A stretch of 64,000 nucleotides of DNA. Origin: Arthrobacter sp. OY3WO11. GTDB taxonomy: Bacteria; Actinomycetota; Actinomycetes; Actinomycetales; Micrococcaceae. The translations under genes were made by a program, and so were the position numbers. Each line of letters begins with the position of its first letter. Within the stretch, counting starts at the first letter, position 1. Under the pieces are notes generated by a model. That model ran no database searches. It saw only the letters and a list, made by a program, of their open reading frames with translations, and had not been told where the DNA came from. Where the stretch lies: NCBI RefSeq assembly GCF_001641125.1, contig NZ_LWLP01000001.1, positions 644,147 through 708,146 of the forward strand, given 5' to 3'. This document shows, piece by piece, positions 1 through 64,000 of this stretch.

Positions 1-10
1 TGAATCCCAT
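1..10 (-). CDS. start of a leftward gene cut by the window edge
   Basis: Only the first three codons (Met-Gly-Phe) of a minus-strand gene are inside the window. The start is supported by a purine-rich GAGG eight bases upstream and by a strong candidate promoter about 67 bases further upstream (see 77-96). Many small GlsB/YeaQ-type stress membrane proteins begin Met-Gly-Phe, which would fit the promoter class, but three codons cannot identify a family, so the product is left unnamed. Confidence 0.45.
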
Positions 11-76
11 TTTTTGTTCCTCTTCCTAAGTAAAGGAGGCCTCCGGATCCCGGAGACACTTCATCCTTCTGCCTCA

Positions 77-96
77 ATAGTAATCATGCTTACTAT
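77..96 (-). promoter_or_regulatory. TAAG-N4-(C/A)TTA palindrome with -10 box on both strands
   Basis: The core (81-92) reads TAAGCATGATTA on the minus strand and is followed directly by a TACTAT -10 hexamer (82-77). The plus strand also carries TACTAT (91-96), so the site is symmetrical including its -10 boxes. Leftward transcription would reach the start codon at position 10 after a leader of about 60 bases. It belongs to the same motif class as the sites before dps and the sigma factor gene. Confidence 0.5.
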
Positions 97-142
97 CTAT
101 TTGCCAACCCCGGTTGGAAGAAAAAGCCCATTTCAGGGCTGT

Positions 143-976
143 TTAATGCCCCGTGACGTCTGAATCGTTGCCGGCACCGGGGCCCTCATCGAGGATAGCC
201 AATTCCGCTAGATCCTGCGGATCGAGGGCGAAATCGAAGATATCCAGGTTTTCCCTCATCCGCTCCGGACTGGCGGTTTTTGGAATCGTTACAATTCCGT
301 GCTGAACGTGCCACCGCAGGACCAGTTGGCCGGAAGTTTTCCCGTACTTTTCGCCGAGCTGGGAGAGGATGGGAGCGCCGAGCAGGCCCGCGCCGGAGCC
401 ACCCAGCGGGCTGTAGGACTCCGTGACGATGCCGTGCTTTTCATGGAATTCCCGCTCGGCAGCGCGCGTTATTGCCGGGGACAGCTGGATCTGGTTGAGG
501 GCCGGAACAACATCCGTTTCGGCCATCAGCCGCTCCAGGTGGGAAAGCTTGAAGTTGGAGACCCCGATGGAGCGCACTTTTCCCTCCGCCTGCAGCCGTT
601 CGAAGGTCCTCCAGGTGGAGATGTACTCGTCCCGCGCCGGCAGGGGCCAGTGGATCAGCAGCAGGTCCACATAATCCAGTCCAAGCCGCTTTAAGGACCC
701 CTCCAGTCCTTCCACCGCCCTGTCGTTGCCCTGGAATTGGCCGTCCAGCTTGGTGGTAATAAACAGCTCATCACGGTCCACGCCGCTGGCGCGGATGCCA
801 TTGCCCACACCCTGCTCGTTGCCATACTTCACGGCCGTATCGATGTGCCGGTACCCGGCTTCCAGGGCTTGTACGACGGCGGTGGCCGCCTGGTCATCGT
901 CCAGCGGCCAGGTGCCGAGACCCACCTGCGGAATGGAGTGGCCGTCATTGAGTGTGATCAGCGGTGCACCTGTCAT
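143..976 (-). CDS. aldo/keto reductase, AKR5-like
   Basis: Cytosolic NADPH-dependent reductase of aldehydes and ketones, a single (beta/alpha)8 barrel of 277 aa, the usual length for the 2,5-diketo-gluconate reductase-like branch. The catalytic tetrad is complete: Asp46 (in HIDTA), Tyr51, Lys76 (in TTKL) and His109 (in IHWP). The C-terminal half has the IPKTASPERMREN segment that binds the cofactor phosphate in this family. It is monocistronic; the next gene in the same direction begins 2.6 kb upstream beyond the lyase. Substrate cannot be read from sequence. Confidence 0.93.
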   Translation of the reverse strand: MTGAPLITLNDGHSIPQVGLGTWPLDDDQAATAVVQALEAGYRHIDTAVKYGNEQGVGNGIRASGVDRDELFITTKLDGQFQGNDRAVEGLEGSLKRLGLDYVDLLLIHWPLPARDEYISTWRTFERLQAEGKVRSIGVSNFKLSHLERLMAETDVVPALNQIQLSPAITRAAEREFHEKHGIVTESYSPLGGSGAGLLGAPILSQLGEKYGKTSGQLVLRWHVQHGIVTIPKTASPERMRENLDIFDFALDPQDLAELAILDEGPGAGNDSDVTGH

Positions 977-1005
977 TGGAACAGTCTCTCCCCTAAACGG
1001 CTGTG

Positions 1006-3567
1006 CTAGTCCCTGAATGCCCTAAGAATATTGTCGGCGTTGTACTGGAGGGACACGCGGGCGGTATCGGATACAGCATCCGGGCCCTTCTGCTGCGACA
1101 GGAAGTTCACAAAGCGCTGGATGGCCTGCGCGGCCCTCGCGGCGTCGCCGTCTTGAACCGCCGTCGCTGCCTGCTTGGTGCTGGCTGCCAGCTGGCTGGC
1201 CACGGGTCCGGACACGTCCCCGGAATCCACCAGGTCTTCAAGGGCGTGCTGCAGGGCTTTCACGCTCCCGGGCAGCCATGCGGCGCGCAGGGGTACGCCG
1301 GCGAAATCCATGTCCGAGGCAAGGTAGAAGTCCGTGTAGGACGGCTGGTTGTAGGTGGTGTTCTGCCGTGCAACCTCGGCGCGGTACTGGGGATCGTGCA
1401 TGAGGGTGTAGAGCTTGTGGTTGGTCACCTCGGTGCTGAGGTACATGCGCAGCGCCGAACTGTCAGCCGTCCGGACCAGCATCTCTTCACGCCAGTCGCC
1501 CACCACGTCTGCCACCAGGCTGGGCGTACCCTTGGTGCCGTTGTTGGTGCGGGTGCCTTCAGCGGTCAGCAGCCGGCCCCGCTTCCAGTCGTCAATGGTG
1601 GGGGTCTGCTCGCCTGAGCCGTTGATGATCTGCGTGGTCATGTCCGCGGCCCACTTGATGCTCATGTTCGTGCCGGGGACGTTTTTAGGATCGGTAGTGA
1701 GCTTATCGCCGTCGGCTGACTGCATGCCGATGGCCCAGTTCTCGATGCCGGGAACGGTAGGGTCCACGTCGCCGATCATGCCGCGTCCGGTGTCCTTTCC
1801 GGAGTAGGCGCCGAAGAGCACCTCGCCGGTGGCGGCGTCGCGCATGGCGTACCCGTAGGGAGCGTAGGTGCCGCCCTCGTGGACAGTAAAGATCTCCTTG
1901 CCCGGCCGGGCGGGGTCGATGTCCGTCACGTGCATGGCGTCGCCGTGGCCCAGGCGTGCTTCCTCGCCCGGTGTGGCGCTGCCTTCGGGCATCGTGTCGA
2001 AAGAGCTGTACAGCAGGGAGCCGTCGTCGTCGATGGTGGCGGAGCCGTACACGACTTCCTGCTTGCCGTCGCCGTCCACGTCGGACGCACTGAGCGAGTG
2101 GAAGCCCTGGGTTGTGAGTTTGCCGAACTCCGGATCGGTGCCGTCCCGGCCATGCGGCGAGTCGTTGAACGGGTTGGTCATCGGGGTCCAGCCGGAGTCG
2201 ATGTTCCACACGGGGGAGAGGCTGGTCCCGTCCCAGGTGTAGGCGGCCATCGTGCTTCGGGTGTAGTAGCCGCGGGCGAACACGGCCGCCGGCTTTTGGC
2301 CGTCAAGGTAGGCGACGCCGGCAAGGAACCGGTCCACCCTGTTGCCCGGCTCGATGCGGGCCATAGCGTAATCGCCCCACATGAGTCCGTCGTCGTGCCT
2401 TCCCGGCTCATAGGCGACGGTCTTCAGTTCCTTGCCCGTGGCACCTTCGAACACCGTCAGGTATTCGGGGCCGGACACAATGAAGCCCTCGAAGGCCCGC
2501 AGGTTGTTCCGCGCGCTGCGAGAGGGGGCATAAACGTCCATGAAGTAGTCGGCCAGTGCTTCGGCGTCGGGCTGGGACAGGGGGTATTGGTACTTCGGCG
2601 CGGTGCCGAACGCTTCCTCCAGGGTGGCGGGCCAGTTGCCGGCCTTCACTTCCGGATGTTCTGTCCAGCCCTGGAACGTTTCCATCATGTGCCGGTAGTA
2701 GTCCGCCGCGCTCATGCGGTAGTCGTCCGAGTTGGAGTAGCCGGCTTCGATGTCCTGCTCCAGCAGCGAAATGAACCCCTCGGCAGCGACGCTGCCGTCG
2801 GCCTTGAAGCTAGTGCTCTTGGTTCCCGGGGCTGTCTTCATCATCATCTCGGCGCGGCCGTCGCCGTCGAAATCGTTGACCAGGAGTTGGGTGTAGTGGG
2901 CGCCCGAGCGGATGTTGACGCCCAGATCGATGCGGTGCAGCAGCGTGCCGTCCGCCTTGTAGGTGTCCACGTAGGTGTTGCCGGTGTAGCCCACCTGGGA
3001 GACGTCTTTGGAGTTGTTCGGGTCCCACTTGACGATGAACTCGTACTGCCCGTCGCCGTCGACGTCCCCCACGGACGCGTCATTAGCGTTGTAGGTGTAA
3101 GCCAGCCCGGCGGGGGTGACGCCGTCTGCCGGCTTCTTCAGCGGGATGTCCTTGAAGTTGCCGCCCCATGGCGTGGCGGTTGCGCTACTGTCCACCTCCA
3201 CGCCTCCGACGACGGCCCGCACCTGGTACCCGGAGGCGGTGGTCCCGCCGGCGTCCTGGAAGTTGGTGCTGTCCGTGACCGTGCCCAGTTTCTCGCCGTC
3301 CCGGTAGACGTTGAAGTCCGTCCCGGTGAGGCCTGTGGCGGAGGAACCGGAGGCTTCGTGGCCCAGGAGCCGCCAGCTCAGGAAGACACCTTCGGACGTC
3401 TTCGCGGCCACAAGGCCGCGGTCAAGGTGGTCCAGCTGGACGTCCGGCATGCCGGGCTTGGGGGAGCGTTCGACGGCGGACGCGGGAGCGGCGAGGCAGC
3501 CTACGGTAAGGGCAATTCCGACGGCGGCGACGGACAGGAGGCGTGCGGGAGTACGGTCCGGATTCAT
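1006..3567 (-). CDS. secreted rhamnogalacturonan lyase, PL11 family, with C-terminal FIMAH-like domain
   Basis: An 853-aa exported polysaccharide lyase that should cleave the rhamnogalacturonan I backbone of pectin by beta-elimination. A Sec signal peptide covers about residues 1-31 (hydrophobic core, then APASA). The body matches the PL11 YesW/YesX fold: an N-terminal FN3-like part, then an eight-bladed propeller with several calcium-binding DxDGDG loops (for example DVDGDGQYEF and DFDGDGRAEM). The last roughly 85 residues form a helical FIMAH-type domain often appended to secreted carbohydrate-active enzymes of Gram-positive bacteria. A LacI-type operator lies 26 bases before the start. No rhamnose or unsaturated-galacturonyl utilisation genes are adjacent, so oligosaccharide uptake must be encoded elsewhere. 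Confidence 0.9.
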   Translation of the reverse strand: MNPDRTPARLLSVAAVGIALTVGCLAAPASAVERSPKPGMPDVQLDHLDRGLVAAKTSEGVFLSWRLLGHEASGSSATGLTGTDFNVYRDGEKLGTVTDSTNFQDAGGTTASGYQVRAVVGGVEVDSSATATPWGGNFKDIPLKKPADGVTPAGLAYTYNANDASVGDVDGDGQYEFIVKWDPNNSKDVSQVGYTGNTYVDTYKADGTLLHRIDLGVNIRSGAHYTQLLVNDFDGDGRAEMMMKTAPGTKSTSFKADGSVAAEGFISLLEQDIEAGYSNSDDYRMSAADYYRHMMETFQGWTEHPEVKAGNWPATLEEAFGTAPKYQYPLSQPDAEALADYFMDVYAPSRSARNNLRAFEGFIVSGPEYLTVFEGATGKELKTVAYEPGRHDDGLMWGDYAMARIEPGNRVDRFLAGVAYLDGQKPAAVFARGYYTRSTMAAYTWDGTSLSPVWNIDSGWTPMTNPFNDSPHGRDGTDPEFGKLTTQGFHSLSASDVDGDGKQEVVYGSATIDDDGSLLYSSFDTMPEGSATPGEEARLGHGDAMHVTDIDPARPGKEIFTVHEGGTYAPYGYAMRDAATGEVLFGAYSGKDTGRGMIGDVDPTVPGIENWAIGMQSADGDKLTTDPKNVPGTNMSIKWAADMTTQIINGSGEQTPTIDDWKRGRLLTAEGTRTNNGTKGTPSLVADVVGDWREEMLVRTADSSALRMYLSTEVTNHKLYTLMHDPQYRAEVARQNTTYNQPSYTDFYLASDMDFAGVPLRAAWLPGSVKALQHALEDLVDSGDVSGPVASQLAASTKQAATAVQDGDAARAAQAIQRFVNFLSQQKGPDAVSDTARVSLQYNADNILRAFRD

Positions 3568-3592
3568 CAGTGAATCCTTTCAATTCGAGAAC

Positions 3593-3608
3593 GGGAAAAC
3601 GCTTCCCC
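3593..3608 (-). promoter_or_regulatory. LacI-family-type operator before the rhamnogalacturonan lyase
   Basis: The sequence GGGAAAACGCTTCCCC has the central CG dinucleotide and near-symmetrical arms typical of LacI-family operators. It sits 26 bases upstream of the lyase start codon, where a bound repressor would block transcription. No LacI-type gene is present nearby, so the regulator would act in trans. Confidence 0.5.
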
Positions 3609-3701
3609 GATAACCTAGCGGGGGAGTGCCGCAGAAAACAAGCCTTGCCGCCGAGGAGTGAGGAAGATATTTAGAACGTTGTAGAAGTAGCGCGCCGCGC
3701 T

Positions 3702-3760
3702 GGGGACGCCGGAAAGGTGCGGGGACGCTGCACGCTTCCGGCGTCCCCGCACCCTTCCGG
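3702..3760 (-). terminator. nested, mutually exclusive hairpins between two leftward genes
   Basis: Two perfect 13-bp stems share sequence: 3702-3714 pairs with 3736-3748, and 3717-3729 pairs with 3741-3753; the second stem extends through CCGGAA/TTCCGG (3709-3714 with 3755-3760). They cannot form together. The position just downstream of the leftward epimerase-like gene suggests a terminator, though there is no clear U-tract. Confidence 0.5.
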
Positions 3761-3806
3761 CGAATTCGACAGCGGCGCCCTGTCAGTTCCGGTGCGGTGG
3801 CTGGAT

Positions 3807-4835
3807 CTAGGCCCCGCTCCGCACCCAGGCGATAAGCCGGTCGCTGAGGGCCATGTAGTCCTGGTCCACGGTCTGCAGTTCGGGGTTCGCATCAAACCAC
3901 TGAACGATTTGCCGGGCGCCATCAGCGAACGGGATGGTGGCGCGGTAGCCGGGTACCAGGGACTTGATCTTGGTGTTGTCGAAAACCACGGAGTGTGAGC
4001 GGTCTCCCAGGAGGTTGGCCCCCAGTTCGGCGCTGTGTGCGGCAATGGTTTCAGAGGCCACGTGGACCAGTTCCGGCTCCGGAACGCCCGCGGCCCGCGC
4101 GAACAGCTGGTAGATCTGGTTCCACGGCAGGTACTCGTCCGAAGTGATGGTGTAGCTTTCGCCCACGGCTTGCGGCCGGCCCAGCAGGCCCACGAAGGCC
4201 TTGGCGAAGTCCTGGCTGTGGGTCAGGGTCCACAGCGACGTCCCGTCGCCGTGCACCATGACCGGCAGTCCCGAGCGCATCCGGTGGATGTCGGTCCAGC
4301 CGCCCACCATGGCGATCTTGGTGCGGTCATAGGTGTGCGAAGGGCGGACCACGGTCAGCGGGAAGTCCTGCTCGCGGTATCCCTTGTAGAACAGTTCCTC
4401 GCAGGCAATCTTGTCCCGGGAGTACTGCCAGAACGGATTCTTCAGCGGCGTGGACTCGAGGATCGGCAGCCTGGTGGGCGGCTTCTGGTAGGCGGACGCG
4501 GAGCTGATGAACACGTACTGCCCGGTGCGGCCGGCGAACAGGTCAATGCCGGCCTGCGCCTGGTCTGCCGTGAAGGTAATAAAGTCCGCGACGGCGTCGA
4601 ACTCGCGCCCGGCGAGCGCCGCACGGACCGAGGATGCGTCCCGCACGTCGGCCGTGAGGATTTCCGCCCCATCCGGGACCGGCCTTGTGGACCGGCCCCG
4701 GTTGAGGATGGTGAGCTGATGCCCCAGTGCGACGGCGCGTTCTGCCGCCGCCGCGCTGATGACTCCGGTGCCGCCGATGAAAAGGATGCTTCTCGGCGCC
4801 ACCGTGTCAGCGTCAGGGGTGAGTGGGTTCACCAC
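3807..4835 (-). CDS. NAD-dependent epimerase/dehydratase family protein (extended SDR)
   Basis: Extended short-chain dehydrogenase of 342 aa. A Rossmann glycine motif GGTGVIS lies at residues 21-27 and the catalytic YSRDK (Tyr138, Lys142) with upstream SSASAY serine is intact. Residues beyond 170 form the substrate lobe and give no specific sugar-nucleotide signature; the protein resembles actinobacterial NAD-binding proteins often called NAD-dependent epimerases or atypical reductases. The start overlaps the end of the upstream aldo/keto reductase by 7 bases, so the two are probably cotranscribed and translationally coupled. Substrate unknown. Confidence 0.85.
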   Translation of the reverse strand: MVNPLTPDADTVAPRSILFIGGTGVISAAAAERAVALGHQLTILNRGRSTRPVPDGAEILTADVRDASSVRAALAGREFDAVADFITFTADQAQAGIDLFAGRTGQYVFISSASAYQKPPTRLPILESTPLKNPFWQYSRDKIACEELFYKGYREQDFPLTVVRPSHTYDRTKIAMVGGWTDIHRMRSGLPVMVHGDGTSLWTLTHSQDFAKAFVGLLGRPQAVGESYTITSDEYLPWNQIYQLFARAAGVPEPELVHVASETIAAHSAELGANLLGDRSHSVVFDNTKIKSLVPGYRATIPFADGARQIVQWFDANPELQTVDQDYMALSDRLIAWVRSGA

Positions 4836-5800
4836 GCGTAGTCTTCCGGCGCAGTGCGGTGCCCCGGGAAAATGTCGTCCAGCCGCTTGAGGGCGTCTGC
4901 GTCCAGGGTGACATCGAGGGCGCGCACGGCAGCGTCGAGCTGTTCCTGGGTCCGCGGTCCCACAATGGGTGCCGTGACGGCGGGCTGGTGCAGGAGCCAG
5001 GCAAGGGCAACGTCGCCGGGTTCGTGGCCGAGCTCATCCGCGAAGTCCTCATACTGGCGGATCTGGTCCTCGTGCTTCTTGAGGGTCTCCGCCGCACGGC
5101 CTTCGGTGCGCCGGACGCCGTCGCGCTCCTTCTTCAGGACCCCGCCCAGGAGCCCGCCCTGCAAAGGGGACCAGGGGATAAGGCCCAGCCCGTACTGCTG
5201 CGCGGCCGGAATGACCTCCAGCTCCACCTGGCGCATGAAGAGGTTGTAGATGGACTGCTCGCTGACCAGGCCGGTGTAGTTGCGGCGGCGGGCCGCTTCC
5301 TGCGCCTGGGCAATGTGCCAGCCGGCGAAGTTGCTGCTGCCGGAGTACAGGATCTTGCCCTGCTGGACGGCCACCTCAATGGCCTGCCAGATTTCGTCCC
5401 ACGGGGTGTCGCGGTCGATATGGTGGAACTGGTAGACGTCGATGTAGTCGGTCTGCAGGCGTTTCAGGCTGGCGTCCAGGGCCCGGCGGATGTTCAGGGC
5501 GGAGAGCTTGGACTCGTTGGGCCGGTCCGTCATGGTGCCGTACAGCTTGGTGGCCAGCACCGTGTGTTCCCGGCGCTCGCCGCCCTTCGCGAACCAGCGG
5601 CCAATGATTTCTTCCGTCCAGCCGCGGTGGCCGGCGCCGCCGTAGACGTTGGCGGTGTCGAAGAAGTTGATGCCCTGCTCGTGTGCCGAATCCATGATGG
5701 AGTGGGCATCCGCTTCCTCCGTCTGCGGACCGAAGTTCATGGTGCCGAGGCAGAGGCGGGAGACTGTCAGGCCGGAGCGGCCCAGGTGGGTGTACTGCAT
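4829..5800 (-). CDS. aldo/keto reductase, YajO/PdxI-like branch
   Basis: A 323-aa NADPH-dependent aldo/keto reductase of the long branch related to voltage-gated potassium channel beta subunits and YajO/Tas proteins. Catalytic residues Asp48 (FFDTA), Tyr53, Lys85 and His126 (QFHH) are present. It is followed by the overlapping epimerase-like gene and preceded by another aldo/keto reductase 36 bases upstream in the same direction, so three oxidoreductases probably form one leftward transcription unit starting at 6658. Substrate is not predictable. Confidence 0.9.
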   Translation of the reverse strand: MQYTHLGRSGLTVSRLCLGTMNFGPQTEEADAHSIMDSAHEQGINFFDTANVYGGAGHRGWTEEIIGRWFAKGGERREHTVLATKLYGTMTDRPNESKLSALNIRRALDASLKRLQTDYIDVYQFHHIDRDTPWDEIWQAIEVAVQQGKILYSGSSNFAGWHIAQAQEAARRRNYTGLVSEQSIYNLFMRQVELEVIPAAQQYGLGLIPWSPLQGGLLGGVLKKERDGVRRTEGRAAETLKKHEDQIRQYEDFADELGHEPGDVALAWLLHQPAVTAPIVGPRTQEQLDAAVRALDVTLDADALKRLDDIFPGHRTAPEDYAW

Positions 5801-5836
5801 GGGGTGTCCTTTCGGGGACGGGTCCAGGGGGCTGGC

Positions 5837-6658
5837 CTACAGCTGGGTGAAGGCGGCGACGGCGGGATCTGACCCGATCCGGGCGCCGGACTCCAGGGCG
5901 GTGATGGCGGAAAGTTCGTCATCCGTGAGCTTCAGGGAGGATGCGGCGAAGTTCTCCCGCATGCGTCCCGGATCCACCGACTTGGGGATCACGATGTTTC
6001 CTGAGGCCAGGTGCCAGGCGAGCACCACCTGGGCCGTGGTGGCGTTGTGGGCGTCGGCGATGGCGGTGACGGCGTTTCCGTTCAGGTCGCCGCCCTGGCC
6101 GAGCGGGCTGTAGGCCTCGACTCCGATGCCCAGGTCCCGGCACTTGGCCGCGAGGGCAGCCTGCTGGTAGCTGGGGTGGAGCTCGATCTGGTTGACGGCG
6201 GGGACGATCTCCGCAGACTCCAGCAGGTTGTCCAGGTGCTCGGCCAGGAAGTTGGAGACGCCGATGGCGCGGATCTGCTTGTTCTCGTACAGCCGCTCCA
6301 GCTCTTTCCAGGCCTGGACATAGAGCCCCTGGGAGGGGACCGGCCAGTGGATCAGGTAGAGGTCCACAAACTCCAGTCCCAGTGCTTTGCGGCTGTTCTG
6401 GAATGCTTCCTGCGCCCGGCCCTGTTCTCCGTTCCGGAGCTTGGTGGTGACGAAGATGTCCTCCCGCGGAATGCCTGTGGCCGCGATGGCCGCGCCCACT
6501 CCGGCCTCGTTGCGGTACCCGGCAGCGGTGTCGATGTGGCGGTAGCCGGCCTCGAAGGCGTCCTCCACAATCCGCTGGGTGTCTTCGGGCGGGACCTGGA
6601 AAACGCCGAGGCCAAGCTGGGGGATAGTGACGCCGTTGTTCAGTGTCAGCTCTGACAT
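5837..6658 (-). CDS. aldo/keto reductase, AKR5-like
   Basis: A 273-aa NADPH-dependent reductase with catalytic Asp43, Tyr48, Lys73 and His104 and the IPKSVDPGRMREN cofactor-phosphate segment. The open frame extends to 6751, but the start chosen is the ATG at 6658, which has GGAG a few bases upstream and gives the family N-terminus (MSELTLNNGVTIPQLGLG). It is the first gene of the leftward run and diverges from the XRE-type regulator across a 198-base region holding a symmetrical operator, so that regulator probably controls it. It differs clearly from the AKR at 143-976, so this is not a recent duplication. Confidence 0.92.
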   Translation of the reverse strand: MSELTLNNGVTIPQLGLGVFQVPPEDTQRIVEDAFEAGYRHIDTAAGYRNEAGVGAAIAATGIPREDIFVTTKLRNGEQGRAQEAFQNSRKALGLEFVDLYLIHWPVPSQGLYVQAWKELERLYENKQIRAIGVSNFLAEHLDNLLESAEIVPAVNQIELHPSYQQAALAAKCRDLGIGVEAYSPLGQGGDLNGNAVTAIADAHNATTAQVVLAWHLASGNIVIPKSVDPGRMRENFAASSLKLTDDELSAITALESGARIGSDPAVAAFTQL

Positions 6659-6794
6659 GGGGGCTCCTTGATGCGCTGGTGCGGTAGTGGGGTGCCGTGG
6701 GCTCGACAGGAAGAAAGCGGTTTCCGCTGGCTCCCTCCTGAGCCTATGCACTTTTCGCCGGTAAGTCAGCAGGACTGCCTGATTCTGTTTTTCC

Positions 6795-6811
6795 TAGGAC
6801 TGCCAGTCCTA
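6795..6811. promoter_or_regulatory. operator between divergent AKR and XRE-type regulator genes
   Basis: TAGGACT-GCC-AGTCCTA is a perfect 7-bp inverted repeat with a 3-base centre. A half-similar copy (CAGGACTGCCTGA) lies about 25 bases to the left. The location between two divergent genes suggests binding by the regulator encoded at 6857. Confidence 0.6.
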
Positions 6812-6856
6812 CCTTCGTTGTAGAACAGGACCACCGTGCCGGGCACAATGGTCTGC

Positions 6857-7756
6857 ATGGGTCAAAGCGCCGAGTTCGGAAAATTCCTCAAAGCCATGCG
6901 GTCCCGCCTGAGTCCTGAGGACGCCGGTGCGGGGCCCGCGTCGGGCACGCGCAGGGTTCCCGGCTTGCGACGGGAGGAAGTCGCCCGTCTGGCGGGAGTC
7001 AGCACTGACTACTACGTCCGCCTCGAGCAGGGCCGTAACATCCACCCTTCACGCACTGTCCTGGATGCAGTGTCGCGCGCCCTCAGGCTGGACAGCGGCG
7101 AGCACGCGCACATGCTGGACCTGCTGGAGAACTGCGCCGGGTCCGCCCGGTCCAGCGTCCCGGCCGCCCAGGGTGTCCGCCCGGCACTCCGCCAGCTCCT
7201 TGAGGCGGTGGGCGATGTGCCGGCCATGGTGCTGGGGCGGCGCAGCGATGTCCTTGCCGGAAACCGGATGGCCTTCCTGCTGTTCACGGACTTTCCCGCG
7301 CTGCCGGCCGCCGAACGGAACCTGACCCGATGGATCGTCCTTGATCCCGGTGCCCGGGAGCTCTTCCGTGACTGGAAAACTGTTGCGGCAGAAGCGGCAG
7401 GCGCCTTGCGGGTGGACGTCGGGCGGCATCCCAACGACGCCCAGGCCAATCAGCTGGTGGGCGAACTTGCGGTCCATAGCGAGCACTTCCGGCAATGGTG
7501 GGCAGGGCACCGGGTGGCCACACGGTCGTCGGGCAGCGTGCGGCTGCATCATCCCGCCGTCGGGGACCTGGAACTGAACTTTGAAAACCTGGTCCTCCCG
7601 GACGATCCCGACCAGACGCTGCGGGTGTATTCCGCCAAGGCGGGCTCGCCGTCGGCCGATGCCCTTGCGCTGCTGGGGAGCCTGGGGGCCGCTGGACCCG
7701 CCCCGGAGCCGCGGAGCCGCGACGCCGCTCCGGCCGTTGCGGAGAACAGGGAGTAA
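6857..7756 (+). CDS. XRE-family regulator with MmyB-like ligand-binding domain
   Basis: A 299-aa DNA-binding protein. Residues about 5-75 form a Cro/C1-type helix-turn-helix (RREEVARLAGVSTDYYVRLEQGR is the recognition region), and the remainder is the MmyB-like PAS-type ligand domain (WxxxxxDPxARxLFxDW pattern visible as WIVLDPGARELFRDW). Proteins of this class usually sit next to a short-chain dehydrogenase or aldo/keto reductase that they control, as here. Alternative in-frame starts exist at 6836 and 6848; 6857 gives the usual N-terminus. Ligand unknown. Confidence 0.88.
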   Translation: MGQSAEFGKFLKAMRSRLSPEDAGAGPASGTRRVPGLRREEVARLAGVSTDYYVRLEQGRNIHPSRTVLDAVSRALRLDSGEHAHMLDLLENCAGSARSSVPAAQGVRPALRQLLEAVGDVPAMVLGRRSDVLAGNRMAFLLFTDFPALPAAERNLTRWIVLDPGARELFRDWKTVAAEAAGALRVDVGRHPNDAQANQLVGELAVHSEHFRQWWAGHRVATRSSGSVRLHHPAVGDLELNFENLVLPDDPDQTLRVYSAKAGSPSADALALLGSLGAAGPAPEPRSRDAAPAVAENRE

Positions 7757-7884
7757 GACTGCCGGGAACATTGTGCTTTTGGCCAGTTGAAGCGGCTGAT
7801 TCTGGCCACGAGCCCATTGGGGAAGAACTGCGCGCTTCCTAGGCTGGAGTAACACGCTTTCTCCACCCAAGGATGGTCTCAACG

Positions 7885-8100
7885 ATGAAACGCATCGCTC
7901 TGCTCAAGGAACGCAAGGGTGCCACGGCCGGCGCTCCTTCCACCACCACGGGCTCGCACTGCCCGGTATCCGGCCTCTGGAGCCCGGACCGTGACCCGCA
8001 CACCGTGCTGTCCTTCTTCGAAGGCCACGTGTTCCCCGCGTTCGACGGCGTTCCAACAGTCTGGCGGCGGCGTTCAGCAGCTACCGTCTCGGCAAACTAG
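7885..8100 (+). CDS. small conserved-looking protein with CPVSGLW motif
   Basis: A 71-aa protein beginning MKRIALLKERKG. The start at 7885 has AAGGA upstream, whereas the ATG at 7873 has none. It contains GSHCPVSGLWSP and later FFEGHVFPAFDGVPTVWRR, a pattern of CP-x-SG-x-W followed by EG-x-x-FP and a tryptophan-basic end that I associate with short actinobacterial proteins of unknown function. No transmembrane segment. A long inverted repeat follows immediately and may terminate it. I cannot assign a function, and the call as a real gene rests on ribosome binding site and composition. Confidence 0.6.
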   Translation: MKRIALLKERKGATAGAPSTTTGSHCPVSGLWSPDRDPHTVLSFFEGHVFPAFDGVPTVWRRRSAATVSAN

Positions 8101-8102
8101 TT

Positions 8103-8173
8103 AAACCCAGGCTGGCCCGCACCCAACGTCCCCGAAACGGGTTTTCGACGTTAAGTGCGGGCCAGTCTGGTTT
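8103..8173. repeat. long imperfect inverted repeat between convergent genes
   Basis: Outer arms CTGGCCCGCAC (8112-8122) and GTGCGGGCCAG (8155-8165) are perfect complements, extended by AACGTC (8125-8130) with GACGTT (8147-8152) and by AAACCCAG/CTGGTTT at the ends; a small CCCG/CGGG hairpin occupies the centre. It lies between the small gene ending at 8100 and the convergent dodecin gene, so it can serve as a bidirectional terminator, but it is long enough to be a dispersed intergenic palindrome. Confidence 0.7.
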
Positions 8174-8180
8174 GCAGCCG

Positions 8181-8390
8181 CTATTCTTCGAGGCGGAAAC
8201 CGATCTTCATGGTGACCTGCCAGTCAGCGATCTTGCCCTCTTCCAGATGGCCCCGGATTTCCTTCACCTCGAACCAGTCCAGGTTGCGGAGAGTCTGTGA
8301 GGCCTTCGCGATGCCATTGCGGACGGCCTCGTCCACACCCTGATCCGACGTGCCGACAATTTCAGAAATGCTGTACGTGTGGTTGGACAA
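8181..8390 (-). CDS. dodecin
   Basis: A 69-aa flavin-binding protein that assembles into a hollow dodecamer storing or buffering riboflavin or FMN. The whole family fold is present: SISEIVGTSDQGVDEAVRNG, then LDWFEVKEIRG with the tryptophan that stacks on the isoalloxazine ring, and ADWQVTMKIGFRLE with the conserved glutamine. The start is a TTG at 8390 preceded by AGGAG at five-base spacing; no ATG gives a family-like N-terminus, and upstream in-frame sequence lacks dodecin similarity. The gene is convergent with the small gene ending at 8100. Confidence 0.92.
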   Translation of the reverse strand: MSNHTYSISEIVGTSDQGVDEAVRNGIAKASQTLRNLDWFEVKEIRGHLEEGKIADWQVTMKIGFRLEE

Positions 8391-8527
8391 CTTCGCTCCT
8401 AGTGATCGCCTTGGGGCTCCCGGTTGCGGGCCGTTCTTGAAGACTAGTAGGACTCCAAGAACGTTGACCAGCCTTATCCGGATGTTCCCTGACCGCGTGC
8501 CGGGGAACATCCCGGGGAAGATCCGGC

Positions 8528-9232
8528 TTACTTCGCCTCGAGCACCAGGTTCTTGAGGTCGTCCAGCGTCTGCTGCATATGGTCATCCATGGCCTGCCGG
8601 GACCGCACGGGGTCGCGGGATTCCAGCGCCTCGGCGATTTTCTGGTGGTGCCCGATTGCGTGCTCCTGGATTTCCCGGACCGCGGACGTCTGGGTGCGGC
8701 GCTTCTGCAGCACCTGGTGCAGCGGTTCGAACAGGACGGACACGAAGACGTTCTCGGAGGCGTGAAGGATCAGGTCGTGGAATGCCAGGTCCGCTTCCAC
8801 AAAGGCGGCAACGTCGTTCACCTCATGGGCGGCGCGCATGCTGTCCACATACCTGTACAGCGTCCGGATATCTTCGTCGCGTATCCGCCCTGCCGCGAGT
8901 TCGCAGGCACCAGTTTCCAGCATTCGCCGGAGCTCGATGAGCTGGACCGAAGTTTCTGCCTCGTTCTTCCCCTCCGATGCAGCACGCAACACCGCCTCGA
9001 GCGACGCCCAGCGGTTGAGAGGGTTCACGAATGTGCCGCGGCCGCGCTCAACACTGAGGATCCGCTGGGCCTGCAGCGTCTTCATGGCCTCACGCACCGT
9101 CATCCGGCTGACCTCATGCCGGGCGCTCAGTTCGTGCTCGCCCGGGACCGTGGCGCCGGGCGGGAACTCACCGGTGATGATGCGGTCCAGCAGCTCATCG
9201 GCCACCTGGCCCACCAGTGATTGCCTCGCCAT
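8528..9232 (-). CDS. FadR-subfamily GntR transcriptional regulator
   Basis: A 234-aa regulator. An N-terminal winged helix (about 1-70; ELSARHEVSRMTVREAMKTLQ is the recognition helix region, and SVERGRGTFVNP the wing) is followed by an all-helical FCD ligand domain whose metal-binding pattern (Asp in EADLAFHDLI, later histidines) is visible. The start MARQSLVGQ at 9232 was preferred over the upstream ATG at 9271 because the shorter form begins where the domain begins. It diverges from the acid-sugar cluster over a region with two TGTC-N-GACA operators, so it most likely represses that cluster and itself until an acid sugar or its phosphate binds. Confidence 0.9.
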   Translation of the reverse strand: MARQSLVGQVADELLDRIITGEFPPGATVPGEHELSARHEVSRMTVREAMKTLQAQRILSVERGRGTFVNPLNRWASLEAVLRAASEGKNEAETSVQLIELRRMLETGACELAAGRIRDEDIRTLYRYVDSMRAAHEVNDVAAFVEADLAFHDLILHASENVFVSVLFEPLHQVLQKRRTQTSAVREIQEHAIGHHQKIAEALESRDPVRSRQAMDDHMQQTLDDLKNLVLEAK

Positions 9233-9261
9233 TGTGCCCCCGTTGCTTCCTTCACTGCATA

Positions 9262-9334
9262 TGTCGGACAAGTCTACTTGCGCGTCTCTATGTGGTGTGC
9301 CACACTATTCGAAATGCAAGATGTCTGACATCTT
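9262..9334. promoter_or_regulatory. FadR/GntR-type operators in the acid-sugar divergon
   Basis: Two sites fit the GntR/FadR operator form: TGTCGGACA (9262-9270) and AAGATGTCTGACATCTT (9318-9334, perfect 7-bp arms around CTG). An 11-base GTGTG-C-CACAC palindrome (9295-9305) lies between them. The arrangement between divergent genes implies control of both by the neighbouring regulator. Confidence 0.65.
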
Positions 9335-9406
9335 ACAGTTACGTTTACATCAGGATCCGCAGCCCCGGATTCATACACAACTGATTCATACACAATGGAG
9401 TGCACT

Positions 9407-10882
9407 GTGACGCTTGAAGCAGACGTTCTGGCCGCCTACCCGGCAGAAGTCCGGATTCCCGCCGAACTGGTGGCCAGCACACTGGCCGCCTCCAATGCTG
9501 AGACGCCGCGGGTCCTGGTAGTCCTCGACGACGATCCCACCGGAACGCAGTCGGTGGCGGATTTGCCCGTGCTCACCCAGTGGGAAGTAGCGGACTTTAT
9601 CTGGGCCTTCAGCCAGTCCAAGCCTGCCGTCTACGTCCTCACGAACACCCGCAGCCTGGACCCCGCCGAGGCTGCCGCCCGCAACGAGGAAGTGGTGCGC
9701 AACGCCCTGGCAGCAGCAGGGTCCCCGCAGGAACTGCGCCTCGGGTTCGTCAGCCGCAGCGATTCCACCCTCCGCGGCCACTACCCCCTGGAGCCGGACG
9801 TTATCGCCGCAACGGTGGCTGACGTCAGCGGAGAAAAGACCGACGGCGTTGTCCTGGTCCCTGCCTTCCCCGACGCCGGGCGCATCACCATCGGCGGAGT
9901 CCACTACATGCGCGGCACCGGCGCGGAGACCGGCACGCTCGCCCCCGTGTCCGAGACCGAATTCGCCAAGGACGCCACCTTCGGCTTCAGCACCTCCGTC
10001 ATGGCCGACTACGTTGCCGAAAAGTCGCAGGGCCGCTTCGCAGCCGGTTCGGTGATCGTCCTGGACCTGAACATCATCCGCGCCTCCACGGATCCGCAGG
10101 CCACTGCCGCTGCCATCGCCGACGCCATCGAGCCCGCCACGGACTCCACCCCCATCGTGGCGGACATCGTCACCGAAAACGACCTCCGCGCACTCTCGCT
10201 CGGCCTCGAAGAAGCCGAACGGCGCGGCAAGAAGCTCCTCTACCGCGTGGGCCCTCCGTTCGGTCGCGCCCGGATCGGCCAGGAAATCCGCACCGAACTC
10301 AGCGGCGCCGAGGCCTACGCAGGCAACACGCCCTCCGAGGCAGGGGGCCTCATCGTTGTCGGGTCCCACGTGGGAGTCACCACCCGCCAGCTCAAGGCAC
10401 TCACCGACCAGCACAGCGCGGCGCGGATCGTGGAGATCGACGTCGAAAAGCTCCTCGGTGCCCCCAGCGTCGCCGAGGCGCACCTGGACCGGACCGTGGA
10501 CGCCGTCGTCGAAGCCCTACGCGGCGGCGACGTCATCGTCCACACCAGCCGCCTGCTGATTAAGGCAGACGACCCCGCCGAAAGCCTGCGAATCGCCCGC
10601 ACGGTGTCCGCCGCCGTCGTCGCCGTCGTCAACCGGACACTCAAGACCTTCCCGCCCCGGTTCGTCATCGCCAAGGGCGGCATCACCTCCTCGGACGTGG
10701 CCGCCCACGGCCTTGAGATCCGCCACGCCATTGTCCGCGGCCCCATGCTGCCGGGCATCGTCTCCCTCTGGGAGCCCGTGGATGGCCCCGCCAAGGGCAT
10801 CCCGTACATCGTCTTCGCCGGCAACGTGGGGGATGACCAGTCCCTCGCCGACGTGACCCGAAAGCTCAGCAACACTTTTTAG
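9407..10882 (+). CDS. four-carbon acid sugar kinase family protein (DUF1537)
   Basis: A 491-aa kinase of the DUF1537 family (DtnK/LtnK/OtnK/YgbK), which phosphorylates tetronates or 3-oxo-tetronates with ATP. The N-terminal substrate domain starts with LDDDPTGTQ (residues about 40-48) and has SRSDSTLRGHYPLE; the C-terminal nucleotide-binding domain has FVIAKGGITSSDVA and ends with FAGNVGDDQSL. The start chosen is GTG at 9407 with GGAG six bases before it; the ATG at 9395 lacks a ribosome binding site. It is the first gene of the cluster, followed 37 bases later by the oxidoreductase whose start is spaced identically from GGAG. Confidence 0.9.
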   Translation: MTLEADVLAAYPAEVRIPAELVASTLAASNAETPRVLVVLDDDPTGTQSVADLPVLTQWEVADFIWAFSQSKPAVYVLTNTRSLDPAEAAARNEEVVRNALAAAGSPQELRLGFVSRSDSTLRGHYPLEPDVIAATVADVSGEKTDGVVLVPAFPDAGRITIGGVHYMRGTGAETGTLAPVSETEFAKDATFGFSTSVMADYVAEKSQGRFAAGSVIVLDLNIIRASTDPQATAAAIADAIEPATDSTPIVADIVTENDLRALSLGLEEAERRGKKLLYRVGPPFGRARIGQEIRTELSGAEAYAGNTPSEAGGLIVVGSHVGVTTRQLKALTDQHSAARIVEIDVEKLLGAPSVAEAHLDRTVDAVVEALRGGDVIVHTSRLLIKADDPAESLRIARTVSAAVVAVVNRTLKTFPPRFVIAKGGITSSDVAAHGLEIRHAIVRGPMLPGIVSLWEPVDGPAKGIPYIVFAGNVGDDQSLADVTRKLSNTF

Positions 10883-10919
10883 TCCCCACTGGCTCCGCAC
10901 ACATTCAATGGAGAACACC

Positions 10920-11819
10920 ATGACCAGCAACTACACCGTCACTGTCCTGGGCCTCGGCGCCATGGGCCTGCCCATGGCCACCCGCCTGGCCTCCCAGCTC
11001 ACCGTCCACGGCTTCGACATCGCCGAACCCCGCCTGAAGCTCGCCGAAGAAGCCGGCATCGCCACGTTCGCCACCGCCCGCGAGGCCGCCAAGGGCGCCG
11101 ACGCCGTCCTCCTGGCCGTCCGCAACGGCGAGCAGCTCAACGAAGTCCTTTTCGGCCAGAATGGCGTGGCCTCGGTGCTGGAGCCGGGCGCCGTCGTCAT
11201 CCTCGGCAGCACTGTTGGCACCGAAGCCATCCCCGAAACGGTCGCAAAGCTGGCCCAATACGGCGTCGAGCTTGTTGACGCCCCGCTGTCCGGCGGGCCG
11301 AAGCGCGCCGGTGAGGGCGACCTGCTGATCGTCGTCGGCGCTTCCCCGGAAGCCCGCGAAAAGGCGGCCCCCGCGCTGGAACTGCTCGCCTCCACCCTGA
11401 CCGTGGTGGGCGACAAGCCCGGCGACGGACAGGCCCTCAAAACCGTCAACCAGCTGCTCTGCGGCGTCCACATCGCAGCCGCCGCAGAAGCCATGGCCCT
11501 CGCCGACGCCCTTGGACTGGACCAGGCCAAGACCCTCGCCGCGCTCGAGGCCGGCGCCGCAGGCTCGTTCATGCTGTCCAACCGCGGTCCCCGCATCCTC
11601 GAGGCATACAACGAGGAAGGCGCCGAGGTCCTGTCCCGCCTGGACATCTTCGTCAAGGACATGGGCATCGTGGGCAAGGCCACCCGCGCCGCGGGTTTAG
11701 CAGCCCCGGTTGCCGCCGCCGCCGAGCAGCTGTACCTCCTGGGCCAGGCCCAGGGCCTCGCCGCTGCCGACGATTCCGCCGTCATCAAGGTCGTCGCCCC
11801 CACCAAGCGCACCACGTAG
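10920..11819 (+). CDS. NAD-dependent 2-hydroxy-acid oxidoreductase, LtnD/YgbJ-like (3-hydroxyisobutyrate dehydrogenase family)
   Basis: A 299-aa beta-hydroxyacid dehydrogenase. The Rossmann motif VLGLGAMGLPMA lies near residues 9-20, the substrate motif DAPLSGGPKRAGEGDL follows mid-protein, and the catalytic lysine is in GDGQALKTVNQLL. Partner genes of DUF1537 kinases in this family oxidise L-threonate or D-erythronate at C2 or C3. Start at 10920 has GGAG six bases upstream; an in-frame ATG at 10908 does not. Its end is followed by an intergenic palindrome before the permease gene. Confidence 0.88.
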   Translation: MTSNYTVTVLGLGAMGLPMATRLASQLTVHGFDIAEPRLKLAEEAGIATFATAREAAKGADAVLLAVRNGEQLNEVLFGQNGVASVLEPGAVVILGSTVGTEAIPETVAKLAQYGVELVDAPLSGGPKRAGEGDLLIVVGASPEAREKAAPALELLASTLTVVGDKPGDGQALKTVNQLLCGVHIAAAAEAMALADALGLDQAKTLAALEAGAAGSFMLSNRGPRILEAYNEEGAEVLSRLDIFVKDMGIVGKATRAAGLAAPVAAAAEQLYLLGQAQGLAAADDSAVIKVVAPTKRTT

Positions 11820-11835
11820 CGAGCCCCCCATCTCT

Positions 11836-11896
11836 GAGTTTTTGTCCAGATAAGCCGACTTAAGGGTCTTTTGGGCCTGCATATCTGGACAAAATT
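11836..11896. repeat. intergenic palindrome, TTTTGTCC/GGACAAAA type, copy 1
   Basis: Perfect 13-bp arms, 11840-11852 (TTTTGTCCAGATA) and 11882-11894 (TATCTGGACAAAA), enclose a loop with GGGCCTGCAT. A second, diverged copy with the same arm ends and the same loop word is at 14300-14355. It separates the dehydrogenase from gntP. Confidence 0.75.
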
Positions 11897-12020
11897 CCCC
11901 AAACGTGCGACGGCGGCGGTCCCCCCTCCGCCGTCGTCGCACCCTCCCTTCCGTTCCCCAGCATTCCCCTAGAAAAACCAGCTCGCTAGTCTTAACTGGC
12001 GATGTCAAAGGAGACACACG

Positions 12021-13439
12021 ATGAGCGCACTAGCTCTCCTGGCCATAGCAGCAGCGGGCGTCGCCCTGTTGCTCGTGGCCGTCATCAAGTTCAAGATCCC
12101 CGCCTTCCTCGCCCTTCTGGTGGTCAGCGTCGCCGTTGCCCTGGTGGCCGGCATCCCCCTGCCGGACGTCATCAAGACCGTCACCGAAGGCATGGGTGGA
12201 ACCCTCGGGTCCGTCGCCATCCTGGTCGGCCTCGGCGCCATGCTCGGCAAGATGATCGAGATTTCCGGCGGTGCACAGTCGCTGGCCGGAAAGTTCACGC
12301 AGCTGCTCGGCCCGCGCCGGGTCATCGCAGCGTTGACTGCCGCAGCCTTCCTGCTGGCCATCCCCGTGTTCTTCGACGTCGGATTCATCATCCTGATTCC
12401 CATCATCTACGGCTTCGCCAAGGCCGCCGGCGTCAACCCCGTCAAGATCGGCCTTCCGGTGGGCGCCATCATGCTCGCCATCCACGTTGTTGTCCCGCCG
12501 CACCCCGGTGTTGTGGGCGGCGCGGGCATCCTCGGCGCGGATATCGGCTGGACCACCATCCTGGGCCTCGTGCTGTGCATTCCCGTCGGCGTCCTGGGCT
12601 ACTTCGTGGCCCGCCGGCTGAACCGCCGCGAATTCTCCATGCTTCCCGCCACCGCTGAGCAGTTCCGCCTCTTTGGCACCGGCACGTCCCAGGTGGAACA
12701 GGAAGCCGCGCAGGGGACCTCCTCCGTTGCTGTCAGGAACCAGGTGAAGACGGCCCCCAGCCCGGCGATGATCATCACGCTCATCGTCCTGCCCATCCTG
12801 ATGATCATGGTTGGCACCGTGGGCGCGGTCATCCTGCCCAAGGATTCCTTCCCCGCCCAGCTCGCCGCATTCGTTGGCGCGCCGCTGATCGCCCTGCTCA
12901 CCGCCCTCGGCCTGGCGTACTACTTCCTGGGAATCCGCCGCGGCTGGTCCTCCCAGCACACCGGCGAAGTGATGGACTCGGCCCTGGCTCCCACGGCCAT
13001 CGTCATCCTGGTCACCGGCGCGGGCGGCGTCTTCGGCAAGGTCCTCACGGTCTCCGGTATCGGCAAAGCACTCGCCGAAGGGCTGCAGACCGCAGGCCTT
13101 CCGGTCATCGTGATGGCATTCATCCTCGCCGCCATCCTGCGCGCTTCCCAGGGCTCCGCCACCGTTGCGATCATCACTACCTCCGGCCTGCTGGCAGCAT
13201 CCGTTGCCGACGGCGGGTTCTCACCCATCCAGACGGCCCTCATCCTGATTGCCATCGGGTTCGGCGCGTTCGGTCTCAGCCACGTCAACGACTCCGGCTT
13301 CTGGATCGTCACCCGGTACCTGGGGCTGTCCGTGGCTGACGGCCTGAAGACCTGGACCGTGCTCACTACCATCCTGGGCCTGGCCGGTTTCGTGCTGACC
13401 TTCCTGGTGTGGATCCTCGTGGGAGGCCTGGGCGTCTGA
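12021..13439 (+). CDS. GntP-family acid sugar:H+ symporter
   Basis: A 472-aa inner-membrane permease of the GntP family (gluconate, tetronate and related acids), with about 12-14 hydrophobic segments. Family features include the conserved GFDVGFIILIP-type loop (FFDVGFIILIPIIYG), HVVVPPHPGVVG, and the C-terminal ASQGSATVAIITTSG and HVNDSGFWIV. AAGGAG stands eight bases before the start. The homologue in E. coli-type ygb clusters is YgbN. Its stop codon shares one base with the start of the aldolase gene, so the two are coupled. Confidence 0.92.
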   Translation: MSALALLAIAAAGVALLLVAVIKFKIPAFLALLVVSVAVALVAGIPLPDVIKTVTEGMGGTLGSVAILVGLGAMLGKMIEISGGAQSLAGKFTQLLGPRRVIAALTAAAFLLAIPVFFDVGFIILIPIIYGFAKAAGVNPVKIGLPVGAIMLAIHVVVPPHPGVVGGAGILGADIGWTTILGLVLCIPVGVLGYFVARRLNRREFSMLPATAEQFRLFGTGTSQVEQEAAQGTSSVAVRNQVKTAPSPAMIITLIVLPILMIMVGTVGAVILPKDSFPAQLAAFVGAPLIALLTALGLAYYFLGIRRGWSSQHTGEVMDSALAPTAIVILVTGAGGVFGKVLTVSGIGKALAEGLQTAGLPVIVMAFILAAILRASQGSATVAIITTSGLLAASVADGGFSPIQTALILIAIGFGAFGLSHVNDSGFWIVTRYLGLSVADGLKTWTVLTTILGLAGFVLTFLVWILVGGLGV

Positions 13440-14290
13440 TGCGCACCCGACTCGACCACCTGGTCACCTCCGCCCTCCAGCACGGCTCCGCTGTCCCGGC
13501 CTTCACCTGCTACGACTTCACCACGGCCATGGCAGTGGTGGCCGCAGCGGAGGAGGCGGGCCGCGGCGCCATCCTGCTGGTGGCTCCCAAGACTGCCGCC
13601 ACGCCGAACGGCCTGCGCCTCATCGGAGCCCTTCGTGGCCTCGCGGATGCTGCATCCGTGCCCGTGGCTGTGCAGCTTGACCACGCAACGGACCTTCAGG
13701 TGATGGCCGACGCCGTCGCGGCAGGGGCGGATTCCGTCCTCGCCGACGGCTCCGCGTTGCCTTACGAGGACAACATCGCGCTGGTCCGTGGTGCCCGGGC
13801 GTTGCTGGGCCCGGACGTCGTGCTTGAAGCCGAACTTGGCGGCCTCGCCGGTGACGAGGACCGCGCCTTTGGTGCGGAACAGTCCGGTGTGGCCGTGGCC
13901 GGCCTGACGGATTCGGCGCTGGTGGAGGACTTTGTGTCCCGGACCGGCGCGGAACTGCTCGCCGTGGCGGTGGGGAACGTGCACGGCAAGTACAAAGGGG
14001 AGCCGCAGCTGCGCTGGGACGTCCTGCAGGACATTGCGGTGCGTACTCACATTCCGCTGGTGCTGCATGGTGCCTCGGGGATTCCTGCGGAGGAGCTGGT
14101 GAAGGCAGCCGCCATGAATGTTGGCAAGGTCAACTTCAACACCGAGCTCCGCACCGGGGTGCTGGCCACGCTGCAGGACCAGCTGCCAGGGCACCGGTCC
14201 GACGGCGAAAACCTGCAGGGGCTCCTGGGCCACTGGAACAGCTCGGCCCGCTCCTTTGCTGCCGCCACGCTGGCGACGCTCACGCGCTGA
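13439..14290 (+). CDS. class II (zinc) fructose-bisphosphate/tagatose-bisphosphate aldolase family protein
   Basis: A 283-aa metal-dependent aldolase of the FbaA/KbaY/GatY type. Visible motifs are QLDHATD (first zinc histidine), LADGSALPYEDN, the zinc-binding AVGNVHGKYKGEP and LHGASGIP, and the C-terminal KVNFNTELR. Such enzymes cleave ketose phosphates to dihydroxyacetone phosphate and an aldehyde. The start at 13439 overlaps the permease stop by one base (TGATG); the upstream in-frame GTG at 13409 lies inside the permease. In described tetronate clusters a different, AraD-like enzyme (OtnC/LtnC) and an isomerase (OtnI) stand here, so the substrate is uncertain. Confidence 0.85.
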   Translation: MRTRLDHLVTSALQHGSAVPAFTCYDFTTAMAVVAAAEEAGRGAILLVAPKTAATPNGLRLIGALRGLADAASVPVAVQLDHATDLQVMADAVAAGADSVLADGSALPYEDNIALVRGARALLGPDVVLEAELGGLAGDEDRAFGAEQSGVAVAGLTDSALVEDFVSRTGAELLAVAVGNVHGKYKGEPQLRWDVLQDIAVRTHIPLVLHGASGIPAEELVKAAAMNVGKVNFNTELRTGVLATLQDQLPGHRSDGENLQGLLGHWNSSARSFAAATLATLTR

Positions 14291-14299
14291 CGTTCACTC

Positions 14300-14355
14300 G
14301 AGCTTTGTCCAGCCGTGCTTGAACCCGCGGGGCCTGCATCCGCGGACAAAAACTC
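14300..14355. repeat. intergenic palindrome, TTTTGTCC/GGACAAAA type, copy 2
   Basis: Left arm GAGCTTTGTCC (14300-14310) and right arm GGACAAAAACTC (14344-14355) are imperfect complements, and the loop contains GGGGCCTGCAT, the same word as in the copy at 11836-11896. It lies directly after the aldolase stop, so it may terminate the acid-sugar operon. Confidence 0.65.
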
Positions 14356-14381
14356 CAGGAGGGGGAGGCTAGGATCAACCC

Positions 14382-14786
14382 ATGATCCTGGCCTCCCTCT
14401 TTTTTGCCCTCCTGGCCGCAATGCTACACATCTATATCTTCACCATGGAGTCCATCACCTGGACCAAGCCAGCTACCTGGAAGCGCTTCGGGGTGGCCAG
14501 CCAGGCTGACGCGGAGACCACCAGGCCGCTTGCCTATAACCAGGGTTTCTACAACTTGTTCCTGGCGGTGGGAGCCTTTGCGGGGGCAGGGTTCGTGGCG
14601 CTGGCACCTGAGGACCCGGTCCTCGCAGCCGCAGGCTGGACCCTGGTCTTCAGCTGCTGCGGTTCCATGCTGCTGGCCTCGCTCGTCCTGGCGCTGTCCG
14701 GCAGGAAGTACCTCCGCGCCGCCGCAACCCAGGGTGCCACGCCGCTGCTCGCCGTCGTGCTCGGCGTCGCCGCCCTCGCTGCCTAG
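14382..14786 (+). CDS. DUF1304 membrane protein
   Basis: A 134-aa integral membrane protein with four predicted helices. The DUF1304 signature is clear: an early histidine and Glu in the first helix region (HIYIFTMESITW), then NQGFYNLFLA, and a small-residue-rich third and fourth helix. Function of the family is unknown. GGAGGG stands about 16 bases upstream of the start, a little distant. It is read in the same direction as the acid-sugar cluster but separated from it by a palindrome, so it probably has its own promoter. Confidence 0.85.
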   Translation: MILASLFFALLAAMLHIYIFTMESITWTKPATWKRFGVASQADAETTRPLAYNQGFYNLFLAVGAFAGAGFVALAPEDPVLAAAGWTLVFSCCGSMLLASLVLALSGRKYLRAAATQGATPLLAVVLGVAALAA

Positions 14787-14900
14787 CCGCGGCGCACCGG
14801 GGGTGCGGCGCCCGTTGCGGCGCGGACGGCTCCACGGCCAGGAAATGGCAGCGGGGGAAGAGGCATTGCCAGCGGAGTGAAGTAGTGCCACTGTCGAACC

Positions 14901-15230
14901 ATGACCGAGAACATGACGTCCACCGAAGACCAGTTCAGCCCTGACGTTTCACTGGCACGCAACGATGCAGACCACCGGTATGAGCTGCGCGTGGACGGAA
15001 AACTGGCTGTCCAGTCCTTCTTCAAGGACAAGCCCGGGCACATCGACTTCAGCCACACGGAAACCACGGAGGGCTTCGAAGGCCAGGGCCTGGGGAAGGT
15101 GCTGGCACACTTCGCCCTCGACGACGTGGTGGCCACCGGCAAACGGATCATTCCCCATTGCCCGTTCATCGCAGCCTACCTGCGGAAGCATGAGGGATAC
15201 GAACAGTTCGTTGACTGGCCGGAGGGCTGA
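14901..15230 (+). CDS. GNAT-family N-acetyltransferase, YjdJ/NATD1 type
   Basis: A 109-aa minimal GCN5-related acetyltransferase of the short class that includes YjdJ and NATD1. The acetyl-CoA loop is GFEGQGLGKVLAHFALDD and the C-terminal signature is IIPHCPFIAAYLRKHEGY, diagnostic for this subfamily. Substrate is unknown; a role in protein or small-molecule acetylation is inference from the fold. The gene stands alone, transcribed rightward. Confidence 0.88.
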   Translation: MTENMTSTEDQFSPDVSLARNDADHRYELRVDGKLAVQSFFKDKPGHIDFSHTETTEGFEGQGLGKVLAHFALDDVVATGKRIIPHCPFIAAYLRKHEGYEQFVDWPEG

Positions 15231-15316
15231 CTCCAGGACCGCACGGGCCTGCTGATCAGCCGCCCGGACGGGACGTGCCTGGAACAGGTCCTTGCCGCGG
15301 CGTCCTGCGGCAGGAG

Positions 15317-15628
15317 TCAGCTGGCCAGGGCGTGCCCGCTGAGGACGGGCGCGTCGATGGTGAAACCACAAGCGCACCGGTAGGTCTCCACGTGCTCGGA
15401 AAAAGGGCCGGCACCCATGGGTACTCCCGTGGTTCCGTCCACGTGGACGGGCAACCGGACAGGTATTTCTTCCGGATCCACCCGCTGCATCGGAGCGCGG
15501 CAATGCATGCGGGAGTTAAGCGTGAGGAGCAGCCCCATGTCCGCTGGTTCAGTGGAGCCCAGCGGAGTAAGTGCCCGTGCGCCGGTTTCTCCGGGCGCCG
15601 TAAGCTGGTGGTCTGCAACGGTGGTCAT
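15317..15628 (-). CDS. small hypothetical protein with three cysteines
   Basis: A 103-aa soluble protein I do not recognise. It has a proline- and glycine-rich middle, one Cys in HCRAPMQRV and a C-A-C pair in YRCACGF near the C-terminus, suggesting metal binding, but there are only three cysteines. The start at 15628 has AAGGA nine bases upstream. About 86 bases upstream lies a perfect TAAGCATGCTTA palindrome with a weaker -10 (TAGGTA), the same class as before dps. Real gene status is supported by these signals rather than by homology. Confidence 0.6.
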   Translation of the reverse strand: MTTVADHQLTAPGETGARALTPLGSTEPADMGLLLTLNSRMHCRAPMQRVDPEEIPVRLPVHVDGTTGVPMGAGPFSEHVETYRCACGFTIDAPVLSGHALAS

Positions 15629-15713
15629 GATGGGTCATCCTTGGGCTTCTTCACGGAACCGCCGGCGTTGGCAGCCCCGCCGCGAACTGCTTGCGGAGGT
15701 TCATTTACCCCAA

Positions 15714-15733
15714 TACCTAAGCATGCTTACTAA
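15714..15733 (-). promoter_or_regulatory. TAAGCATGCTTA palindrome upstream of the three-cysteine protein
   Basis: A perfect 12-bp palindrome at 15718-15729. Leftward it is followed by TAGGTA, a mediocre -10; rightward by TACTAA, but no gene lies rightward. Core identical in form to the sites at 51148 and 61465. Confidence 0.5.
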
Positions 15734-15823
15734 TGCACGGGCAAATCCGCGTGTGGTCCAGTACGCACGGTTGCCGCTCGCCGTCCGCTGGCCGGCGGGT
15801 TCCGGCGGTTTTGAATCCACCCC

Positions 15824-16168
15824 TTAGCGATGCCTGTGCTGCCACTGCCGTGCATGCCAGAACAGCAGGCAGATCAGCGCCGCAAGTCCGGCGAAAATCG
15901 CGTAAGGGGCAAAGGTGAAAACAAGGAAAGATGTTGGCATTCCCCCGGCGGAGGGGCCCACCATGGAGTTTGCGTTGAGGAACACCCAGGCGCCGCCGCC
16001 GATGAGCCCGGCGGTGAGGAGCCATAGGCCGGCAATGTAGGGATTGATGGCCAGGGTGCCGCCCCTGCCATAGTCTTCCTCCCTCTCATCGGCGCCTTCG
16101 CTGCGGACGGAGTTCCCGTCGCGGTCCACTTCCCGGAATCCGATTGCGCCTGGTGGCCCCTGCTCCAT
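15824..16168 (-). CDS. small two-helix membrane protein, unknown
   Basis: A 114-aa protein with a charged N-terminal tail (about 40 residues, RDGNSVRSEGADEREED) followed by two hydrophobic helices (NPYIAGLWLLTAGLIGGG and FLVFTFAPYAIFAGLAALI) and a basic, histidine-rich end. The start at 16168 has GGGGGG four bases upstream; the open frame continues to 16306 without further support. I do not recognise a family. It diverges from the siderophore operon across a 273-base gap. Confidence 0.65.
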   Translation of the reverse strand: MEQGPPGAIGFREVDRDGNSVRSEGADEREEDYGRGGTLAINPYIAGLWLLTAGLIGGGAWVFLNANSMVGPSAGGMPTSFLVFTFAPYAIFAGLAALICLLFWHARQWQHRHR

Positions 16169-16370
16169 GTTTCCCCCTGATCGCCGTGCAGCCAGGTCCG
16201 GCTGCCTCTGGGTCAACCCTAGGCCCGGCGGCTCATGCCGTCTTGTCACACTCCTGGACCGAAGGCCGGCAATTGTGCAGCAGGTGGACGCCTCGCCGCC
16301 AGTCAATGACGGCTCTGGGGTACGAAAAGCGACGCAATGAGTACCGTTTGGGGAAATACATCACAGAAGT

Positions 16371-16406
16371 TTGATTAAAAGGGTGACCTAAGTAAGGCTG
16401 TCCTTT
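16371..16406 (+). promoter_or_regulatory. promoter with DtxR/IdeR-type iron box before the siderophore operon
   Basis: TTGATT (16371-16376) and TAAGGC (16393-16398) at 16-base spacing form a candidate promoter. The sequence CTAAGTAAGGCTGTCCTTT (16388-16406) matches the actinobacterial iron box TTAGGTTAGGCTAACCTAA at about 12 of 19 positions and covers the -10. Repression by iron-loaded DtxR/IdeR/DmdR is the expected mode for siderophore genes. Confidence 0.65.
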
Positions 16407-16441
16407 GTAATTTTCCGTGATTCCCGACAGAAGGACCACCA

Positions 16442-18052
16442 GTGCCGCTGATGCCCCGCCTTGACGAAACAGATGTGGATGAGCCAGCCAATCCCGCGGC
16501 AGGGCCGGGCCCACTGGCGCCGGGCCAGGACTTTGGCTCCCGCGTTGAACTGGCCCTGGGCGCCACAAACCACCTCCTCAACGCCCGCAACGCGCCGCGC
16601 TATGTCGCCCAGGTCCTGCAAGGCGTCACGGCCGTGGCCACCAAACTGGAGCGGACCGCCCGGCCGTTCTCCGGCGTCGAGCCCGCTGACATGGAGGCCC
16701 GGGTGGGCGCCGTGGACCTCGGCACCCCGCTCCCGGACACGGCCGCGGCGCTGCAGGAACTCGAGGATGTGTACCTGCGTGATGCCGTCTACTTCCACGA
16801 CTCCAAGTACGCGGCCCATTTGAACTGCCCCGTGGTGATTCCGGCCCTGGTGGGGGAGGCTGTCCTGTCGGCGGTGAATTCCTCCCTGGACACGTGGGAC
16901 CAAAGTGCCGGCGCCACCATGATCGAGCGCCGGCTCGTTGACTGGGCGGCCGAGCGGCTGCACCTTGGCGGCAGCGCGGACGGCATCTTCACCTCCGGCG
17001 GCAGCCAGTCCAACCTCCAGGCACTGCTGATCGCGCGCAACCACGCAGTGGCTGGCCTCCGGCAGGACCCGGCACGGGCCGGCCACCGCCTTCCGGCGCT
17101 GCTGGACACACTGCGGATCTTCACCTCGGAAGACAGCCACTTCAGCATCCAAAAGTCGGCCTCCATGCTGGGCCTGGGGTTCGACGCCGTCATCTCCGTG
17201 CGGTGCACGCCTGACCACCGGATGGATCCCGCGGCCCTCGCCGAAGCAATGGCGGATACACGCGGTGCCGGCCTGGTCCCTATGGCGGTGGTGGCCACCG
17301 CCGGAACCACGGATTTCGGCGCGGTGGATCCCCTGGCGGAAACTGCCGCGCTCGCCAGGGCCTACGGTGCGTGGTTCCACATCGATGCCGCCTACGGGGG
17401 CGGGCTCATGGTGTCCGGCCGGTACCGCCGCCTCCTTGACGGAACGCGGCTGGCGGACTCGGTCACGGTGGACTTCCACAAAACTTTCTTCCAGCCGGTC
17501 AGCTCCAGCGCACTGCTGGTCCGGGACCGTTCCATGCTGCGCCACATCACCTACTACGCGGATTACCTGAACCCGGAAAGCGCAGCCCTGGCCGAGATCC
17601 CCAACCAGGTGGACAAAAGCATCCAGACCACCCGCCGGTTCGACGCCCTGAAACTGTGGCTCACCCTGCGGATCATGGGAGCGGACGCCATTGGCGCCCT
17701 GTTCGACGAGGCAATCGACCTGGCCGCCCGCGTGGGCTCGCTCCTCGCCGCCGACGACGACTTTGACCTGGCCGCACCGCCGCAGCTCAGCACCCTCGTG
17801 TTCCGCTACCGGCCGCGCCTGGAAAACGGGGACCTGCTGTCCGAGAATGCAGCCGACGCGCTCAACCCGGCCATCCGCGCCGCCGTTTTCGCCTCCGGCG
17901 AAGCGGTTGTGGCGGGGACAAAGGTGGGCGGCCGCCACTACCTGAAGTTCACCCTGCTCAACGCCGAAGCCACGCTGGAGGACATCGCCGGAATCGTTGG
18001 CCTCCTGCGCCGCACCGGCGCCGGACTCCTGAAGGAAGGGATGTCCGCATGA
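16442..18052 (+). CDS. desA: PLP-dependent lysine (diamine-forming) decarboxylase, DesA-like
   Basis: A 536-aa group II pyridoxal-phosphate decarboxylase that should convert L-lysine to cadaverine, the first step of desferrioxamine-type siderophore synthesis. The PLP lysine is Lys347 in DFHKTFFQ, the cofactor aspartate region is HIDAAYGGG, and FTSGGSQSNLQ is the phosphate-binding part. Start is GTG at 16442 with AAGGA six bases upstream. The assignment to lysine rather than 2,4-diaminobutyrate rests on the downstream hydroxylase, acyltransferase and NIS synthetase. It heads a four-gene operon, each junction overlapping by four bases. Confidence 0.88.
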   Translation: MPLMPRLDETDVDEPANPAAGPGPLAPGQDFGSRVELALGATNHLLNARNAPRYVAQVLQGVTAVATKLERTARPFSGVEPADMEARVGAVDLGTPLPDTAAALQELEDVYLRDAVYFHDSKYAAHLNCPVVIPALVGEAVLSAVNSSLDTWDQSAGATMIERRLVDWAAERLHLGGSADGIFTSGGSQSNLQALLIARNHAVAGLRQDPARAGHRLPALLDTLRIFTSEDSHFSIQKSASMLGLGFDAVISVRCTPDHRMDPAALAEAMADTRGAGLVPMAVVATAGTTDFGAVDPLAETAALARAYGAWFHIDAAYGGGLMVSGRYRRLLDGTRLADSVTVDFHKTFFQPVSSSALLVRDRSMLRHITYYADYLNPESAALAEIPNQVDKSIQTTRRFDALKLWLTLRIMGADAIGALFDEAIDLAARVGSLLAADDDFDLAAPPQLSTLVFRYRPRLENGDLLSENAADALNPAIRAAVFASGEAVVAGTKVGGRHYLKFTLLNAEATLEDIAGIVGLLRRTGAGLLKEGMSA

Positions 18053-19479
18053 GCACCCCTATCAACGGCAGGATCCATGACTTCGCTGCGATCGGCGTCG
18101 GGCCCTTTAATCTGGGCCTCGCGGCACTCGCCGGGCCGGTGGAAGGCCTGGACGGCATCTTCCTGGAACAGCGTGACTCCTTTGACTGGCACCCCGGCAT
18201 GATGCTGGAACCGGCCCATCTGCAGGTTCCCTTCATGGCGGACCTCGTCACCCTGGCGGACCCCACCTCGCCCTACTCCTTCCTGAACTTCCTTAAGCAG
18301 ACCGGCCGGCTGTACCGCTTCTACATCCGCGAAAATTTCTACCCGCTGCGGTCCGAATACAACCAGTACTGCCAGTGGGTGGCCGGGCAGCTGCCCGCCG
18401 TCCGTTTTGGCACGGTTGTGCTGGATGTGGCGTACGACGACGGCGTGTACCGGCTGGCCGTATCCGGTCCGGGCGGGCAGGAGGTGCTGCTGGCGCGGCG
18501 GCTGGTGCTGGGCACCGGCACCTCACCGTACGTCCCGTCGCCAGCCGAGGGCATTGTTGCGGAGGCTGCCGCTGGCGGTGGGGGAGTGGCCTTCCACAAT
18601 GCCGACTACCTGTCCCGAAAGGCCGAGCTGCAGCAGCAGCGCAGCATCACCATCCTGGGCAGCGGCCAGAGCGCGGCGGAGATCTACTTTGACCTGCTGC
18701 AGGAGGCGGACGCGCACGGCTACCGGTTGGACTGGGTCACCCGCTCCGGCCGGTTCTTTCCCCTGGAATACACCAAGCTGACCCTGGAGATGACGTCCCC
18801 GGAATATGTTGACTACTTCCACGGCCTGCCGCAGCACCAGCGCGACCACCTGAACAAGAACCAGAAGAACCTCTACAAGGGCATCAACTCGGAGCTGATC
18901 GATGCCATCTACGATCTCCTGTACACCAGGAGCATCTCCGGCATGGTGGATACGCGGCTGCTGACGCACTCGTCCCTGACTGCCGCACAATGGAACCCCT
19001 CGGCAGGAAACCACACGCTGCACCTGCGGCACGAAGAACAGGGCAGCTCCTACACCTTGGACACAGACGCCGTTGTGCTCGCCACGGGCTACAGCTACCG
19101 GGAGCCGGGATTTCTGGCAGGCGTGCGGGACCGCATCGCCCGGGACAGTGCCGGCAGGTTCGCGGTGGGCCGGAACTACAGCACCGGCGTCCAGCCCGGG
19201 GAAATCTTTGTCCAGAACGCCGAGCTGCATACCCACGGCTTCGCCACCCCGGACCTGGGCATGGGCGCGTACCGGAACTCCTGCATCCTGCGGGAAATTA
19301 CCGGCCGGGAGGTGTACCCGGTGGAGGAGAGCATCGCCTTCCAGCACTTCGGGGCTCCCTCGGACCCGGGGGCAGCGGTGGTGGGACAGGCCGTCCGTGA
19401 GGCTGGGAACACCGCAGCTTCCGGCACCGCAGCTTCCGGCACCGCAGCCGCCGGCATCGGGGCGGGGGTGCCGGCATGA
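18049..19479 (+). CDS. desB: FAD-dependent lysine/cadaverine N-hydroxylase, DesB-like
   Basis: A 476-aa flavin monooxygenase of the lysine/ornithine N-monooxygenase family that adds a hydroxyl to the terminal amine of cadaverine or lysine using FAD, NADPH and O2. The FAD motif is GVGPFNLGLAAL (residues about 12-23), the NADPH motif GSGQSAAEIYFDLL mid-protein, and the family ATGYSYREP is near the end. The C-terminus carries a short tandem repeat (AASGT-AASGT-AAAG) encoded by a 15-bp direct repeat near 19430-19455, probably a disordered tail. It overlaps desA by four bases (ATGA). Confidence 0.92.
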   Translation: MSTPINGRIHDFAAIGVGPFNLGLAALAGPVEGLDGIFLEQRDSFDWHPGMMLEPAHLQVPFMADLVTLADPTSPYSFLNFLKQTGRLYRFYIRENFYPLRSEYNQYCQWVAGQLPAVRFGTVVLDVAYDDGVYRLAVSGPGGQEVLLARRLVLGTGTSPYVPSPAEGIVAEAAAGGGGVAFHNADYLSRKAELQQQRSITILGSGQSAAEIYFDLLQEADAHGYRLDWVTRSGRFFPLEYTKLTLEMTSPEYVDYFHGLPQHQRDHLNKNQKNLYKGINSELIDAIYDLLYTRSISGMVDTRLLTHSSLTAAQWNPSAGNHTLHLRHEEQGSSYTLDTDAVVLATGYSYREPGFLAGVRDRIARDSAGRFAVGRNYSTGVQPGEIFVQNAELHTHGFATPDLGMGAYRNSCILREITGREVYPVEESIAFQHFGAPSDPGAAVVGQAVREAGNTAASGTAASGTAAAGIGAGVPA

Positions 19480-20087
19480 GGTTCTCGTTCCGCTGCCTCG
19501 ATGCCGCAGCCGATGCCGCGCTCCTGCACAGCTGGGTGACCCGCCCCTACGCCTCGTTTTGGGGCATGCTCTCCGCCACCGTGGAAGACGTTGCACGGGA
19601 GTACGCAAAGATCCAGTCCAGCGGCCACCACCACGCCCTGGTGGGGCTCGACGGCGGCACGCCCGCCTTCCTGATGGAGGAATACCAGCCGGCAGCCTCA
19701 CCGCTGGCAGCCGTCTATCCCGTCCTGCCCGGTGACGTGGGGATGCACCTGCTGGTGGCACCGCCGTCGGACGGTCCTGAGGCCGGCTACACCGCAATGG
19801 TGATGGATGCTGTCCTGGCACGCCTGTTCAGCGTGCCCGGGGTGGACCGCATTGTGGTGGAACCCGATGCGCGGAACACAAAAATTCATGCCCTCAATGA
19901 GCGGCTGGGCTTCCAGCCCGCTGGCGTGGTGGCCCTCCCGGACAAGGAAGCACTGCTGAGTTTCTGCTGCCGGTCCGACTACCTCGCCGCACGTTCAGCA
20001 GTGCATGCCACCGCCGCCCTGCCCGCCCGCGCCGCCCTTCCCACCATCCCGTCCCGTCCGCTTATTTCCCAGGGAGCATCTCTGTGA
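19476..20087 (+). CDS. desC: siderophore acyltransferase, GNAT family, DesC-like
   Basis: A 203-aa GNAT-fold acyltransferase (IucB/RhbD/DesC type) that acylates N-hydroxycadaverine with succinyl- or acetyl-CoA to give the hydroxamate unit. The family WVTRPYASFWGM motif near the N-terminus, the central GDVGMHLLVAPP and the conserved VEPDARNTKIHALNERLGF are present. It overlaps desB and desD by four bases at each end, giving fixed stoichiometry through translational coupling. Which acyl-CoA is used cannot be decided from sequence. Confidence 0.9.
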   Translation: MRFSFRCLDAAADAALLHSWVTRPYASFWGMLSATVEDVAREYAKIQSSGHHHALVGLDGGTPAFLMEEYQPAASPLAAVYPVLPGDVGMHLLVAPPSDGPEAGYTAMVMDAVLARLFSVPGVDRIVVEPDARNTKIHALNERLGFQPAGVVALPDKEALLSFCCRSDYLAARSAVHATAALPARAALPTIPSRPLISQGASL

Positions 20088-22054
20088 CCATCCAGCTCGA
20101 ACCAGCCAGCACCGTCCCCGCGTTCACCAAGCCCGCACCCGCTAACCCCACTCCCGCACCCGGCACCGCCGCCGTCTCTGGCAACGCCGCCGCGTCCACT
20201 ACAGCCCAGCCGGCCGGCCCCGTCCCGCACCTCACCGCGGAGGCGTGGACCAAGGCCAACCGGCACCTGTTGCGCAAGGCGCTCGCCGAGTTCTCGCACG
20301 AGCGGATCCTTGTCCCCGAACCCGAACCCGAACCCGACCCCCTGAACGGCAACGGCAGCTACCGCATCAGCAGCGGCGACGGCACGCACCAATACCACTT
20401 CGACGCCCGGCTCCTGGAACTGGACCACTGGTCCATCGACGCTGATTCCATCAGGCATTTCCGGAACGGCGCCGAAGCGCCGCTGGACGTGCTGGAGTTC
20501 ATCACGGCGTTCCATGAAACCCTTGGCATCAACATCCAGATGCTGCCCGTCTACCTGGAGGAGATCAGCAGCACGCTGGCAAGCCATGCGTACAAGCAAT
20601 GGGCCAGCCAGCCGTCGTCGGCAGAGCTGGCGGCCGGCATCACCGGCGGGCGCAACCCGGCGGCGGACTTCCAGGCCATCGAACGCAGCATGACCGAAGG
20701 CCACCCGTGCTTCGTTGCCAACAACGGGCGCCTGGGCTTCGGCATCAGTGACTACCACGCGTTCGCCCCGGAAACCGGCGCCCCGGTCCTGCTGGAATGG
20801 ATCGCGGTGCACCGGAGCAACGCCGTCTTCACCTCCGCCGAAGGGCTCCACTACCGGTCCCACCTGGACGCCGAACTGGGCCCCCTCCTGGGCACCTTCC
20901 AAGCCCGGCTCCACGCGCTGGGCCTGGACCCGGACCTGTACTTCCTGATGCCGGTCCACCCGTGGCAGTGGGAGAACAAGCTGGCAGTCACCTTCGCCGC
21001 GGAGATTGCCCTGCAGCGCATCGTGCCTGTGGGAACCGGGACGGACAGTTACCAGGCACAGCAGTCCATCCGCACGTTCTTCAACGTCAGTTCGCCGGAG
21101 CGGACCTACGTGAAGACGGCCATGTCCGTGCTCAACATGGGCTTCATGCGGGGCCTGTCGCCGCAGTACATGAAAGCCACGCCGGCCATCAACGAGTGGC
21201 TGCGGGCCCTGATCCGGAAGGACCCCGCCCTGCACCAGCGCGGCTTCACCATGATCGGCGAGGTGGCAGCAATCGGCTACCACAACGGGCACTACGAGGC
21301 CGGGTCCGCGCCCGGGTCCCCCTACCGCAAGATGCTCTCCGCACTCTGGCGCGAAAGCCCGATGCCGTTGCTGGCGGACGGGCAGCAACTGGCCACCATG
21401 GCGTCCCTCCTGCACACCGATTCCGCCGGCACGCCCATGGTGGAAGCCCTGATGGAGCGTTCCGGCCTCAGCCCCGAGGAGTGGCTGCGGCGCTACTTCG
21501 AGGCCTACCTCGTTCCGCTGGTCCACTGCCTCTACCGGTACGAACTGGCCTTCATGCCGCACGGCGAGAACGTGATCCTGGTGCTTGAGGACGGCGTCCC
21601 CGTCAGGGCCGTCATGAAGGACATCGCCGAGGAGATCGTGGTGATGGGGGACAGGATGGACCTCCCCGGGGACGTGTCCCGGATCAAGGCGGACATCCCG
21701 GAAGGCGAGAGGGTCCTGGCCATTTTCACCGATGTGTTCGACTGCATCTTCCGTTTCCTGGCCGCCCTCCTGGACGAGGACGGCACCCTGGCCCAGGAGG
21801 AATTCTGGCGGACGGCCGCGGAGGCCATCAAGGACTACCAGGCCCGGCATCCCGAACTCGCAGCCCAGTTCGCCCGCCATGACCTTTTCGCGGCGGACTT
21901 CGAACTGTCCTGCCTCAACCGGCTCCAGCTCCGCAACAACCAGCAGATGCTGGACCTCACCGACCCCTCCGGAGGGCTCCAGATGGCCGGCCGGCTGGCC
22001 AACCCCCTGGCCAGGTTCCGCGCACCGCAGGCCACGGAGGAGGGATCTGGCTAG
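20084..22054 (+). CDS. desD: IucA/IucC-family NRPS-independent siderophore synthetase, DesD-like
   Basis: A 656-aa ATP-dependent synthetase that condenses and cyclises hydroxamate units, probably to desferrioxamine E- or B-like products. Family motifs are GHPCFVANNGRLGFG (about residue 205), MPVHPWQWENKLA (about 290), SPERTYVKTAMSVLNMGF and PHGENVILVLEDG. The first 65 residues are a proline/alanine-rich extension, and near residue 80 a CCCGAA hexamer repeat encodes PEPEPEPD. The start is a GTG overlapping desC by four bases. No ferric-siderophore uptake gene lies adjacent; the next gene is an unrelated SDR. Confidence 0.92.
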   Translation: MTIQLEPASTVPAFTKPAPANPTPAPGTAAVSGNAAASTTAQPAGPVPHLTAEAWTKANRHLLRKALAEFSHERILVPEPEPEPDPLNGNGSYRISSGDGTHQYHFDARLLELDHWSIDADSIRHFRNGAEAPLDVLEFITAFHETLGINIQMLPVYLEEISSTLASHAYKQWASQPSSAELAAGITGGRNPAADFQAIERSMTEGHPCFVANNGRLGFGISDYHAFAPETGAPVLLEWIAVHRSNAVFTSAEGLHYRSHLDAELGPLLGTFQARLHALGLDPDLYFLMPVHPWQWENKLAVTFAAEIALQRIVPVGTGTDSYQAQQSIRTFFNVSSPERTYVKTAMSVLNMGFMRGLSPQYMKATPAINEWLRALIRKDPALHQRGFTMIGEVAAIGYHNGHYEAGSAPGSPYRKMLSALWRESPMPLLADGQQLATMASLLHTDSAGTPMVEALMERSGLSPEEWLRRYFEAYLVPLVHCLYRYELAFMPHGENVILVLEDGVPVRAVMKDIAEEIVVMGDRMDLPGDVSRIKADIPEGERVLAIFTDVFDCIFRFLAALLDEDGTLAQEEFWRTAAEAIKDYQARHPELAAQFARHDLFAADFELSCLNRLQLRNNQQMLDLTDPSGGLQMAGRLANPLARFRAPQATEEGSG

Positions 22055-22063
22055 GCTTGCCCC

Positions 22064-22867
22064 ATGACCCCAAACACTTCCGATGCAACCGCCAGGACCA
22101 CCGCCCTCATCACCGGAGCCAGCGCCGGGCTCGGCGCCGAATTCGCCCGGCAGCTCGCCGCGCAGGGCCACAACGTGGTGCTGGTGGCGCGGAACCGGGC
22201 CCGCCTCAAGGAATCCGCGGCGGAGCTGGAGCGGCGTTACGGGGTCACGGCTGAAGTGCTCCCAGCGGACCTGACGTCCGACGACGGCGTGGCAGCCGTC
22301 GTCGGACGCCTGACCGATCCGGAGCGGCCGGTGGAGGTCCTGGTGAACAACGCCGGCATAGGGCTGCTGCACAACTTCGAGGACAACCCCATCTCGGAGG
22401 AGAAAAAGCACCTGAAGCTGCACGGGGAAACGGCCATGGAGCTGACCCACGCAGCCTTGGAGGGGATGCTGGAGCGCCGTTCCGGCCGGATCATCAACGT
22501 GGCAAGCATCGCGGCCTTCCTGCCTCGGGGGACGTACTCCGCTGCCAAGGCCTGGCTGGTGAGTTTCAGCCGCTGGGCCAACCTCGCGTACGGCAGGCAG
22601 GGCGTCAAAGTCACCGCGGTCTGCCCAGGCTTCACCCATACGGAGTTCCACGACCGGATGGGGATGGACAAGTCCGTGGCGCCGTCGTGGGCGTGGCTGC
22701 ATGCCGGGCGGGTGGTGCGTGAGGGCCTGGCGGACAACGCGCGGGGCAAAGCAGTTTCCATCCCGTCCAAGCGGTACAAGGTGGTGGCGGCCGTGGCGCG
22801 GATTGCGCCGGCAAGGCTAGTGGCGGGGCCTGCGCGGAAACCGAAAGACGCCCGCACGCCCCAGTAG
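22064..22867 (+). CDS. short-chain dehydrogenase/reductase
   Basis: A 267-aa classical SDR, soluble, NADP(H)-dependent. The cofactor motif TGASAGLGAEFA is near residues 17-28, NNAGIG is present, and the catalytic Ser in INVASIAAF and Tyr/Lys in YSAAK are intact, so it should be active. It resembles the DltE/YqjQ-like group of broad-specificity reductases. It begins 9 bases after desD but shares no pathway logic with it. Its last 51 bases overlap, tail to tail, the end of the FUSC gene. Confidence 0.88.
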   Translation: MTPNTSDATARTTALITGASAGLGAEFARQLAAQGHNVVLVARNRARLKESAAELERRYGVTAEVLPADLTSDDGVAAVVGRLTDPERPVEVLVNNAGIGLLHNFEDNPISEEKKHLKLHGETAMELTHAALEGMLERRSGRIINVASIAAFLPRGTYSAAKAWLVSFSRWANLAYGRQGVKVTAVCPGFTHTEFHDRMGMDKSVAPSWAWLHAGRVVREGLADNARGKAVSIPSKRYKVVAAVARIAPARLVAGPARKPKDARTPQ

Positions 22868-23926
22868 GGCAGCCGGCGTGCGGGTCGCCGCCGACCGGAC
22901 AGCCACCACCACGGCGATCCCCACCAGAGCCCCCACCAGGGTCTCTGCCCCGCGCTCCAGGATCAGGACCGCGGGATCGATGGGGTGGGCAAGCTGTGTC
23001 ATCAGCAGGATCACGGGGGTGAAGGAAACCATGGCCAGGCCGTAGTGGCGGGTCATGAACAGCTCGGTGGTGAACTGGAAGAGGACCACCAGAAGGGCCA
23101 GCACCACGGCCTTGCCGCCCGGAAAGAGGCCCGCCAGGGACCAGGGAACGGGAAGAATCACGACGGCGGTCACCGCCAGTCCCAGGAACGTTCCCACAAT
23201 GCGGTGGACGCCCCGCCGGACGCTGCTGGGGAGGTCCGCTCCCGCCAGCGGCACGGCGGCGGCGGCCATGGCCCAGTGCGGATGGCCGCTGCCCGTCAGG
23301 ACCCCCGCGGTGCCGGCGGCGCCTACGGCCAGGATGTAGCGGGCGGCATGCACCAGCAGCTCCCGGTGCCCCGCGGGGGTCACCCCGGGAGCAGCCCGGA
23401 CGGCCCCGCGCTGCCAGGACCTCCGGCGGAACCAGCCGCCGAAACCCACCAGCATGGAGAACGCGGCGGAGCCTGCGGCGATGAAAATGGCCACCTGCCA
23501 CGGCACCACCGTGGGTACCGAGGCGCAGGCACCCAGGGCCAGGATCCCAAAAAACGGTCCGTTGGGCTTGAGCCGCACGCGGTCCGCAAAGACCGATCCG
23601 ACGCCGGCCAGGGCAGCCTCCACGCCCACCAGCCACCACGAGTGGAGATGGTTCACGGACAGGAACACACCCACGGTCACGCCGGTGAGCAGGACGACGG
23701 CGGCCTGGCCCTGGTGCCGGAGCCGGAGCTGGTGCGCTTCGGACCGGCCGTACATGCCGGTCAGGGCACCAAAGACGGCGTACATGATCAGGTCGGTGCG
23801 GCCCGCCGCCAGGAGCAGGAGCGAGGGGACCGCCACGCTGAGGGCAACCCGCGCCGCGGCGAGATGGTCATTGGTGGCGGGCTCGAGCCGGTGGAGCGCG
23901 CGCATCTGCAGGAGGACCCGTTCCAT
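22817..23926 (-). CDS. FUSC family membrane protein
   Basis: A 369-aa integral membrane protein of the FUSC/aromatic acid exporter-like superfamily. Two blocks of hydrophobic helices (about residues 20-140 and 180-345) flank a basic loop (WFRRRSWQRG). RRGVHRIVGTFLGLAV is the conserved RxxGTxxG family element. The start is ATG 23926 with AGGAGG five bases upstream; the GTG at 23932 lies within that Shine-Dalgarno sequence. Export of aromatic or amphipathic compounds is inferred only from family. The gene converges on and overlaps the SDR by 51 bases. Confidence 0.85.
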   Translation of the reverse strand: MERVLLQMRALHRLEPATNDHLAAARVALSVAVPSLLLLAAGRTDLIMYAVFGALTGMYGRSEAHQLRLRHQGQAAVVLLTGVTVGVFLSVNHLHSWWLVGVEAALAGVGSVFADRVRLKPNGPFFGILALGACASVPTVVPWQVAIFIAAGSAAFSMLVGFGGWFRRRSWQRGAVRAAPGVTPAGHRELLVHAARYILAVGAAGTAGVLTGSGHPHWAMAAAAVPLAGADLPSSVRRGVHRIVGTFLGLAVTAVVILPVPWSLAGLFPGGKAVVLALLVVLFQFTTELFMTRHYGLAMVSFTPVILLMTQLAHPIDPAVLILERGAETLVGALVGIAVVVAVRSAATRTPAALLGRAGVFRFPRRPRH

Positions 23927-24042
23927 GCCCACCTCCTGCTGCTTTCCTGATGTGGCCCTATGGAAGCTATCACCGGCTGGTGCGGCCGGTCATGTTTAGG
24001 ACGGACAAGAGGACATGGAGCGTCATTGTGACTGGCACGCCA

Positions 24043-24091
24043 AAGGCCCGCCCACCGTGCTTCCCCCAAGGAAACACGCGGGACGGGCCTT
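24043..24091. terminator. candidate hairpin after the leftward MFS gene
   Basis: AAGGCCCG (24043-24050) is complementary to CGGGCCTT (24084-24091) across a long loop. It lies between the end of the leftward MFS gene (24157) and the start of the FUSC gene. The long loop and lack of U-tract make this a weak call. Confidence 0.3.
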
Positions 24092-24156
24092 CTGAGCGGG
24101 GCTGCATGACGTGCCCCGGAAGGGTTGCGCCGCAGGCGGTGCCGCGGCCGGACAGG

Positions 24157-25797
24157 CTAGACGCCGGCAGCAACCTTCCCGGACTCGCGTGAATCGGTGA
24201 TGTCCTGTTCATCGAACGGGAGTTCGTCTAGGTTGATCAGCGGGTTCTCGTCCTGCGTGGCAACAAGTTCGCGGGCCTCAGCCTGGGTATCCACGCTGGG
24301 CATGGAACCGGGCAGCGGACGCCGGGCGGATTCCTTCAGGAAGTAGATGGCCGCGGCACCTACCAGCGAGGTTGCCATCAGGTAGTACGCGGGCATCATG
24401 TCGTTGCCCGTGGCGCCGATGAGGGCCGCGACGATGAACGGCGTGGTGCCGCCAAAGATGGCCACCGAGAAGTTGTAGGCGATGCCCATGGCTCCGTACC
24501 GGCTGGAGGTGGGGAACTGCGCCGGGAGGGCCGAGGCCAGGTTGGCAACGTAGAACGTCACCGGGAAAGCAATCAGGGCCAGTCCGGACAGGGTGGACCA
24601 GATCTCACCGATGCCAATCAGCAGGAATGCCGGGATGGCCAGGACCACCGTGCTGACTGCCCCGATCCACAGGACGGGCCTGCGGCCGATCCGGTCCGAT
24701 AACTTTCCGGTCAGCGGAATGCAGAGGCTCATGACCACCAGCACGGGGATGGTCAGCAGGGTGCCGTGTACCGGATCGTAGCCCTTGGACTCGGTGAGGT
24801 AGGTGGGCATGTAGGACGTGAGGGCGTAGCCGGCCGTGTTGGCAGCGGCCACCAGGACCATGGCAACAATGATGGAGCGCCAATACGCCTTGACGATTCC
24901 AACCGGTCCCTTGACAACGGCCCCGTCGCTGGCAGCAGCGTGTTTGGCGAGGTCCTCCTGGGCATCCAGGGTGGCCTGGAACTGCGGGGATTCCTCGATC
25001 TTGCTCCGGAAGTAGACGGCGATCAGGCCCAGGGGACCGGCAATCAGGAAGGGTATCCGCCAGCCCCACTCCTCCATGGCTGCCTGGCCGAGCGTCAGCT
25101 GCAGGACTGAGACCAGGGCGGCGCCGATGGCGAAGCCCATGTAGCTGCCCAGGTCCAGGAAGCTCGCGAAGTAGCCGCGGCGTTTGTCCGGGGAGTATTC
25201 GCTGACAAACGTTGTGGCGCCGGCGTACTCACCGCCGGTGGAGAAGCCCTGGATGATCTTCAGGAGTACCAGAAGCCCGGCGGCCCACAGCCCGATCTGC
25301 GCATATCCGGGCAGGAGGCCGATGGCGAATGTGCTCGCTGCCATCAGCATCAGCGTGGCGGCGAGGACCTTCTGGCGGCCCATCTTGTCGCCCAGCCAGC
25401 CGAAGATCACGCCGCCCAGGGGGCGGGCGATGAACGTGGCGGCGAAGGTACCCAGCAGGAACAGGGTCTGGGTGGTGGGATCGGATTCCGGCAGGAAGAC
25501 GGGACCCATCGTGGTGATGAGGTAGCCGAACACACCCACGTCGTACCACTCCATGGTGTTGCCCACGATGGTTCCGCCGAGGGCTTTCTTCAGCATGGGC
25601 TGGTCAACCACGTTGACGTCCGACTCCTTGAGCCGGCGCCGTGCGAGTATTTTCGGTTTCCGGGGGTTCCTGGCGGCCACCGGAGACGTCGCTCCGGGGG
25701 GTCCAGCTGGGTTGGTTCCGGAGGCGGGATTAAGGCCTGCGGAAGAGTCGTTCACGCTTCGGTCTGTGGGCATTTGGGCAACTCCTGTGGAGGTCAT
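24157..25797 (-). CDS. MFS metabolite:H+ symporter, ProP/ShiA-like
   Basis: A 546-aa inner-membrane carrier of the metabolite:H+ symporter branch of the major facilitator superfamily (ProP, ShiA, KgtP). After a long hydrophilic N-terminus (about 70 residues) come 12 helices; GNTMEWYDVGVFGYL is the hallmark of the first helix, GWLGDKMGRQKVL the loop 2-3 motif, and GFSTGGEYAGATTFVSEYSPDKRRGYFAS the helix 5 signature. Possible substrates include proline, betaine, or dicarboxylates; ProP-type osmolyte uptake is the best analogy but not provable here. Transcribed alone. Confidence 0.88.
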   Translation of the reverse strand: MTSTGVAQMPTDRSVNDSSAGLNPASGTNPAGPPGATSPVAARNPRKPKILARRRLKESDVNVVDQPMLKKALGGTIVGNTMEWYDVGVFGYLITTMGPVFLPESDPTTQTLFLLGTFAATFIARPLGGVIFGWLGDKMGRQKVLAATLMLMAASTFAIGLLPGYAQIGLWAAGLLVLLKIIQGFSTGGEYAGATTFVSEYSPDKRRGYFASFLDLGSYMGFAIGAALVSVLQLTLGQAAMEEWGWRIPFLIAGPLGLIAVYFRSKIEESPQFQATLDAQEDLAKHAAASDGAVVKGPVGIVKAYWRSIIVAMVLVAAANTAGYALTSYMPTYLTESKGYDPVHGTLLTIPVLVVMSLCIPLTGKLSDRIGRRPVLWIGAVSTVVLAIPAFLLIGIGEIWSTLSGLALIAFPVTFYVANLASALPAQFPTSSRYGAMGIAYNFSVAIFGGTTPFIVAALIGATGNDMMPAYYLMATSLVGAAAIYFLKESARRPLPGSMPSVDTQAEARELVATQDENPLINLDELPFDEQDITDSRESGKVAAGV

Positions 25798-26298
25798 TTG
25801 CTTGCGACTTATAGCTGCCCCGCTCTGGGCAGGCCTTCAATTTTACGTGAATGCCGTGGCGGACGGTCCTTTGATGCCGTAGGATCGGCCCTTTTCGGGG
25901 TCTTCCGGAGAGCCTCAGCGGAGTTTCCCCGCCCCGGCGATTCCCTTGCCAGCATTGGGGAATCCCGCCACAGGTGTACCCGCTGCCGAAGTATTTAAGT
26001 GGCATGCGTCACGGTGCCGCTTTTGGCGCCGGTTTCGGGGCCCATTGTGATGGCGCCCACGGCGTTTCCGGACGTTGCGCGCAGCCGGCGGGCCGTCGTC
26101 GTCAGCCCTTTTCCGGCCGGGCAAAAAGGGGGGTTCACAGGCGCGCTGCGCCTCCCTAAGGTTGTGCCATGGGAACACTCTCTTTTGTTTAGGCGGACGC
26201 CTGCGGCCCGTGCCCGGCCCGCCTCTCCTTCAGTCGTACAAGGCCCCGAGCGGCCACTGTTGGTAGCACTTTCATTTCACCGCGGAAAGGAAGAACAA
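25798..26298. other. 500-base stretch without a convincing gene
   Basis: The open frames crossing this stretch have no ribosome binding sites or family resemblance. It must hold the promoters of the leftward MFS gene and of the rightward small gene at 26299, but I find no convincing -35/-10 pair or operator. Confidence 0.5.
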
Positions 26299-26559
26299 AT
26301 GGCTGACGAAAACATGGAAAAGCACATCCAACCGGAGGTGGCGAGCCACCTCGCCGAGGCAATGAACACCCCTGACATGCCGGGCGCGGAAGCACCGCTC
26401 GCCCCGATGGCGGGAACCGGGCAGCGCACCTGGCCGGACGGCAACGGAAAGCGCCGGCACCCGAAGGAGCGGGATGCGGGCCACGGCCGAATGGGACAGG
26501 GAGCCGCAGTGACGGCCGTCCACCGCACCAGCCGGCCGCAGATGCCTCACTCGTCCTGA
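26299..26559 (+). CDS. small hydrophilic hypothetical protein
   Basis: An 86-aa hydrophilic protein without membrane segments or recognisable domain. It is rich in Met, Pro, His and Gly (for example TWPDGNGKRRHPKERDAGHG) and is probably disordered. The start at 26299 follows AAGGAAG at good spacing, and a strong hairpin terminator stands 25 bases after the stop, so the unit is a well-delimited monocistronic gene. The frame is open much further upstream, but that part has no start signal. No function can be assigned. Confidence 0.65.
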   Translation: MADENMEKHIQPEVASHLAEAMNTPDMPGAEAPLAPMAGTGQRTWPDGNGKRRHPKERDAGHGRMGQGAAVTAVHRTSRPQMPHSS

Positions 26560-26583
26560 GGAAGACCAACCTCTGAGGACGCC

Positions 26584-26628
26584 CAAAGGGGCTGGGAACA
26601 CCGGAAACCAGGTGTTCCCGGCCCTTTG
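26584..26628. terminator. bidirectional hairpin terminator between convergent genes
   Basis: An 18-bp stem with one bulge and one mismatch (26584-26602 with 26611-26628, ending GGGAACACC/GGTGTTCCC) closes an 8-base loop. It lies between the small gene ending at 26559 and the convergent ligD gene ending at 26681. Confidence 0.75.
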
Positions 26629-26680
26629 TGCTGTTCCGGACGTTTCACCTGGGTCTGGGGTCAACTCCGCCGCCTCGGGC

Positions 26681-29167
26681 TCAGCTTTCGCGCACTACCT
26701 CTGACGGCTCCTTGTCCAGCCGCCAGCCCCGCCACACGGGGTGCCGGAGCCGCCCTGTCCCGGTCCACTCGCTGTATGTCACTTCGCCCACCAGCTCAGG
26801 GGTAATCCAGTGTGCATCGGCGGCGTCCTCGCGCGGGACGTCCTGGAACGGCGAGGTTTTCCTGGCCAGGCGTTCAACGGTCTGCCGGAGCTCCGCCAGT
26901 TCCCGGGAGCTGAACCCGCTGCCCACACGGCCCGAGTATTGCAGCTTCCTGCCGTCCGGGATGCCCACCAGCAGCGAGCCCACGGTGTCCTGCCGGCCGC
27001 CCTTGCCAGGGCGCCAGCCGCCCACCACCACCTCCTGCGTCTGCTCCACTTTCAGCTTGGTCCAGGTGCGGGTCCGCTGCCCGCTCACGTAGCGGCTGTC
27101 CGTCCGCTTGGCCATCACCCCTTCCAGGCCCAGTTCGCGCGCGCTCTCCAGGAGGTGTTCCACCGGTTCCTCCAGTACCGGGGAGAGCCCAACGGGGCAG
27201 TCGGACGGGGTGAAGAATTCCTCCAGCCGCTGCCGGCGTTTGGCGAGGGGCAGCTTCCGGAGGTCCGTTCCGCCGTCGTTCAGCAGGTCGAAGAGCATCA
27301 ACTGGACCGGGATGGCAGTCCGGGCCCGTGCCACGTCTGCCGGGCGGGTGAGCTTCATCCGACCTTGGAGCAGGCCGAAGTCGGGCCTGCCGGACGGCCC
27401 GACGGCGATGATCTCACCGTCCGCAACGAACGGCTGCTCCGGCCAGCACTGCCTGTCGGCCAGCTCAGGGTAGGTCCGGGTGACGTCGTTTCCGTTGCGG
27501 CTGAAGATCTTTACCGCCTTTTCGTCGGCCACAAGGATGGCGCGCACCCCGTCCCACTTGAGTTCGAACTGCCAGTTGCTGCCCTGCAGGCCGGCTGCGT
27601 CACCGGAGGTGGCCATCATGGGCCGGTAATCCTTGGCCCCGGGCGCGGCCGTGCCCGCCTTGGGCGACGTCCCGCCGTCGTCCGTTGCCTGGCCGGCGCC
27701 CGCAGGTCCGGCAGTTGTATCCCCGGCGCCTTCCTCCGGCGCCTCCTCCTGCTCCGCGGGCCCGGACGCGTGTCTCCGCCGCCCGCCGTGGCGCTCCGGG
27801 TCCATCAGGTGGATGAGCCACTGGCCCTCGGAATCCTTTCCCTGGCCGCGTCCGGTGTGGATGAGCGCGAACTTCCTGGTTCCGCCCAAACCGCCTCCCT
27901 CCGAACCGGTAAGGGTGACGATGACTTCCCTGCCGTTGATCCACTTGTGCAGCTCATAGGTCCCGTGGTCCCAGATGGTGACCTCGCCGGCGCCGTACTC
28001 GCCCTTGGGGATGGTCCCTTCGAAGCCGGCGTAATCCAGGGGGTGGTCCTCGGTCTGGACCGCCAGGTGGTTCTTGCCGCTTGATTCCGGGACACCTTTG
28101 GGCAGCGCCCAGGACACCAGTACGCCCTCATGCTCCAGCCGGAAGTCATAGTGCAGGCGGCTGGCGTGGTGCTCCTGGATCACAAAGGTGTTCCCGCTGC
28201 CGGGTGCACCCGTGAAGGGCTCGGGGGTTTTGGCGGGATCGCGCATGGAGCGGTACTTGCCCAGCCGGGGGTCGCCGCCGGCATGGACGACGGCGGCGAA
28301 CGGGTCCGTGCCGTCCTGCACCCGCCGCATGACCTCCTTGTAGTCCAGGTGCTTGAGGCCCGGGGAACCGATCTCCTCCCAGGTCCGGGGCGCGGCCACC
28401 GTCGGTGTGGGGCGGCCGCGGAGGGAATAGGGAACGATGGTGGTTTTGGCCGCATTGTTCTGGCTCCAGTCCACCAGCACCTTGCCTTTGCGCAGAGTCT
28501 TCTTCATGTCGCTGACGGCCAGGTCCGGGTGGTCGGCTTCAAGGGCCCGCGCGAGCTCGCGGGCGAAGGCGGAGATCTGCTCCGAGGTTTGGGACCTGTC
28601 CAGGGCGGCGTACAGGTGGATGCCCTTGCTGCCGCTCGTGACGGGCACCGGGTCCATGCCCACGTCCTGGAGGATGGTGCGGGCCAGGAGGGCCACTTCC
28701 ACGCATGCCTCCAGGCCCGCGCCTTCCCCGGGATCCAGGTCCAGGACCAGCCTGTCGGGGTTCAGTTCGCTGCCGTGGGAGTCCACCTGCCACTGGGGCA
28801 CGTGGATTTCCAGCGAGTTGATCTGACCGAACCAGGTGAGCGTGGCGGGGTCGTTGACCATCGGATAGTGGATGGTGCGGTCCTTGTGGGTGATGGCGGC
28901 GCGGGGGAGCCAGCCCGGGGCCGAGTCCTCCAGGTTCTTCTGGAAGAACACCTCGCCGGGCTTGTCCGCGGTGCCGACGCCGTTCACCCACCGCTTCCGG
29001 GTGGCCGGCCTGTTGTACGCCGCGGGGATCAGGACGTGGGCCACGGCGGCGTAGTAGGCCAGGACGTCCGCCTTGGTGGTGCCGGTCTCCGGATAGATGA
29101 CCTTGTCCAGGTTGGTGAGGGTCAGTTCCCGCCCGGCAACCCGGACACGGTCCTTAGCCGCAGGCAT
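26681..29167 (-). CDS. ligD: multifunctional ATP-dependent DNA ligase LigD (polymerase-phosphoesterase-ligase)
   Basis: An 828-aa non-homologous end-joining enzyme. Domain order is the mycobacterial one: primase-polymerase (about 10-295; catalytic LDLDP with Asp143 and Asp145), 3'-phosphoesterase (about 325-470; EHHASRLHYDFRLE), then ATP-dependent ligase (about 520-825) with adenylated Lys537 in ELKWDGVRA and KLKVEQTQEVVVGGWRPG in the nucleotidyltransferase C-terminal part. A Gly/Glu/Ala-rich linker separates the last two domains. It diverges from ku with only 40 bases between start codons, so the pair shares a compact regulatory region. Confidence 0.96.
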   Translation of the reverse strand: MPAAKDRVRVAGRELTLTNLDKVIYPETGTTKADVLAYYAAVAHVLIPAAYNRPATRKRWVNGVGTADKPGEVFFQKNLEDSAPGWLPRAAITHKDRTIHYPMVNDPATLTWFGQINSLEIHVPQWQVDSHGSELNPDRLVLDLDPGEGAGLEACVEVALLARTILQDVGMDPVPVTSGSKGIHLYAALDRSQTSEQISAFARELARALEADHPDLAVSDMKKTLRKGKVLVDWSQNNAAKTTIVPYSLRGRPTPTVAAPRTWEEIGSPGLKHLDYKEVMRRVQDGTDPFAAVVHAGGDPRLGKYRSMRDPAKTPEPFTGAPGSGNTFVIQEHHASRLHYDFRLEHEGVLVSWALPKGVPESSGKNHLAVQTEDHPLDYAGFEGTIPKGEYGAGEVTIWDHGTYELHKWINGREVIVTLTGSEGGGLGGTRKFALIHTGRGQGKDSEGQWLIHLMDPERHGGRRRHASGPAEQEEAPEEGAGDTTAGPAGAGQATDDGGTSPKAGTAAPGAKDYRPMMATSGDAAGLQGSNWQFELKWDGVRAILVADEKAVKIFSRNGNDVTRTYPELADRQCWPEQPFVADGEIIAVGPSGRPDFGLLQGRMKLTRPADVARARTAIPVQLMLFDLLNDGGTDLRKLPLAKRRQRLEEFFTPSDCPVGLSPVLEEPVEHLLESARELGLEGVMAKRTDSRYVSGQRTRTWTKLKVEQTQEVVVGGWRPGKGGRQDTVGSLLVGIPDGRKLQYSGRVGSGFSSRELAELRQTVERLARKTSPFQDVPREDAADAHWITPELVGEVTYSEWTGTGRLRHPVWRGWRLDKEPSEVVRES

Positions 29168-29207
29168 GGGGCTTCACCTGCGGCGTTGCGTGATGTTCAC
29201 TTGATGA

Positions 29208-30350
29208 ATGAGAGCCATTTGGAAGGGTGCCATCGCGTTCGGCCTGGTCAACGTGCCCGTGAAGGTCTACAGCGCCACTGAGGATCATGACATCAGTCTG
29301 CACCAGGTCCACAATGCCGACGGCGGCCGGATCCGCTACCAACGCCGGTGCGAGGTCTGCAGCCAGGTCATCGATTACTCGGACATCGAGAAGGCCTTTG
29401 AGGAGGACGGCCGCACGGTGGTCCTGTCCAAAGACGAGCTCAAGGCGATTCCGGCCGAGAACAGCCACGAGATCGACGTGGTGCAGTTTGTTCCGTCGGA
29501 GCAGCTCGAGCCCATGATGTTCGAGAAGAGCTACTACCTGGAGCCGGACTCCAAGTCGCCCAAAGCCTACGTGCTCCTGCGCAGGGCGCTGGAGGACACG
29601 GACAGGGTGGCGATCGTCCAGTTCGCGCTGCGGGAGAAGACGCGGCTCGGTGCTTTGCGGATCAAGGACGATGTCCTGGTGCTCCAGTCCCTCCTTTGGC
29701 CGGACGAGGTGCGCGAGGCGAACTTCCCGTCCTTGGAGGCGGATGTCCGGATCAGCGCGCAGGAACGCGACATGTCCGCAGCGCTGGTGGAGTCCATGGC
29801 GGCGGATTTCGATCCCGCCTCGTTCACTGACGAGTATCAGGTGCAGCTCCGCCAGCTCATTGAGGCGAAGCTGGAGCAGGGCGAGTCGCTGGACACAGAG
29901 GAAACCTTTGGGGTGGAAGCGGGCGAGGGCAGCAAGGGCGAAGTCATCGACTTGATGGAGGCACTGAAGCGGAGCCTGGACCGGAAACGAGGGTCCGGTT
30001 CCGCGGCAGGCAGCCCTGATGAACAGGCGGGCGGGGACTCCGGTGACGCCGCCGGGGACGGTGAAGAGGAGGCGAAGCCGGCGCGCAAGCGGTCCACGGC
30101 CGCCAAGCCCGCCGCAGCAAAGTCCGCCCCAGCCACCAAGTCTGCGGAAAAACCTGCTGCCGGCAAACCCAGTGCCGCGAAATCGGCTGGGGACAAGGCA
30201 GGCGCCGCCAAGTCCTCCGAGGGCAGGGGCGCGGCAAACAAGTCCGCGGGGTCCAAGTCCACGGCAGCCAAGTCCACCGCCGCCGAAAAACCTGCCGCGA
30301 AAACCGCCGCCGGCAAGGCTGCCGGCACGCGGGCGCGCAAGCCGGCGTGA
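29208..30350 (+). CDS. ku: Ku DNA end-binding protein with lysine/alanine-rich tail
   Basis: A 380-aa Ku homologue that forms a ring dimer on double-strand DNA ends and recruits LigD. The core (about 1-255) begins MRAIWKGAIAFGLVNVPVK and has the bacterial Ku patterns YQRRCEVC, FEKSYYLEPD and LREKTRLGALR. From about residue 270 the protein is a low-complexity tail of AK, SAAK and KPAA units ending RARKPA, roughly 90 residues; such basic tails in actinobacterial Ku proteins bind DNA. No strong Shine-Dalgarno is visible. Divergent from ligD. Confidence 0.96.
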   Translation: MRAIWKGAIAFGLVNVPVKVYSATEDHDISLHQVHNADGGRIRYQRRCEVCSQVIDYSDIEKAFEEDGRTVVLSKDELKAIPAENSHEIDVVQFVPSEQLEPMMFEKSYYLEPDSKSPKAYVLLRRALEDTDRVAIVQFALREKTRLGALRIKDDVLVLQSLLWPDEVREANFPSLEADVRISAQERDMSAALVESMAADFDPASFTDEYQVQLRQLIEAKLEQGESLDTEETFGVEAGEGSKGEVIDLMEALKRSLDRKRGSGSAAGSPDEQAGGDSGDAAGDGEEEAKPARKRSTAAKPAAAKSAPATKSAEKPAAGKPSAAKSAGDKAGAAKSSEGRGAANKSAGSKSTAAKSTAAEKPAAKTAAGKAAGTRARKPA

Positions 30351-30580
30351 TGGTCCGCGGACTGCGGAGCCTGCTCCGTTGCTCGATGCCATGCCTAAGA
30401 AACTACTAAGCTTGCTTGCTTTCCGGTAGCTAACACTTAATTGAGCAGGGGGGACCTGTTTCATCGGGGTCCTTTACAGCGGCGTCCGGTGCGTCCACAA
30501 TGAGTCGCATCACAGCCTCCGCTGTGGCCTCACAGCGTGCTGTCACTCACTGTGACCTGCCACCTGAGAGGGGCGCGGAA

Positions 30581-31453
30581 ATGAACGATCAGACGGACAC
30601 AGCCAAGGCGAACGGCCAGTCGGACGCAGCTAAGGCGGACCGGGAGCTCAAACAGAAGCACCGGGCCATGTGGGCCTCCGGCGACTACCCGGCCCTCGCA
30701 GACGAGATGCTCCTGGAACTGGGCGCCATCCTGGTGGAAGCCTGCGGCATCACGTCCCGCCACAACGTGCTGGACGTCGCCGCCGGATCGGGCAACGCGG
30801 CCATCCCCGCAGCAATGATGGGAGCCAAGGTGGTGGCCAGCGATCTCACCCCTGAGCTTTTCGAAGCCGGCCGCCGTGAGGCAGCCAACCGCGGAGTCAG
30901 CCTGGACTGGAAGGAGGCCGACGCGGAGGCCCTGCCCTTTGCTGACGCCGAGTTCGACGTCGTGATGTCCTGCCTGGGCGTCATGTTTGCTCCCCACCAC
31001 CAGCAGGCGGCTGACGAACTCCTGAGGGTTTGCAAACCGGGCGGCACCATCGGACTCCTCCACTGGACCCCGGAAGGATTCATCGGCAAGATGTTCGCCA
31101 CCATGAAGCCCTTCGCCCCGCCGCCTCCGCCTGGCGCCCAACCGGCGCCGCAGTGGGGCACCGAGGAGCACGTCCGGGAACTGCTGGGGGACGGGATCAC
31201 GGACACCGCAGCCCGCAAGCAGACCCTGGCCGTGCGGAGCTTCCACCAGCCCGGCGACTTCGTCCGGTACTTCAAATCCCACTACGGCCCCACCATCTCC
31301 GTCTACAAATACATCGGGGAGGACGGGGACAAGGTCAAGGCCCTGGACCAGGCACTGACGGAGCTGGCTGATTCCTTCGGTGATGCCCACGGCGACTCTC
31401 CCTTCCAGATGGAGTGGGAGTACCTGTTGTTCACGGCGAAGAAGGCCAAGTAG
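30581..31453 (+). CDS. class I SAM-dependent methyltransferase, unknown substrate
   Basis: A 290-aa methyltransferase of the UbiE/MenG-like Methyltransf_11/25 group. Motif I is VLDVAAGSGNAAIPAA, followed by acidic VVASDLTPE, then EADAEALPFADAEFDVVMS and the post-motif LRVCKPGGTIGLLHW. The C-terminal third (FHQPGDFVRYFKSHYGPT) is typical of actinobacterial proteins with no known substrate. The start at 30581 has GAGAGG upstream. Just before it lie GTCAC/GTGAC inverted repeats (30542-30556) that could be an operator, but I cannot name a regulator. Confidence 0.85.
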   Translation: MNDQTDTAKANGQSDAAKADRELKQKHRAMWASGDYPALADEMLLELGAILVEACGITSRHNVLDVAAGSGNAAIPAAMMGAKVVASDLTPELFEAGRREAANRGVSLDWKEADAEALPFADAEFDVVMSCLGVMFAPHHQQAADELLRVCKPGGTIGLLHWTPEGFIGKMFATMKPFAPPPPPGAQPAPQWGTEEHVRELLGDGITDTAARKQTLAVRSFHQPGDFVRYFKSHYGPTISVYKYIGEDGDKVKALDQALTELADSFGDAHGDSPFQMEWEYLLFTAKKAK

Positions 31454-31467
31454 ATCCCCCCCCAACC

Positions 31468-31519
31468 AGGTAGCAGCAAGTGTCGTTATGGACGTCCATA
31501 ACGACACTTGCTGCTACCT
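31468..31519. repeat. perfect 52-bp palindrome
   Basis: Positions 31468-31493 and 31494-31519 are exact reverse complements, 26 bp each with no loop; the half-site starts AGGTAGCAGCAAGTG and the centre is GGACGTCC. It lies 14 bases after the methyltransferase stop, in front of the separate terminator of the convergent ptsH gene. A terminator does not need such perfection, so a dispersed palindromic element is plausible. Confidence 0.85.
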
Positions 31520-31548
31520 ACATGGGCAAGGGGAAGCTTAAAAGCCAG

Positions 31549-31596
31549 CGGCCGCCGTCGGACGTTTCCCGGGGAGGGAAGGCCCGACGGCGGCCG
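31549..31596 (-). terminator. hairpin terminator of the fructose PTS operon
   Basis: CGGCCGCCGTCGG (31549-31561) pairs perfectly with CCGACGGCGGCCG (31584-31596) around a 22-base loop, 18 bases beyond the ptsH stop in the leftward direction. Confidence 0.7.
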
Positions 31597-31613
31597 GTAA
31601 GGCAGGTGCGCTG

Positions 31614-31889
31614 CTAGGCGTCGTGATCCGTTTCCAGGATCTGGACCAGGTGGTTCAGCGCATCGTCAGCGCCGTTGCCCTCTGCGCGGAGGACTACAAC
31701 GTCGCCGTGCGAGGCGCCCAGGCTCATGAGGGACAGGATGCTGGCAGCGTCCATGGCCTCGTCAGCCGGCTCGCCTTCACGGGCGATGGTGATGTCCAGG
31801 TCGTATTCTCCTGCGGCCTCGGCAAAGATGGCGGCGGGGCGGGCGTGCAGGCCTACTCGGCTGGCGACGGTTGCGGTGCGTTCTGGCAT
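31614..31889 (-). CDS. ptsH: HPr phosphocarrier protein
   Basis: A 91-aa phosphocarrier that passes the phosphoryl group from enzyme I to PTS IIA domains. The active histidine is His15 in GLHARPAA, and the second conserved region reads DAASILSLMSLGA, with Ser50 at the position of the regulatory serine of Gram-positive HPr. It is the last gene of the fruR-fruK-fruA-ptsH operon and is followed by a strong hairpin. Enzyme I is not in the window. Confidence 0.95.
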   Translation of the reverse strand: MPERTATVASRVGLHARPAAIFAEAAGEYDLDITIAREGEPADEAMDAASILSLMSLGASHGDVVVLRAEGNGADDALNHLVQILETDHDA

Positions 31890-31949
31890 TGTTGCTCCTT
31901 TGTCTTGCGGCTTGCTGTAGGTCCAGTGCCGGCTAGCTGGTGGTTGGGG

Positions 31950-34013
31950 TCAGACCGTTGCGGGAACGGATTCCACGGTATCAGCGGTCTTGGGGGCTGC
32001 CCAGCGCTTCAGTGCCACCACGGCCAGGGCAGTGACGATGGTACCGGCGATGATCGAGAGTACGAACATCAGCACGTTGCCGATGGCGAAGAACACGAAG
32101 ATGCCGCCGTGGGGTGCCTGCGACGTGACTCCGAAGGCCATGGTCAGCGCTCCGGTGAGGGCGCCGCCCAGCATGCTGGCAGGAATGACGCGCAGCGGAT
32201 CGGCGGCAGCGAACGGGATGGCACCTTCGGAGATGAAGGAGGCACCCAGCAGCCAGGCTGCCTTGCCGTTTTCGCGTTCTGCCAGGCTGAAGAGCTTCTT
32301 GTCCAGGACCGTGGCCAGTGCCATGGCCAAGGGCGGAACCATGCCGGCAGCCATGACGGTTGCCATGATCTGCCACGGTGCCTGGTTGTCGGCCGCGCCG
32401 GCGCTCAGGCCTGCGACGGCGAAGGCGTAGGCCACCTTGTTGACGGGGCCGCCGAGGTCGAAGCACATCATGAGGCCCAGGATGATGCCCAGGACGACGG
32501 CGGAGGCGCCGGTCATGCCGGACAGCCAGCTGTTCAGTGCTGCCGTGAGGCCGGCGATGGGTCCGCCGAGGACCAGGAACATCAGGCCGGAGGCGAAAAT
32601 GGAGGCGAGCAGCGGGATGATGACAACCGGCATCAGGCCGCGCAGCCAGCGGGGGACGGACCAGGTTCCGATCAGGTGTGCCATGTAGCCGGCCAGCAGG
32701 CCGCCCACGATGCCGCCCAGGAAGCCTGCACCCATGAAGCCGGAGACTGCACCGGCCACGAAACCGGGGGCGATGCCCGGACGGTCGGCAATGGCGTAGG
32801 CGATGTAGCCGGCCAGCGCCGGAACCAGGAAGCCCATGGACAGGGCGCCGATCTTGAACAGCACGGCACCGAGGTAGATGGCGAGGCCGCCTTCGGGAAG
32901 GTTCCCGAAGTTGTTCTCCACCACCACGGTGTCCGCTACGTCGGTGATGTCGTAGCCGCCGAGCAGGAAGCCCAGGGCGATCAGCAGGCCGCCGCCGGCG
33001 ACGAACGGGATCATGTAGCTGACGCCGGTCAGAAGGGCCCGCTTCAGCTTCTGGCCGATGTGCTCGCCCTTTTCCTCGGCGTCGTGCTCTGCCTGTTCCT
33101 CGGCACCGAAGTGCGGTACCCGGCGGGCATTCGGGTTGTCCGCAGCGGCCAGTGCTTCCTGGACCATCTTGGCGGGCTCGTCGATGCCGCGCTTCACGGG
33201 GGCGTTGATCACCGGTTTGCCGGCGAAGCGCTCCTTGCCGCGCACGTCCACGTCCACGGCGAAGATGACGGCGTCGGCAGCGGCGATGACTGCGGGGTCC
33301 AACGGCTTGGCGCCGGAGGAACCCTGGGTTTCCACCTGCAGGTCAACGCCGGCTTCCTGGGCCGCGGCTACGAGGGAGTCGGCAGCCATGTAGGTGTGGG
33401 CGATGCCGGTAGGGCACGCCGTGACTGCCACGAGGCGCCTGGGGCCTGGGCGTGCGCCTGCACCGTCACCTGAGCCGGCTACTGCCGAGGCCCCGGCAGC
33501 GCCGGTGGCGGCACCGGCAGAAGCAGCTGCACCTGCCGGTGCTGCGGCATGTGCGGCCGGCTTGTCTGCCAGTGCGCCGTCCACCAGCTCCACGATCTCC
33601 TCGCGGGAGGACGCGTTGCGCAGGGCTGCGGTGAAGTCCTTCTTGATCAGGGACCGGGCGAGCTTGGACAGCAGCTTGAGGTGCTCCTGGTCCGCGCCGT
33701 CCGGGGCTGCGATGAAGAAGATCAGGTCCGCCGGGCCGTCCTTGGCGCCGAAGTCCACCTTGGGGTTCAGGCGGGCCATGGCCAGGGTGGGTTCCGTGAC
33801 GGCGGCCGAGCGGCAGTGCGGGATGGCGATGCCGCCGGGGATGCCGGTGGCGGTTTTCTGCTCGCGGGCGAAGGCGTCAGCGAAGAGGCCTTCAACTTCG
33901 GTTGCGCGTCCGGCGGCAGCGACCTTGCTTGCCAGGTGCCGGATCACCGCCTCGGGCGTATTGCCCAGGTTCTGGTCGAGCTCGACCAGTTCCGTGGTGA
34001 TGAGCTGAGTCAC
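31950..34013 (-). CDS. fruA: PTS fructose-specific transporter IIABC
   Basis: A 687-aa fused fructose permease that imports fructose as fructose 1-phosphate. IIA (1-150) carries His66 in IAIPHCRS; an Ala/Gly linker leads to IIB (about 193-290) with Cys200 in VTACPTGIAHTYM; IIC (about 330-670) contains the membrane helices (GVSYMIPFVAGGGLLIALGF). The start is GTG at 34013, preceded by AAGGA at six-base spacing; the longer open frame up to 34244 lies inside fruK. It begins two bases after the fruK stop, so translation is coupled. Confidence 0.95.
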   Translation of the reverse strand: MTQLITTELVELDQNLGNTPEAVIRHLASKVAAAGRATEVEGLFADAFAREQKTATGIPGGIAIPHCRSAAVTEPTLAMARLNPKVDFGAKDGPADLIFFIAAPDGADQEHLKLLSKLARSLIKKDFTAALRNASSREEIVELVDGALADKPAAHAAAPAGAAASAGAATGAAGASAVAGSGDGAGARPGPRRLVAVTACPTGIAHTYMAADSLVAAAQEAGVDLQVETQGSSGAKPLDPAVIAAADAVIFAVDVDVRGKERFAGKPVINAPVKRGIDEPAKMVQEALAAADNPNARRVPHFGAEEQAEHDAEEKGEHIGQKLKRALLTGVSYMIPFVAGGGLLIALGFLLGGYDITDVADTVVVENNFGNLPEGGLAIYLGAVLFKIGALSMGFLVPALAGYIAYAIADRPGIAPGFVAGAVSGFMGAGFLGGIVGGLLAGYMAHLIGTWSVPRWLRGLMPVVIIPLLASIFASGLMFLVLGGPIAGLTAALNSWLSGMTGASAVVLGIILGLMMCFDLGGPVNKVAYAFAVAGLSAGAADNQAPWQIMATVMAAGMVPPLAMALATVLDKKLFSLAERENGKAAWLLGASFISEGAIPFAAADPLRVIPASMLGGALTGALTMAFGVTSQAPHGGIFVFFAIGNVLMFVLSIIAGTIVTALAVVALKRWAAPKTADTVESVPATV

Positions 34014-34015
34014 TG

Positions 34016-35023
34016 TCAATCCTTTCGAAGGGCCGTGATGGTTACGGCATCCGGGGTGGTTTGGTGTACTGCCGGAACTGTGGAACCGGGCAGGGAGGCG
34101 GCTGCGGCACCGTGGGCCACAGCCTGGCGAAGGCAGTCGGCCGGGGCGGCGCCCCGGCCGTGGGCAAGCAGGTAGCCGGCAAGCGCGGAATCGCCCGCGC
34201 CTACCGTGCTGACCGCGGCGACCGGCGGATGCGTGGCCAGCCACGCGCCGTCGGCCGTTACCAGGACAGCTCCCTTGGATCCGAGAGTTGCCAGCACAGC
34301 ACCCACACCGGAACGTACGACGGCGGCGGCGGCTGCCGCGGCAGCCACCGGATCCGCTTCCAGTTCGTCAGCGGTGGCCGAGGCAAAGCCGGCTGCAGCA
34401 GCCAGTTCCGCCAGTTCTTCGGCGTTGGGTTTGAGGAGGTCCGGTTTCCCGGAACCAGTGGCGGTCCCGTCAGCGCCGGCACCGTCTCCGGACATTGCCG
34501 CGGCGAGCGGGGCGCCGGAGGAGTCCACGGCGATGTGCGGGGCGCTGCCGTTTCCGGCCGCGCGGATCCGGCGGGCCACCGTGGCGTAGAAGTCTGCCGG
34601 GAACCCCGGCGGGAGGGAACCGGCCAGGACAACCCAGCTGGCGCCGCGCGAGCTTTCCAGCAGCAGCTTGATCAGGGCTTCCTGCTGGTCCGCATCGAGC
34701 ACCGGACCGGGTTCGTTGATCTTGGTGGTCACGCCGCCGGGCTCGGTGAGGGCCACGTTGGTGCGCAGCGGCTCATCGATGGGAAGGGATACGAACGGAA
34801 CCCCGCTTTCGCGTAGTCCGGCGAGGACGGGATCACTGTCCGCGCCGGGGAGTACCGCTACGGATTCCAGGCCGGAGGCAACCAGTGCTCGGGAGACATT
34901 GACGCCCTTGCCTCCAGATTCCTGGCGGACGGAGACGGCACGCTGCACTTCGCCCCGTTCCAGGGGGCCGGGAAGTGCAACCGTGCGGTCCAGGCTTGGG
35001 TTGGCGGTGAAGGTGACAATCAT
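34016..35023 (-). CDS. fruK: 1-phosphofructokinase
   Basis: A 335-aa PfkB-family kinase converting fructose 1-phosphate to fructose 1,6-bisphosphate with ATP. GGKGVNVSRAL near residue 38 is the substrate-binding signature 1, and STVGAGDSALAGYL is signature 2 with the catalytic aspartate. It overlaps the upstream regulator gene by four bases (ATGA) and is followed by fruA after two bases, so it lies in the middle of the operon. A Gly/Ala-rich insertion around residues 175-190 (SGDGAGADGTATGSG) is longer than usual and probably a surface loop. Confidence 0.95.
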   Translation of the reverse strand: MIVTFTANPSLDRTVALPGPLERGEVQRAVSVRQESGGKGVNVSRALVASGLESVAVLPGADSDPVLAGLRESGVPFVSLPIDEPLRTNVALTEPGGVTTKINEPGPVLDADQQEALIKLLLESSRGASWVVLAGSLPPGFPADFYATVARRIRAAGNGSAPHIAVDSSGAPLAAAMSGDGAGADGTATGSGKPDLLKPNAEELAELAAAAGFASATADELEADPVAAAAAAAAVVRSGVGAVLATLGSKGAVLVTADGAWLATHPPVAAVSTVGAGDSALAGYLLAHGRGAAPADCLRQAVAHGAAAASLPGSTVPAVHQTTPDAVTITALRKD

Positions 35024-35826
35024 GCGATCACCACGTCAACGCCGGCTTCTTCCAGGGCGGCTGCGAGTTCCGGGCCTGGTTCGCTGTCTGTAATCAAGGT
35101 GTCCAGATCTTTCAGGGAGGCGAACTGGACCAGGGTTTCCGTGTCCAGCTTGGAGGAATCGGCCAGCACCACGATGCGGCGGGCCGAACGGACGAAGGCT
35201 GCCTTGACGGCGGCTTCTTCAGGATCGGGTGTGCTCAGGCCAAAACTTGCGTGGATCCCGTTGGTGCCGATGAAGGCAATGTCGGGACGGAGCCTGGCCG
35301 CCGCTTCCACGGTTGCCTGCCCTACGGCCACCTGGGTGATGCCGCGGACCCGGCCGCCCAGGATGTCCAGGGCGATTCCGGGAACGCTGGACAGTTTGCC
35401 GGCGATCGGAACCGCATGCGTGATGGCAACCAGTTCCGCCCGCGGTTCCATTGCATCGGAAGGTTCGACGGCGGCGCGGCGGGAGAGCATGTCGGCCAGG
35501 ACTTCGGTGGTGGTTCCGCCGTCGATCAGGACGCTTCCCGCAGAGTTGCGCGGAATGAGGGCCAGGGCAGCCTCGGCGATGCGGATCTTCTGGTCAGGCC
35601 GCTGGATAGCGCGCTCGTTGACACTTTCCTCGGTGGTGCTGAAGCGGTCTGCCGCAACGGCCCCGCCGTGGACCCGGCGCACGGTGCCGGCGCTTTCGAG
35701 GGTGGCAAGGTCGCGGCGTACGGTTTCGGTGGTGATGCGGAAGCGCTCGGCCAGGAGGGTCACGCTGACCCGGCCGCTGCCGGCAACAAGCTCGGCAATC
35801 ATTTGCTGGCGCTCCTCGGCGAACAC
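35020..35826 (-). CDS. fruR: DeoR/GlpR-family regulator of the fructose operon
   Basis: A 268-aa repressor. The N-terminal DeoR winged helix has ERQQMIAELV and the recognition stretch RFRITTETVRRDLATLES; the C-terminal sugar-phosphate sensor domain resembles ribose-5-phosphate isomerase folds (IDGGTTTEVLADML, VLADSSKLD). The likely effector is fructose 1-phosphate, by analogy with other fru operons. The start chosen is GTG at 35826, with GGAGG four bases upstream. It is the first gene of its own operon, a frequent actinobacterial arrangement allowing autoregulation. Confidence 0.9.
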   Translation of the reverse strand: MFAEERQQMIAELVAGSGRVSVTLLAERFRITTETVRRDLATLESAGTVRRVHGGAVAADRFSTTEESVNERAIQRPDQKIRIAEAALALIPRNSAGSVLIDGGTTTEVLADMLSRRAAVEPSDAMEPRAELVAITHAVPIAGKLSSVPGIALDILGGRVRGITQVAVGQATVEAAARLRPDIAFIGTNGIHASFGLSTPDPEEAAVKAAFVRSARRIVVLADSSKLDTETLVQFASLKDLDTLITDSEPGPELAAALEEAGVDVVIA

Positions 35827-35934
35827 GTACCCTCCGTTGCGTAAGTTCAGTTGGTGCGGTGGATCCTGCAGTGCCCACATACCGCGGTGTCCAAGCCTGC
35901 GTGACTGGCATCACATGATGTTGAGTTACTTGAC

Positions 35935-35962
35935 TTTATCTTTGCTTATGTTGGTTTGTCAA
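35935..35962 (-). promoter_or_regulatory. sigma-70-type promoter of the fru operon
   Basis: Leftward TTGACA (35962-35957) and GATAAA (35940-35935) are 16 bases apart in a conspicuously AT-rich patch. Transcription would give a leader of about 100 bases containing the symmetrical CATCA-N2-TGATG (35910-35921), a possible FruR operator. Confidence 0.65.
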
Positions 35963-36030
35963 TGGAAACCCACACGAAACAAAGTGCACGCGGTGCGGGC
36001 TCGTGACTTGCCCACAAAGGGGAAGCGAAA

Positions 36031-36063
36031 AGCCGGGCCGGACCGCGATGGTCCGGCCCGGCT
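36031..36063 (-). terminator. intrinsic terminator after the DUF6458 gene
   Basis: A perfect 14-bp stem (36031-36044 with 36050-36063) and 5-base loop, followed leftward by TTTTCGCTT, 54 bases beyond the stop of the DUF6458 gene. Confidence 0.8.
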
Positions 36064-36116
36064 CGTCGGGTTCATTCCTTGTCCAGCCAGGCAGTAGGCC
36101 GGGGCTTTACCTGTTG

Positions 36117-36374
36117 TTACAGTCCGCCGTCGCGGCTTTCGTTCCGGGTGATGCGTTCGCCGGTGTTGGGATCAACCACCGAGCGGGTCTCGCTGACACG
36201 GCGGCTGCGGCCGGGCGACGCCAGGATCAGGGAGGCAATGAGCCCAATAACGCCCACCGCGATAAGGATGTAGCCGATGAGGACCTGGTCCACGAAGGGG
36301 ATAAGGCCCGGAGCGACCGCCCAAGCGAGGATGGCGCCGAGGGCGATAAGGAAAATGGAGGATCCGATTCTCAT
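36117..36374 (-). CDS. DUF6458 family small membrane protein
   Basis: An 85-aa protein with two transmembrane helices (about residues 4-26 and 31-52) and a basic, hydrophilic tail containing VVDPNTGERITRNES. This is the typical layout of the actinobacterial DUF6458 family, whose role is unknown. GGAG stands seven bases before the start. A degenerate copy of the TAAG-N4-CTTA motif lies about 50 bases upstream, so it may belong to the stress-type regulon proposed for this window. A strong terminator follows. Confidence 0.85.
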   Translation of the reverse strand: MRIGSSIFLIALGAILAWAVAPGLIPFVDQVLIGYILIAVGVIGLIASLILASPGRSRRVSETRSVVDPNTGERITRNESRDGGL

Positions 36375-36423
36375 GAGGTGCTCCTTGTGTGGGGGCCGGG
36401 CGTGGTCATCACCCGTTGACGGT

Positions 36424-36438
36424 TGCTAAGCATGCTGT
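36424..36438 (-). promoter_or_regulatory. degenerate TAAG-N4-CTTA site before the DUF6458 gene
   Basis: Leftward the sequence is ACAGCATGCTTAGCAA: the CTTA arm and CATG centre match the motif, the TAAG arm does not, and the -10 position reads TAGCAA. It lies 50 bases before the start codon, the same distance as in stronger sites. Confidence 0.3.
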
Positions 36439-36641
36439 CCGTTAAGCGTCACGCTACAGCGCTGAGTAGTCCTGTTCAATGCTTCCGGGCGGTGCGTAAC
36501 CCATTTGTTGTGCTGTGACCCCTGTGAATGGTGGGGCGGCAGCTGCCTCCGTCCAGCACGTCCCGCCCGGCCGTCCCGCGACCGCCGCCGGTCCGGCACG
36601 GCGTCGGGCTTCTTCCCGGCCTGCCTCGCTAGGCTGATCGG

Positions 36642-37283
36642 ATGGAAACAGTTGTTTGGTCCAAGCCCGAAGACCAGCGGGCGGATACCCCGCTGCTGGT
36701 CATGATGCATGGCTACGGTACGGACGAGTCCCGCATGGTGCGCCTGTTTGAATACCTGCCGGCAGAATTCACCTGTGCGGCGCTGCGGGCCCCCATGGAT
36801 ATCGGAGACCACTATGGCTGGTTCCTGTTGGACTACTTCCTGGCCAACGATTTCGCCGACGTCATCAAGGCCACCAGCGCCGTCCAGGCCTGGATCAAGA
36901 GCGTCAAGGGCCAGCACAGCAGCGTGAGCCTGCTCGGGTATTCCCAAGGCATGGCGATGGCCAGCACCTTGCTGCGCCTCCATCCCAAGGACTACGAGGC
37001 GGTTGTGGGGTTGTCAGGCTTCGTGCTGCAGAACGAACTGCTGTCCCTCACCGAGTCCTTTGATACGCGGCCGCCTTTTTTCTGGGGGCGGGACAAGGCG
37101 GACCTGGTCATCAATGAAGACGCCATCGCCTACACGGACGAATGGCTCCAGGAGAACACCCTGCTTACCGCCAGGACGTACCCGGGCATGGGCCACGCCA
37201 TGTCCAAGACGGAGATGGTGGACGTGAGTTCGTTCCTGCGCCACTACGTGCTGCGGCCGGAGGGATCCACAAACCGGCGGTGA
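36642..37283 (+). CDS. phospholipase/carboxylesterase family alpha/beta hydrolase
   Basis: A 213-aa cytosolic esterase of the Abhydrolase_2 family. The oxyanion region is LLVMMHGYGTDES, the nucleophile Ser101 sits in LLGYSQGMAM, an acid lies in GRDKAD (Asp151 or Asp154), and the histidine is His185 in GMGHAM. Substrate is unknown; short-chain esters are typical. It is monocistronic. A small TGTTC-GT-GAACA palindrome with a run of A follows (37316-37327). Confidence 0.88.
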   Translation: METVVWSKPEDQRADTPLLVMMHGYGTDESRMVRLFEYLPAEFTCAALRAPMDIGDHYGWFLLDYFLANDFADVIKATSAVQAWIKSVKGQHSSVSLLGYSQGMAMASTLLRLHPKDYEAVVGLSGFVLQNELLSLTESFDTRPPFFWGRDKADLVINEDAIAYTDEWLQENTLLTARTYPGMGHAMSKTEMVDVSSFLRHYVLRPEGSTNRR

Positions 37284-37680
37284 CGCTGCACTGGTCCTGA
37301 GAAGTGCGTCACGTCTGTTCGTGAACAAAAAAACAGTTGCAGGCTAAATTTGTAAGCGCTTACACTCGTCTTCGGCCGTTATAGCGGCACTGAACTGGGT
37401 GAACAGGAGATCAGCGCGGTGCGGAGGATGTACTGCAGCGGGCTGCGGCCCGATGATCGGTGCCGGACCTGCACGCCTGGCGGCTCCGCCGGCTTGTCTC
37501 CAGGCCCCCGCTTGCCCATGATGGTAGAAGTGCATGGGCCGGCAGGGTCAAGGCCGCCACGTTCCCCCGTGAGCGAAGACCTGCCGCACTTCCTGAGCAG
37601 CCGGGCATCGTCGCCGCCACACTTCAGAGCATCCTTCCGTACAAGGCTGCCCGTCGTCCTGAAAGGACACCCCACCACCC
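37284..37680. other. regulatory gap before the phosphorylase operon
   Basis: This 397-base gap holds a TGTTCGTGAACA palindrome (37316-37327), the LacI-type operator at 37351-37364 and then about 315 bases without a convincing gene. Open frames there lack ribosome binding sites and family resemblance. The stretch may be a long leader for the downstream operon. Confidence 0.5.
37351..37364 (+). promoter_or_regulatory. perfect LacI-family operator before pgmB-GH65
   Basis: TGTAAGCGCTTACA is a perfect 14-bp palindrome with the central CG of LacI/CcpA-type operators (compare cre TGNAANCGNTNNCA). The preceding TTGCAG (37336-37341) could be a -35. No LacI-type gene is in the window. Confidence 0.7.
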
Positions 37681-38433
37681 ATGAGCTATAACACGGCAAC
37701 AGGCCATCCAGCCGGCGAACTCTCCGCCTGGGCCGGCGCGTCGGCAATCCTCTTTGACCTGGACGGGGTGCTGACCCCCACGGCCACTGTCCACGAGCGC
37801 GCTTGGCAGGAACTGTTCGAGGGCTTCCTGGCGTCGCAGCCACAGGTGGCGGGCTACAGCGAAAGTGACTACTTCGACCACATCGACGGCAAGCCACGTT
37901 TCGACGGCGTACGGGACTTCCTGGCTTCGCGCGGAATCGTGCTTCCCGAGGGTCCCACGGACGATGACCCCGCCAACACCACTGTGCAGGGCCTGGGGAA
38001 CCGGAAGAACCGGATCTTCAATGACATCGTGAGCACCGGCGTCGAGCCCTTCGAAGGTTCTGTACGCTTCCTCGAAGCCGCACTGCAGCGCGGACTGAAG
38101 GTCGCCGTCGTCTCTTCCTCCCGCAACGCACCCGCTGTCCTGGAGGCGGCCGGGCTCAGCGACCGCTTCCCCGTAGTGGTGGACGGTGTGGTGGCCGCAA
38201 GCGAAGGCCTGCCCGGCAAACCGAGCCCGGCCACCTACGAGTACGCAGCCCGCCTGCTGGACCTGCCCAGCGAGGAATGCGTGGTGGTGGAGGACGCAGT
38301 CTCCGGCGTCCAGGCCGGGGAGGCCGGATCTTTCCACTCCGTCATTGGAGTGGACCGTGGAGCCGGGCGGCAGACCCTTCTCGACGCCGGCGCAACCCTG
38401 GTGGTCAATGACCTCAAGGAACTGCTTCCCTAA
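37681..38433 (+). CDS. pgmB: HAD-family beta-phosphoglucomutase
   Basis: A 250-aa HAD-superfamily phosphomutase that interconverts beta-glucose 1-phosphate and glucose 6-phosphate. Motif 1 FDLDGVLTPT supplies the nucleophile Asp26 and acid/base Asp28; the helical cap spans about residues 40-115; motif 2 is VVSSSRNAP, motif 3 Lys is in GLPGKPSPATYEYAA, and motif 4 is VVEDAVSGVQAGEAG. Asp-x-Asp followed by GV-LTPT rather than GV-ITDT is a usual actinobacterial variant. It precedes the GH65 phosphorylase gene that makes its substrate, 131 bases away in the same direction. Confidence 0.9.
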   Translation: MSYNTATGHPAGELSAWAGASAILFDLDGVLTPTATVHERAWQELFEGFLASQPQVAGYSESDYFDHIDGKPRFDGVRDFLASRGIVLPEGPTDDDPANTTVQGLGNRKNRIFNDIVSTGVEPFEGSVRFLEAALQRGLKVAVVSSSRNAPAVLEAAGLSDRFPVVVDGVVAASEGLPGKPSPATYEYAARLLDLPSEECVVVEDAVSGVQAGEAGSFHSVIGVDRGAGRQTLLDAGATLVVNDLKELLP

Positions 38434-38564
38434 AGAACATCCGCCGTCCCCCACAGCGGCGCCCGCTGCTTTCCCCGGCAGCTCCTGTCAGTACCCTCTT
38501 CCCCCAATATCCCCGGGCCGGCAGCAAACCAGCTGCCCGGCCACACGTCAAAGGACCCAACACC

Positions 38565-40907
38565 ATGGCCCTGATCTCCGCGGACCGCGAAAGATTCCCC
38601 AACACCCCCTGGCAGCTCGTGGAAACACGCCACGAACAGGGCAACGAGGGGACCCTGGAAACCCTCTTTGCCCTGGGAAACGGGCACCTGGGCATCCGGG
38701 GCGCCCACTGGGCGGCAGCCGATTCCGACCTCCCCGGCAGCTTCATCAACGGGCTGCACGAAATCTGGGACATCAAGCACGCCGAAAACGCCTTCGGGTT
38801 CGCCCGCACCGGCCAGCGCATCCTCTACATCCCGGACGCCAACAACTTCACGGTCGTCCTGGACGGTGAGTCCCTCAGCCTGGCTGAGTCCGAGGTGCTG
38901 GACTACCGGCGCTCCGTCGACTTCTCCACCGGCGTCTACGAATGCCGGGTCACCTGGCAGTGCCGGTCCGGCGCCGTGGTCACCACCACCGAGCGGCGCG
39001 CCGTCGGATTCGCATCCCGGGGAAGCCTTGGCATCTCGCTGGAGGTGGCCACGGACCGCGAGGTCTCCGTGGACGTGACCTCCTCCCTGGTCAACCGGCA
39101 GGACCAGCCGGTGGAGGACCACTCGGCCCATGATCCGCGCCGTGCGGGCCGGCACGCAGGCCGTGTCCTGCTGCCCTTGCGCCTCGACGGCGGTGACGGG
39201 TCGCTCCGGCTGGCCTGGGAAGCTGCCGAATCGAAGCAGCGGGTGGGGGTCGCGGTGGACCACTGGACCTCCGCCGGCCATCAGCCGTTCGAGACCCTCG
39301 TGGACCAGGACGACAGCAGCGTCCGCTACGTGCTGGCGGTCAGCCCCGGCGAGCCGTTCCGCCTGGAAAAAAGCGTCAGCTACGCCGCCGGCCGGACCAT
39401 TCAGGACCCGTCAGTTGACCCGGCCGCTGTTGCCGAGGAGGGCCTGCGCCCGGTCGCGGACATCTTTGCCGAGAGCGAAGCGCATTACCGGGATTACTGG
39501 GCTACCGCGGACATCGTGGTGACCAGCCAGTCCGAGCTGCAGCAAGCCATCCGGTGGAACCTGTTCCAGCTTGCCCAGGCAACGGCGCGCGCGGACGTTG
39601 CCGGCATTCCCGCCAAGGGCGTGACGGGCTCCGGCTACGAGGGCCACTATTTCTGGGACCAGGAGGTCTACCTCCTGCCCTACCTGACCTACACCAACCC
39701 CGACGGCGCCCGGCAGGTCCTCGAGTTCCGCCACGGCATGCTTCCCGAAGCCAAGGTCCGGGCCAAGGAACTGAGCGTGGACGGCGCCCTGTTTCCGTGG
39801 CGCACCATTAACGGGCTCGAGGCGAGTGCCTACTACGCCGCCGGGACGGCACAGTTCCACATTGCGGCTGCCATCGCCTTTGCCACCAACCGGTACGTGT
39901 GGGCCACGAAGGACGCCGGGTTCCGGGACGGGATGGGCGCGGAACTGCTGATCGAAACGGCGCGCATGTGGGTTTCCCTGGGCTTCTTCGGCAAGGACGG
40001 GCTCTTCCATATCCATGGCGTCACCGGCCCCGACGAGTACACCGCCGTGGTCAATGACAACCTTTACACCAACGTGATGGCCCGCTTTAACCTCCGGGCT
40101 GCCGCTGCCCTGGAGCATGCGGGCGTCACCGACGAGGAGCGGCAGCTGTGGGAAGCGGCTGCGAACCGCATGCAGCTGCCCTTCGATGAGCGGATGCAGG
40201 TGCATTCCCAGGACAACGACTTCATGCACCTTGAGCCGTGGGACTGGAACACGCCCCGTTCCAAGTACCCCTTGCTGCTGCACTTCCACCCCCTGGTGAT
40301 CTACCGCCACCAGGTCCTCAAGCAGGCGGACACCGTCCTGGCGATGTTCCTGCAGTGGCAGGATTTCACGGCTGAGGAGAAACACCGGGCCTTCGACTTC
40401 TACGATCCCCTGACAACCGGCGATTCGACGCTGTCCGCCTGCGTCCAGGGCATCATGGCAGCCGAGGTGGGGTACTCCCGCGAGGCGCTGGAACACTTTA
40501 CCAACGCTGTATTCATCGACCTTGACGACACCCACGGCAACACCATCGACGGCGTTCACATTGCCTCCACCGGCGGGGTGTGGAGCTCCCTGGTCTGCGG
40601 GTTTGCCGGGTTGCGGGACCAGGGCCCGGTTCCTTACTTCGACCCGCGCCTCCCTGCTGGGTGGGACGGGCTGGCCTTCCACCTCAAGATCCGGGGCCGC
40701 CTGCTGCTGGTGGAACTCGAGACCGGCTCCATCACGCTGACCGTCCCCGGAGGGGAGCCCCTGGCGGTGGACGTCCGCGGCCAGCAGTTCACCGTCGGCG
40801 CCGAACCCGTCAGGGTGGCACTGGCTCCCGTGCCGCAGCCGGAGCCCACGGTTTTCCCCAGCGGGCATCCGACGGCGAGCATCCCGGTGGTGCGTGCCAA
40901 CAGCTGA
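38565..40907 (+). CDS. GH65 disaccharide phosphorylase (maltose/trehalose/kojibiose type)
   Basis: A 780-aa glycoside hydrolase family 65 enzyme. Inverting phosphorolysis of an alpha-glucoside releases beta-glucose 1-phosphate, which the adjacent beta-phosphoglucomutase uses. The N-terminal beta-sandwich (about 1-290) begins with NEGTLETLFALGNGHLGIRG; the (alpha/alpha)6 barrel contains KGVTGSGYEGHYFWDQEVY and the catalytic acid Glu491 in VTGPDEYTAVV; the C-terminus is a small beta-sheet domain. Substrate among maltose, trehalose, kojibiose and nigerose cannot be chosen from sequence. No sugar transporter is adjacent. Confidence 0.9.
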   Translation: MALISADRERFPNTPWQLVETRHEQGNEGTLETLFALGNGHLGIRGAHWAAADSDLPGSFINGLHEIWDIKHAENAFGFARTGQRILYIPDANNFTVVLDGESLSLAESEVLDYRRSVDFSTGVYECRVTWQCRSGAVVTTTERRAVGFASRGSLGISLEVATDREVSVDVTSSLVNRQDQPVEDHSAHDPRRAGRHAGRVLLPLRLDGGDGSLRLAWEAAESKQRVGVAVDHWTSAGHQPFETLVDQDDSSVRYVLAVSPGEPFRLEKSVSYAAGRTIQDPSVDPAAVAEEGLRPVADIFAESEAHYRDYWATADIVVTSQSELQQAIRWNLFQLAQATARADVAGIPAKGVTGSGYEGHYFWDQEVYLLPYLTYTNPDGARQVLEFRHGMLPEAKVRAKELSVDGALFPWRTINGLEASAYYAAGTAQFHIAAAIAFATNRYVWATKDAGFRDGMGAELLIETARMWVSLGFFGKDGLFHIHGVTGPDEYTAVVNDNLYTNVMARFNLRAAAALEHAGVTDEERQLWEAAANRMQLPFDERMQVHSQDNDFMHLEPWDWNTPRSKYPLLLHFHPLVIYRHQVLKQADTVLAMFLQWQDFTAEEKHRAFDFYDPLTTGDSTLSACVQGIMAAEVGYSREALEHFTNAVFIDLDDTHGNTIDGVHIASTGGVWSSLVCGFAGLRDQGPVPYFDPRLPAGWDGLAFHLKIRGRLLLVELETGSITLTVPGGEPLAVDVRGQQFTVGAEPVRVALAPVPQPEPTVFPSGHPTASIPVVRANS

Positions 40908-40918
40908 GTGCGGGGCGG

Positions 40919-40942
40919 CGGCGGGAGCCTAGTCTCCCGCCG
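40919..40942. terminator. hairpin between convergent GH65 and MFS genes
   Basis: CGGCGGGAG (40919-40927) pairs with CTCCCGCCG (40934-40942) around a 6-base loop that contains the stop codon of the leftward MFS gene. Confidence 0.5.
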
Positions 40943-42245
40943 TCGTCGTGCGTTCCAGCTCAGGTTCCCGGTCCAGGGGGTGGGCCAGTTCGTCGGCGGG
41001 CATCCGTGCAACAGCCATGGCGATGACCGCCATCACCGGGCATACCCCGCCGGCCACCAGGAAGATCAGCCAGAGGGGCAGCACCTCGGCAGCCGGCCCG
41101 GCCAGGGCCATGGACACCGGCATCAGGGCCAGCGAGACAAAGAAATCCAGGCTGGAGACCCGGCCCAGGAGGTGCGGCGGAACCCGCCGCTGGAGCAGCG
41201 TGCCCCAGATGACCATGCCCACGCTGCCTGTGGCGCCAAAGATGAACAGTGCCGCGGCGATTGCCCAGAAGCTGTCCATGACACCGACGGCGGCCAGCGG
41301 CAGGCTGCCCGCACCCCAGGACACCATCATCACCGTGAGGTAGCGGCGCGGCAGCCGGAAGGACGCGGTCAACAGCGAGCCCAGCGCGGCGCCGACCCCC
41401 ATCACGGCCAGCAGGAAGCCGAACATGCGGGAATCGCCCGCCAGCTGGTCGCGGACCACGAACGGCAGCAGGACTTCGATGGGGCCAATCAGGAACAGGA
41501 CCGAGATGCACGCCCACACCAGCGTCCACAGCAGCCACGGGGTGCGCAGGGTATAAATGACACCCTCCCGCAGGTCCTGGCGGAAGGATGACTTGCCTCG
41601 TTCAGCTCCCGCAGCCAAGGAACCGTCTTCCGTCCCATTGACGGGAGCGGCCAGTGCATGCTGGCCCAGGAAGTTCAGGACAATGAATGCCAGGAGGTGG
41701 CACACCGCAACCGCCGTGACCGCGTGCGACGGCGAGAGTGCAGCCACCACCATTCCCGCCACGGCCGGACCGGCCGCCTGCTGGAGGACGGGACGCATGG
41801 ACCCTTCCATTCCGTTCGCTGCCAGCAGGTCCTGGGCGGGAAGGATGCGCGGCAGGATTGCGGAGTAGGCAGGAAAGAAGAACGCCGCGCCGACACCCAG
41901 GACAAAGGAACCCGCAGCGACGTGCCACAGCTGGAGCAGGCCCGTCATGGCGAGTCCGCTGACGGCCGCTATCACTGCGAGGTTGGCGCCCTCCACGGCA
42001 ATGATCAGCCGGCGCTGGGGGATCCTGTCCGCAGCGATGCCGCCGGCCAGGACGAACGCCACCAGGCCCACGCTGCCGGCTGCGGCCACCAGGGACAGTT
42101 CCAGCGGACCGCCGCCCAAATGGATCACCTGGTAGACCATGGCCACGGCCCACATGCCGGAACCAAAGATTGAGATGGCAAGCGCTGCGATCAGTACCCT
42201 GTACTCGCGGTGGGCAAAAGGCCGCAGGGCCTTGGGGGTGGGCAT
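40929..42245 (-). CDS. MFS transporter, EntS-like (MFS_3)
   Basis: A 438-aa twelve-helix membrane carrier of the EntS/MFS_3 group. The N-terminus FAHREYRVLIAALAISIFGSGMW and GGIAADRIPQRRLI (loop 2-3 motif) are typical, and the middle ANGMEGSMRPVLQQAAGPAVAG matches the family helix 5 region. Members export enterobactin-like siderophores, macrolides or are of unknown function. It is 19 kb from the desABCD cluster and has no iron box that I can see, so a siderophore role is only a possibility. Monocistronic and convergent with the GH65 gene. Confidence 0.87.
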   Translation of the reverse strand: MPTPKALRPFAHREYRVLIAALAISIFGSGMWAVAMVYQVIHLGGGPLELSLVAAAGSVGLVAFVLAGGIAADRIPQRRLIIAVEGANLAVIAAVSGLAMTGLLQLWHVAAGSFVLGVGAAFFFPAYSAILPRILPAQDLLAANGMEGSMRPVLQQAAGPAVAGMVVAALSPSHAVTAVAVCHLLAFIVLNFLGQHALAAPVNGTEDGSLAAGAERGKSSFRQDLREGVIYTLRTPWLLWTLVWACISVLFLIGPIEVLLPFVVRDQLAGDSRMFGFLLAVMGVGAALGSLLTASFRLPRRYLTVMMVSWGAGSLPLAAVGVMDSFWAIAAALFIFGATGSVGMVIWGTLLQRRVPPHLLGRVSSLDFFVSLALMPVSMALAGPAAEVLPLWLIFLVAGGVCPVMAVIAMAVARMPADELAHPLDREPELERTTTAGD

Positions 42246-42365
42246 AGGCTAAGTCTAGGCTTTGGGCGAACTCCGGAGGAGCCCCGCCGGCCTGCCCCGA
42301 TAAGACGCAGCCTGTCCCGGATTGGACGCGGCGGGTGGGTGGCTGCTCCCGCGGTGGCCTAATGT

Positions 42366-42381
42366 TAAGCAACCTTAGTAT
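42366..42381 (+). promoter_or_regulatory. TAAGCAACCTTA palindrome overlapping a TAGTAT -10
   Basis: TAAG-CAAC-CTTA at 42366-42377, with -10 TAGTAT at 42376-42381 and the start codon 46 bases further. The 12-base core is identical to that before the sigma factor gene (61465-61476). No -35 hexamer is recognisable at the expected distance. Confidence 0.6.
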
Positions 42382-42427
42382 GAGGAATTCCGGCACAGGC
42401 GTGCCGGCGAGACAAGCAGAGGTGACC

Positions 42428-43240
42428 ATGGCCAAGCGCAGCAATCCCGCAGTACGGATAGCACAGGAAACCGCCCACAACGCGGTGTTCGACGCAGACG
42501 GGAAGCCCAAACCCGGTGTCCACAATATGCTCCTGAAGGCGGTGGAGATCCAGCGCCCGCTGGTGGTGGCCTACATCCGCCGGCTGCAGAGGAAGCACCC
42601 CCGGGCCACGGCCGCCCAGCTCGCCGACATCCTGGAACGCGACTACCTCCGCGCGGTCACCGGCGGCGGTGCGCTGGTAGGTGCTACCGCCGTCGTGCCC
42701 GGCGTGGGCACCGTGGCATCCCTCGGATTGTCCGCCGCCGCAACGGTCGGGTTCCTGGAAGCAACTGCCCTTTACTCCACCTCCCTTGCCGAGTTGCACG
42801 GGATCCGGCTCACCAACCCGGAGAAGGCCAGCACCATGGTCATGGCCATCATGCTGGGCGAGGAAGGGACAGCCCTCATTGGGACGCTCAGCGGCCAGGC
42901 TGCCGGCAGGGAAATGAACGCCAACAACGCCTGGGGCAACGTCCTGTCCAAGTCGATGGTCGTGCCGGGCTTCGGCAGCATCCGGAACAGGATCCAGAAA
43001 GCCTTCCTCAAGAACCTCCTCAAGCGGCAGGGATCCGCCCTGTTCGGCCGGGCACTGCCGTTCGGGATCGGGGCGGTGGTGGGCGGAGCCGGTAACCTCG
43101 TGATGGGCCGTGCGGTGGTGGCCAACGCCAAGGAGGCGTTTGGACCCATGCCGGATACCATCCCCGGAGAGCTCACGGCTGCCGCGGCGGCCCAGGACAC
43201 CCCGACGCTGGAAGGCAACACTCTTGGATCTCAACGCTGA
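42428..43240 (+). CDS. conserved-looking hypothetical protein with glycine-rich hydrophobic segment
   Basis: A 270-aa protein I do not recognise with certainty. After a basic helical N-terminus comes a hydrophobic Gly/Ala-rich stretch (GGGALVGATAVVPGVGTVASLGLSA interrupted by no charge), then an amphipathic region with EATALYSTSLAELHG, and a second small-residue-rich hydrophobic stretch (FGIGAVVGGAGNLVMG); it may associate with membranes, in a style similar to EcsC or DUF697-like proteins. The start has GAGGTGACC immediately upstream and a motif-class promoter about 47 bases before it. Its last 17 bases overlap pxpA. Confidence 0.75.
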   Translation: MAKRSNPAVRIAQETAHNAVFDADGKPKPGVHNMLLKAVEIQRPLVVAYIRRLQRKHPRATAAQLADILERDYLRAVTGGGALVGATAVVPGVGTVASLGLSAAATVGFLEATALYSTSLAELHGIRLTNPEKASTMVMAIMLGEEGTALIGTLSGQAAGREMNANNAWGNVLSKSMVVPGFGSIRNRIQKAFLKNLLKRQGSALFGRALPFGIGAVVGGAGNLVMGRAVVANAKEAFGPMPDTIPGELTAAAAAQDTPTLEGNTLGSQR

Positions 43241-43973
43241 CCTTGGCGAATCATTCGGCTCCTGGCGGATGGGGGACGACCCCGCCATGTTCCAGCTGGT
43301 CACCAGTGCCAATGTGGCGTGCGGCTTCCACGCCGGGGACCCGGTCACCATGCTGGACAGCTGCCGGGCAGCCTATGAACTCGATGTGACCGTCGGCGCC
43401 CACGTGGGGTACCGGGACCTGGCCGGCTTCGGCCGCCGCTCGCTGGACATGAGCTTCGACGAGCTCTTCGGCGACGTGCTGTACCAGCTGGGAGCGCTCG
43501 ACGGCGTTGCCCACGCAGTTGGTGCCTCCGTGGACTATGTGAAGCCGCACGGTGCCCTGTACAACCGGCTGGTCCACGATGCCGAACAGGCTTCGGCCGT
43601 GGTGGCCGCGGTGAACGCCTACGATCCGGGCCTGCCCATCTTGGGGCTCCCGGACTCCGAGCTCCTGAAGCAGGCCAGGCACGCCGGGCATCCGGTGTTC
43701 ATCGAGGCCTTCGTGGACCGCGCCTATCGGCCGGACGGCACGCTGCTTCCGCGCTCGGAGGAGGGTGCCGTGCTGCACGACGTCGACGCGATCGTTGAGC
43801 GGGCCGTGCGGCTGGCTGCCAAGGGCGAAGTGGTGGCCGTGGACGGAACAGTGGTGCAGGTCAGGCCGGATTCCCTGTGCATCCACGGCGACACCCCGGG
43901 TGCCGTGGAGATGGCTGCCGCCGTCCGTGCGGGACTGGAAGCTGCCGGCATCGAGCTGGAGTCGTTCGCGTAG
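43224..43973 (+). CDS. pxpA: 5-oxoprolinase subunit PxpA (LamB/YcsF family)
   Basis: A 249-aa subunit of ATP-dependent 5-oxoprolinase (PxpABC), which opens pyroglutamate to glutamate. The family N-terminus LDLNADLGESFGSW begins at a TTG start (43224) that has GGAAGG eight bases upstream; ANVACGFHAGDPVTM, VGAHVGYRDLAGFGRR, YVKPHGALYN and CIHGDTPGAVEMA follow. It overlaps the unknown upstream gene by 17 bases, so the two are coupled. PxpB and PxpC, normally adjacent, are not here, which is unusual. Confidence 0.92.
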   Translation: MDLNADLGESFGSWRMGDDPAMFQLVTSANVACGFHAGDPVTMLDSCRAAYELDVTVGAHVGYRDLAGFGRRSLDMSFDELFGDVLYQLGALDGVAHAVGASVDYVKPHGALYNRLVHDAEQASAVVAAVNAYDPGLPILGLPDSELLKQARHAGHPVFIEAFVDRAYRPDGTLLPRSEEGAVLHDVDAIVERAVRLAAKGEVVAVDGTVVQVRPDSLCIHGDTPGAVEMAAAVRAGLEAAGIELESFA

Positions 43974-43994
43974 CAGTCGCCTGCCAGCCGGGGC

Positions 43995-45353
43995 TCAGCC
44001 GAAAATCAGGTGCGCCACCGTGAAGATCGCAAGCCCGGCCAGTGCGCCCACCACGGTGCCGTTGATCCGGATGAACTGCAGGTCCTTGCCCACCTGGAGC
44101 TCGATCTTCTGCGACGTTTCCTCGGCATCCCAGCGGGCCACGGTGTCCGTGATGACCCCGGCAATGTCCGACCGGTACGTCCGCACCAGGTAGCCGGCTG
44201 CGTCGCCGATCCACGCGTTGACCTTGCCGGCCAGTTCAGGGTCGCTGACCAGCCGGGAGCCGAAGTCCCGCACGGCCGCCTTGAACTTCACTGTCAGTTC
44301 GCTGTCGGGATCGTCCACGGCGCCCAGCAGCGCGTTCTTGACGGTGCCCCATGTTCGGGAGGCCAGTTCGCGCACCTCGGGGTCGCCCAGCACCTGGGCC
44401 TTGATGTCCTCGGCGCGGGCGATCATCACAGGATCATGCTGGAGGTCCTGGGCAAGGTCGTTCAGGTACTTGTCGATGGACTGCCGGACCTGGTGGTTGG
44501 GGTCTGCCTGCACCGCCCGGACGAACTTAAGGATCTCCACATACACCTTGTCACCCACCAGGCCGTCGACGAACTGCGGCACCCACGTGGGGGAACGGTC
44601 GGACACCAGGTGCGTGACTGTGTCGTGGTTGTCGTCCACCCAGTCGGCGGCGCGGTCCACCAGCAGGTCCACCAGGTTGTGGTGGTGCCCGTCGCGGAAA
44701 ATCCGTTCGGCCATCTTGCCCACCGGCGGCCCCCACGGCGGAGTCAGCAGGTGCTTACGCACCATTCCCTCGATGACCGCCTGGACGTCGTCGTCATTCA
44801 AAACCTTGAACAGGCCGCGGATGACGGCGGCGCCTTCCTTGGCCACCCGCTCGGAACCGGCGGGCGTGGCAAGCCACTCGCCCGCCCGGCGGGCAATATT
44901 CACGCTGGCGAGCTTGTCCTGGACCACCTGTTCCGAGAGGAAGTTGGTCTCAACGAATTCGCCCAGCGAGGCGCCGATCTGGTCCTTCCGGCGCGGAATG
45001 ATGGCCGTGTGCGGGATCTTGATGCCCATGGGGTACTTGAACAGTGCCGTGACCGCGAACCAGTCAGCCAGCGCGCCCACCATGCCGCCCTCGGCCGCCG
45101 CGCGCACGTACTGGAGCCACGGATATTCCTTCTGCAGCGCGAACGCGAAGACGAAGATCACTGCCATCACCAGCAGCAGTCCCAGGGCCACCAGCTTCAT
45201 TTTCCGCAGCGCTGCCGCCTTTTCGGCGTCGCCCTCACTTAGCTGATGGCCGACGGCGGCCCCCGCCTCCGCGCGGTCCCTCGCAGGAGGCGGTGTGGAA
45301 GGGGCGGGCCCGCCGGGCGCGTCCCGGGTAGTTGGCTCAGAGTTCACCTGCAT
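43995..45353 (-). CDS. DUF445 family membrane protein
   Basis: A 452-aa protein of the DUF445/YjiN family. A disordered Pro/Ala-rich N-terminus (about 45 residues) precedes one transmembrane helix (LVALGLLLVMAVIFVFAFAL), then the DUF445 hallmark AAAEGGMVGALADWFAVTALFKYPMG, a long helical region of about 300 residues, and a C-terminal hydrophobic helix (VVGALAGLAIFTVAHLIFG). Function is unknown. It is convergent with pxpA (21 bases between stops) and divergent from the glycerophosphodiesterase gene. Confidence 0.9.
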   Translation of the reverse strand: MQVNSEPTTRDAPGGPAPSTPPPARDRAEAGAAVGHQLSEGDAEKAAALRKMKLVALGLLLVMAVIFVFAFALQKEYPWLQYVRAAAEGGMVGALADWFAVTALFKYPMGIKIPHTAIIPRRKDQIGASLGEFVETNFLSEQVVQDKLASVNIARRAGEWLATPAGSERVAKEGAAVIRGLFKVLNDDDVQAVIEGMVRKHLLTPPWGPPVGKMAERIFRDGHHHNLVDLLVDRAADWVDDNHDTVTHLVSDRSPTWVPQFVDGLVGDKVYVEILKFVRAVQADPNHQVRQSIDKYLNDLAQDLQHDPVMIARAEDIKAQVLGDPEVRELASRTWGTVKNALLGAVDDPDSELTVKFKAAVRDFGSRLVSDPELAGKVNAWIGDAAGYLVRTYRSDIAGVITDTVARWDAEETSQKIELQVGKDLQFIRINGTVVGALAGLAIFTVAHLIFG

Positions 45354-45402
45354 GTGCCAAGCCTAGTCCCGCAGCACGGGGCCGGTCGGCTACCGTGTCT
45401 GC

Positions 45403-46302
45403 ATGAGTACTGATGAGTCAGCGCCGCAGCGGCCGTTGGTCTTTGCCCACCGCGGCTCCAGCGCCGCGTTCGCCGAACACACCCGGGCCGCCTACCTGCA
45501 GGCCCTGGCCGACGGCGCTGACGGCGTGGAGTGCGACGTCCACCTCACGCGTGACCAGCACGTTGTCCTCCTGCATGACGCCAACCTGGACCGGACCTCG
45601 GACGGAACAGGCCCCGTTGCGGAGCGCACCCTCCGGGAGCTGCGGCACCTGGACGTCTCATCGTGGAAGGGCGTCCGCATCCCGGAGGCATACGGGGCAC
45701 GGTCAGAGCAGCTCCTCACCCTGCCGGGACTCCTGGAGATCCTTCGGGGTGCGGGGCGCCCGATGAAACTGGCCATCGAGTTCAAGCACCCCAGCCCGTA
45801 CCAGCTCAAGCTGGAGGACCGGGTCCTTGAGGTGCTGCGGAGCGAGGGGTGGGACCCCAAAAGCTCTTCCGTGGACAACGTGGCGGTGACCTTCATGAGT
45901 TTCAGCCCGGACTCCGTCCGGCACCTGCTCACCTCGGTTCCGCCCGAGTACATCTGTCAGTTGGTGGACGACGTGGATATCCGGGCGATCCGCGGCGGGC
46001 TGGGATTCGGGATGATCACCGGCGGCGCAATTGCCAACCTGATGCGGGCCACCCAGGCCGAAGGCGAGAGGATCCTTGACAACGGCGAGGTGGGCCTGGC
46101 GGGGCCTGGCATCGAGTATGTCCGCCGGCACCCCGCGGCCGTCCAGCGCTGGCTCGCCTGCGGCCTGCGCTTCCGCGTGTGGACGGTTGATTCGGAGCAG
46201 GACGTGGCCCTGTGTGCGGGGCTGGGAATCCAGGAGATCACCACCAATGTCCCGGCCCGGGTCCTGGGCCAGCTGCAGGTTGCCTCGCCGCAAGGTACGT
46301 AG
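45403..46302 (+). CDS. glycerophosphodiester phosphodiesterase
   Basis: A 299-aa cytosolic enzyme hydrolysing glycerophosphodiesters to glycerol 3-phosphate and an alcohol. The TIM-barrel active site is complete: His16 and Arg17 in FAHRGSSAAFAEHT, Glu43 and Asp45 in GVECDVHLT, His58 in LLHDANLDRTSDG, and Glu in AIEFKH. The C-terminal VWTVDSEQDVALC and ITTNVPARVLG are typical. No signal peptide, so it acts on internalised or intracellular substrates. Transcribed rightward, alone. Confidence 0.93.
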   Translation: MSTDESAPQRPLVFAHRGSSAAFAEHTRAAYLQALADGADGVECDVHLTRDQHVVLLHDANLDRTSDGTGPVAERTLRELRHLDVSSWKGVRIPEAYGARSEQLLTLPGLLEILRGAGRPMKLAIEFKHPSPYQLKLEDRVLEVLRSEGWDPKSSSVDNVAVTFMSFSPDSVRHLLTSVPPEYICQLVDDVDIRAIRGGLGFGMITGGAIANLMRATQAEGERILDNGEVGLAGPGIEYVRRHPAAVQRWLACGLRFRVWTVDSEQDVALCAGLGIQEITTNVPARVLGQLQVASPQGT

Positions 46303-46388
46303 GGGCGCAGGGACGGGATCCCGGACGGCGTGCCCCCGCTGGGCCTGACGGTTACAGGAGCCCGCCGCGCCTGTGGTTGAGTGGAGCC

Positions 46389-46850
46389 ATGCCTTTTCCC
46401 CGCTCCGGCCGGGCCGCCCAGACCCTCTCCGCTGCAGCCCTGAGCGCACTGCTCCTGGCCAGCGCCATGAAGCACTTCCGCGACCCCACCTTCTACCGCC
46501 AGGTGGTCCCGGGCTACCTCTGCCGTAATGACGACGCTACCCAAGGTGCCGCGCCTTCGCGTCCGCTTGCCCTCCTCTCCCGGGAGGAATGGATCGCCCT
46601 GAGCGGGCTGCTGGAACTGGCAGCCGCCGTCGGAATCCTTGTCCCGGCTACGCGGAAGGTGGCCGCCACGGGCACCGCCGTGATGTTCGCCGCGTTCCTG
46701 GCCGGACACGTGGACGCGCTCCAGCGGGCGTACGGACCGCAGGGAACGAGCGCCCAGCGGAAGGTGCACACCGTCCGCCTTCCCCTCCAGGCGCCGCTCA
46801 TTGCCTGGGCGTGGAGCCTGCGCCGGCCGGCCGGCGGAGCACGTCCGTGA
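46389..46850 (+). CDS. DoxX-like membrane protein
   Basis: A 153-aa small membrane protein with about four hydrophobic segments and the DoxX-type layout: LSALLLASAMKHFRDPTFYRQVVPGYL, ALSGLLELAAAVGILVPATRKVAA, then FAAFLAGHVDAL. DoxX-like proteins take part in redox or thiol stress in some actinobacteria, but specific function is unknown. TGGAG stands just before the start. The last four bases overlap azlC (GTGA), so it is in one operon with the azlCD exporter, an odd pairing. Confidence 0.8.
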   Translation: MPFPRSGRAAQTLSAAALSALLLASAMKHFRDPTFYRQVVPGYLCRNDDATQGAAPSRPLALLSREEWIALSGLLELAAAVGILVPATRKVAATGTAVMFAAFLAGHVDALQRAYGPQGTSAQRKVHTVRLPLQAPLIAWAWSLRRPAGGARP

Positions 46851-47605
46851 CCCTGCTGGCATCCCCGGCGGTGCGGATGGGGATCTCCATCAGCATCGCC
46901 ACCGGACTGTACGGCGTATCCTTCGGGGCGCTCTCCGTAACGTCCGGGCTCGACTTCTGGCAGACGATGGCGCTGAGCCTGCTCCTGTTCAGCGGCGGCT
47001 CGCAGTTCGCGTTCATTGGCGTGGTGGCCGGCGGCGGGTCCGGCATTGCGGCCATGAGCGCCGCCACACTGCTGGGCATGCGCAACGGCATTTACGGCAT
47101 GCAGCTCAACGCCCTCCTGCATCCCACCGGCTGGCGGAAGTACGTCGCAGCCCAGCTCACCATTGACGAGTCCACGGCAACCAGCTCCGGCCAGACGGAC
47201 CCCGCAGAGCAGCGCCGCGGGTTCTGGGCGGCCGGCATCGGCATCTACCTGCTGTGGAACCTGTTCACCGCCATCGGCGCACTCGCCGGGAGCGGCCTGG
47301 GCGACCCCAAGCAGTGGGGACTGGACGGTGCCGCCGTGGCCGCGTTCCTGGGGCTGCTCTGGCCGCGGCTCAAGGGACGCGAGCCGGTGGCCATTGCCGC
47401 TGTATGTGCCGTGGCCACCGTCGTCGCCGTGCCGTTCGTCCCCGCCGGCGTGCCAATCCTGGTGGCGGCCGTCGTGGCAGCGGTGATCGGCTGGTTCAGC
47501 CACGGCCGGAGCGACGAAGGCCTGGAGCCGGACGTGGACCCCTTCCGGGAACGCCACCACGGGGCGCAGCGCGCCGGGGAAACCGGTCCGGGGGCCACCG
47601 AATGA
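46847..47605 (+). CDS. azlC: AzlC-family branched-chain amino acid exporter subunit
   Basis: A 252-aa membrane protein, large subunit of the AzlCD/BrnFE-type branched-chain amino acid and methionine exporter. Visible family patterns are ATGLYGVSFGALSV, LLLFSGGSQFAFIGV and LGMRNGIYGMQLNALL, then TIDESTA. Start is GTG at 46847, overlapping the DoxX-like gene by four bases; upstream in-frame sequence lies inside that gene. It overlaps azlD by four bases (ATGA). An Lrp-type regulator, common next to this pair, is absent. Confidence 0.9.
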   Translation: MTLLASPAVRMGISISIATGLYGVSFGALSVTSGLDFWQTMALSLLLFSGGSQFAFIGVVAGGGSGIAAMSAATLLGMRNGIYGMQLNALLHPTGWRKYVAAQLTIDESTATSSGQTDPAEQRRGFWAAGIGIYLLWNLFTAIGALAGSGLGDPKQWGLDGAAVAAFLGLLWPRLKGREPVAIAAVCAVATVVAVPFVPAGVPILVAAVVAAVIGWFSHGRSDEGLEPDVDPFRERHHGAQRAGETGPGATE

Positions 47606-47913
47606 GTCTCTGGATCTGGCTGCTGATTGCCTGTGCACTGGCCTACGCGTGGAAGCTGGTTGGCTATTTCGTTCCGGCCCGGCTGCTTGAAGACCCGCGC
47701 ATGTCACGGGTGGCGGGCACCATGACCATCGGACTGCTCGCCTCCCTGACAGTGGTGAACACCTTTGCCACAGGACAGTCGCTCGCTGCCGATGCCAGGG
47801 TGGGTGCGCTGGTGGCTGCCGCCATAGCCCTGGCTCTTCGCGCGCCGTTCCTGGTGGTGGTCCTCGCAGGCGCAGGAACCGCTGCGCTGTTGAGGAGCCT
47901 TGGCTGGAGCTGA
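47602..47913 (+). CDS. azlD: AzlD-family branched-chain amino acid exporter subunit
   Basis: A 103-aa small subunit with three or four hydrophobic helices. The AzlD pattern is present: WIWLLIACALAYAWKLVGYFVP at the N-terminus, followed by a conserved LLASLTVVNTF and the short-loop final helices. The ATG overlaps the azlC stop by four bases, ensuring equimolar subunits. It is the last gene of the operon; the following 110 bases are AT-richer and may hold the promoter of the next small gene. Confidence 0.9.
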   Translation: MSLWIWLLIACALAYAWKLVGYFVPARLLEDPRMSRVAGTMTIGLLASLTVVNTFATGQSLAADARVGALVAAAIALALRAPFLVVVLAGAGTAALLRSLGWS

Positions 47914-48024
47914 GGGCGCAGGGACAGCAACACATTCAATCCATGTGATGCCGCTCACAGCTGCTGGGCTTTCCCGGTTGTACTATAAAAGCGGCTATGC
48001 AGTCGGCCGTGGAATTTCGCATGA

Positions 48025-48291
48025 ATGGTGACCATGGACAATCAACTGCATGCAGCCGGGGAAAGATCCGGACGTCTGCACCACAAGAGTTCGAGACGGC
48101 GGGCGGGACTCCCTGCCAAGCGTTTCTTCACCCGGTTTGCCCGCCTCGCTGACGTTCCGGAGGAGGACCTGGAATTGCTTTCCCGGAGCCTGCTGACGTC
48201 GCTGGACCTGGATCCGGCATCCCACATTCCGGCACTGCAGGCCTTGGTGCACCAGGAACTTCGCAGCAGGGGAGAAGCTGGCGGCAAGTAG
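48025..48291 (+). CDS. small basic hypothetical protein
   Basis: An 88-aa protein without membrane segments and no family I recognise. It has a basic N-terminal half (RLHHKSSRRRAGLPAKRFFTRFARL) and an acidic helical middle (DVPEEDLELLSRSLLTSLDLD), then ALQALVHQELRSR. The start could be 48025 or the ATG at 48034; neither has a strong Shine-Dalgarno. A TACTATAAA stretch about 40 bases upstream may be the -10. The helical, charge-segregated layout suggests a small regulatory or DNA-associated protein, but that is guesswork. Confidence 0.55.
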   Translation: MVTMDNQLHAAGERSGRLHHKSSRRRAGLPAKRFFTRFARLADVPEEDLELLSRSLLTSLDLDPASHIPALQALVHQELRSRGEAGGK

Positions 48292-48374
48292 CAAACCGCA
48301 TCCCGGAACCGATATGTGGTGGACTGGCACCAGGGCCGCACATCCACTGCGGCGGCCACAAAGGAGGAACCGAG

Positions 48375-48653
<279 letters not shown>

Positions 48654-48806
48654 GCTGGGCCGGCAGGGCACTGGGTACATCCCCGGTAAGGCTGGCGGAC
48701 GTGTGTGCCCGCATCAACCACGCACGAAAAAGGGTGGGCCGCCGGGGAGGTTGCCAGCTTCTGGAGGAGATATTGCCTGCTGGCCAGGAGAGCTAAAGCC
48801 GGCTGG

Positions 48807-49031
48807 CTAGGCCACGCCGTGGGCTTCGCCAGCGGGCGCCCCGGCCCGGCGGCAGCTCTCTTCGACGGCCATCTCGTACCAGGCCTCCGCCCCGAATTCG
48901 GGTTCAGGAGTATCCAGGTTCTGGTATAGGCTGTCCAGCAGGTTTGCGAGCTCTTCCGCGTTCAGCGAGGGAAGGACTTCCTCGGGGCCTCGGGGGTCGT
49001 TAAGGTATCGGTTCAGTTTTGAACTGTTCAT
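48807..49031 (-). CDS. small acidic hypothetical protein
   Basis: A 74-aa acidic protein beginning MNSSKLNRYLNDPRG. It has a helical middle (NAEELANLLDSLYQNLDTPEPEFG) and ends with a cysteine-containing helix (AVEESCRRAGAPAG). I do not recognise the family. The start at 49031 was chosen because upstream in-frame sequence to 49151 looks non-coding; the ribosome binding site is weak. Transcribed leftward, convergent with the Asp-Gly gene. Confidence 0.55.
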   Translation of the reverse strand: MNSSKLNRYLNDPRGPEEVLPSLNAEELANLLDSLYQNLDTPEPEFGAEAWYEMAVEESCRRAGAPAGEAHGVA

Positions 49032-49242
49032 TGTGCCGCTGCCAGGATGCGCCGGAACTGAGGGGATTGCTTCATGGGTCACTCCATCCCAAAGTTGGGA
49101 GGCTGGCTGCGTAACCCCTCCTGAAGTGTATTGCACGTGCAGGACGCCCACAATGGTGCCATCCGCGCGTCAAACACAAACGCCGGCCCCAGCGGTCCGG
49201 AGCCCTGGCTGTGCCTCGTACGGCGCGGCCCTACTGCACGCC

Positions 49243-49878
49243 TTAGCCCAGGTTGGGGCCCGTTCCGGGTGTGGACGGGACCGGCACATGGGCAGGCAAG
49301 GGGCGGGTGGGCCGCACGGTCCGGATGGCGTCCTCAACCAGGGCCAGCGGACGGCGCCAGGCGTCGGAACCGGGCTCCATGGTGTCCACCACGCCGATGA
49401 GCATTGCGAGCAGCCGGAACATGTCCGTCATGGAAATGTCCGCCCGCAGGCTTCCCTGCCCCTGCCCGCGCACCAGCAGCACGCTGATGGATTCCATGAG
49501 TGAGCCGGTAATGCCGGTCAGGAGTTCGCGCCGCCCTGCGACGGCGCCCAGCAGGTTGGCGTCAGCGCTGGCCGCGTCCATGAGTGCCTCCAGGACCCGC
49601 AGCAATCCGGCGGCCCCGTCGATGTCCGCAAGGGCACCGTCCACCACAGGATCCACCGTGAGGCGGAGCTGCCGGTTTAGGGCGGCCAGTACCAGCTCCT
49701 CCTTGTCCGCAAAATTGCGGAAGAGGGTGGCCGGGCCAACCCCTGCGGTAGCCGCGATGGTCTGCAGCGGTACTTCAGGTCCAAAATCGCGGAAGCATTG
49801 CCGGGCCGCCGTGATGATCTTGTCCACGTTCCGCGCTGCGTCGGCACGGAGGGGCTTACGGGCGACTGCGAGGCTCAT
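49243..49878 (-). CDS. TetR-family transcriptional regulator
   Basis: A 211-aa one-component repressor. The N-terminal helix-turn-helix is standard: RNVDKIITAARQCFRDFG, then VPLQTIAATAGVGPATLFRNFADKEELVLA. The C-terminal ligand domain is of the SbtR-like kind common in actinobacteria. It is divergent from the thiamine-binding-family gene, 120 bases away, but that gene is not an obvious TetR target. The effector and regulon are unknown. Confidence 0.9.
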   Translation of the reverse strand: MSLAVARKPLRADAARNVDKIITAARQCFRDFGPEVPLQTIAATAGVGPATLFRNFADKEELVLAALNRQLRLTVDPVVDGALADIDGAAGLLRVLEALMDAASADANLLGAVAGRRELLTGITGSLMESISVLLVRGQGQGSLRADISMTDMFRLLAMLIGVVDTMEPGSDAWRRPLALVEDAIRTVRPTRPLPAHVPVPSTPGTGPNLG

Positions 49879-49998
49879 GCGAAAAGGTTAGCAACGGAGC
49901 TTTCAGCGAACACCGTTACTGCACGGTAGGGGGTTATGTGACGTTCGCGGGCGCCTTCCGGCCCTTTCGACGCAGGCAAGGCGTGGCACACTGGCTTC

Positions 49999-50322
49999 AT
50001 GTTGCTTGCGTTTTCTGTCGCCCCGTCGGGCGCCCCCAGCGAAGGTTCCCGGCCCACTGACGCTTCAGTGCACGACGCCGTTGCCGCCGCCGTCAAAATC
50101 GTCCGGGAGTCGGGCCTGCCCAACGCAACGGACTCGATGTTCACCACCATCGAAGGTGAATGGGACGAGGTCTTCGACGTCGTCAAGCGGGCAACGGAGG
50201 CAGTGGGACGGTATGGCAGCCGCGTCTCCCTGGTGATCAAGGCTGATATCCGGCCGGGTTACTCAGGAGAACTGACCGCAAAAGTGGACCGCCTGGAAGA
50301 AGCGCTCGCAGACGGTTCCTGA
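49999..50322 (+). CDS. thiamine-binding/YqgV-like (MTH1187 family) protein
   Basis: A 107-aa protein of the MTH1187/YkoF-like family (thiamine-binding domain). The ferredoxin-like fold is recognised from LLAFSVAPSG, SVHDAVAAAVKIVRESGLP, DSMFTTIEGEWDEVFDVVKRATEAV and RVSLVIKADIRPG. Homologues bind hydroxymethylpyrimidine or thiamine, sometimes with a HMP transporter; no such transporter and no TPP riboswitch is visible here. Therefore ligand binding is inferred from family only. Confidence 0.85.
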   Translation: MLLAFSVAPSGAPSEGSRPTDASVHDAVAAAVKIVRESGLPNATDSMFTTIEGEWDEVFDVVKRATEAVGRYGSRVSLVIKADIRPGYSGELTAKVDRLEEALADGS

Positions 50323-50433
50323 CCCCTCCCGCAGCCCCGGCCCGCCGTCGGCCTTCTCCAATCCCGCCGCCGGCCTTTTCGCCGTCCCCCAACTTCTATG
50401 GACCCCAAGGCTGCCCCGTGCCAAACTGTGGCA

Positions 50434-51111
50434 ATGTTCGAGCACCAGCCCCGGCCGGAGTGGATTGCGGCTGAAGAGTTCCTGTCCCGCGTCGTGGTCC
50501 ATCCCGATCCTGCGCTGCAGCAGGCCATCAGTTCCGCCGCGGAGGCGGGGATGCCTGCCATCGAAGTGGCGCCCAATGCGGGCAAGCTCCTCAAGCTCCT
50601 GGTGCAGCTGACGGGAGCCCGGCGCGTGCTCGAAATTGGCACGCTCGCCGGCTTCAGCACCATCTGGATGGGCCGGGGCCTTCCCTCTGACGGCACCCTT
50701 GTCACCTGCGAATTCCTGCCCAAGCACGCGGAAGTCGCGTGGGCCAACATCGATGCCGCCGGACTGGGGGAGAAGGTGGAGATCCGGCTGGGGCCGGCGC
50801 TGGATACCCTGGCGGCACTGGAGGAGGAAGGCCGGGAGCCCTTCGACTTCATCTTCATCGACGCGGACAAGGAGAACAACAGCCGCTACCTGGACTGGGC
50901 TGTCCGGCTGGGAAGGCCGGGGGCCACGGTGGTCCTGGATAACGCCGTCTGGGAGGGCGCAATCCTGGACCCCCGAATGGACCCGGTCAACGCGCCGGGA
51001 ATCATAGGGGCACTTAAGCTGTTGGGGGAACACCCGCGGCTCGACGCCACCGTCATCCAGACCGTTGGCTCCAAAGGCTGGGACGGTTTCGCGCTTGCAC
51101 GTATCCGGTAG
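50434..51111 (+). CDS. SAM-dependent O-methyltransferase, family 3 (CCoAOMT/COMT-like)
   Basis: A 225-aa methyltransferase related to catechol and caffeoyl-CoA O-methyltransferases. Motif I is VLEIGTLAGFSTIWMGRGLP, followed by VTCEFLPKHAEVAW, the metal-binding aspartates in FDFIFIDADKENN, and VVLDNAVWEGAI, so it is probably Mg-dependent. The start is ambiguous between 50434 and 50398; neither has a clear Shine-Dalgarno. Phenolic substrate not predictable. Transcribed rightward ahead of dps. Confidence 0.85.
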   Translation: MFEHQPRPEWIAAEEFLSRVVVHPDPALQQAISSAAEAGMPAIEVAPNAGKLLKLLVQLTGARRVLEIGTLAGFSTIWMGRGLPSDGTLVTCEFLPKHAEVAWANIDAAGLGEKVEIRLGPALDTLAALEEEGREPFDFIFIDADKENNSRYLDWAVRLGRPGATVVLDNAVWEGAILDPRMDPVNAPGIIGALKLLGEHPRLDATVIQTVGSKGWDGFALARIR

Positions 51112-51147
51112 CACCCGTGCCGGGGGACCTTCCTGCCCCACAAACTG

Positions 51148-51164
51148 CTAAGTGTGCTTAGAAT
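51148..51164 (+). promoter_or_regulatory. CTAAGTGTGCTTAG palindrome overlapping a TAGAAT -10 before dps
   Basis: A perfect 14-base-span palindrome (51148-51161, apart from its GTGT centre) whose right arm runs into TAGAAT (51159-51164). The start codon of dps is 51 bases beyond. No -35 hexamer is recognisable, suggesting activator-dependent or alternative-sigma transcription. Confidence 0.65.
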
Positions 51165-51215
51165 CAGAATCCGGCTGGCGATCAGCCGGACCAACAGCAG
51201 CAGTGGAGGAAACTG

Positions 51216-51695
51216 ATGAAAGCGTCACCCACCCTTGCCGGCAATCTTCAGACGGTGCTTACGGACCTCATTGAGCTGCACCTCCAGGGAAAGCAGGCGC
51301 ACTGGAACCTTGTGGGCACAAACTTCCGCGACCTGCACCTGCAGCTCGACGAGATCATTGCCGCCGCCCGGCTCTTTGCCGACCAGGCCGCAGAAAGGAT
51401 GCGCGCGCTGCATGCCCTTCCGGACGGCCGCAGCAGCACCGTCTCAGCCGGCACCCGGCTGGACGGGTTTCCGGAAGGCCTGACCTCCACGAAGCAGACC
51501 GTCAAACTCATCACGGCCCGGCTGGAACGAACAGTCCAGACTATGCGGGATGTCCACGATGAGGTGGATGAGGAAGACCCCACCAGCGCGGACCTGCTCC
51601 ACGCTGCCATCGAGCGGCTGGAACAGCTGGCCTGGATGGTCAATGCCGAAACCATGGCACCCACAGCGTCCGTCACCGAGCCGGCCGGCACGTAG
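51216..51695 (+). CDS. dps: Dps-family ferritin-like DNA-protection protein
   Basis: A 159-aa Dps that should form a dodecamer, oxidise and store iron using H2O2 and protect DNA. The four-helix ferritin-like fold is clear: LHLQGKQAHWNLVGTNFRDLHLQLDEII with the inter-subunit ferroxidase histidines and acidic residues, then FADQAAERMRALHALPDG. GGAGG stands seven bases before the ATG. It lies 14 bases upstream of an acyl-CoA dehydrogenase-like gene in the same direction, so readthrough into that operon is likely. The promoter belongs to the TAAG-N4-CTTA class. Confidence 0.94.
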   Translation: MKASPTLAGNLQTVLTDLIELHLQGKQAHWNLVGTNFRDLHLQLDEIIAAARLFADQAAERMRALHALPDGRSSTVSAGTRLDGFPEGLTSTKQTVKLITARLERTVQTMRDVHDEVDEEDPTSADLLHAAIERLEQLAWMVNAETMAPTASVTEPAGT

Positions 51696-51709
51696 GCGCC
51701 GCCGTCACG

Positions 51710-52882
51710 ATGCAGGAACTCTCCGAAGAACACAGCGCACAATCCGCCGGGGACGCGTTGCCCGGCCCCAACGCAGCAGTCCGGCTGTCCGCTGGCAGGG
51801 AAGGCCCGGACGGCCTGGATCCCCTGTTCCAGGCCGTCTCCGCCAGCGCCGGTGATGTGCCGGCTTTACTCGAGCTGGCCCGGGAGGCCGGTAAACGGTG
51901 GCCGAAGCCCGGTGAAGGCAGTACCGGGCTGCTTTGGGAACTCCTGGCCACAGTGGCCGCCATTGACGTTGCAGCTGCCCGGATCTTCGAGCCGCATCTT
52001 GATGCCCTGGCGATCCTGGCCCAGGCAGGGCATGATCCTGCCCGTGCCGGCGGGGCCTGGGGTGTTTTTGCGGCGGAAGGTCCAGGCATGCGGCTCGCTG
52101 CGGAAGGCAACGGTTCCGGGGTGCTTTTGAGCGGTGCCAAGCCGTGGTGCTCCCTCGCCCAGGTGCTTGACCACGCGGTGGTCACGGCCCATACGGACGA
52201 CGGCGGCCGTGCAGCTTTCGCAGTTAACCTGCGCCACGCCGGCGTGACCTGCGAGGAACCGGAGTGGGTGGCCAGGGGTCTGCAGGAAATCCCCAGCGGG
52301 ACCGTTCGGTTCGACCGGGTCCCCGCTGAGCTGTTGCAGGGGACCAACTGGTACTTCAGCCGGCCCGGCTTTGCCTGGGGCGGCATGGGGGTGGCCGCGT
52401 GCTGGCTCGGGGGAGCCGTGGGCATCGCCCGCGACTACCGGGATTCCCTCCGTGCCGGAGGTCTTTCCGGCCGGGAGCCGGACCAGGTTGGACTGGCCTC
52501 GCTGGGCGAGCTGGACCGCACCCTGACCTCCGCACTGCAGTATCTTGCAGGAACAGCGGACGGCATAGACCGGCGGGGACAGGGGTCCACTGATCAGGTG
52601 CCCGCTGAACAGCTGCCCGCTGAACAGGTGTCCTCTCAACGGGGGAACGCCGGGCGGGTTTCGCCGTGGAGCGATGCGCTGCGCGTGCGCGGAACCTGTG
52701 CCGCCGCCGTCGAACGCGTTTTGTCTATAGTGGGCAGCAACCGCGGGCCGGGACCGCTGGCATTCGACCGGACGTATGCCAAACGGATGGCTGACCTGGC
52801 ACTGTACGTCCGCCAGCACCACGGCATGCGTGACGACGCCCAGCTGGGCTCCCTGACCTTGAAAGGTGATGCGCCGTGGTGA
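51710..52882 (+). CDS. acyl-CoA dehydrogenase-like flavoprotein
   Basis: A 390-aa protein of the acyl-CoA dehydrogenase superfamily. The helical N-terminal domain (1-115), the beta domain (AAEGNGSGVLLSGAKPWCSLAQVLDHAVVTAH, FAVNLRHAGVTC) and the C-terminal four-helix domain (RVRGTCAAAVERVLSIVGSNRGPG) are visible. The usual catalytic glutamate is not obvious, so the reaction may be a dehydrogenation or hydroxylation of an unusual substrate. It begins 14 bases after dps and overlaps the PIG-L/methyltransferase gene. Identical gene trios with unknown product are the context for its role. Confidence 0.8.
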   Translation: MQELSEEHSAQSAGDALPGPNAAVRLSAGREGPDGLDPLFQAVSASAGDVPALLELAREAGKRWPKPGEGSTGLLWELLATVAAIDVAAARIFEPHLDALAILAQAGHDPARAGGAWGVFAAEGPGMRLAAEGNGSGVLLSGAKPWCSLAQVLDHAVVTAHTDDGGRAAFAVNLRHAGVTCEEPEWVARGLQEIPSGTVRFDRVPAELLQGTNWYFSRPGFAWGGMGVAACWLGGAVGIARDYRDSLRAGGLSGREPDQVGLASLGELDRTLTSALQYLAGTADGIDRRGQGSTDQVPAEQLPAEQVSSQRGNAGRVSPWSDALRVRGTCAAAVERVLSIVGSNRGPGPLAFDRTYAKRMADLALYVRQHHGMRDDAQLGSLTLKGDAPW

Positions 52883-54282
52883 CCTTCCTGCACACCGACG
52901 AGGGGACTGACGAGTCGGCCTGGTGCGTCCGGGGCCTCCCGGTCATTCCTGAGCTCCCGCTGGGTCCGGAGGAGCTTGCCGCGATGCGCTTCCTGGTCCT
53001 TGCCGCACACCCGGACGACGAGACGCTCGGAGCGGGTGGCCTGCTGGCGCGGCTGCACGCCCTCGGCGCAGAGGTGGAGGTGCTGTTGTGCACGGCAGGG
53101 GAGGCCTCGCACCCCGGGTCGGAAACGGTCTCCCGGGAAGAACTGACCGCCAGGCGCCTGGCGGAATTCGCCGCGGCCCTGGACCGTATGGGGCTGAAAG
53201 ACCGCTGGCGGTACCTCGGCCTGCCGGACAGCGGCCTGGCGGAGCGCACTGCGGACATAACCCGTTTGGTCAGGGAAGCCGCCGCAGGGCTGGCCGGTGC
53301 TGCAGTCCGGCTCGCCATTGTTGCGCCTTACCGCGCCGACGGGCATGCCGACCATGATGCCCTCGGAACCGTAGCCGCTGCTGTTGCCGCCGACAATGGT
53401 TACGGGCTGCTGGAGTACCCCATCTGGTACTGGCACTGGGCAACCCCCGGGCACCTGGAATGGCAGTCTTGGGTGAGGTTGCCGCTGGAGCCGGGGGAAC
53501 AGTCCGCAAAAGAACGGGCCATGCAGGAGCATGCCAGCCAGACCAAGCCGCTTTCCCCGCATCCCGGTGACGAAGTCCTGCTGAGCGAATCCTTCCTGCG
53601 GCACTTCTCCCGCCCCTTTGAAACCTTCGCCTGGACTCCTCCGCAGGAGTTTTTGCCCGGAAAAGCAGATGCCCCCGGAACCGTGGCCTACACCAGCAAG
53701 GAAGCCCAGGACATCTTCGACGGTATCCACAACCGGGAACCGGACCCTTGGAAGTACACCACCAGCTGGTACGAGCGGCGGAAGCGCGCGCTGACTGTCG
53801 CAGCATTGCCCTCCGAACACTTTTCCTCGGCGCTCGAGATCGGTTGTTCCATCGGCACGCTGACGGCCGACCTTGCCCCGCGGTGCACCAACCTGCTGGC
53901 CGTAGACGCCAGCGGTGCAGCGTTGGGGCAGGCAGCGGAACGCCTGGCCCCTTTCCCGGGCGTCACCGTCAGGCAGCTGACGCTGCCCGCCGAGTGGCCT
54001 GCCGGGAACTTCGACCTGGTGGTGGTGTCCGAGGTGGGGTACTACCTCTCCGCCGGTGAGCTCGATGCCCTGGTCGAAAAAGTCAGGGACTCGATCCTCC
54101 CTGGCGGCACTCTGCTGCTGTGCCACTGGCGCCACCCCATTTCCGGCTGGGAGCTGGACGGCGAAGCAGTGCACACCCGGGTGCGTGACCGGTTGAAATG
54201 GCCCACCTCCGGCCTCTACCGGGAGCGCGACTTCCTGCTCGAGACCCTGGCAGCGCCAGCGGCGGCGGTGCCTGCGCCTTGA
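52876..54282 (+). CDS. bifunctional PIG-L family deacetylase / NodS-like SAM methyltransferase
   Basis: A 468-aa fusion. The N-terminal domain (about 30-225) is a zinc-dependent PIG-L/LmbE deacetylase with the AHPDDETLGAGG motif and later PYRADGHADHDALG zinc histidine. The C-terminal domain (about 275-450) is a class I methyltransferase resembling rhizobial NodS: WKYTTSWYERRKRALTVAAL, ALEIGCSIGTLTADLAPRC, LAVDASGAAL and FDLVVVSEVGYYL. It should N-deacetylate a glycan or glycolipid and then N-methylate the product. Start is GTG at 52876 or 52879, overlapping the upstream gene; it overlaps the glycosyltransferase by four bases. Confidence 0.9.
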   Translation: MVTFLHTDEGTDESAWCVRGLPVIPELPLGPEELAAMRFLVLAAHPDDETLGAGGLLARLHALGAEVEVLLCTAGEASHPGSETVSREELTARRLAEFAAALDRMGLKDRWRYLGLPDSGLAERTADITRLVREAAAGLAGAAVRLAIVAPYRADGHADHDALGTVAAAVAADNGYGLLEYPIWYWHWATPGHLEWQSWVRLPLEPGEQSAKERAMQEHASQTKPLSPHPGDEVLLSESFLRHFSRPFETFAWTPPQEFLPGKADAPGTVAYTSKEAQDIFDGIHNREPDPWKYTTSWYERRKRALTVAALPSEHFSSALEIGCSIGTLTADLAPRCTNLLAVDASGAALGQAAERLAPFPGVTVRQLTLPAEWPAGNFDLVVVSEVGYYLSAGELDALVEKVRDSILPGGTLLLCHWRHPISGWELDGEAVHTRVRDRLKWPTSGLYRERDFLLETLAAPAAAVPAP

Positions 54283-55022
54283 CTCCCGTCGACAGGGTGG
54301 CCGTGGTGATTCCGGTCCACAATGAGGAGGAACACCTGGGTCGCGCCCTCGCCGGCGTGGAGGCCGCCGCATCGACACTCCGGCAGGTGCACCCCTGCAT
54401 CGACGTCAGGGTTCTCGTGGTCCTCGACTCCTGCACGGACGGTTCTGCGGCCATAGCTTCCGCATACACCGCCCGGAACACGTGCTTCTCTGTCCATGAG
54501 GTCGCCTTTCGAAGCGTGGGAAGGAGCAGGCGGGCGGGAAACTGGCAGGCTCTGGGCGCTGGGGCAGATGCAAGCCCTGGCGCCGGGGCCGGGTTGTGGC
54601 TGGCGAACACCGACGCCGACTCGGTGGTTCCGGACAACTGGCTCGTGGGGCAGCTCGAGTTGGCAGCGGCGGGAGCCGATGCAGTGCTTGGGTCCGTGGA
54701 AGTGGACCCTGCGGGGATGGCACCCGAACTGCTCAGCCGTTGGCAGTCGATGCACTCCTTCGGGGAAGACCACCCGCATGTGTTCGGGGCCAATCTTGGC
54801 GTCCGCGGTTCGGCCTACCTTGTGGCGGGCGGGTTCCCGCGGCACCTCTCGCATGAGGACAGGGTGCTGGCAGGGCGGCTCCGGGACCACGGGTTTGATG
54901 TGAGGGCCACCGACACCATCCGGGTCCGGACGTCCGGCCGCACGCAGGCCCGGGCCCCCAAGGGCTTTGGGGCCTATCTGCGGACGCTTGGGATGGAGAT
55001 CGCATTGGCGCCGGAGGCATAA
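54279..55022 (+). CDS. family 2 glycosyltransferase
   Basis: A 247-aa GT-A fold transferase. The N-terminus VAVVIPVHNEEEHLGRAL, the donor-binding VLVVLDSCTDGSAA and the metal-binding ANTDADSVVPDNWL with acidic residues are present, and HEDRVLAGRLRDHGFDV is the acceptor-side acid region. No membrane helices, so it is likely cytosolic and peripheral. The start is a TTG at 54279 in a TTGA overlap with the preceding gene, consistent with tight operon coupling. It completes a deacetylase/methyltransferase/transferase set reminiscent of Nod factor synthesis. A strong terminator follows. Confidence 0.87.
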   Translation: MTPVDRVAVVIPVHNEEEHLGRALAGVEAAASTLRQVHPCIDVRVLVVLDSCTDGSAAIASAYTARNTCFSVHEVAFRSVGRSRRAGNWQALGAGADASPGAGAGLWLANTDADSVVPDNWLVGQLELAAAGADAVLGSVEVDPAGMAPELLSRWQSMHSFGEDHPHVFGANLGVRGSAYLVAGGFPRHLSHEDRVLAGRLRDHGFDVRATDTIRVRTSGRTQARAPKGFGAYLRTLGMEIALAPEA

Positions 55023-55068
55023 AGGCAGCCCCGTGGCGGCGTGGCTTTGCGGAACGTGGCTTAACGGG

Positions 55069-55102
55069 AAAGGGGCTGCTGCGGTTGCGCAGCAGCCCCT
55101 TT
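55069..55102. terminator. perfect 15-bp hairpin terminator
   Basis: AAAGGGGCTGCTGCG (55069-55083) pairs exactly with 55088-55102 around a GTTG loop. It lies between the rightward glycosyltransferase gene and the leftward csbD gene and can terminate both. Confidence 0.85.
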
Positions 55103-55110
55103 CAGCAGGA

Positions 55111-55287
55111 CTAGTCCTTCCGGAAAGCGTCCTTGACCTTCTCGCCCGCCTGCTTCAAGTCAGCCTTGGCCTGGTCCATCTGGCCTTCAGTCCGGAGGCT
55201 TTCGTCATCAGTTGCCTTGCCGGTTGCTTCTTTGGCCTTGCCGGCCATCTTCTCGGCGGCGTTGTCGATCTTGTCGTCCAAACCCAT
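55111..55287 (-). CDS. CsbD family stress protein
   Basis: A 58-aa hydrophilic protein beginning MGLDDKIDNAAEKMAGKAKE and ending VKDAFRKD, a clear CsbD-family sequence (repeats of GKAKEATGKATDD and QMDQAKADLKQAGEK). CsbD proteins are small, probably disordered general-stress proteins controlled by SigB in Bacillus, of unknown mechanism. GGGAG stands seven bases before the ATG. The gene is bounded by a perfect hairpin 9 bases downstream of its stop. I saw no good TAAG-N4-CTTA site before it. Confidence 0.92.
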   Translation of the reverse strand: MGLDDKIDNAAEKMAGKAKEATGKATDDESLRTEGQMDQAKADLKQAGEKVKDAFRKD

Positions 55288-55423
55288 GGTATTTCTCCCT
55301 TCGGCTGGTGACCTGCGGCGATACGCAGGTCATGCTCCCATGCTAGCCAGCCAGGCGTTGCTACAACAGATGGCTGGCCGCGCCGGGGGAGCTGCTGGAA
55401 GAGGCAAAACCGGCGGGAGAGCG

Positions 55424-55681
55424 TCAGACCAGGTCGGGAGCGCTTGCGACGATGTAATCCGCGGCGGCAGGACCGGTCATGGACAGGTTGTTGCTGTCCG
55501 GGTCAATACCGTGCGTTCCCAGCGCCGCCCACAGCGCTTCCGGCGGCTGAAGCCGGGCTTTGTGGAGAAGGCACCAGCTGGTGTAGAGGCCATACAGCTC
55601 ATCGCGTCCGAGGCCCAGCCCCGGCTCCCTGTCCGCGACAACTGCTTCGGCAAGAAAATCTTCAAAATGTGTAGCAGGCAT
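55424..55681 (-). CDS. small hypothetical protein
   Basis: An 85-aa protein beginning MPATHFEDFLAEAVV. The middle (ELYGLYTSWCLLHKARLQPPEALWAALGTHGI) resembles the short helical module seen at the C-terminus of some phage primase-helicases, with the pattern LY-x2-Y/W-x-WC and LW-x-AL, followed by MTGPAAADYIVASAPDLV. I do not claim that function; there is no phage context. The start has a modest GAG upstream. It reads leftward ahead of csbD with its own promoter region. Confidence 0.6.
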   Translation of the reverse strand: MPATHFEDFLAEAVVADREPGLGLGRDELYGLYTSWCLLHKARLQPPEALWAALGTHGIDPDSNNLSMTGPAAADYIVASAPDLV

Positions 55682-56074
55682 GTTCGCTCATTCGGGCTCG
55701 ACCTTGATGCCGCCGTATCTGCTTCAGCGGCCCTGCCGGCCCCGGAGGGCTCAACAGATTAATCATGAAGGTATGGCAGGGCGGCTCGCTTTGTCCAGTT
55801 AGGCTGCCCAGTCTGGACAGGCAATGCAGGCTCGCGGGAAACCCGGCTGGCCCGGGGCTTCATGGCGGCACGATTGCTCCAAGGGTGCGGCCGGATCGCA
55901 TGGATCGAGGGGGCCGACGGCGACTGGGGGGACTGGCCTCGGTCTCAGAAGAGGCCATCTCACCGCCGGCCCCGCCTGCTCCCGGGTACCTTGATAAACC
56001 CGGGAAACTTAAACAGGACCTCCAAGACAATTTTCTCCCATCTTGAAGGTCCTGCCTAGTCCCCGCGGAATGCC
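55682..56074. other. 393-base gap with hairpins, no convincing gene
   Basis: The gap between two leftward genes contains a TTTGTCCAG/CTGGACA inverted repeat (55791-55821) slightly like the GTCC/GGAC intergenic palindromes at 11.8 and 14.3 kb, and the terminator at 56014-56054. A rightward open frame across it lacks a ribosome binding site and family resemblance. Confidence 0.5.
56014..56054 (-). terminator. intrinsic terminator of the YihY gene
   Basis: CAGGACCTCCAAGA (56014-56027) pairs with TCTTGAAGGTCCTG (56041-56054) with one mismatch; leftward the stem is followed by TTTAAGTTT. It begins 20 bases past the YihY stop. Confidence 0.8.
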
Positions 56075-57292
56075 CTATCGGGCGTCGGTGGCGCCCCGGT
56101 CGTCGTCCCCGCCAAGGGCACGGTCGCGCACCTTGTCCCGGACCCGGTCCCGGTGCGGCTCCGTGGGCTGTTCGGAGTCGCGGCCCCCGTCCTGGTCCCG
56201 GCCATCGTCCGAGGAGTCATCCCCGCCGTTCCCGGCGCTGTACTTCTCACGGATTTCGCGCCCGTGCTGGATGTCCTCTTCCTCCTGCTTCTGCAGCTTT
56301 TCGCTCTTCTTGGTGTCCCTGGGGGGCAGCTGGATGGTTTCCTCAGCCTTGATGCCCGCCTGGAGCTGCCGGCCGCGCTCCATCTCGGCGTCGAACTCTG
56401 CACCGAAGAGCAGCGACATGTTGAGGATCCAGAGCCACAGCAGCATCACGATCACGCCGCCCAGGGCGCCGTAGGTCTTGTTGTAGTTGCCGAAGTTGCC
56501 TACGTAGAAGCCGAAACCCAGCGATGCAAGCAGGAAAATGAATAGGGCAATGCCGGAGCCCATGCTCATCCACTTGAATTTGGGCTGCTTGACGTTGGGG
56601 GTGGCGTAGTAGAGGACGGCGATGATCGCGATGATGAGCACGATCATGACCGGCCATTTGGCGATGTCCCAGATGGTCAGGAATACGCCGCTGAGGCCGA
56701 TCAGGCCGCCCACCGCTTCCGCTACCGGCCCGCTGAGGACCAGCATGCCGGCGAGGATGGCCACGATGACAACGGCCAGGAGCGTGACCACCAGCATTGT
56801 TCCGCGGAGCTTGACGAACGCACGGCCTTCATCCACCTCGTAGACCCGGTTCATGGCACGGCCGAACGCACCAACGTAGCCGGACGCGGACCACAGTGCT
56901 GTGGCAAGGCCAATAACCAGGGTCAGGCCTGCGGCCGGTGCACTTGCCAGGTCTTCCACCACTCCGCCGACCGTGTCAACAGTCTCGGCCGGGACGAAAC
57001 CGCTGACGATTTTCAGGAGCGCGTCGGTGGTCTTCTGCGGGTCACCAAAGAGTCCTATCAGGGACACAAGTGCCAGGATAGCCGGGAACAGCGACAGGAC
57101 CGCGTAGTAGGTCAGGGCGGCAGCCAGGTCCGGACATTGGTCCTTGGTGAACTCCCGGAAGGTTTTCTTGGCGATGTACTTCCAGTTCGGCTTGACCAGA
57201 TCTTTCGGACTCTCCGGCTTCCGGGAATCATCGGGCGCCGGAGCCTGGTCCGCTTTGGCGGTGCTGCTCTCGGATGCGTCATGAGTGGCCAT
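56075..57292 (-). CDS. YihY/virulence factor BrkB family membrane protein
   Basis: A 405-aa inner-membrane protein of the YihY/BrkB family (once called ribonuclease BN). After a 45-residue hydrophilic start come six hydrophobic helices, with family patterns ALTYYAVLSLFPAILALVSLIGLFG, ALWSASGYVGAFGRAMNRVYEVDEGR and GGVIVMLLWLWILNMSLLFGAEFDAEMERGRQ. The last 90 residues are very charged and probably disordered. Function unknown; membership in stress-related clusters of actinobacteria is common. It reads leftward ahead of the DUF3618 trio but is separate, with its own terminator. Confidence 0.92.
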   Translation of the reverse strand: MATHDASESSTAKADQAPAPDDSRKPESPKDLVKPNWKYIAKKTFREFTKDQCPDLAAALTYYAVLSLFPAILALVSLIGLFGDPQKTTDALLKIVSGFVPAETVDTVGGVVEDLASAPAAGLTLVIGLATALWSASGYVGAFGRAMNRVYEVDEGRAFVKLRGTMLVVTLLAVVIVAILAGMLVLSGPVAEAVGGLIGLSGVFLTIWDIAKWPVMIVLIIAIIAVLYYATPNVKQPKFKWMSMGSGIALFIFLLASLGFGFYVGNFGNYNKTYGALGGVIVMLLWLWILNMSLLFGAEFDAEMERGRQLQAGIKAEETIQLPPRDTKKSEKLQKQEEEDIQHGREIREKYSAGNGGDDSSDDGRDQDGGRDSEQPTEPHRDRVRDKVRDRALGGDDDRGATDAR

Positions 57293-57407
57293 GGGGTGTC
57301 CTCTCGATAAGGGGCGAAAAACGGACAGGCCAGCTCCGCGGTTGGCGGGGCCGGCCTGTCAGGGTAGTGCTGGTGCCTTGCTTGTGCCGCGGTGTGCTGG
57401 ATGCCGC

Positions 57408-58070
57408 TTAGGTGTTTTTGACGTTGCCTGCGGCGTCGGTGGTGCGGTCTTTGACGTCGGTGGCGGCGTGTTGGCCTTCGGCTTTGACGTTTTGGGCGGC
57501 GTCGGTGGCGGTGGCCTTGACGTTTTCCATGGCTTCCTGGGCGGGTTCCTTGAGGTCCTGGACCATGTCCTTGGCGGCGTCGGTCACCTGGGTGGCCAGG
57601 GGCTGGGCGGCGGTTTTGAGCTGGTCCGCGGCTTCCCGTTCCTTTTGGCTGGCCGGGATCAGGGAGGAGATCAGCATTCCGGCGCCGAACGCGATCAGGC
57701 CCGCGGCCAGGGGGTTGCCCTGGGTTTTGGCTTTGACCTGGTCCGGTGCGTTGGAGATCGCTGTTCCGGCATCGCCGAGTTTGGCCGCGGCGGTGTCTTT
57801 GGCCCCGTGCAGGGTGTCTCCGGTGGAGTGCAGTGCGTTGCCGGTGTGTCCGGCGCCGCTGTGCATGGTGTCCTGAACACGGGTAGTGGTGTGGTCTGCT
57901 GCGCCCATGATTTTCTCCTTGACCCCGCTGACTGTGTCTTTAAGCTTGTCGGTCTGGCGGTGGACGATGTTTGAGGGGGTGACTTTGTCGGCCACGGCGT
58001 CAACGTTGGTGCCCAGGCGCGCGCGGGTGGCTTCTATGTCTGAACGGATTGCGTCCGGGTTATCGCTCAT
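57408..58070 (-). CDS. DUF3618 protein with amphipathic (apolipoprotein-like) repeats
   Basis: A 220-aa protein. The DUF3618 N-terminus DAIRSDIEATRARLGTNVDAVADKV is clear, followed by KLKDTVSGVKEKIMG. A single hydrophobic segment (GNPLAAGLIAFGAGMLISSLIP) lies near residues 117-138, and the C-terminal 75 residues are Ala/Lys-rich amphipathic repeats of about 11 residues (DAAKDMVQDLKEPAQEAMENVKATATDAAQ), like LEA or apolipoproteins. Such repeats fit desiccation or membrane stress, by analogy. Start ATG overlaps the Holin-X stop by four bases. Confidence 0.9.
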   Translation of the reverse strand: MSDNPDAIRSDIEATRARLGTNVDAVADKVTPSNIVHRQTDKLKDTVSGVKEKIMGAADHTTTRVQDTMHSGAGHTGNALHSTGDTLHGAKDTAAAKLGDAGTAISNAPDQVKAKTQGNPLAAGLIAFGAGMLISSLIPASQKEREAADQLKTAAQPLATQVTDAAKDMVQDLKEPAQEAMENVKATATDAAQNVKAEGQHAATDVKDRTTDAAGNVKNT

Positions 58071-58501
58071 CGGTTTACCTCACCTGGTTTTAGGGTTGGG
58101 GGTATTTCGGACAGGGTTTCGCTGGTCTGGGGCAGGCCCTTGACCTGTTTGAGTTCCTTGCGGCCGATCGAGGCCAGGACCGCGGCGATGATGCCCCAGA
58201 TCACGGCGACGATCAGGGCGGCCCAGCCCAGTGGCATCAGGGCGCCCAGGGCGAACATCAGGCCCAGGGACAGGAAGATCAGGACGAAGTGTCCTGCCAC
58301 GCCTGCCCCGGCGAGCATGCCCGCGCCCTTGCCCGCCTTGGTGGCGGACTGTTTGGCCTCGGCCTTGGCCAGCTCGACTTCCTGGCGCATGAGCGTGGAC
58401 AGGTCACGGGTCACGTCCCCGAGCAGCTCACCCAGCGAGGCGTTATCAGCCTTCTGGTGCGCCTCACTCGGAGCGGGTTCCGGAATCGAACTACTCATCA
58501 C
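58067..58501 (-). CDS. actinobacterial Holin-X family membrane protein
   Basis: A 144-aa two-helix membrane protein of the PF07332 (phage holin-like, Holin_X) family. SLGELLGDVTRDLSTLMRQEVELAKAEAKQSATKAGKGAG is the family N-terminal signature, then two helices (AGVAGHFVLIFLSLGLMFALGALM and GWAALIVAVIWGIIAAVLASIG). Despite the family name there is no lysis gene or phage. It is in an operon: a 4-base overlap with the upstream gene and a 4-base overlap with the DUF3618 gene. The start is GTG/ATG at 58501/58498. Confidence 0.88.
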   Translation of the reverse strand: MMSSSIPEPAPSEAHQKADNASLGELLGDVTRDLSTLMRQEVELAKAEAKQSATKAGKGAGMLAGAGVAGHFVLIFLSLGLMFALGALMPLGWAALIVAVIWGIIAAVLASIGRKELKQVKGLPQTSETLSEIPPTLKPGEVNR

Positions 58502-59463
58502 AGCCCGCCAGACTGGCCATCCCTGGAACGGTCCCGGGTGAGGGGATCGCCTGCCATGGGATCGTCGGCAAGGTCGCGGTCGCCCAGCGGATCATTGGCA
58601 ATCCGGTTTCCGGACCACGGTTCTTCGACCAGCTGCGGGCTGTCCAAGGGGCTGGCGGGACGCGTGGGGTCGGAATAGCTGCTGCCTGGCGCGCCGCCGT
58701 CGTATCCAGCCGTTGTGGTGGCCGGGCCGGGGAGCTGCACCGGAGGGGGCGGTACGGTGCCGCCCGCCGGGACATAGGACTCGGTGTACCGGTCTCCGTA
58801 AGGGGTGCCGGAGTAAAGCCCGGCCGTGCCGGTGGTGCCGCTGGTGGATGAAGACTCCGGTGCCCCGGCGGTGAGACCGCGGGTGAGCCTGCCGGCAAGG
58901 ACGCCTGCACCCGCTGCAAGCAGGAGGAAGGTTCCGGGTTTGTTGCGGGCAAACCTCTGGACCTCGCCGAGAAGGTCACCCGGCTCCCTGTTCTCTAGCC
59001 AGGACGCCATTGAAGAGGTGCGCTCTGCAGCCTGCCGGACCAGGTCGCTGGCCATACCCTGCTGGTCTGGAGCGGTGGCCATGCTATGCAGCTGGCTGGA
59101 GATATTGCGCATGCCTTCGGCGGCCTTCTGCTGCTGGGTTCCAGCCTGGCTTGTCAGGCCCGACTTTGCCTGGTGCAGCAGATCCTGCGCACTGGACTTC
59201 GCCTCGGACGCCACATGCGCGGCTTCTTCCTTGGCGGTCTGCGCAACGTTCTGGGCAGAGCCCTTCGCCGTGCGGGCGACGTCAGCCGCTTCTTCCTTTG
59301 CCGCATCCTTGCGGGAAGTCCCTGAGCTGTCGCCGGCCTGGCCTGCACCATAGGGGGGAGTGGCGGCTGACGGGAAGGTAGCGGCGGACCGCTCACCCGG
59401 AATTCCTGTAGAGGCCGGGGGAGCCGTGGCAGCGGGGTCCTCGGGCCATTGGTTCTCTGTCAT
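58498..59463 (-). CDS. membrane-anchored protein with amphipathic Ala-rich helices
   Basis: A 321-aa protein. Residues about 50-115 are amphipathic repeats (KDAAKEEAADVARTAKGSAQNVAQTAKEEAAHVAS and similar), followed by LHSMATAPDQQGMASDLVRQAAERTSSMASWLENREPGDLLGEVQRFARNKPGTFLLLAAGAGVLAGRL with one hydrophobic helix, then a Ser/Thr/Pro/Gly-rich C-terminal third. This layout is found next to DUF3618 and Holin-X genes in actinobacteria; function unknown. The start at 59463 has GAGAG-type purines upstream and lies 63 bases after a motif-class promoter; the open frame starts earlier without support. Confidence 0.82.
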   Translation of the reverse strand: MTENQWPEDPAATAPPASTGIPGERSAATFPSAATPPYGAGQAGDSSGTSRKDAAKEEAADVARTAKGSAQNVAQTAKEEAAHVASEAKSSAQDLLHQAKSGLTSQAGTQQQKAAEGMRNISSQLHSMATAPDQQGMASDLVRQAAERTSSMASWLENREPGDLLGEVQRFARNKPGTFLLLAAGAGVLAGRLTRGLTAGAPESSSTSGTTGTAGLYSGTPYGDRYTESYVPAGGTVPPPPVQLPGPATTTAGYDGGAPGSSYSDPTRPASPLDSPQLVEEPWSGNRIANDPLGDRDLADDPMAGDPLTRDRSRDGQSGGL

Positions 59464-59525
59464 CTTCGCTCTCTCTTTCCAAGAAGGCCGGTTGTTGATC
59501 AAGAACCAGCAGTACTGGCCGTAAA

Positions 59526-59545
59526 ATAATAAGCATGATTACTAA
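59526..59545. promoter_or_regulatory. TAAGCATGATTA palindrome with divergent -10 boxes
   Basis: Core at 59530-59541. Leftward the arm runs into TATTAT (59531-59526), a near-consensus -10 for the amphipathic-helix trio; rightward it runs into TACTAA (59540-59545), about 94 bases before the membrane-coiled-coil gene. One site could thus serve two divergent genes. Confidence 0.6.
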
Positions 59546-59638
59546 TAAAAGGTAAGTGCCCTTGCTAAGCGAGTTCTAAACAGTTCCAACAGAGTCAGCC
59601 GGAAGGGCGCAGGCCGGTCCGGTCACATCAAGTGGAAA

Positions 59639-60340
59639 GTGGTGGGTAACGTGGAAACAGCTCCATGGGTATGGGTGGTAATTGCCGTTGTGGTGGTGGT
59701 GCTGGTTGTGCTGCTGTTGCTGTCTAGCGGACGGCGCCGGAAGGCGATCCAGCAAAAGCGCGACGACGAACACCGGGAGAAGGCAGCAGAAATCCGCCGT
59801 GAGGCAGAGGTTAAGGAACTTGACGCCCGGGAGCGTGAAGCGAAGGCGACGCGCGCCAGGGCGGATGCAGAACAGGCCCAGGTGGACGCAGCCAGGTTGC
59901 GCCAGCAGGCTGACAAGCAGGCTATGGAGGCCAAGGCGCTCCGCGACGATGTAAATGAACGGGCGCGTAAGGCGGATGAGCTCGACCCTGACGTCAACGG
60001 CGAGCTCCGCGGTGATGCCAACCCGGACCGCCGGGACCGCAGCAACCGCGAACGAGTCAGCCACGATGGCGCGGGGGACGGCGCCCCTGACGCAGGCCGC
60101 GGTACTGATGGCCGTGGTACTGATGGCCGCGGCGTCCGAGGGGCCGGCGCCCATGATGGCGTACGTGACGACGCTGCCCATGATGGCGTGCGGGGCGACG
60201 CTGCCCACCATGGCGTACGTGACGACGCTGCCCACGATGGCGTACGTGACGACGGGGCGCGGAACGGCCGCCCCGACGAGGGTGCCAATCCTGCCCCCGG
60301 CACGCGCCGTGACCGGGAGGATCCCCACTCTGGCATCTAG
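59639..60340 (+). CDS. membrane-anchored coiled-coil protein with 9-residue repeats
   Basis: A 233-aa protein of unknown family. An N-terminal helix (VWVVIAVVVVVLVVLLLLS) anchors it, then residues about 35-115 form a strongly charged coiled coil (RDDEHREKAAEIRREAEVKELDAREREAKATRARADAEQ), and the C-terminal third is disordered with four tandem copies of a nonamer AHDGVRDDA. The start is GTG at 59639 or 59651. Its last four bases overlap the convergent epimerase gene. Similar helix-plus-coiled-coil proteins occur near stress loci in actinobacteria. Confidence 0.75.
   Translation: MVGNVETAPWVWVVIAVVVVVLVVLLLLSSGRRRKAIQQKRDDEHREKAAEIRREAEVKELDAREREAKATRARADAEQAQVDAARLRQQADKQAMEAKALRDDVNERARKADELDPDVNGELRGDANPDRRDRSNRERVSHDGAGDGAPDAGRGTDGRGTDGRGVRGAGAHDGVRDDAAHDGVRGDAAHHGVRDDAAHDGVRDDGARNGRPDEGANPAPGTRRDREDPHSGI
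60149..60256 (+). repeat. four tandem 27-bp repeats within the coiled-coil gene
   Basis: Units 60149-60175, 60176-60202, 60203-60229 and 60230-60256 encode variants of AHDGVRDDA in frame. The units differ at a few bases, so the array is not very recent but is a likely site of length polymorphism. Confidence 0.9.
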
Positions 60341-61392
60341 TCCACGGGCGGTACCAGTTTCCTTGGCTTGAGCACGGGGGAGGGAGTTACTCCTTCCCCC
60401 GTTCCCATGCCCTGGAGAACCGCCCTGACGGCATCAGTGGCCGGTATCGTCGGCTCCCAGCAGAGGATCCGGCGGGCCCGGCCAGTGTCCATGATGGGAG
60501 CGCCGGCTGCCATTTCCACCCACCCGGAGTCGGTGGGCTGAAGCCGCAGCCGCCACGTCAGGCCAACGATCCTGTGAAGCAGCCCCATGGGAATGGGGAG
60601 TATCCTGCGGGCGCCCAGGATGCGGGCGAGTTCCTGCGGCGTCAGCACCGGCTCCGCCGCGATGTTGAAAGCCCCGGAGGCCCGCTGGTCGATAACACGC
60701 CAGTAGGCGTCCGCCACATCATCAGCGTGTACCGCCTGGAAGACCAGGCTGTCCGGGGCGGGAAGCAGCGGAATCCGAAGTTTCCCCGGCAGCAGGCGCG
60801 GCAGGAGCCTGCCGAGGAAATACCTGCCGATCTCACTTCCGGCATCGGACTGGAAAATCAGGCCTGGCCGGAGCCTTGCAACCGAGATGCCTGGCTCCGC
60901 TGCCATGAACGCGTCCAGGGCTTCCTCCTGCTCCGCCTTGTGCCGGCTGTAGTGCGAGCCTGCCATGCCGTGGACCGGCCACGATTCGTCGTGTCGCTGA
61001 TCTTTGGATGCCTTGCTGTAGGCGCCGACCGACGAGGCACAGACCACCTGTTTCACCCCGGCCCTGGCGGCAGCCGCCAGCACGTTCCTGGTGCCTGTCA
61101 CGTTGGTGCGGTACAGCTCTTCCAAATCCCGGTTGGGCTGGATCTGCCAGGCCAGGTGAACCACGGAATCCACGCCTTCCAGGGCGGCATCAAGCCGGGT
61201 GCGGTCGCTGTCCAGGCCGACGTCCAGGGGGTGCCATTGGATGCCGGAGTAGGGTTCCCGGCTGGTGTCGGGGAGGCGCCTGCTGATCCCCGTCAGTTTC
61301 AGGCTTCCCGGCTTTTCGGACAGCTTGGCCTGCAGCTTGCGGAGGAGTGCTGTTCCAGCATTTCCGCTGGCACCCGTGATGGCGATGTGCAT
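60337..61392 (-). CDS. NAD-dependent epimerase/dehydratase family protein (extended SDR)
   Basis: A 351-aa extended SDR. The Rossmann motif ITGASGNAGTALL is at residues 4-16, VDSVVHLAW mid-domain, the catalytic Ser/Tyr/Lys appear as CASSVGAYS and HYSRHKAEQE, and VHADDVADAYWRV and FNIAAEPVLTPQELA follow. Related proteins act on sugar nucleotides or steroid-like substrates; none can be chosen. It is divergent from the sigma factor gene across about 147 bases that contain a motif-class palindrome. Confidence 0.88.
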   Translation of the reverse strand: MHIAITGASGNAGTALLRKLQAKLSEKPGSLKLTGISRRLPDTSREPYSGIQWHPLDVGLDSDRTRLDAALEGVDSVVHLAWQIQPNRDLEELYRTNVTGTRNVLAAAARAGVKQVVCASSVGAYSKASKDQRHDESWPVHGMAGSHYSRHKAEQEEALDAFMAAEPGISVARLRPGLIFQSDAGSEIGRYFLGRLLPRLLPGKLRIPLLPAPDSLVFQAVHADDVADAYWRVIDQRASGAFNIAAEPVLTPQELARILGARRILPIPMGLLHRIVGLTWRLRLQPTDSGWVEMAAGAPIMDTGRARRILCWEPTIPATDAVRAVLQGMGTGEGVTPSPVLKPRKLVPPVD

Positions 61393-61464
61393 GGCAAGGA
61401 CTCCTTGGCTTGGCCTCCCGGTACGGCTGACAAACCGAGCCTATATCCGGGGAGCATTGTTTTA

Positions 61465-61480
61465 TAAGCAACCTTATGAT
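61465..61480 (+). promoter_or_regulatory. TAAGCAACCTTA palindrome overlapping a TATGAT -10 before the sigma gene
   Basis: TAAG-CAAC-CTTA at 61465-61476, followed by -10 TATGAT (61475-61480) and the sigma start codon 59 bases further. The core is identical to that at 42366-42377. The preceding TTTTAT region gives no good -35. Confidence 0.65.
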
Positions 61481-61539
61481 TTCCTACTTCTAAGTCTTGC
61501 CGCAGGCTTTCGGACCCCTACCCGAGGGAACCAACGACA

Positions 61540-62520
61540 ATGCCCGAAAACTTTCCCGCACTTGCCGTGGATACAATGCCCGTCCACCAGACCCAGCCAC
61601 AACTCCAGGGAAACAGCCCTTCCGGTACTAAAGCGGGACGGCTGCGCCAGACCTTCGAAAACGACCTGGTCCTCGGCTACCTGGACCTGGCGGAGGCCCT
61701 GGCGGCCCGGTTTGAAGCCCGTGGGCGCGAACGCGCCGACCTGAACCAGGTTGCCTACCTTGGACTCGTGAAGGCCGCCCGCGGCTTCGACCAGTCCAAG
61801 GGCGAAAGCTTCCCTGCCTACGCAGCCCCCACCATCACGGGGGAGCTGAAGCGGTACCTGCGTGACCGCACGTGGGTTGTCCGCCCGCCACGGCACATCC
61901 AGGACTTACGCACCCGGATGTTCCGCGCCGAGCCGGAGCTCACCCAGTCGCTGGGCAGGAATCCCAGCGTGGCCGAGCTGGCAGGGGCCCTGGACGAAGA
62001 TCCCGCGGCCGTGCAGGAAGCAATCTCGGCCTCGAGCAGCATGCACCCCGACTCGCTGGACGCCGTCAACCCGCACTCCGACGCGCCGTCCATCGGCGAG
62101 ATGCTGGCATGCCCCGAGACTCCGCTGGAACGCCTGGAGGAGCTCGCCTGCCTGCGTGATGCCATCCAGGACCTGGACCCCGCGGACCGGGAACTCCTGT
62201 ACCGCCGCTACTTCTGCGAGGAAACCCAGGTGCAGCTGGGAAAGCGGCTGGGCATGTCCCAAATGCAGGTCTCGCGCCGGCTTGCCCGGGTGCTGGTGGC
62301 TCTCCAGCGAAGGCTCGAAGACAGTGCCATCGCAGGACCGGGAGACGAAACACAAGGGAACACTGCCCGGGGAAATGCAGGCCACGGGACCCGTATGGTC
62401 CCGGTGGCCGGCGCGTCCTTGCGGACCGCCCACGGAGCGGGCAGTCCTGCCCCGTCCGGCAGGAGTACTGCCCGCCGGGGTGGGGGCGAGGTAGCCGCCA
62501 GGCTCCCCCTGGAAGCGTGA
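61540..62520 (+). CDS. SigF/SigB-type (group 3) RNA polymerase sigma factor
   Basis: A 326-aa alternative sigma factor of the general-stress/sporulation type. Region 2 reads LVLGYLDLAEALAARFEARGRERADLNQVAYLGLVKAARGFDQSKGESFPAYAAPTITGELKRYLRDRTW; region 3 RPPRHIQDL...LTQSLGRNPSVAELAGALD; and region 4 LDPADRELLYRRYFCEETQVQLGKRLGMSQMQVSRRLARVL. The C-terminal 65 residues are an unusual disordered extension. No anti-sigma (RsbW) or anti-anti-sigma gene is adjacent, which is atypical. It is preceded by a TAAG-N4-CTTA promoter. Confidence 0.92.
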   Translation: MPENFPALAVDTMPVHQTQPQLQGNSPSGTKAGRLRQTFENDLVLGYLDLAEALAARFEARGRERADLNQVAYLGLVKAARGFDQSKGESFPAYAAPTITGELKRYLRDRTWVVRPPRHIQDLRTRMFRAEPELTQSLGRNPSVAELAGALDEDPAAVQEAISASSSMHPDSLDAVNPHSDAPSIGEMLACPETPLERLEELACLRDAIQDLDPADRELLYRRYFCEETQVQLGKRLGMSQMQVSRRLARVLVALQRRLEDSAIAGPGDETQGNTARGNAGHGTRMVPVAGASLRTAHGAGSPAPSGRSTARRGGGEVAARLPLEA

Positions 62521-62562
62521 ATCCGCCGCGCGTGAATCCGCTGCGCCTGAGTCCGTAGCGCG
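62518..62562. repeat. three tandem 15-bp repeats at the sigma gene stop codon
   Basis: TGAATCCGCCGCGCG, TGAATCCGCTGCGCC and TGAGTCCGTAGCGCG follow one another, the first beginning with the stop codon, and a fourth partial unit (TGAATCCGGCG) lies about 15 bases further. They may be a recent expansion. Confidence 0.7.
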
Positions 62563-62741
62563 GGAATTCCCAGCTCCTGAATCCGGCGTTCCGTACTCCG
62601 CCAAAAGACCTCAAGAAAACCGCCAACAGCCAAGGGCGGGCCTATCTTGCCTGTTCAGCGCCATGGCCGAACAACAGACCGAAAGCCGGGAAAAACATCC
62701 GGCCCCGTTTAGGAGCAGCAGCAGAGGGGAACAGGGAGGAC

Positions 62742-63278
62742 ATGGGAAGCACCGAAACAACCAGGCTCAGGGCTGTCCTGTTCGACCGGGACGGCACACT
62801 GGTGGTCGATGTGCCGTACAACGGGGACCCGGACCTTGTCCGGCCGATGCCCGGCGCTAAAGCGGTACTCGATGCCCTGCGCTCTGACGGAATCGCAACC
62901 GGCGTAGTCAGCAACCAGTCCGGCATCGCCCGGGGCATGATCACTGCCGACGACGTCGCCAGGGTAAACGCCAGGGTGGAGGAACTGCTTGGCCCCTTTG
63001 ACGTGTGGGAAGTCTGTCCCCACGCGGAGCAGGATGGCTGCCCGTGCCGGAAGCCCGCACCGGGAATGGTCCATAGCGCCTGCCGGAAGCTCGGTGTCAC
63101 AGAGTCCGAGGCAGCACTGATCGGCGATATCGGCGCCGACGTCAGGGCCGCGGAAGCAGCCGGCGCCACGGGCGTCCTGGTTCCCACACCTGTCACGCTT
63201 GCCGCGGAGGTGGCTGACGCGCCGCTGGTGGCCCAGGACCTGGCCGGCGCCGTGCGCCTGCTGCAGGAGCGGCGGTAA
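62742..63278 (+). CDS. HAD-IIIA phosphatase, D,D-heptose 1,7-bisphosphate phosphatase-like
   Basis: A 178-aa HAD-superfamily phosphatase of the GmhB/HisB-N type. The nucleophile motif is LFDRDGTLVVDVPYNGDP, motif 2 VVSNQSGIARG, the structural zinc site is CPHAEQDGCPCRKPAPGM, and motif 4 is IGDIGADVRAAEAAGA. In Gram-negatives it dephosphorylates heptose 1,7-bisphosphate. Here its stop shares one base with the start of a GT9 gene, so an activated heptose made for a surface glycoconjugate is a reasonable inference; other sugar phosphates remain possible. Confidence 0.85.
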   Translation: MGSTETTRLRAVLFDRDGTLVVDVPYNGDPDLVRPMPGAKAVLDALRSDGIATGVVSNQSGIARGMITADDVARVNARVEELLGPFDVWEVCPHAEQDGCPCRKPAPGMVHSACRKLGVTESEAALIGDIGADVRAAEAAGATGVLVPTPVTLAAEVADAPLVAQDLAGAVRLLQERR

Positions 63279-64000
63279 TGGGCCGCGTCCTGGTGGCGCG
63301 CCTGGACAGCATGGGCGATGTCCTCCTGGCGGGTCCTGCCGTCAGGGCCGTGGCCAACGGCAGGATCCCGGACGGCAGCAGGCCCAACCACGTAGTGATG
63401 CTGTGCGGCAGGCAGGGTGAATCTGCCGCCGCCTTGCTGCCGGGTGCCTCCGAGGTCTACAGCTGGGACAGCCCCTGGATCGTGAATCCTGCACCGAAAA
63501 TGACCGGCCCGCATGCCGACAGGCTCATCGAATACGTCCGCAATTCCAGGATCACCGAAGCCGTCATCCTCACGTCCTTCCACCAGTCACCGCTGCCGCT
63601 GGCGCTGCTGCTGCGGTTGGCGGGTGTTGAGCGCATCACCGGCGCGTCTACTGATTACGCCGGGTCCCTCCTTGATGTCCGGCTGAAGCCGGGGGAGGAC
63701 TTTCCCGAGGACCAGCCTGAGGCTGAACGGGCCCTGGGTATCGCGGAGGCCGCGGGGTTCAGGCTCCCGGCAGGGGACGACGGCAAGCTGCGCCTTGCCT
63801 CTGTGCCGGACGTCGCGGACCTTGTGGGGCACGACCCGTACGTGGTGGTGCACCCCGGCGCGGCCGTCCCCGCAAGGGCCTGGCCCCCGCTGCACCACGC
63901 GGCCGCCGTCGAACTTCTCCAGGGCGCGGGACACCGCGTGGTGGTCACCGGTGGTCCCGGCGAAACCTCCCTGACCGCCACGGTGGCAGGACCCTCGGCG
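63278..64000 (+). CDS. family 9 glycosyltransferase (heptosyltransferase-like), 3' end beyond window
   Basis: The first 241 codons of a GT9 transferase, open at the right edge. The start overlaps the HAD gene stop by one base (TAATG). MGRVLVARLDSMGDVLLAGPAVRAVA is the typical heptosyltransferase N-terminus, ILTSFHQSPLPLALLLRLAGVERITGAS the acceptor-side region, and YVVVHPGAAVPARAWP the donor-binding HPGA motif. In LPS-containing bacteria such enzymes use ADP-heptose; an actinobacterium has no LPS, so the acceptor is a different glycan or glycolipid. It is missing only its C-terminal roughly 100 residues. Confidence 0.88.
   Translation, partial: MGRVLVARLDSMGDVLLAGPAVRAVANGRIPDGSRPNHVVMLCGRQGESAAALLPGASEVYSWDSPWIVNPAPKMTGPHADRLIEYVRNSRITEAVILTSFHQSPLPLALLLRLAGVERITGASTDYAGSLLDVRLKPGEDFPEDQPEAERALGIAEAAGFRLPAGDDGKLRLASVPDVADLVGHDPYVVVHPGAAVPARAWPPLHHAAAVELLQGAGHRVVVTGGPGETSLTATVAGPSA

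Follow-up and report, generated by a model that had tools for sequence, protein, structure and literature searches.

A four-function gene cassette with a NodS-like methyltransferase in Arthrobacter sp. OY3WO11: a candidate pathway to an N-modified amino-glycoside

What might be produced by three tightly packed genes of Arthrobacter sp. OY3WO11, whose products combine a flavoenzyme of the acyl-CoA dehydrogenase (ACAD) fold, one protein joining a PIG-L deacetylase to a NodS-like methyltransferase, and a GT2 glycosyltransferase? The genes are encoded on the same strand of the window, the whole 64,000-nucleotide stretch of DNA analysed here (Table 1). Their coordinates, strand and overlaps were as reported in a preliminary description (seven bases between the first and second genes, four between the second and third), and the gap of 14 bases separating them from dps was likewise confirmed. 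Downstream lies a convergent gene whose product we take from its sequence to be CsbD-like; a CsbD gene is also annotated near the cassette in a Pandoraea record. No promoter-like site was found between positions 50300 and 55500 in a sigma-70 consensus scan, which is weakly informative for this kind of organism.

Table 1. Features of the cassette and its immediate surroundings in the window.
Feature	Position	Strand	Evidence
O-methyltransferase (PF01596), syntenic neighbour upstream within the genus	50398..51111	+	Pfam
dps (Ferritin, PF00210), upstream neighbour; possible, non-conserved partner	51216..51695	+	Pfam
ACAD-fold flavoenzyme, 390 aa (start codon ATG)	51710..52882	+	PF02770, AlphaFold model, profile and Foldseek matches
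PIG-L + NodS-like methyltransferase fusion, 468 aa (start codon GTG)	52876..54282	+	PF02585 and PF05401
PIG-L/LmbE-type de-N-acetylase domain	~residues 37-250 of the fusion	+	PF02585
NodS-like class I SAM methyltransferase domain	~residues 280-460 of the fusion	+	PF05401
GT2 (GT-A) glycosyltransferase, 247 aa (start codon TTG)	54279..55022	+	PF00535, model, conserved residues
CsbD-like small stress protein (presumed), convergent with the cassette	55111..55287	-	Reading frame

The three genes represent a cassette of four functions in its fused, actinobacterial form, and they are grouped far more often than chance would allow. Among 80 named genome loci retrieved via the methyltransferase, the flavoenzyme is present in 79, the PIG-L protein in 77 and the glycosyltransferase in 64, while each of the four families was matched in only one of 66 control regions on the same contigs, weakly and in four different regions. 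All four genes occur within 4 kb in 61/80 loci, and the order observed in the window (flavoenzyme, PIG-L, NodS-like methyltransferase, GT2) is the commonest (51/80). Across 296 genomes of the phylum, the methyltransferase and flavoenzyme are both present in 34, occur singly in two genomes each and are both absent from 258 (Fisher p ~8e-40, genomes being treated as independent of relatedness), and they are at most 2.5 kb apart in all 34 co-occurring genomes. The methyltransferase has a patchy spread in the phylum (36/296 sampled genomes). Within the genus it was found in ~70% of genomes (138 of 198), and the trio is complete at all 28 cassette loci. Sixteen plasmid loci encode the flavoenzyme (16), methyltransferase (16), PIG-L (15, one weak) and glycosyltransferase (13). 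Beyond the Actinomycetota, the cassette occurs in Pseudomonadota, Deinococcota and Cyanobacteriota, giving at least four phyla, with hosts including Pseudomonas, Burkholderiales, sphingomonads, Deinococcus and Nostoc, many of them Gram-negative. The catalytic motifs of the deacetylase, methyltransferase and glycosyltransferase are kept across most of the 80 loci, other gene families each recur in at most 12 of them, and none of eight cassette proteins scanned reached a curated NCBIfam cut-off. The operon originally proposed is supported to the extent of a conserved, operon-like group.

Residues 40-169 of the fusion protein match the PIG-L family (PF02585; Bitscore: 91.5; cut-off: 28.2), and text patterns recover the metal-site motifs HPDD and HxDH in 75/77 and 77/77 loci, respectively. 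The best PDB relatives of the PIG-L profile are diacetylchitobiose deacetylases (e-value: 5.5e-23), followed by MshB (e-value: 4e-17). Rubrobacter has no PIG-L gene within 9 kb, and its flavoenzyme gene adjoins one for a CE4 polysaccharide deacetylase. Together with a cyanobacterial fusion of GT2, NodS-like methyltransferase and CE4 domains, this points towards an N-acetylated sugar substrate. PIG-L enzymes and class I methyltransferases are both families with wide substrate ranges.

The second half of the fusion is a class I SAM-dependent methyltransferase with a SAM-binding glycine motif. Residues 290-422 match the NodS family (PF05401), and PF08242, PF13649 and PF08241 all score above cut-off. 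The E-x-G-C-x-x-G and D-P-W..Y-E motifs are invariant in the eleven rows of alignment A1. When the 80 loci were searched with strict text patterns, E-x-G-C-x-x-G was recovered from 66, D-P-W from 65 and Y-E from 78. The closest solved relative is PDB 4isc, which we take to be a methyltransferase from Pseudomonas syringae (e-values: 1.4e-42 for the window protein and 8.8e-60 for the profile), followed by NodS (3ofj; 2.6e-29) and phosphoethanolamine N-methyltransferases, these followers all being N-methyltransferases. Against the NodS equivalog model (NF041650; cut-off: 300 bits), however, the window protein scores 63.7 bits and a Cupriavidus cassette member 58.7 bits, as compared to 362 bits for a genuine Sinorhizobium NodS. 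Furthermore, 54 cassette rows form one clade (SH-aLRT 95) and five NodS rows another (SH-aLRT 98), in what is a quick tree with long outgroup branches.

The glycosyltransferase (PF00535; Bitscore: 48.6) is modelled as a compact GT-A domain of 247 residues (pLDDT 91.5) and is probably soluble. D112, D114, E193 and D194, which make up the metal-binding DxD and the ED motif, are invariant in alignment A6, and the model aligns to WrtF, heparosan synthase and TarS at Z ~20-22. Its role is the least certain part of the cassette, since the gene is missing from 16/80 loci, some of which are cut by contig ends, and is located elsewhere or reversed in others.

The flavoenzyme contains the ACAD middle domain (PF02770; Bitscore: 34.0; cut-off: 33.3), and its AlphaFold model (pLDDT 87.3) adopts the ACAD fold, aligning over ~330 residues with many ACADs at Z 31-33. 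Its best PDB profile matches are 5gj7/5z8t and DszC/TdsC, and Foldseek ranks 1-17 comprise 5gj7, DszC/TdsC, the nitrososynthase, KijD3, DnmZ and Rv3094c, and the next ACAD appears only at rank 18. The entry 5gj7 is titled a putative acyl-CoA dehydrogenase and its near twin 5z8t a flavin-containing monooxygenase. Structure-aligner Z scores are nearly tied (isovaleryl-CoA dehydrogenase 32.9, TdsC 32.3, DszC 31.6) and do not separate oxygenases from dehydrogenases. In the profile search, the ordinary ACADs 2dvl, 7xp7, CarC and 1rx0 outscore the amino-sugar N-oxygenases; the profile from alignment A2 recovers KijD3 (1e-9), DnmZ (2e-8) and the nitrososynthase (3e-6), while KijD3 is unlisted at 1e-4 with the profile from alignment A5.

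By sequence alignment rather than superposition, the ACAD catalytic position is occupied by Ser in 60 and His in 13 of 79 loci, and by Gly, Gln, Tyr and Cys in one each, with two unreadable; Glu or Asp was observed in none of the 77 readable loci. In the same genome, EGT/EGS is found at this position in six of the seven ACAD-superfamily proteins that were aligned. Around the second known catalytic Glu position, presumably that of the isovaleryl-CoA-dehydrogenase type, no Glu is present in the six cassette rows shown. A K-x-[FW]-C-S stretch is common to the flavoenzyme and DszC/TdsC, the next residue being Leu in the window and Gly in many others. Cassette flavoenzymes also have their own C-terminal signature, DL..RQ.H..RD, of which the Alphaproteobacterial rows of A2 keep only DL..RQ. 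The flavoenzyme leans towards the flavin monooxygenases (DszC, with amino-sugar N-oxygenases further off) rather than the acyl-CoA dehydrogenases, and is somewhat more likely than not to be an oxygenase. Its probable function is that of a flavin-dependent monooxygenase or oxidase acting on the amine or another site of a glycoside. Its initial assignment to the ACAD superfamily is supported.

The nearest recognised upstream gene is dps in only 10 of the 28 cassette loci of the genus, and an O-methyltransferase gene in 13, so that a stress promoter shared with dps, as had been suggested, would be local at best. A stress marker is carried by 23/80 loci versus 5/66 controls (p 0.0009), and four ordinary families show no enrichment near the cassette. 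In matched genomes the stress enrichment shrinks to 9/37 versus 5/66 (p 0.02); if genus labels carrying at least one marker are counted, the figures are only 10/35 versus 5/22, with a mean per-genus fraction of 21% versus 7%. Stress genes, dps among them, are modestly enriched near the cassette, and a stress role is conceivable, if somewhat doubtful.

The best explanation of the cassette, to which we give slightly less than an even chance, is a four-step pathway to a small, intracellular, N-modified amino-glycoside. The GT2 enzyme would transfer an N-acetylhexosamine, GlcNAc being the likeliest, onto a small acceptor, or act the other way round, after which the PIG-L metal-dependent hydrolase would remove the N-acetyl group and the NodS-like enzyme would methylate the freed amine. 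The flavoenzyme, with an ACAD fold that lacks the dehydrogenase catalytic base, may then carry out an oxygen-dependent oxidation of the same molecule, plausibly at nitrogen by analogy with amino-sugar N-oxygenases of the KijD3/ORF36 type. The product might be useful in stationary phase or under stress. An amino-glycoside product is somewhat more likely than not, N-methylation has about even chances, and oxidation at nitrogen is rather unlikely. A small N-methylated amino-glycan, the product class first put forward, is still the leading guess.

Alternatively, the enzymes may decorate a surface glycan, acting not on a free small molecule but on a polysaccharide, a glycoprotein or a lipid-linked oligosaccharide. 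Next to the cassette, sphingomonad loci encode one to three additional glycosyltransferases, as would suit a larger glycan, and the glycosyltransferase model resembles domains of WrtF, TarS/TarP and heparosan synthase. The enzyme is, however, a compact single GT-A domain, and polymerase, flippase and carrier families are absent from the annotated clusters, where no family exceeds 12/80 loci, leaving this reading with perhaps a minor share of the probability. It is less probable that the product is a secreted, antibiotic-like amino-sugar compound instead of a protective cell constituent. KijD3, ORF36 and DnmZ belong to pathways for antibiotic sugars, PDB titles name a nitrososynthase and a dTDP-amino-sugar ligand, and the spread in the phylum is patchy. 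Nevertheless, an exporter, resistance gene, PKS or NRPS is never a constant neighbour (ABC ATPase type: 9/80 cassette loci versus 14/66 controls), and the frequency of the cassette within the genus would be unusual for an antibiotic.

A true acyl-CoA (or acyl-ACP) dehydrogenase, preparing a lipid for an amino-glycolipid, would agree with the PF02770 match, the well-scoring ACAD profile entries and the fold similarity to isovaleryl- and short-chain acyl-CoA dehydrogenases. The replacement of the catalytic Glu in 77/77 readable loci, the lack of Glu around the presumed second site and the absence of an acyl-related constant partner make this very unlikely. Support is similarly lacking for the modified glycolipid considered initially: with non-cassette families recurring in at most 12 of the 80 loci, neither acyltransferases nor lipid genes accompany the cassette constantly. 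Both known thiol pathways, mycothiol and bacillithiol, use PIG-L enzymes, and the PIG-L domain has its best NCBIfam matches in BshB1/MshB, which would suit a thiol- or redox-cofactor-like pathway placing a reactive group on deacetylated glucosamine. The scores nevertheless fall far below the cut-offs (MshB: 38.8 of 224.35 bits; BshB1: 45.6 of 182.5 bits), no candidate cysteine ligase is found among the constant partners and the cassette is also present in many Gram-negatives, so that such an analogue is highly improbable. Least credible, and scarcely to be entertained, is the Nod-factor-like lipochitooligosaccharide of the preliminary description, a signal in which a chitin-like oligomer made by the glycosyltransferase would be deacetylated, N-methylated and N-acylated. 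The chemical logic is alike, among solved structures only 4isc is closer to the methyltransferase than NodS, and the cyanobacterial fusion indicates that such a combination recurs. The label is not supported: the methyltransferase forms a clade separate from NodS and scores far below the equivalog cut-off, PIG-L replaces NodB/CE4, and non-cassette families reach at most 12 of the 80 loci. Moreover, in five rhizobial nod regions NodS lies beside NodU (5/5) and with NodA (4/5, the fifth stretch being short), and the cassette was seen in none of their annotated stretches. NodA (PF02474) has no match in the strain's own genome, and likewise none in the control genomes.

A literature search found no description of the cassette, in which a NodS-related enzyme operates outside symbiosis. 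If an N-modified amino-glycoside is made, it would represent a bacterial metabolite class still to be described, and the cassette a ready enzyme set for amino-sugar N-methylation and perhaps N-oxidation. More speculatively, and with a low probability, this previously unnamed four-enzyme pathway, spread across phyla, could yield an amino-glycoside that is both N-methylated and N-oxidised (with a hydroxylamine or nitrone group) and that has been overlooked as a general protectant or redox buffer inside cells in survival states, comparable in role to trehalose or mycothiol.

Among known systems, the tailoring of Nod factors by NodC (GT2), NodB (deacetylase) and NodS matches the glycosyl transfer, de-N-acetylation and SAM-dependent methylation of the cassette, which differs in its PIG-L rather than CE4/NodB deacetylase, small single-domain glycosyltransferase, separate methyltransferase clade, extra flavoenzyme and lack of a constant acylation partner. 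The cyanobacterial trifunctional protein (Gloeothece WP_013334356.1) unites GT2, NodS-like methyltransferase and glycan deacetylase in one chain, but its deacetylase is of the CE4 type, the protein is without a flavoenzyme and its methyltransferase falls outside the cassette clade. The closest solved methyltransferase, PDB 4isc, is listed only as 'Methyltransferase'. Diacetylchitobiose deacetylase and MshB/BshB, of the PIG-L/LmbE superfamily, have the HPDD and HxDH motifs in common with the cassette PIG-L; the latter differs in being part of a methyltransferase fusion in many Actinomycetota and in scoring below the curated equivalog cut-offs. DszC/TdsC, KijD3, ORF36 (nitrososynthase) and DnmZ likewise have the ACAD fold and head the Foldseek list of the cassette flavoenzyme, with DszC/TdsC also near the top of its profile list; the flavoenzyme is, however, only 15-22% identical to DszC/KijD3-type enzymes and is set apart from them by its C-terminal signature.

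The preliminary description of this stretch had placed three overlapping genes directly after dps, and the coordinates bear this out: the open reading frames overlap by 7 and 4 bases and the first starts 14 bases past dps. Pfam searches likewise returned the domain content described there, namely a GT2 glycosyltransferase, a PIG-L deacetylase fused to a NodS-like methyltransferase, and a flavoprotein of the acyl-CoA dehydrogenase (ACAD) type, hereafter the flavoenzyme. In the genus of the window, whose own genome is 4.5 Mb in size, the methyltransferase profile has a match in 138 of 198 genomes, and strong matches to the fusion protein (E below 1e-100) occur in 28 of a set of 37 genomes from the genus, with the flavoenzyme and glycosyltransferase genes adjoining the fusion gene at all 28 loci. 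Upstream of the cassette, the first recognised gene is dps at ten of these loci, a homologue of the O-methyltransferase gene of the window at thirteen and neither at five. This variation indicates that the cassette is the constant unit and that dps is not, and dps was rejected as a constant partner; beyond the genus, it lies near the cassette at 6/80 loci versus 0/66 control regions. A promoter and terminator scan of the window added no information: with the sigma-70 consensus, no promoter-like match was obtained in 50300-55500, which carries little weight in an organism of this kind. Three of the 28 fusion genes are interrupted, by two in-frame TAG codons in genome G018, one in-frame TAA in G032 and a frame break in G025, so that some relatives have a split or decaying fusion. 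In a further genome of the genus, G002, which lacks the methyltransferase, a flavoenzyme match covers only positions 119-345 of the 347 in the profile, and is perhaps a remnant of the cassette. Arthrobacter hankyongi is the named row nearest to the window in the methyltransferase tree.

Locations of cassette genes, neighbouring features and individual loci
Feature	Sequence	Coordinates	Strand	Basis
Flavoenzyme ORF (acyl-CoA-dehydrogenase middle domain)	Window	51710-52882	+	Pfam
PIG-L + NodS fusion ORF	Window	52876-54282	+	Pfam
GT2 ORF	Window	54279-55022	+	Pfam
O-methyltransferase	Window	50398-51111		
Run of small or membrane proteins	Window	55111-58501	-	
Presumed YihY/BrkB-like protein	Window	56075-57292	-	
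Partial flavoenzyme match	G002, contig C15	155604-156413		
Cassette without PIG-L	L038, Rubrobacter indicoceani plasmid	7236-11887		
1158 aa multidomain protein	L201, Gloeothece verrucosa plasmid	3955-7431		
Flavoenzyme	L042, Legionella lytica plasmid	10873-11805		HMM, E 9e-69
Flavoenzyme match	L036, Acinetobacter soli plasmid	7959-8963		
Second PIG-L-like protein	L049, Pseudomonas	10859-11615		
Second PIG-L-like protein	L087, Pseudomonas	10831-11587		
Long flavoenzyme	L037, Deinococcus radiodurans	3172-5511		
Long flavoenzyme	L227, Deinococcus wulumuqiensis	3427-5799		

Phylogenetic profiling, a check suggested with the preliminary description, was run on 296 genomes of the phylum and showed that the methyltransferase and the flavoenzyme co-occur: both are present in 34 genomes, each alone in two and neither in 258, counts that treat genomes as independent of kinship. 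Each protein is thus found in 36/296 genomes (E <= 1e-25) and covers 26 of the 192 genera in the sample, although a few matches may be missed, as 11 and 7 first-look candidates, respectively, were scored per genome. The co-occurring pair lies no more than 2.5 kb apart on one strand in 34/34 genomes.

A scan of named genomes with the methyltransferase profile of an 11-row alignment (596 stretches read) yielded at least 585 confirmed relatives, of which the best 80 were used; as only the best-scoring relatives were kept, this set over-represents Pseudomonas as well as organisms related to the first row (Cupriavidus). It carries 35 genus labels, with Pseudomonas accounting for 21/80 loci, alongside Burkholderiales, Xanthomonadales and many Actinomycetota. 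Profile matches were obtained for the flavoenzyme at 79, PIG-L at 77 and the glycosyltransferase at 64 of these loci, versus one weak match per cassette family, in four different regions, among 66 control regions of 20 kb each, taken on the contigs that carry 37 of these loci, with two own-genome regions left out. All four genes occur inside 4 kb at 61/80 loci (the Achromobacter PIG-L being a weak match) and follow the gene order of the window at 51/80, while the exceptions comprise fifteen loci without the glycosyltransferase, three without PIG-L and one cut by a contig end before the flavoenzyme. PIG-L and methyltransferase form a single ORF at 11/80 loci, all in Actinomycetota (Cryobacterium, Cellulomonas, Salinibacterium, Glaciihabitans, Microbacterium and Jatrophihabitans), and are separate neighbours elsewhere.

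Sixteen plasmid loci extend the cassette to Alphaproteobacteria, Acinetobacter, Legionella lytica, Deinococcus, Rubrobacter, Nostoc and others, with the flavoenzyme and methyltransferase at all sixteen, PIG-L at fifteen (weak and apart in Cupriavidus) and the glycosyltransferase at thirteen. On the L. lytica plasmid, a gene annotated as 'hypothetical protein' after the glycosyltransferase encodes the cassette flavoenzyme, while on that of A. soli the match falls into two pieces in different reading frames, with no listed gene, suggesting that the flavoenzyme may be broken. Two Pseudomonas loci harbor a second PIG-L-like protein past the methyltransferase, and no cassette-type glycosyltransferase was found there. 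The D. radiodurans flavoenzyme is annotated at 779 aa, with a similar length in D. wulumuqiensis; some 420 N-terminal residues of the former matched no Pfam family at E 0.001, and from inspection by eye we presume that this part is perhaps glycoside-hydrolase-like.

An all-against-all comparison of the ORFs at the best 80 loci revealed no other constant partner, the widest extra family occurring at no more than 12/80 loci and under no more than nine genus labels. The widest families are of SDR, ABC ATPase and LysR types (ten cluster representatives annotated), and LigD, Ku and Dps-type ferritin are more specific recurring neighbours. A defence system was rejected, as PADLOC returned no convincing match, only a single mads_2 match (44 bits) to the methyltransferase part.

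Stress-type genes, namely catalase, Dps or ferritin-like, LigD/Ku, trehalose enzymes, CsbD, PRC-barrel and general stress proteins, were seen inside 6-9 kb at 12 of 15 annotated plasmid loci in an uncontrolled survey by eye. A panel of markers from the first ten plasmid loci and the window was matched at 21/80 loci versus 4/66 controls (p 0.0009), and a panel enlarged after this result was known at 23/80 versus 5/66 (p 0.0009), while four ordinary families, chosen from clusters in the test loci, showed no enrichment. This is a modest enrichment that owes much to Pseudomonas: in matched genomes only it stands at 9/37 versus 5/66 (p 0.02), the mean per-genus fraction is 21% versus 7% in controls, and the genus labels with any marker (10/35 versus 5/22) hardly differ. 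The genus-level counts and the weight of Pseudomonas lower the odds of a role in stress, which we hold to be tentative and somewhat less probable than its absence. The minus-strand run of the window includes what we take to be a CsbD-like and a YihY/BrkB-like protein, and loci of Sphingomonas and Roseomonas have an annotated YihY gene close to the cassette. The CsbD and YihY markers had zero matches in the best 80 loci and 66 controls, a result of little weight for short proteins.

The flavoenzyme adopts an ACAD fold (model pLDDT 87.3), and could be a dehydrogenase or an oxygenase. In a profile search against the PDB, 5gj7/5z8t and DszC/TdsC rank best, followed by ACAD entries (2dvl, 7xp7, CarC and 1rx0) and MsuC, and lower by KijD3, DnmZ and nitrososynthase; with a narrower profile, KijD3 is no longer in the list. 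Foldseek ranks 1-17 comprise 5gj7, DszC/TdsC, nitrososynthase, KijD3, DnmZ and Rv3094c, the first other ACAD being 18th. The catalytic EGT/EGS context is found in six of seven aligned ACAD-superfamily proteins from the same genome (two further ones left out), and is replaced by R-Q-H/S in cassette members. Across 79 of the best 80 loci, the residue at the catalytic Glu position is S in 60, H in 13, and G, Q, Y and C in one each, with two unreadable. VIA-align scores the protein about alike against both groups and gives no separation; the top profile matches, the Foldseek ranking and the replaced catalytic context favor an oxygenase, which is the somewhat more probable reading. A nitrogen as the site of oxidation is an additional guess, and a rather doubtful one.

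PIG-L motifs were detected by text pattern at nearly all of the best 80 loci (HPDD at 75/77, HxDH at 77/77). A review (PMC4101496) names His49, Asp52 and His157 of rat PIG-L as proposed metal ligands, and the His49/Asp52 pair agrees with the H-x-x-D spacing of the cassette HPDD. The PIG-L profile matches diacetylchitobiose deacetylases best in the PDB, with MshB behind. Every row of the 11-row methyltransferase alignment has D-P-W, Y-E, E-x-G-C-x-x-G and S-E..Y, though strict text patterns fail at some of the best 80 loci, and the best solved relatives of the methyltransferase are, in rank order, 4isc, NodS and phosphoethanolamine N-methyltransferases. The relatives of the glycosyltransferase (model pLDDT 91.5) are GT-A; a single-sequence PDB search gave zero matches and a profile search distant GT2s only.

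Beyond the observed linkage, co-inheritance, motifs and fold, we infer the substrates, the order of steps, the positions of methylation and oxidation and the physiological role. The GT2 enzyme would make an N-acetylhexosaminide, PIG-L would then free its amine, and the fused methyltransferase would methylate this amine, which the fusion would channel; the flavoenzyme would oxidise the product. An N-acetylated sugar substrate finds support in two single cases. The R. indicoceani cassette has a CE4 polysaccharide deacetylase ahead of the flavoenzyme in the place of PIG-L, as well as a pyridine-nucleotide oxidoreductase between methyltransferase and glycosyltransferase, and the G. verrucosa protein combines GT2, NodS-like methyltransferase and CE4 domains. 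CE4 as a general substitute for PIG-L was rejected, and the Rubrobacter case stands alone, since three CE4 queries found none near the best 80 loci. On Novosphingobium and Sphingobium plasmids, the genes ahead of the cassette include one for catalase and three more that are annotated as glycosyltransferases (by Pfam, GT4, GT2 and a weak GT28 below cut-off in the former), suggesting a longer glycan in sphingomonads.

No published account of the cassette was found in a search of open-licence papers, which is no proof of novelty, and no NCBIfam cut-off was reached by the three window proteins or five cassette proteins from other genera. We rate it as a putative amino-sugar tailoring cluster not previously described as far as found, of interest for its breadth and unusual enzyme combination.

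The proposed assignment to a Nod-factor-like pathway did not hold. The window protein scores 63.7 bits against the NodS equivalog (cut-off 300 bits), versus 362 bits for Sinorhizobium NodS, and 54 cassette rows and five NodS rows form separate clades in a quick methyltransferase tree with eight own-genome outgroup rows, long branches and an unsure root. With the NodS clade separate, the cassette was also rejected as the source of NodS. Judged by its sequences, the cassette shares at most a similar logic with the Nod-factor pathway and is not a member of it. The Gloeothece protein carries a Nod-like trio in a single cyanobacterial chain. In five rhizobial nod regions, NodU adjoins NodS in 5/5 and NodA is present in 4/5.
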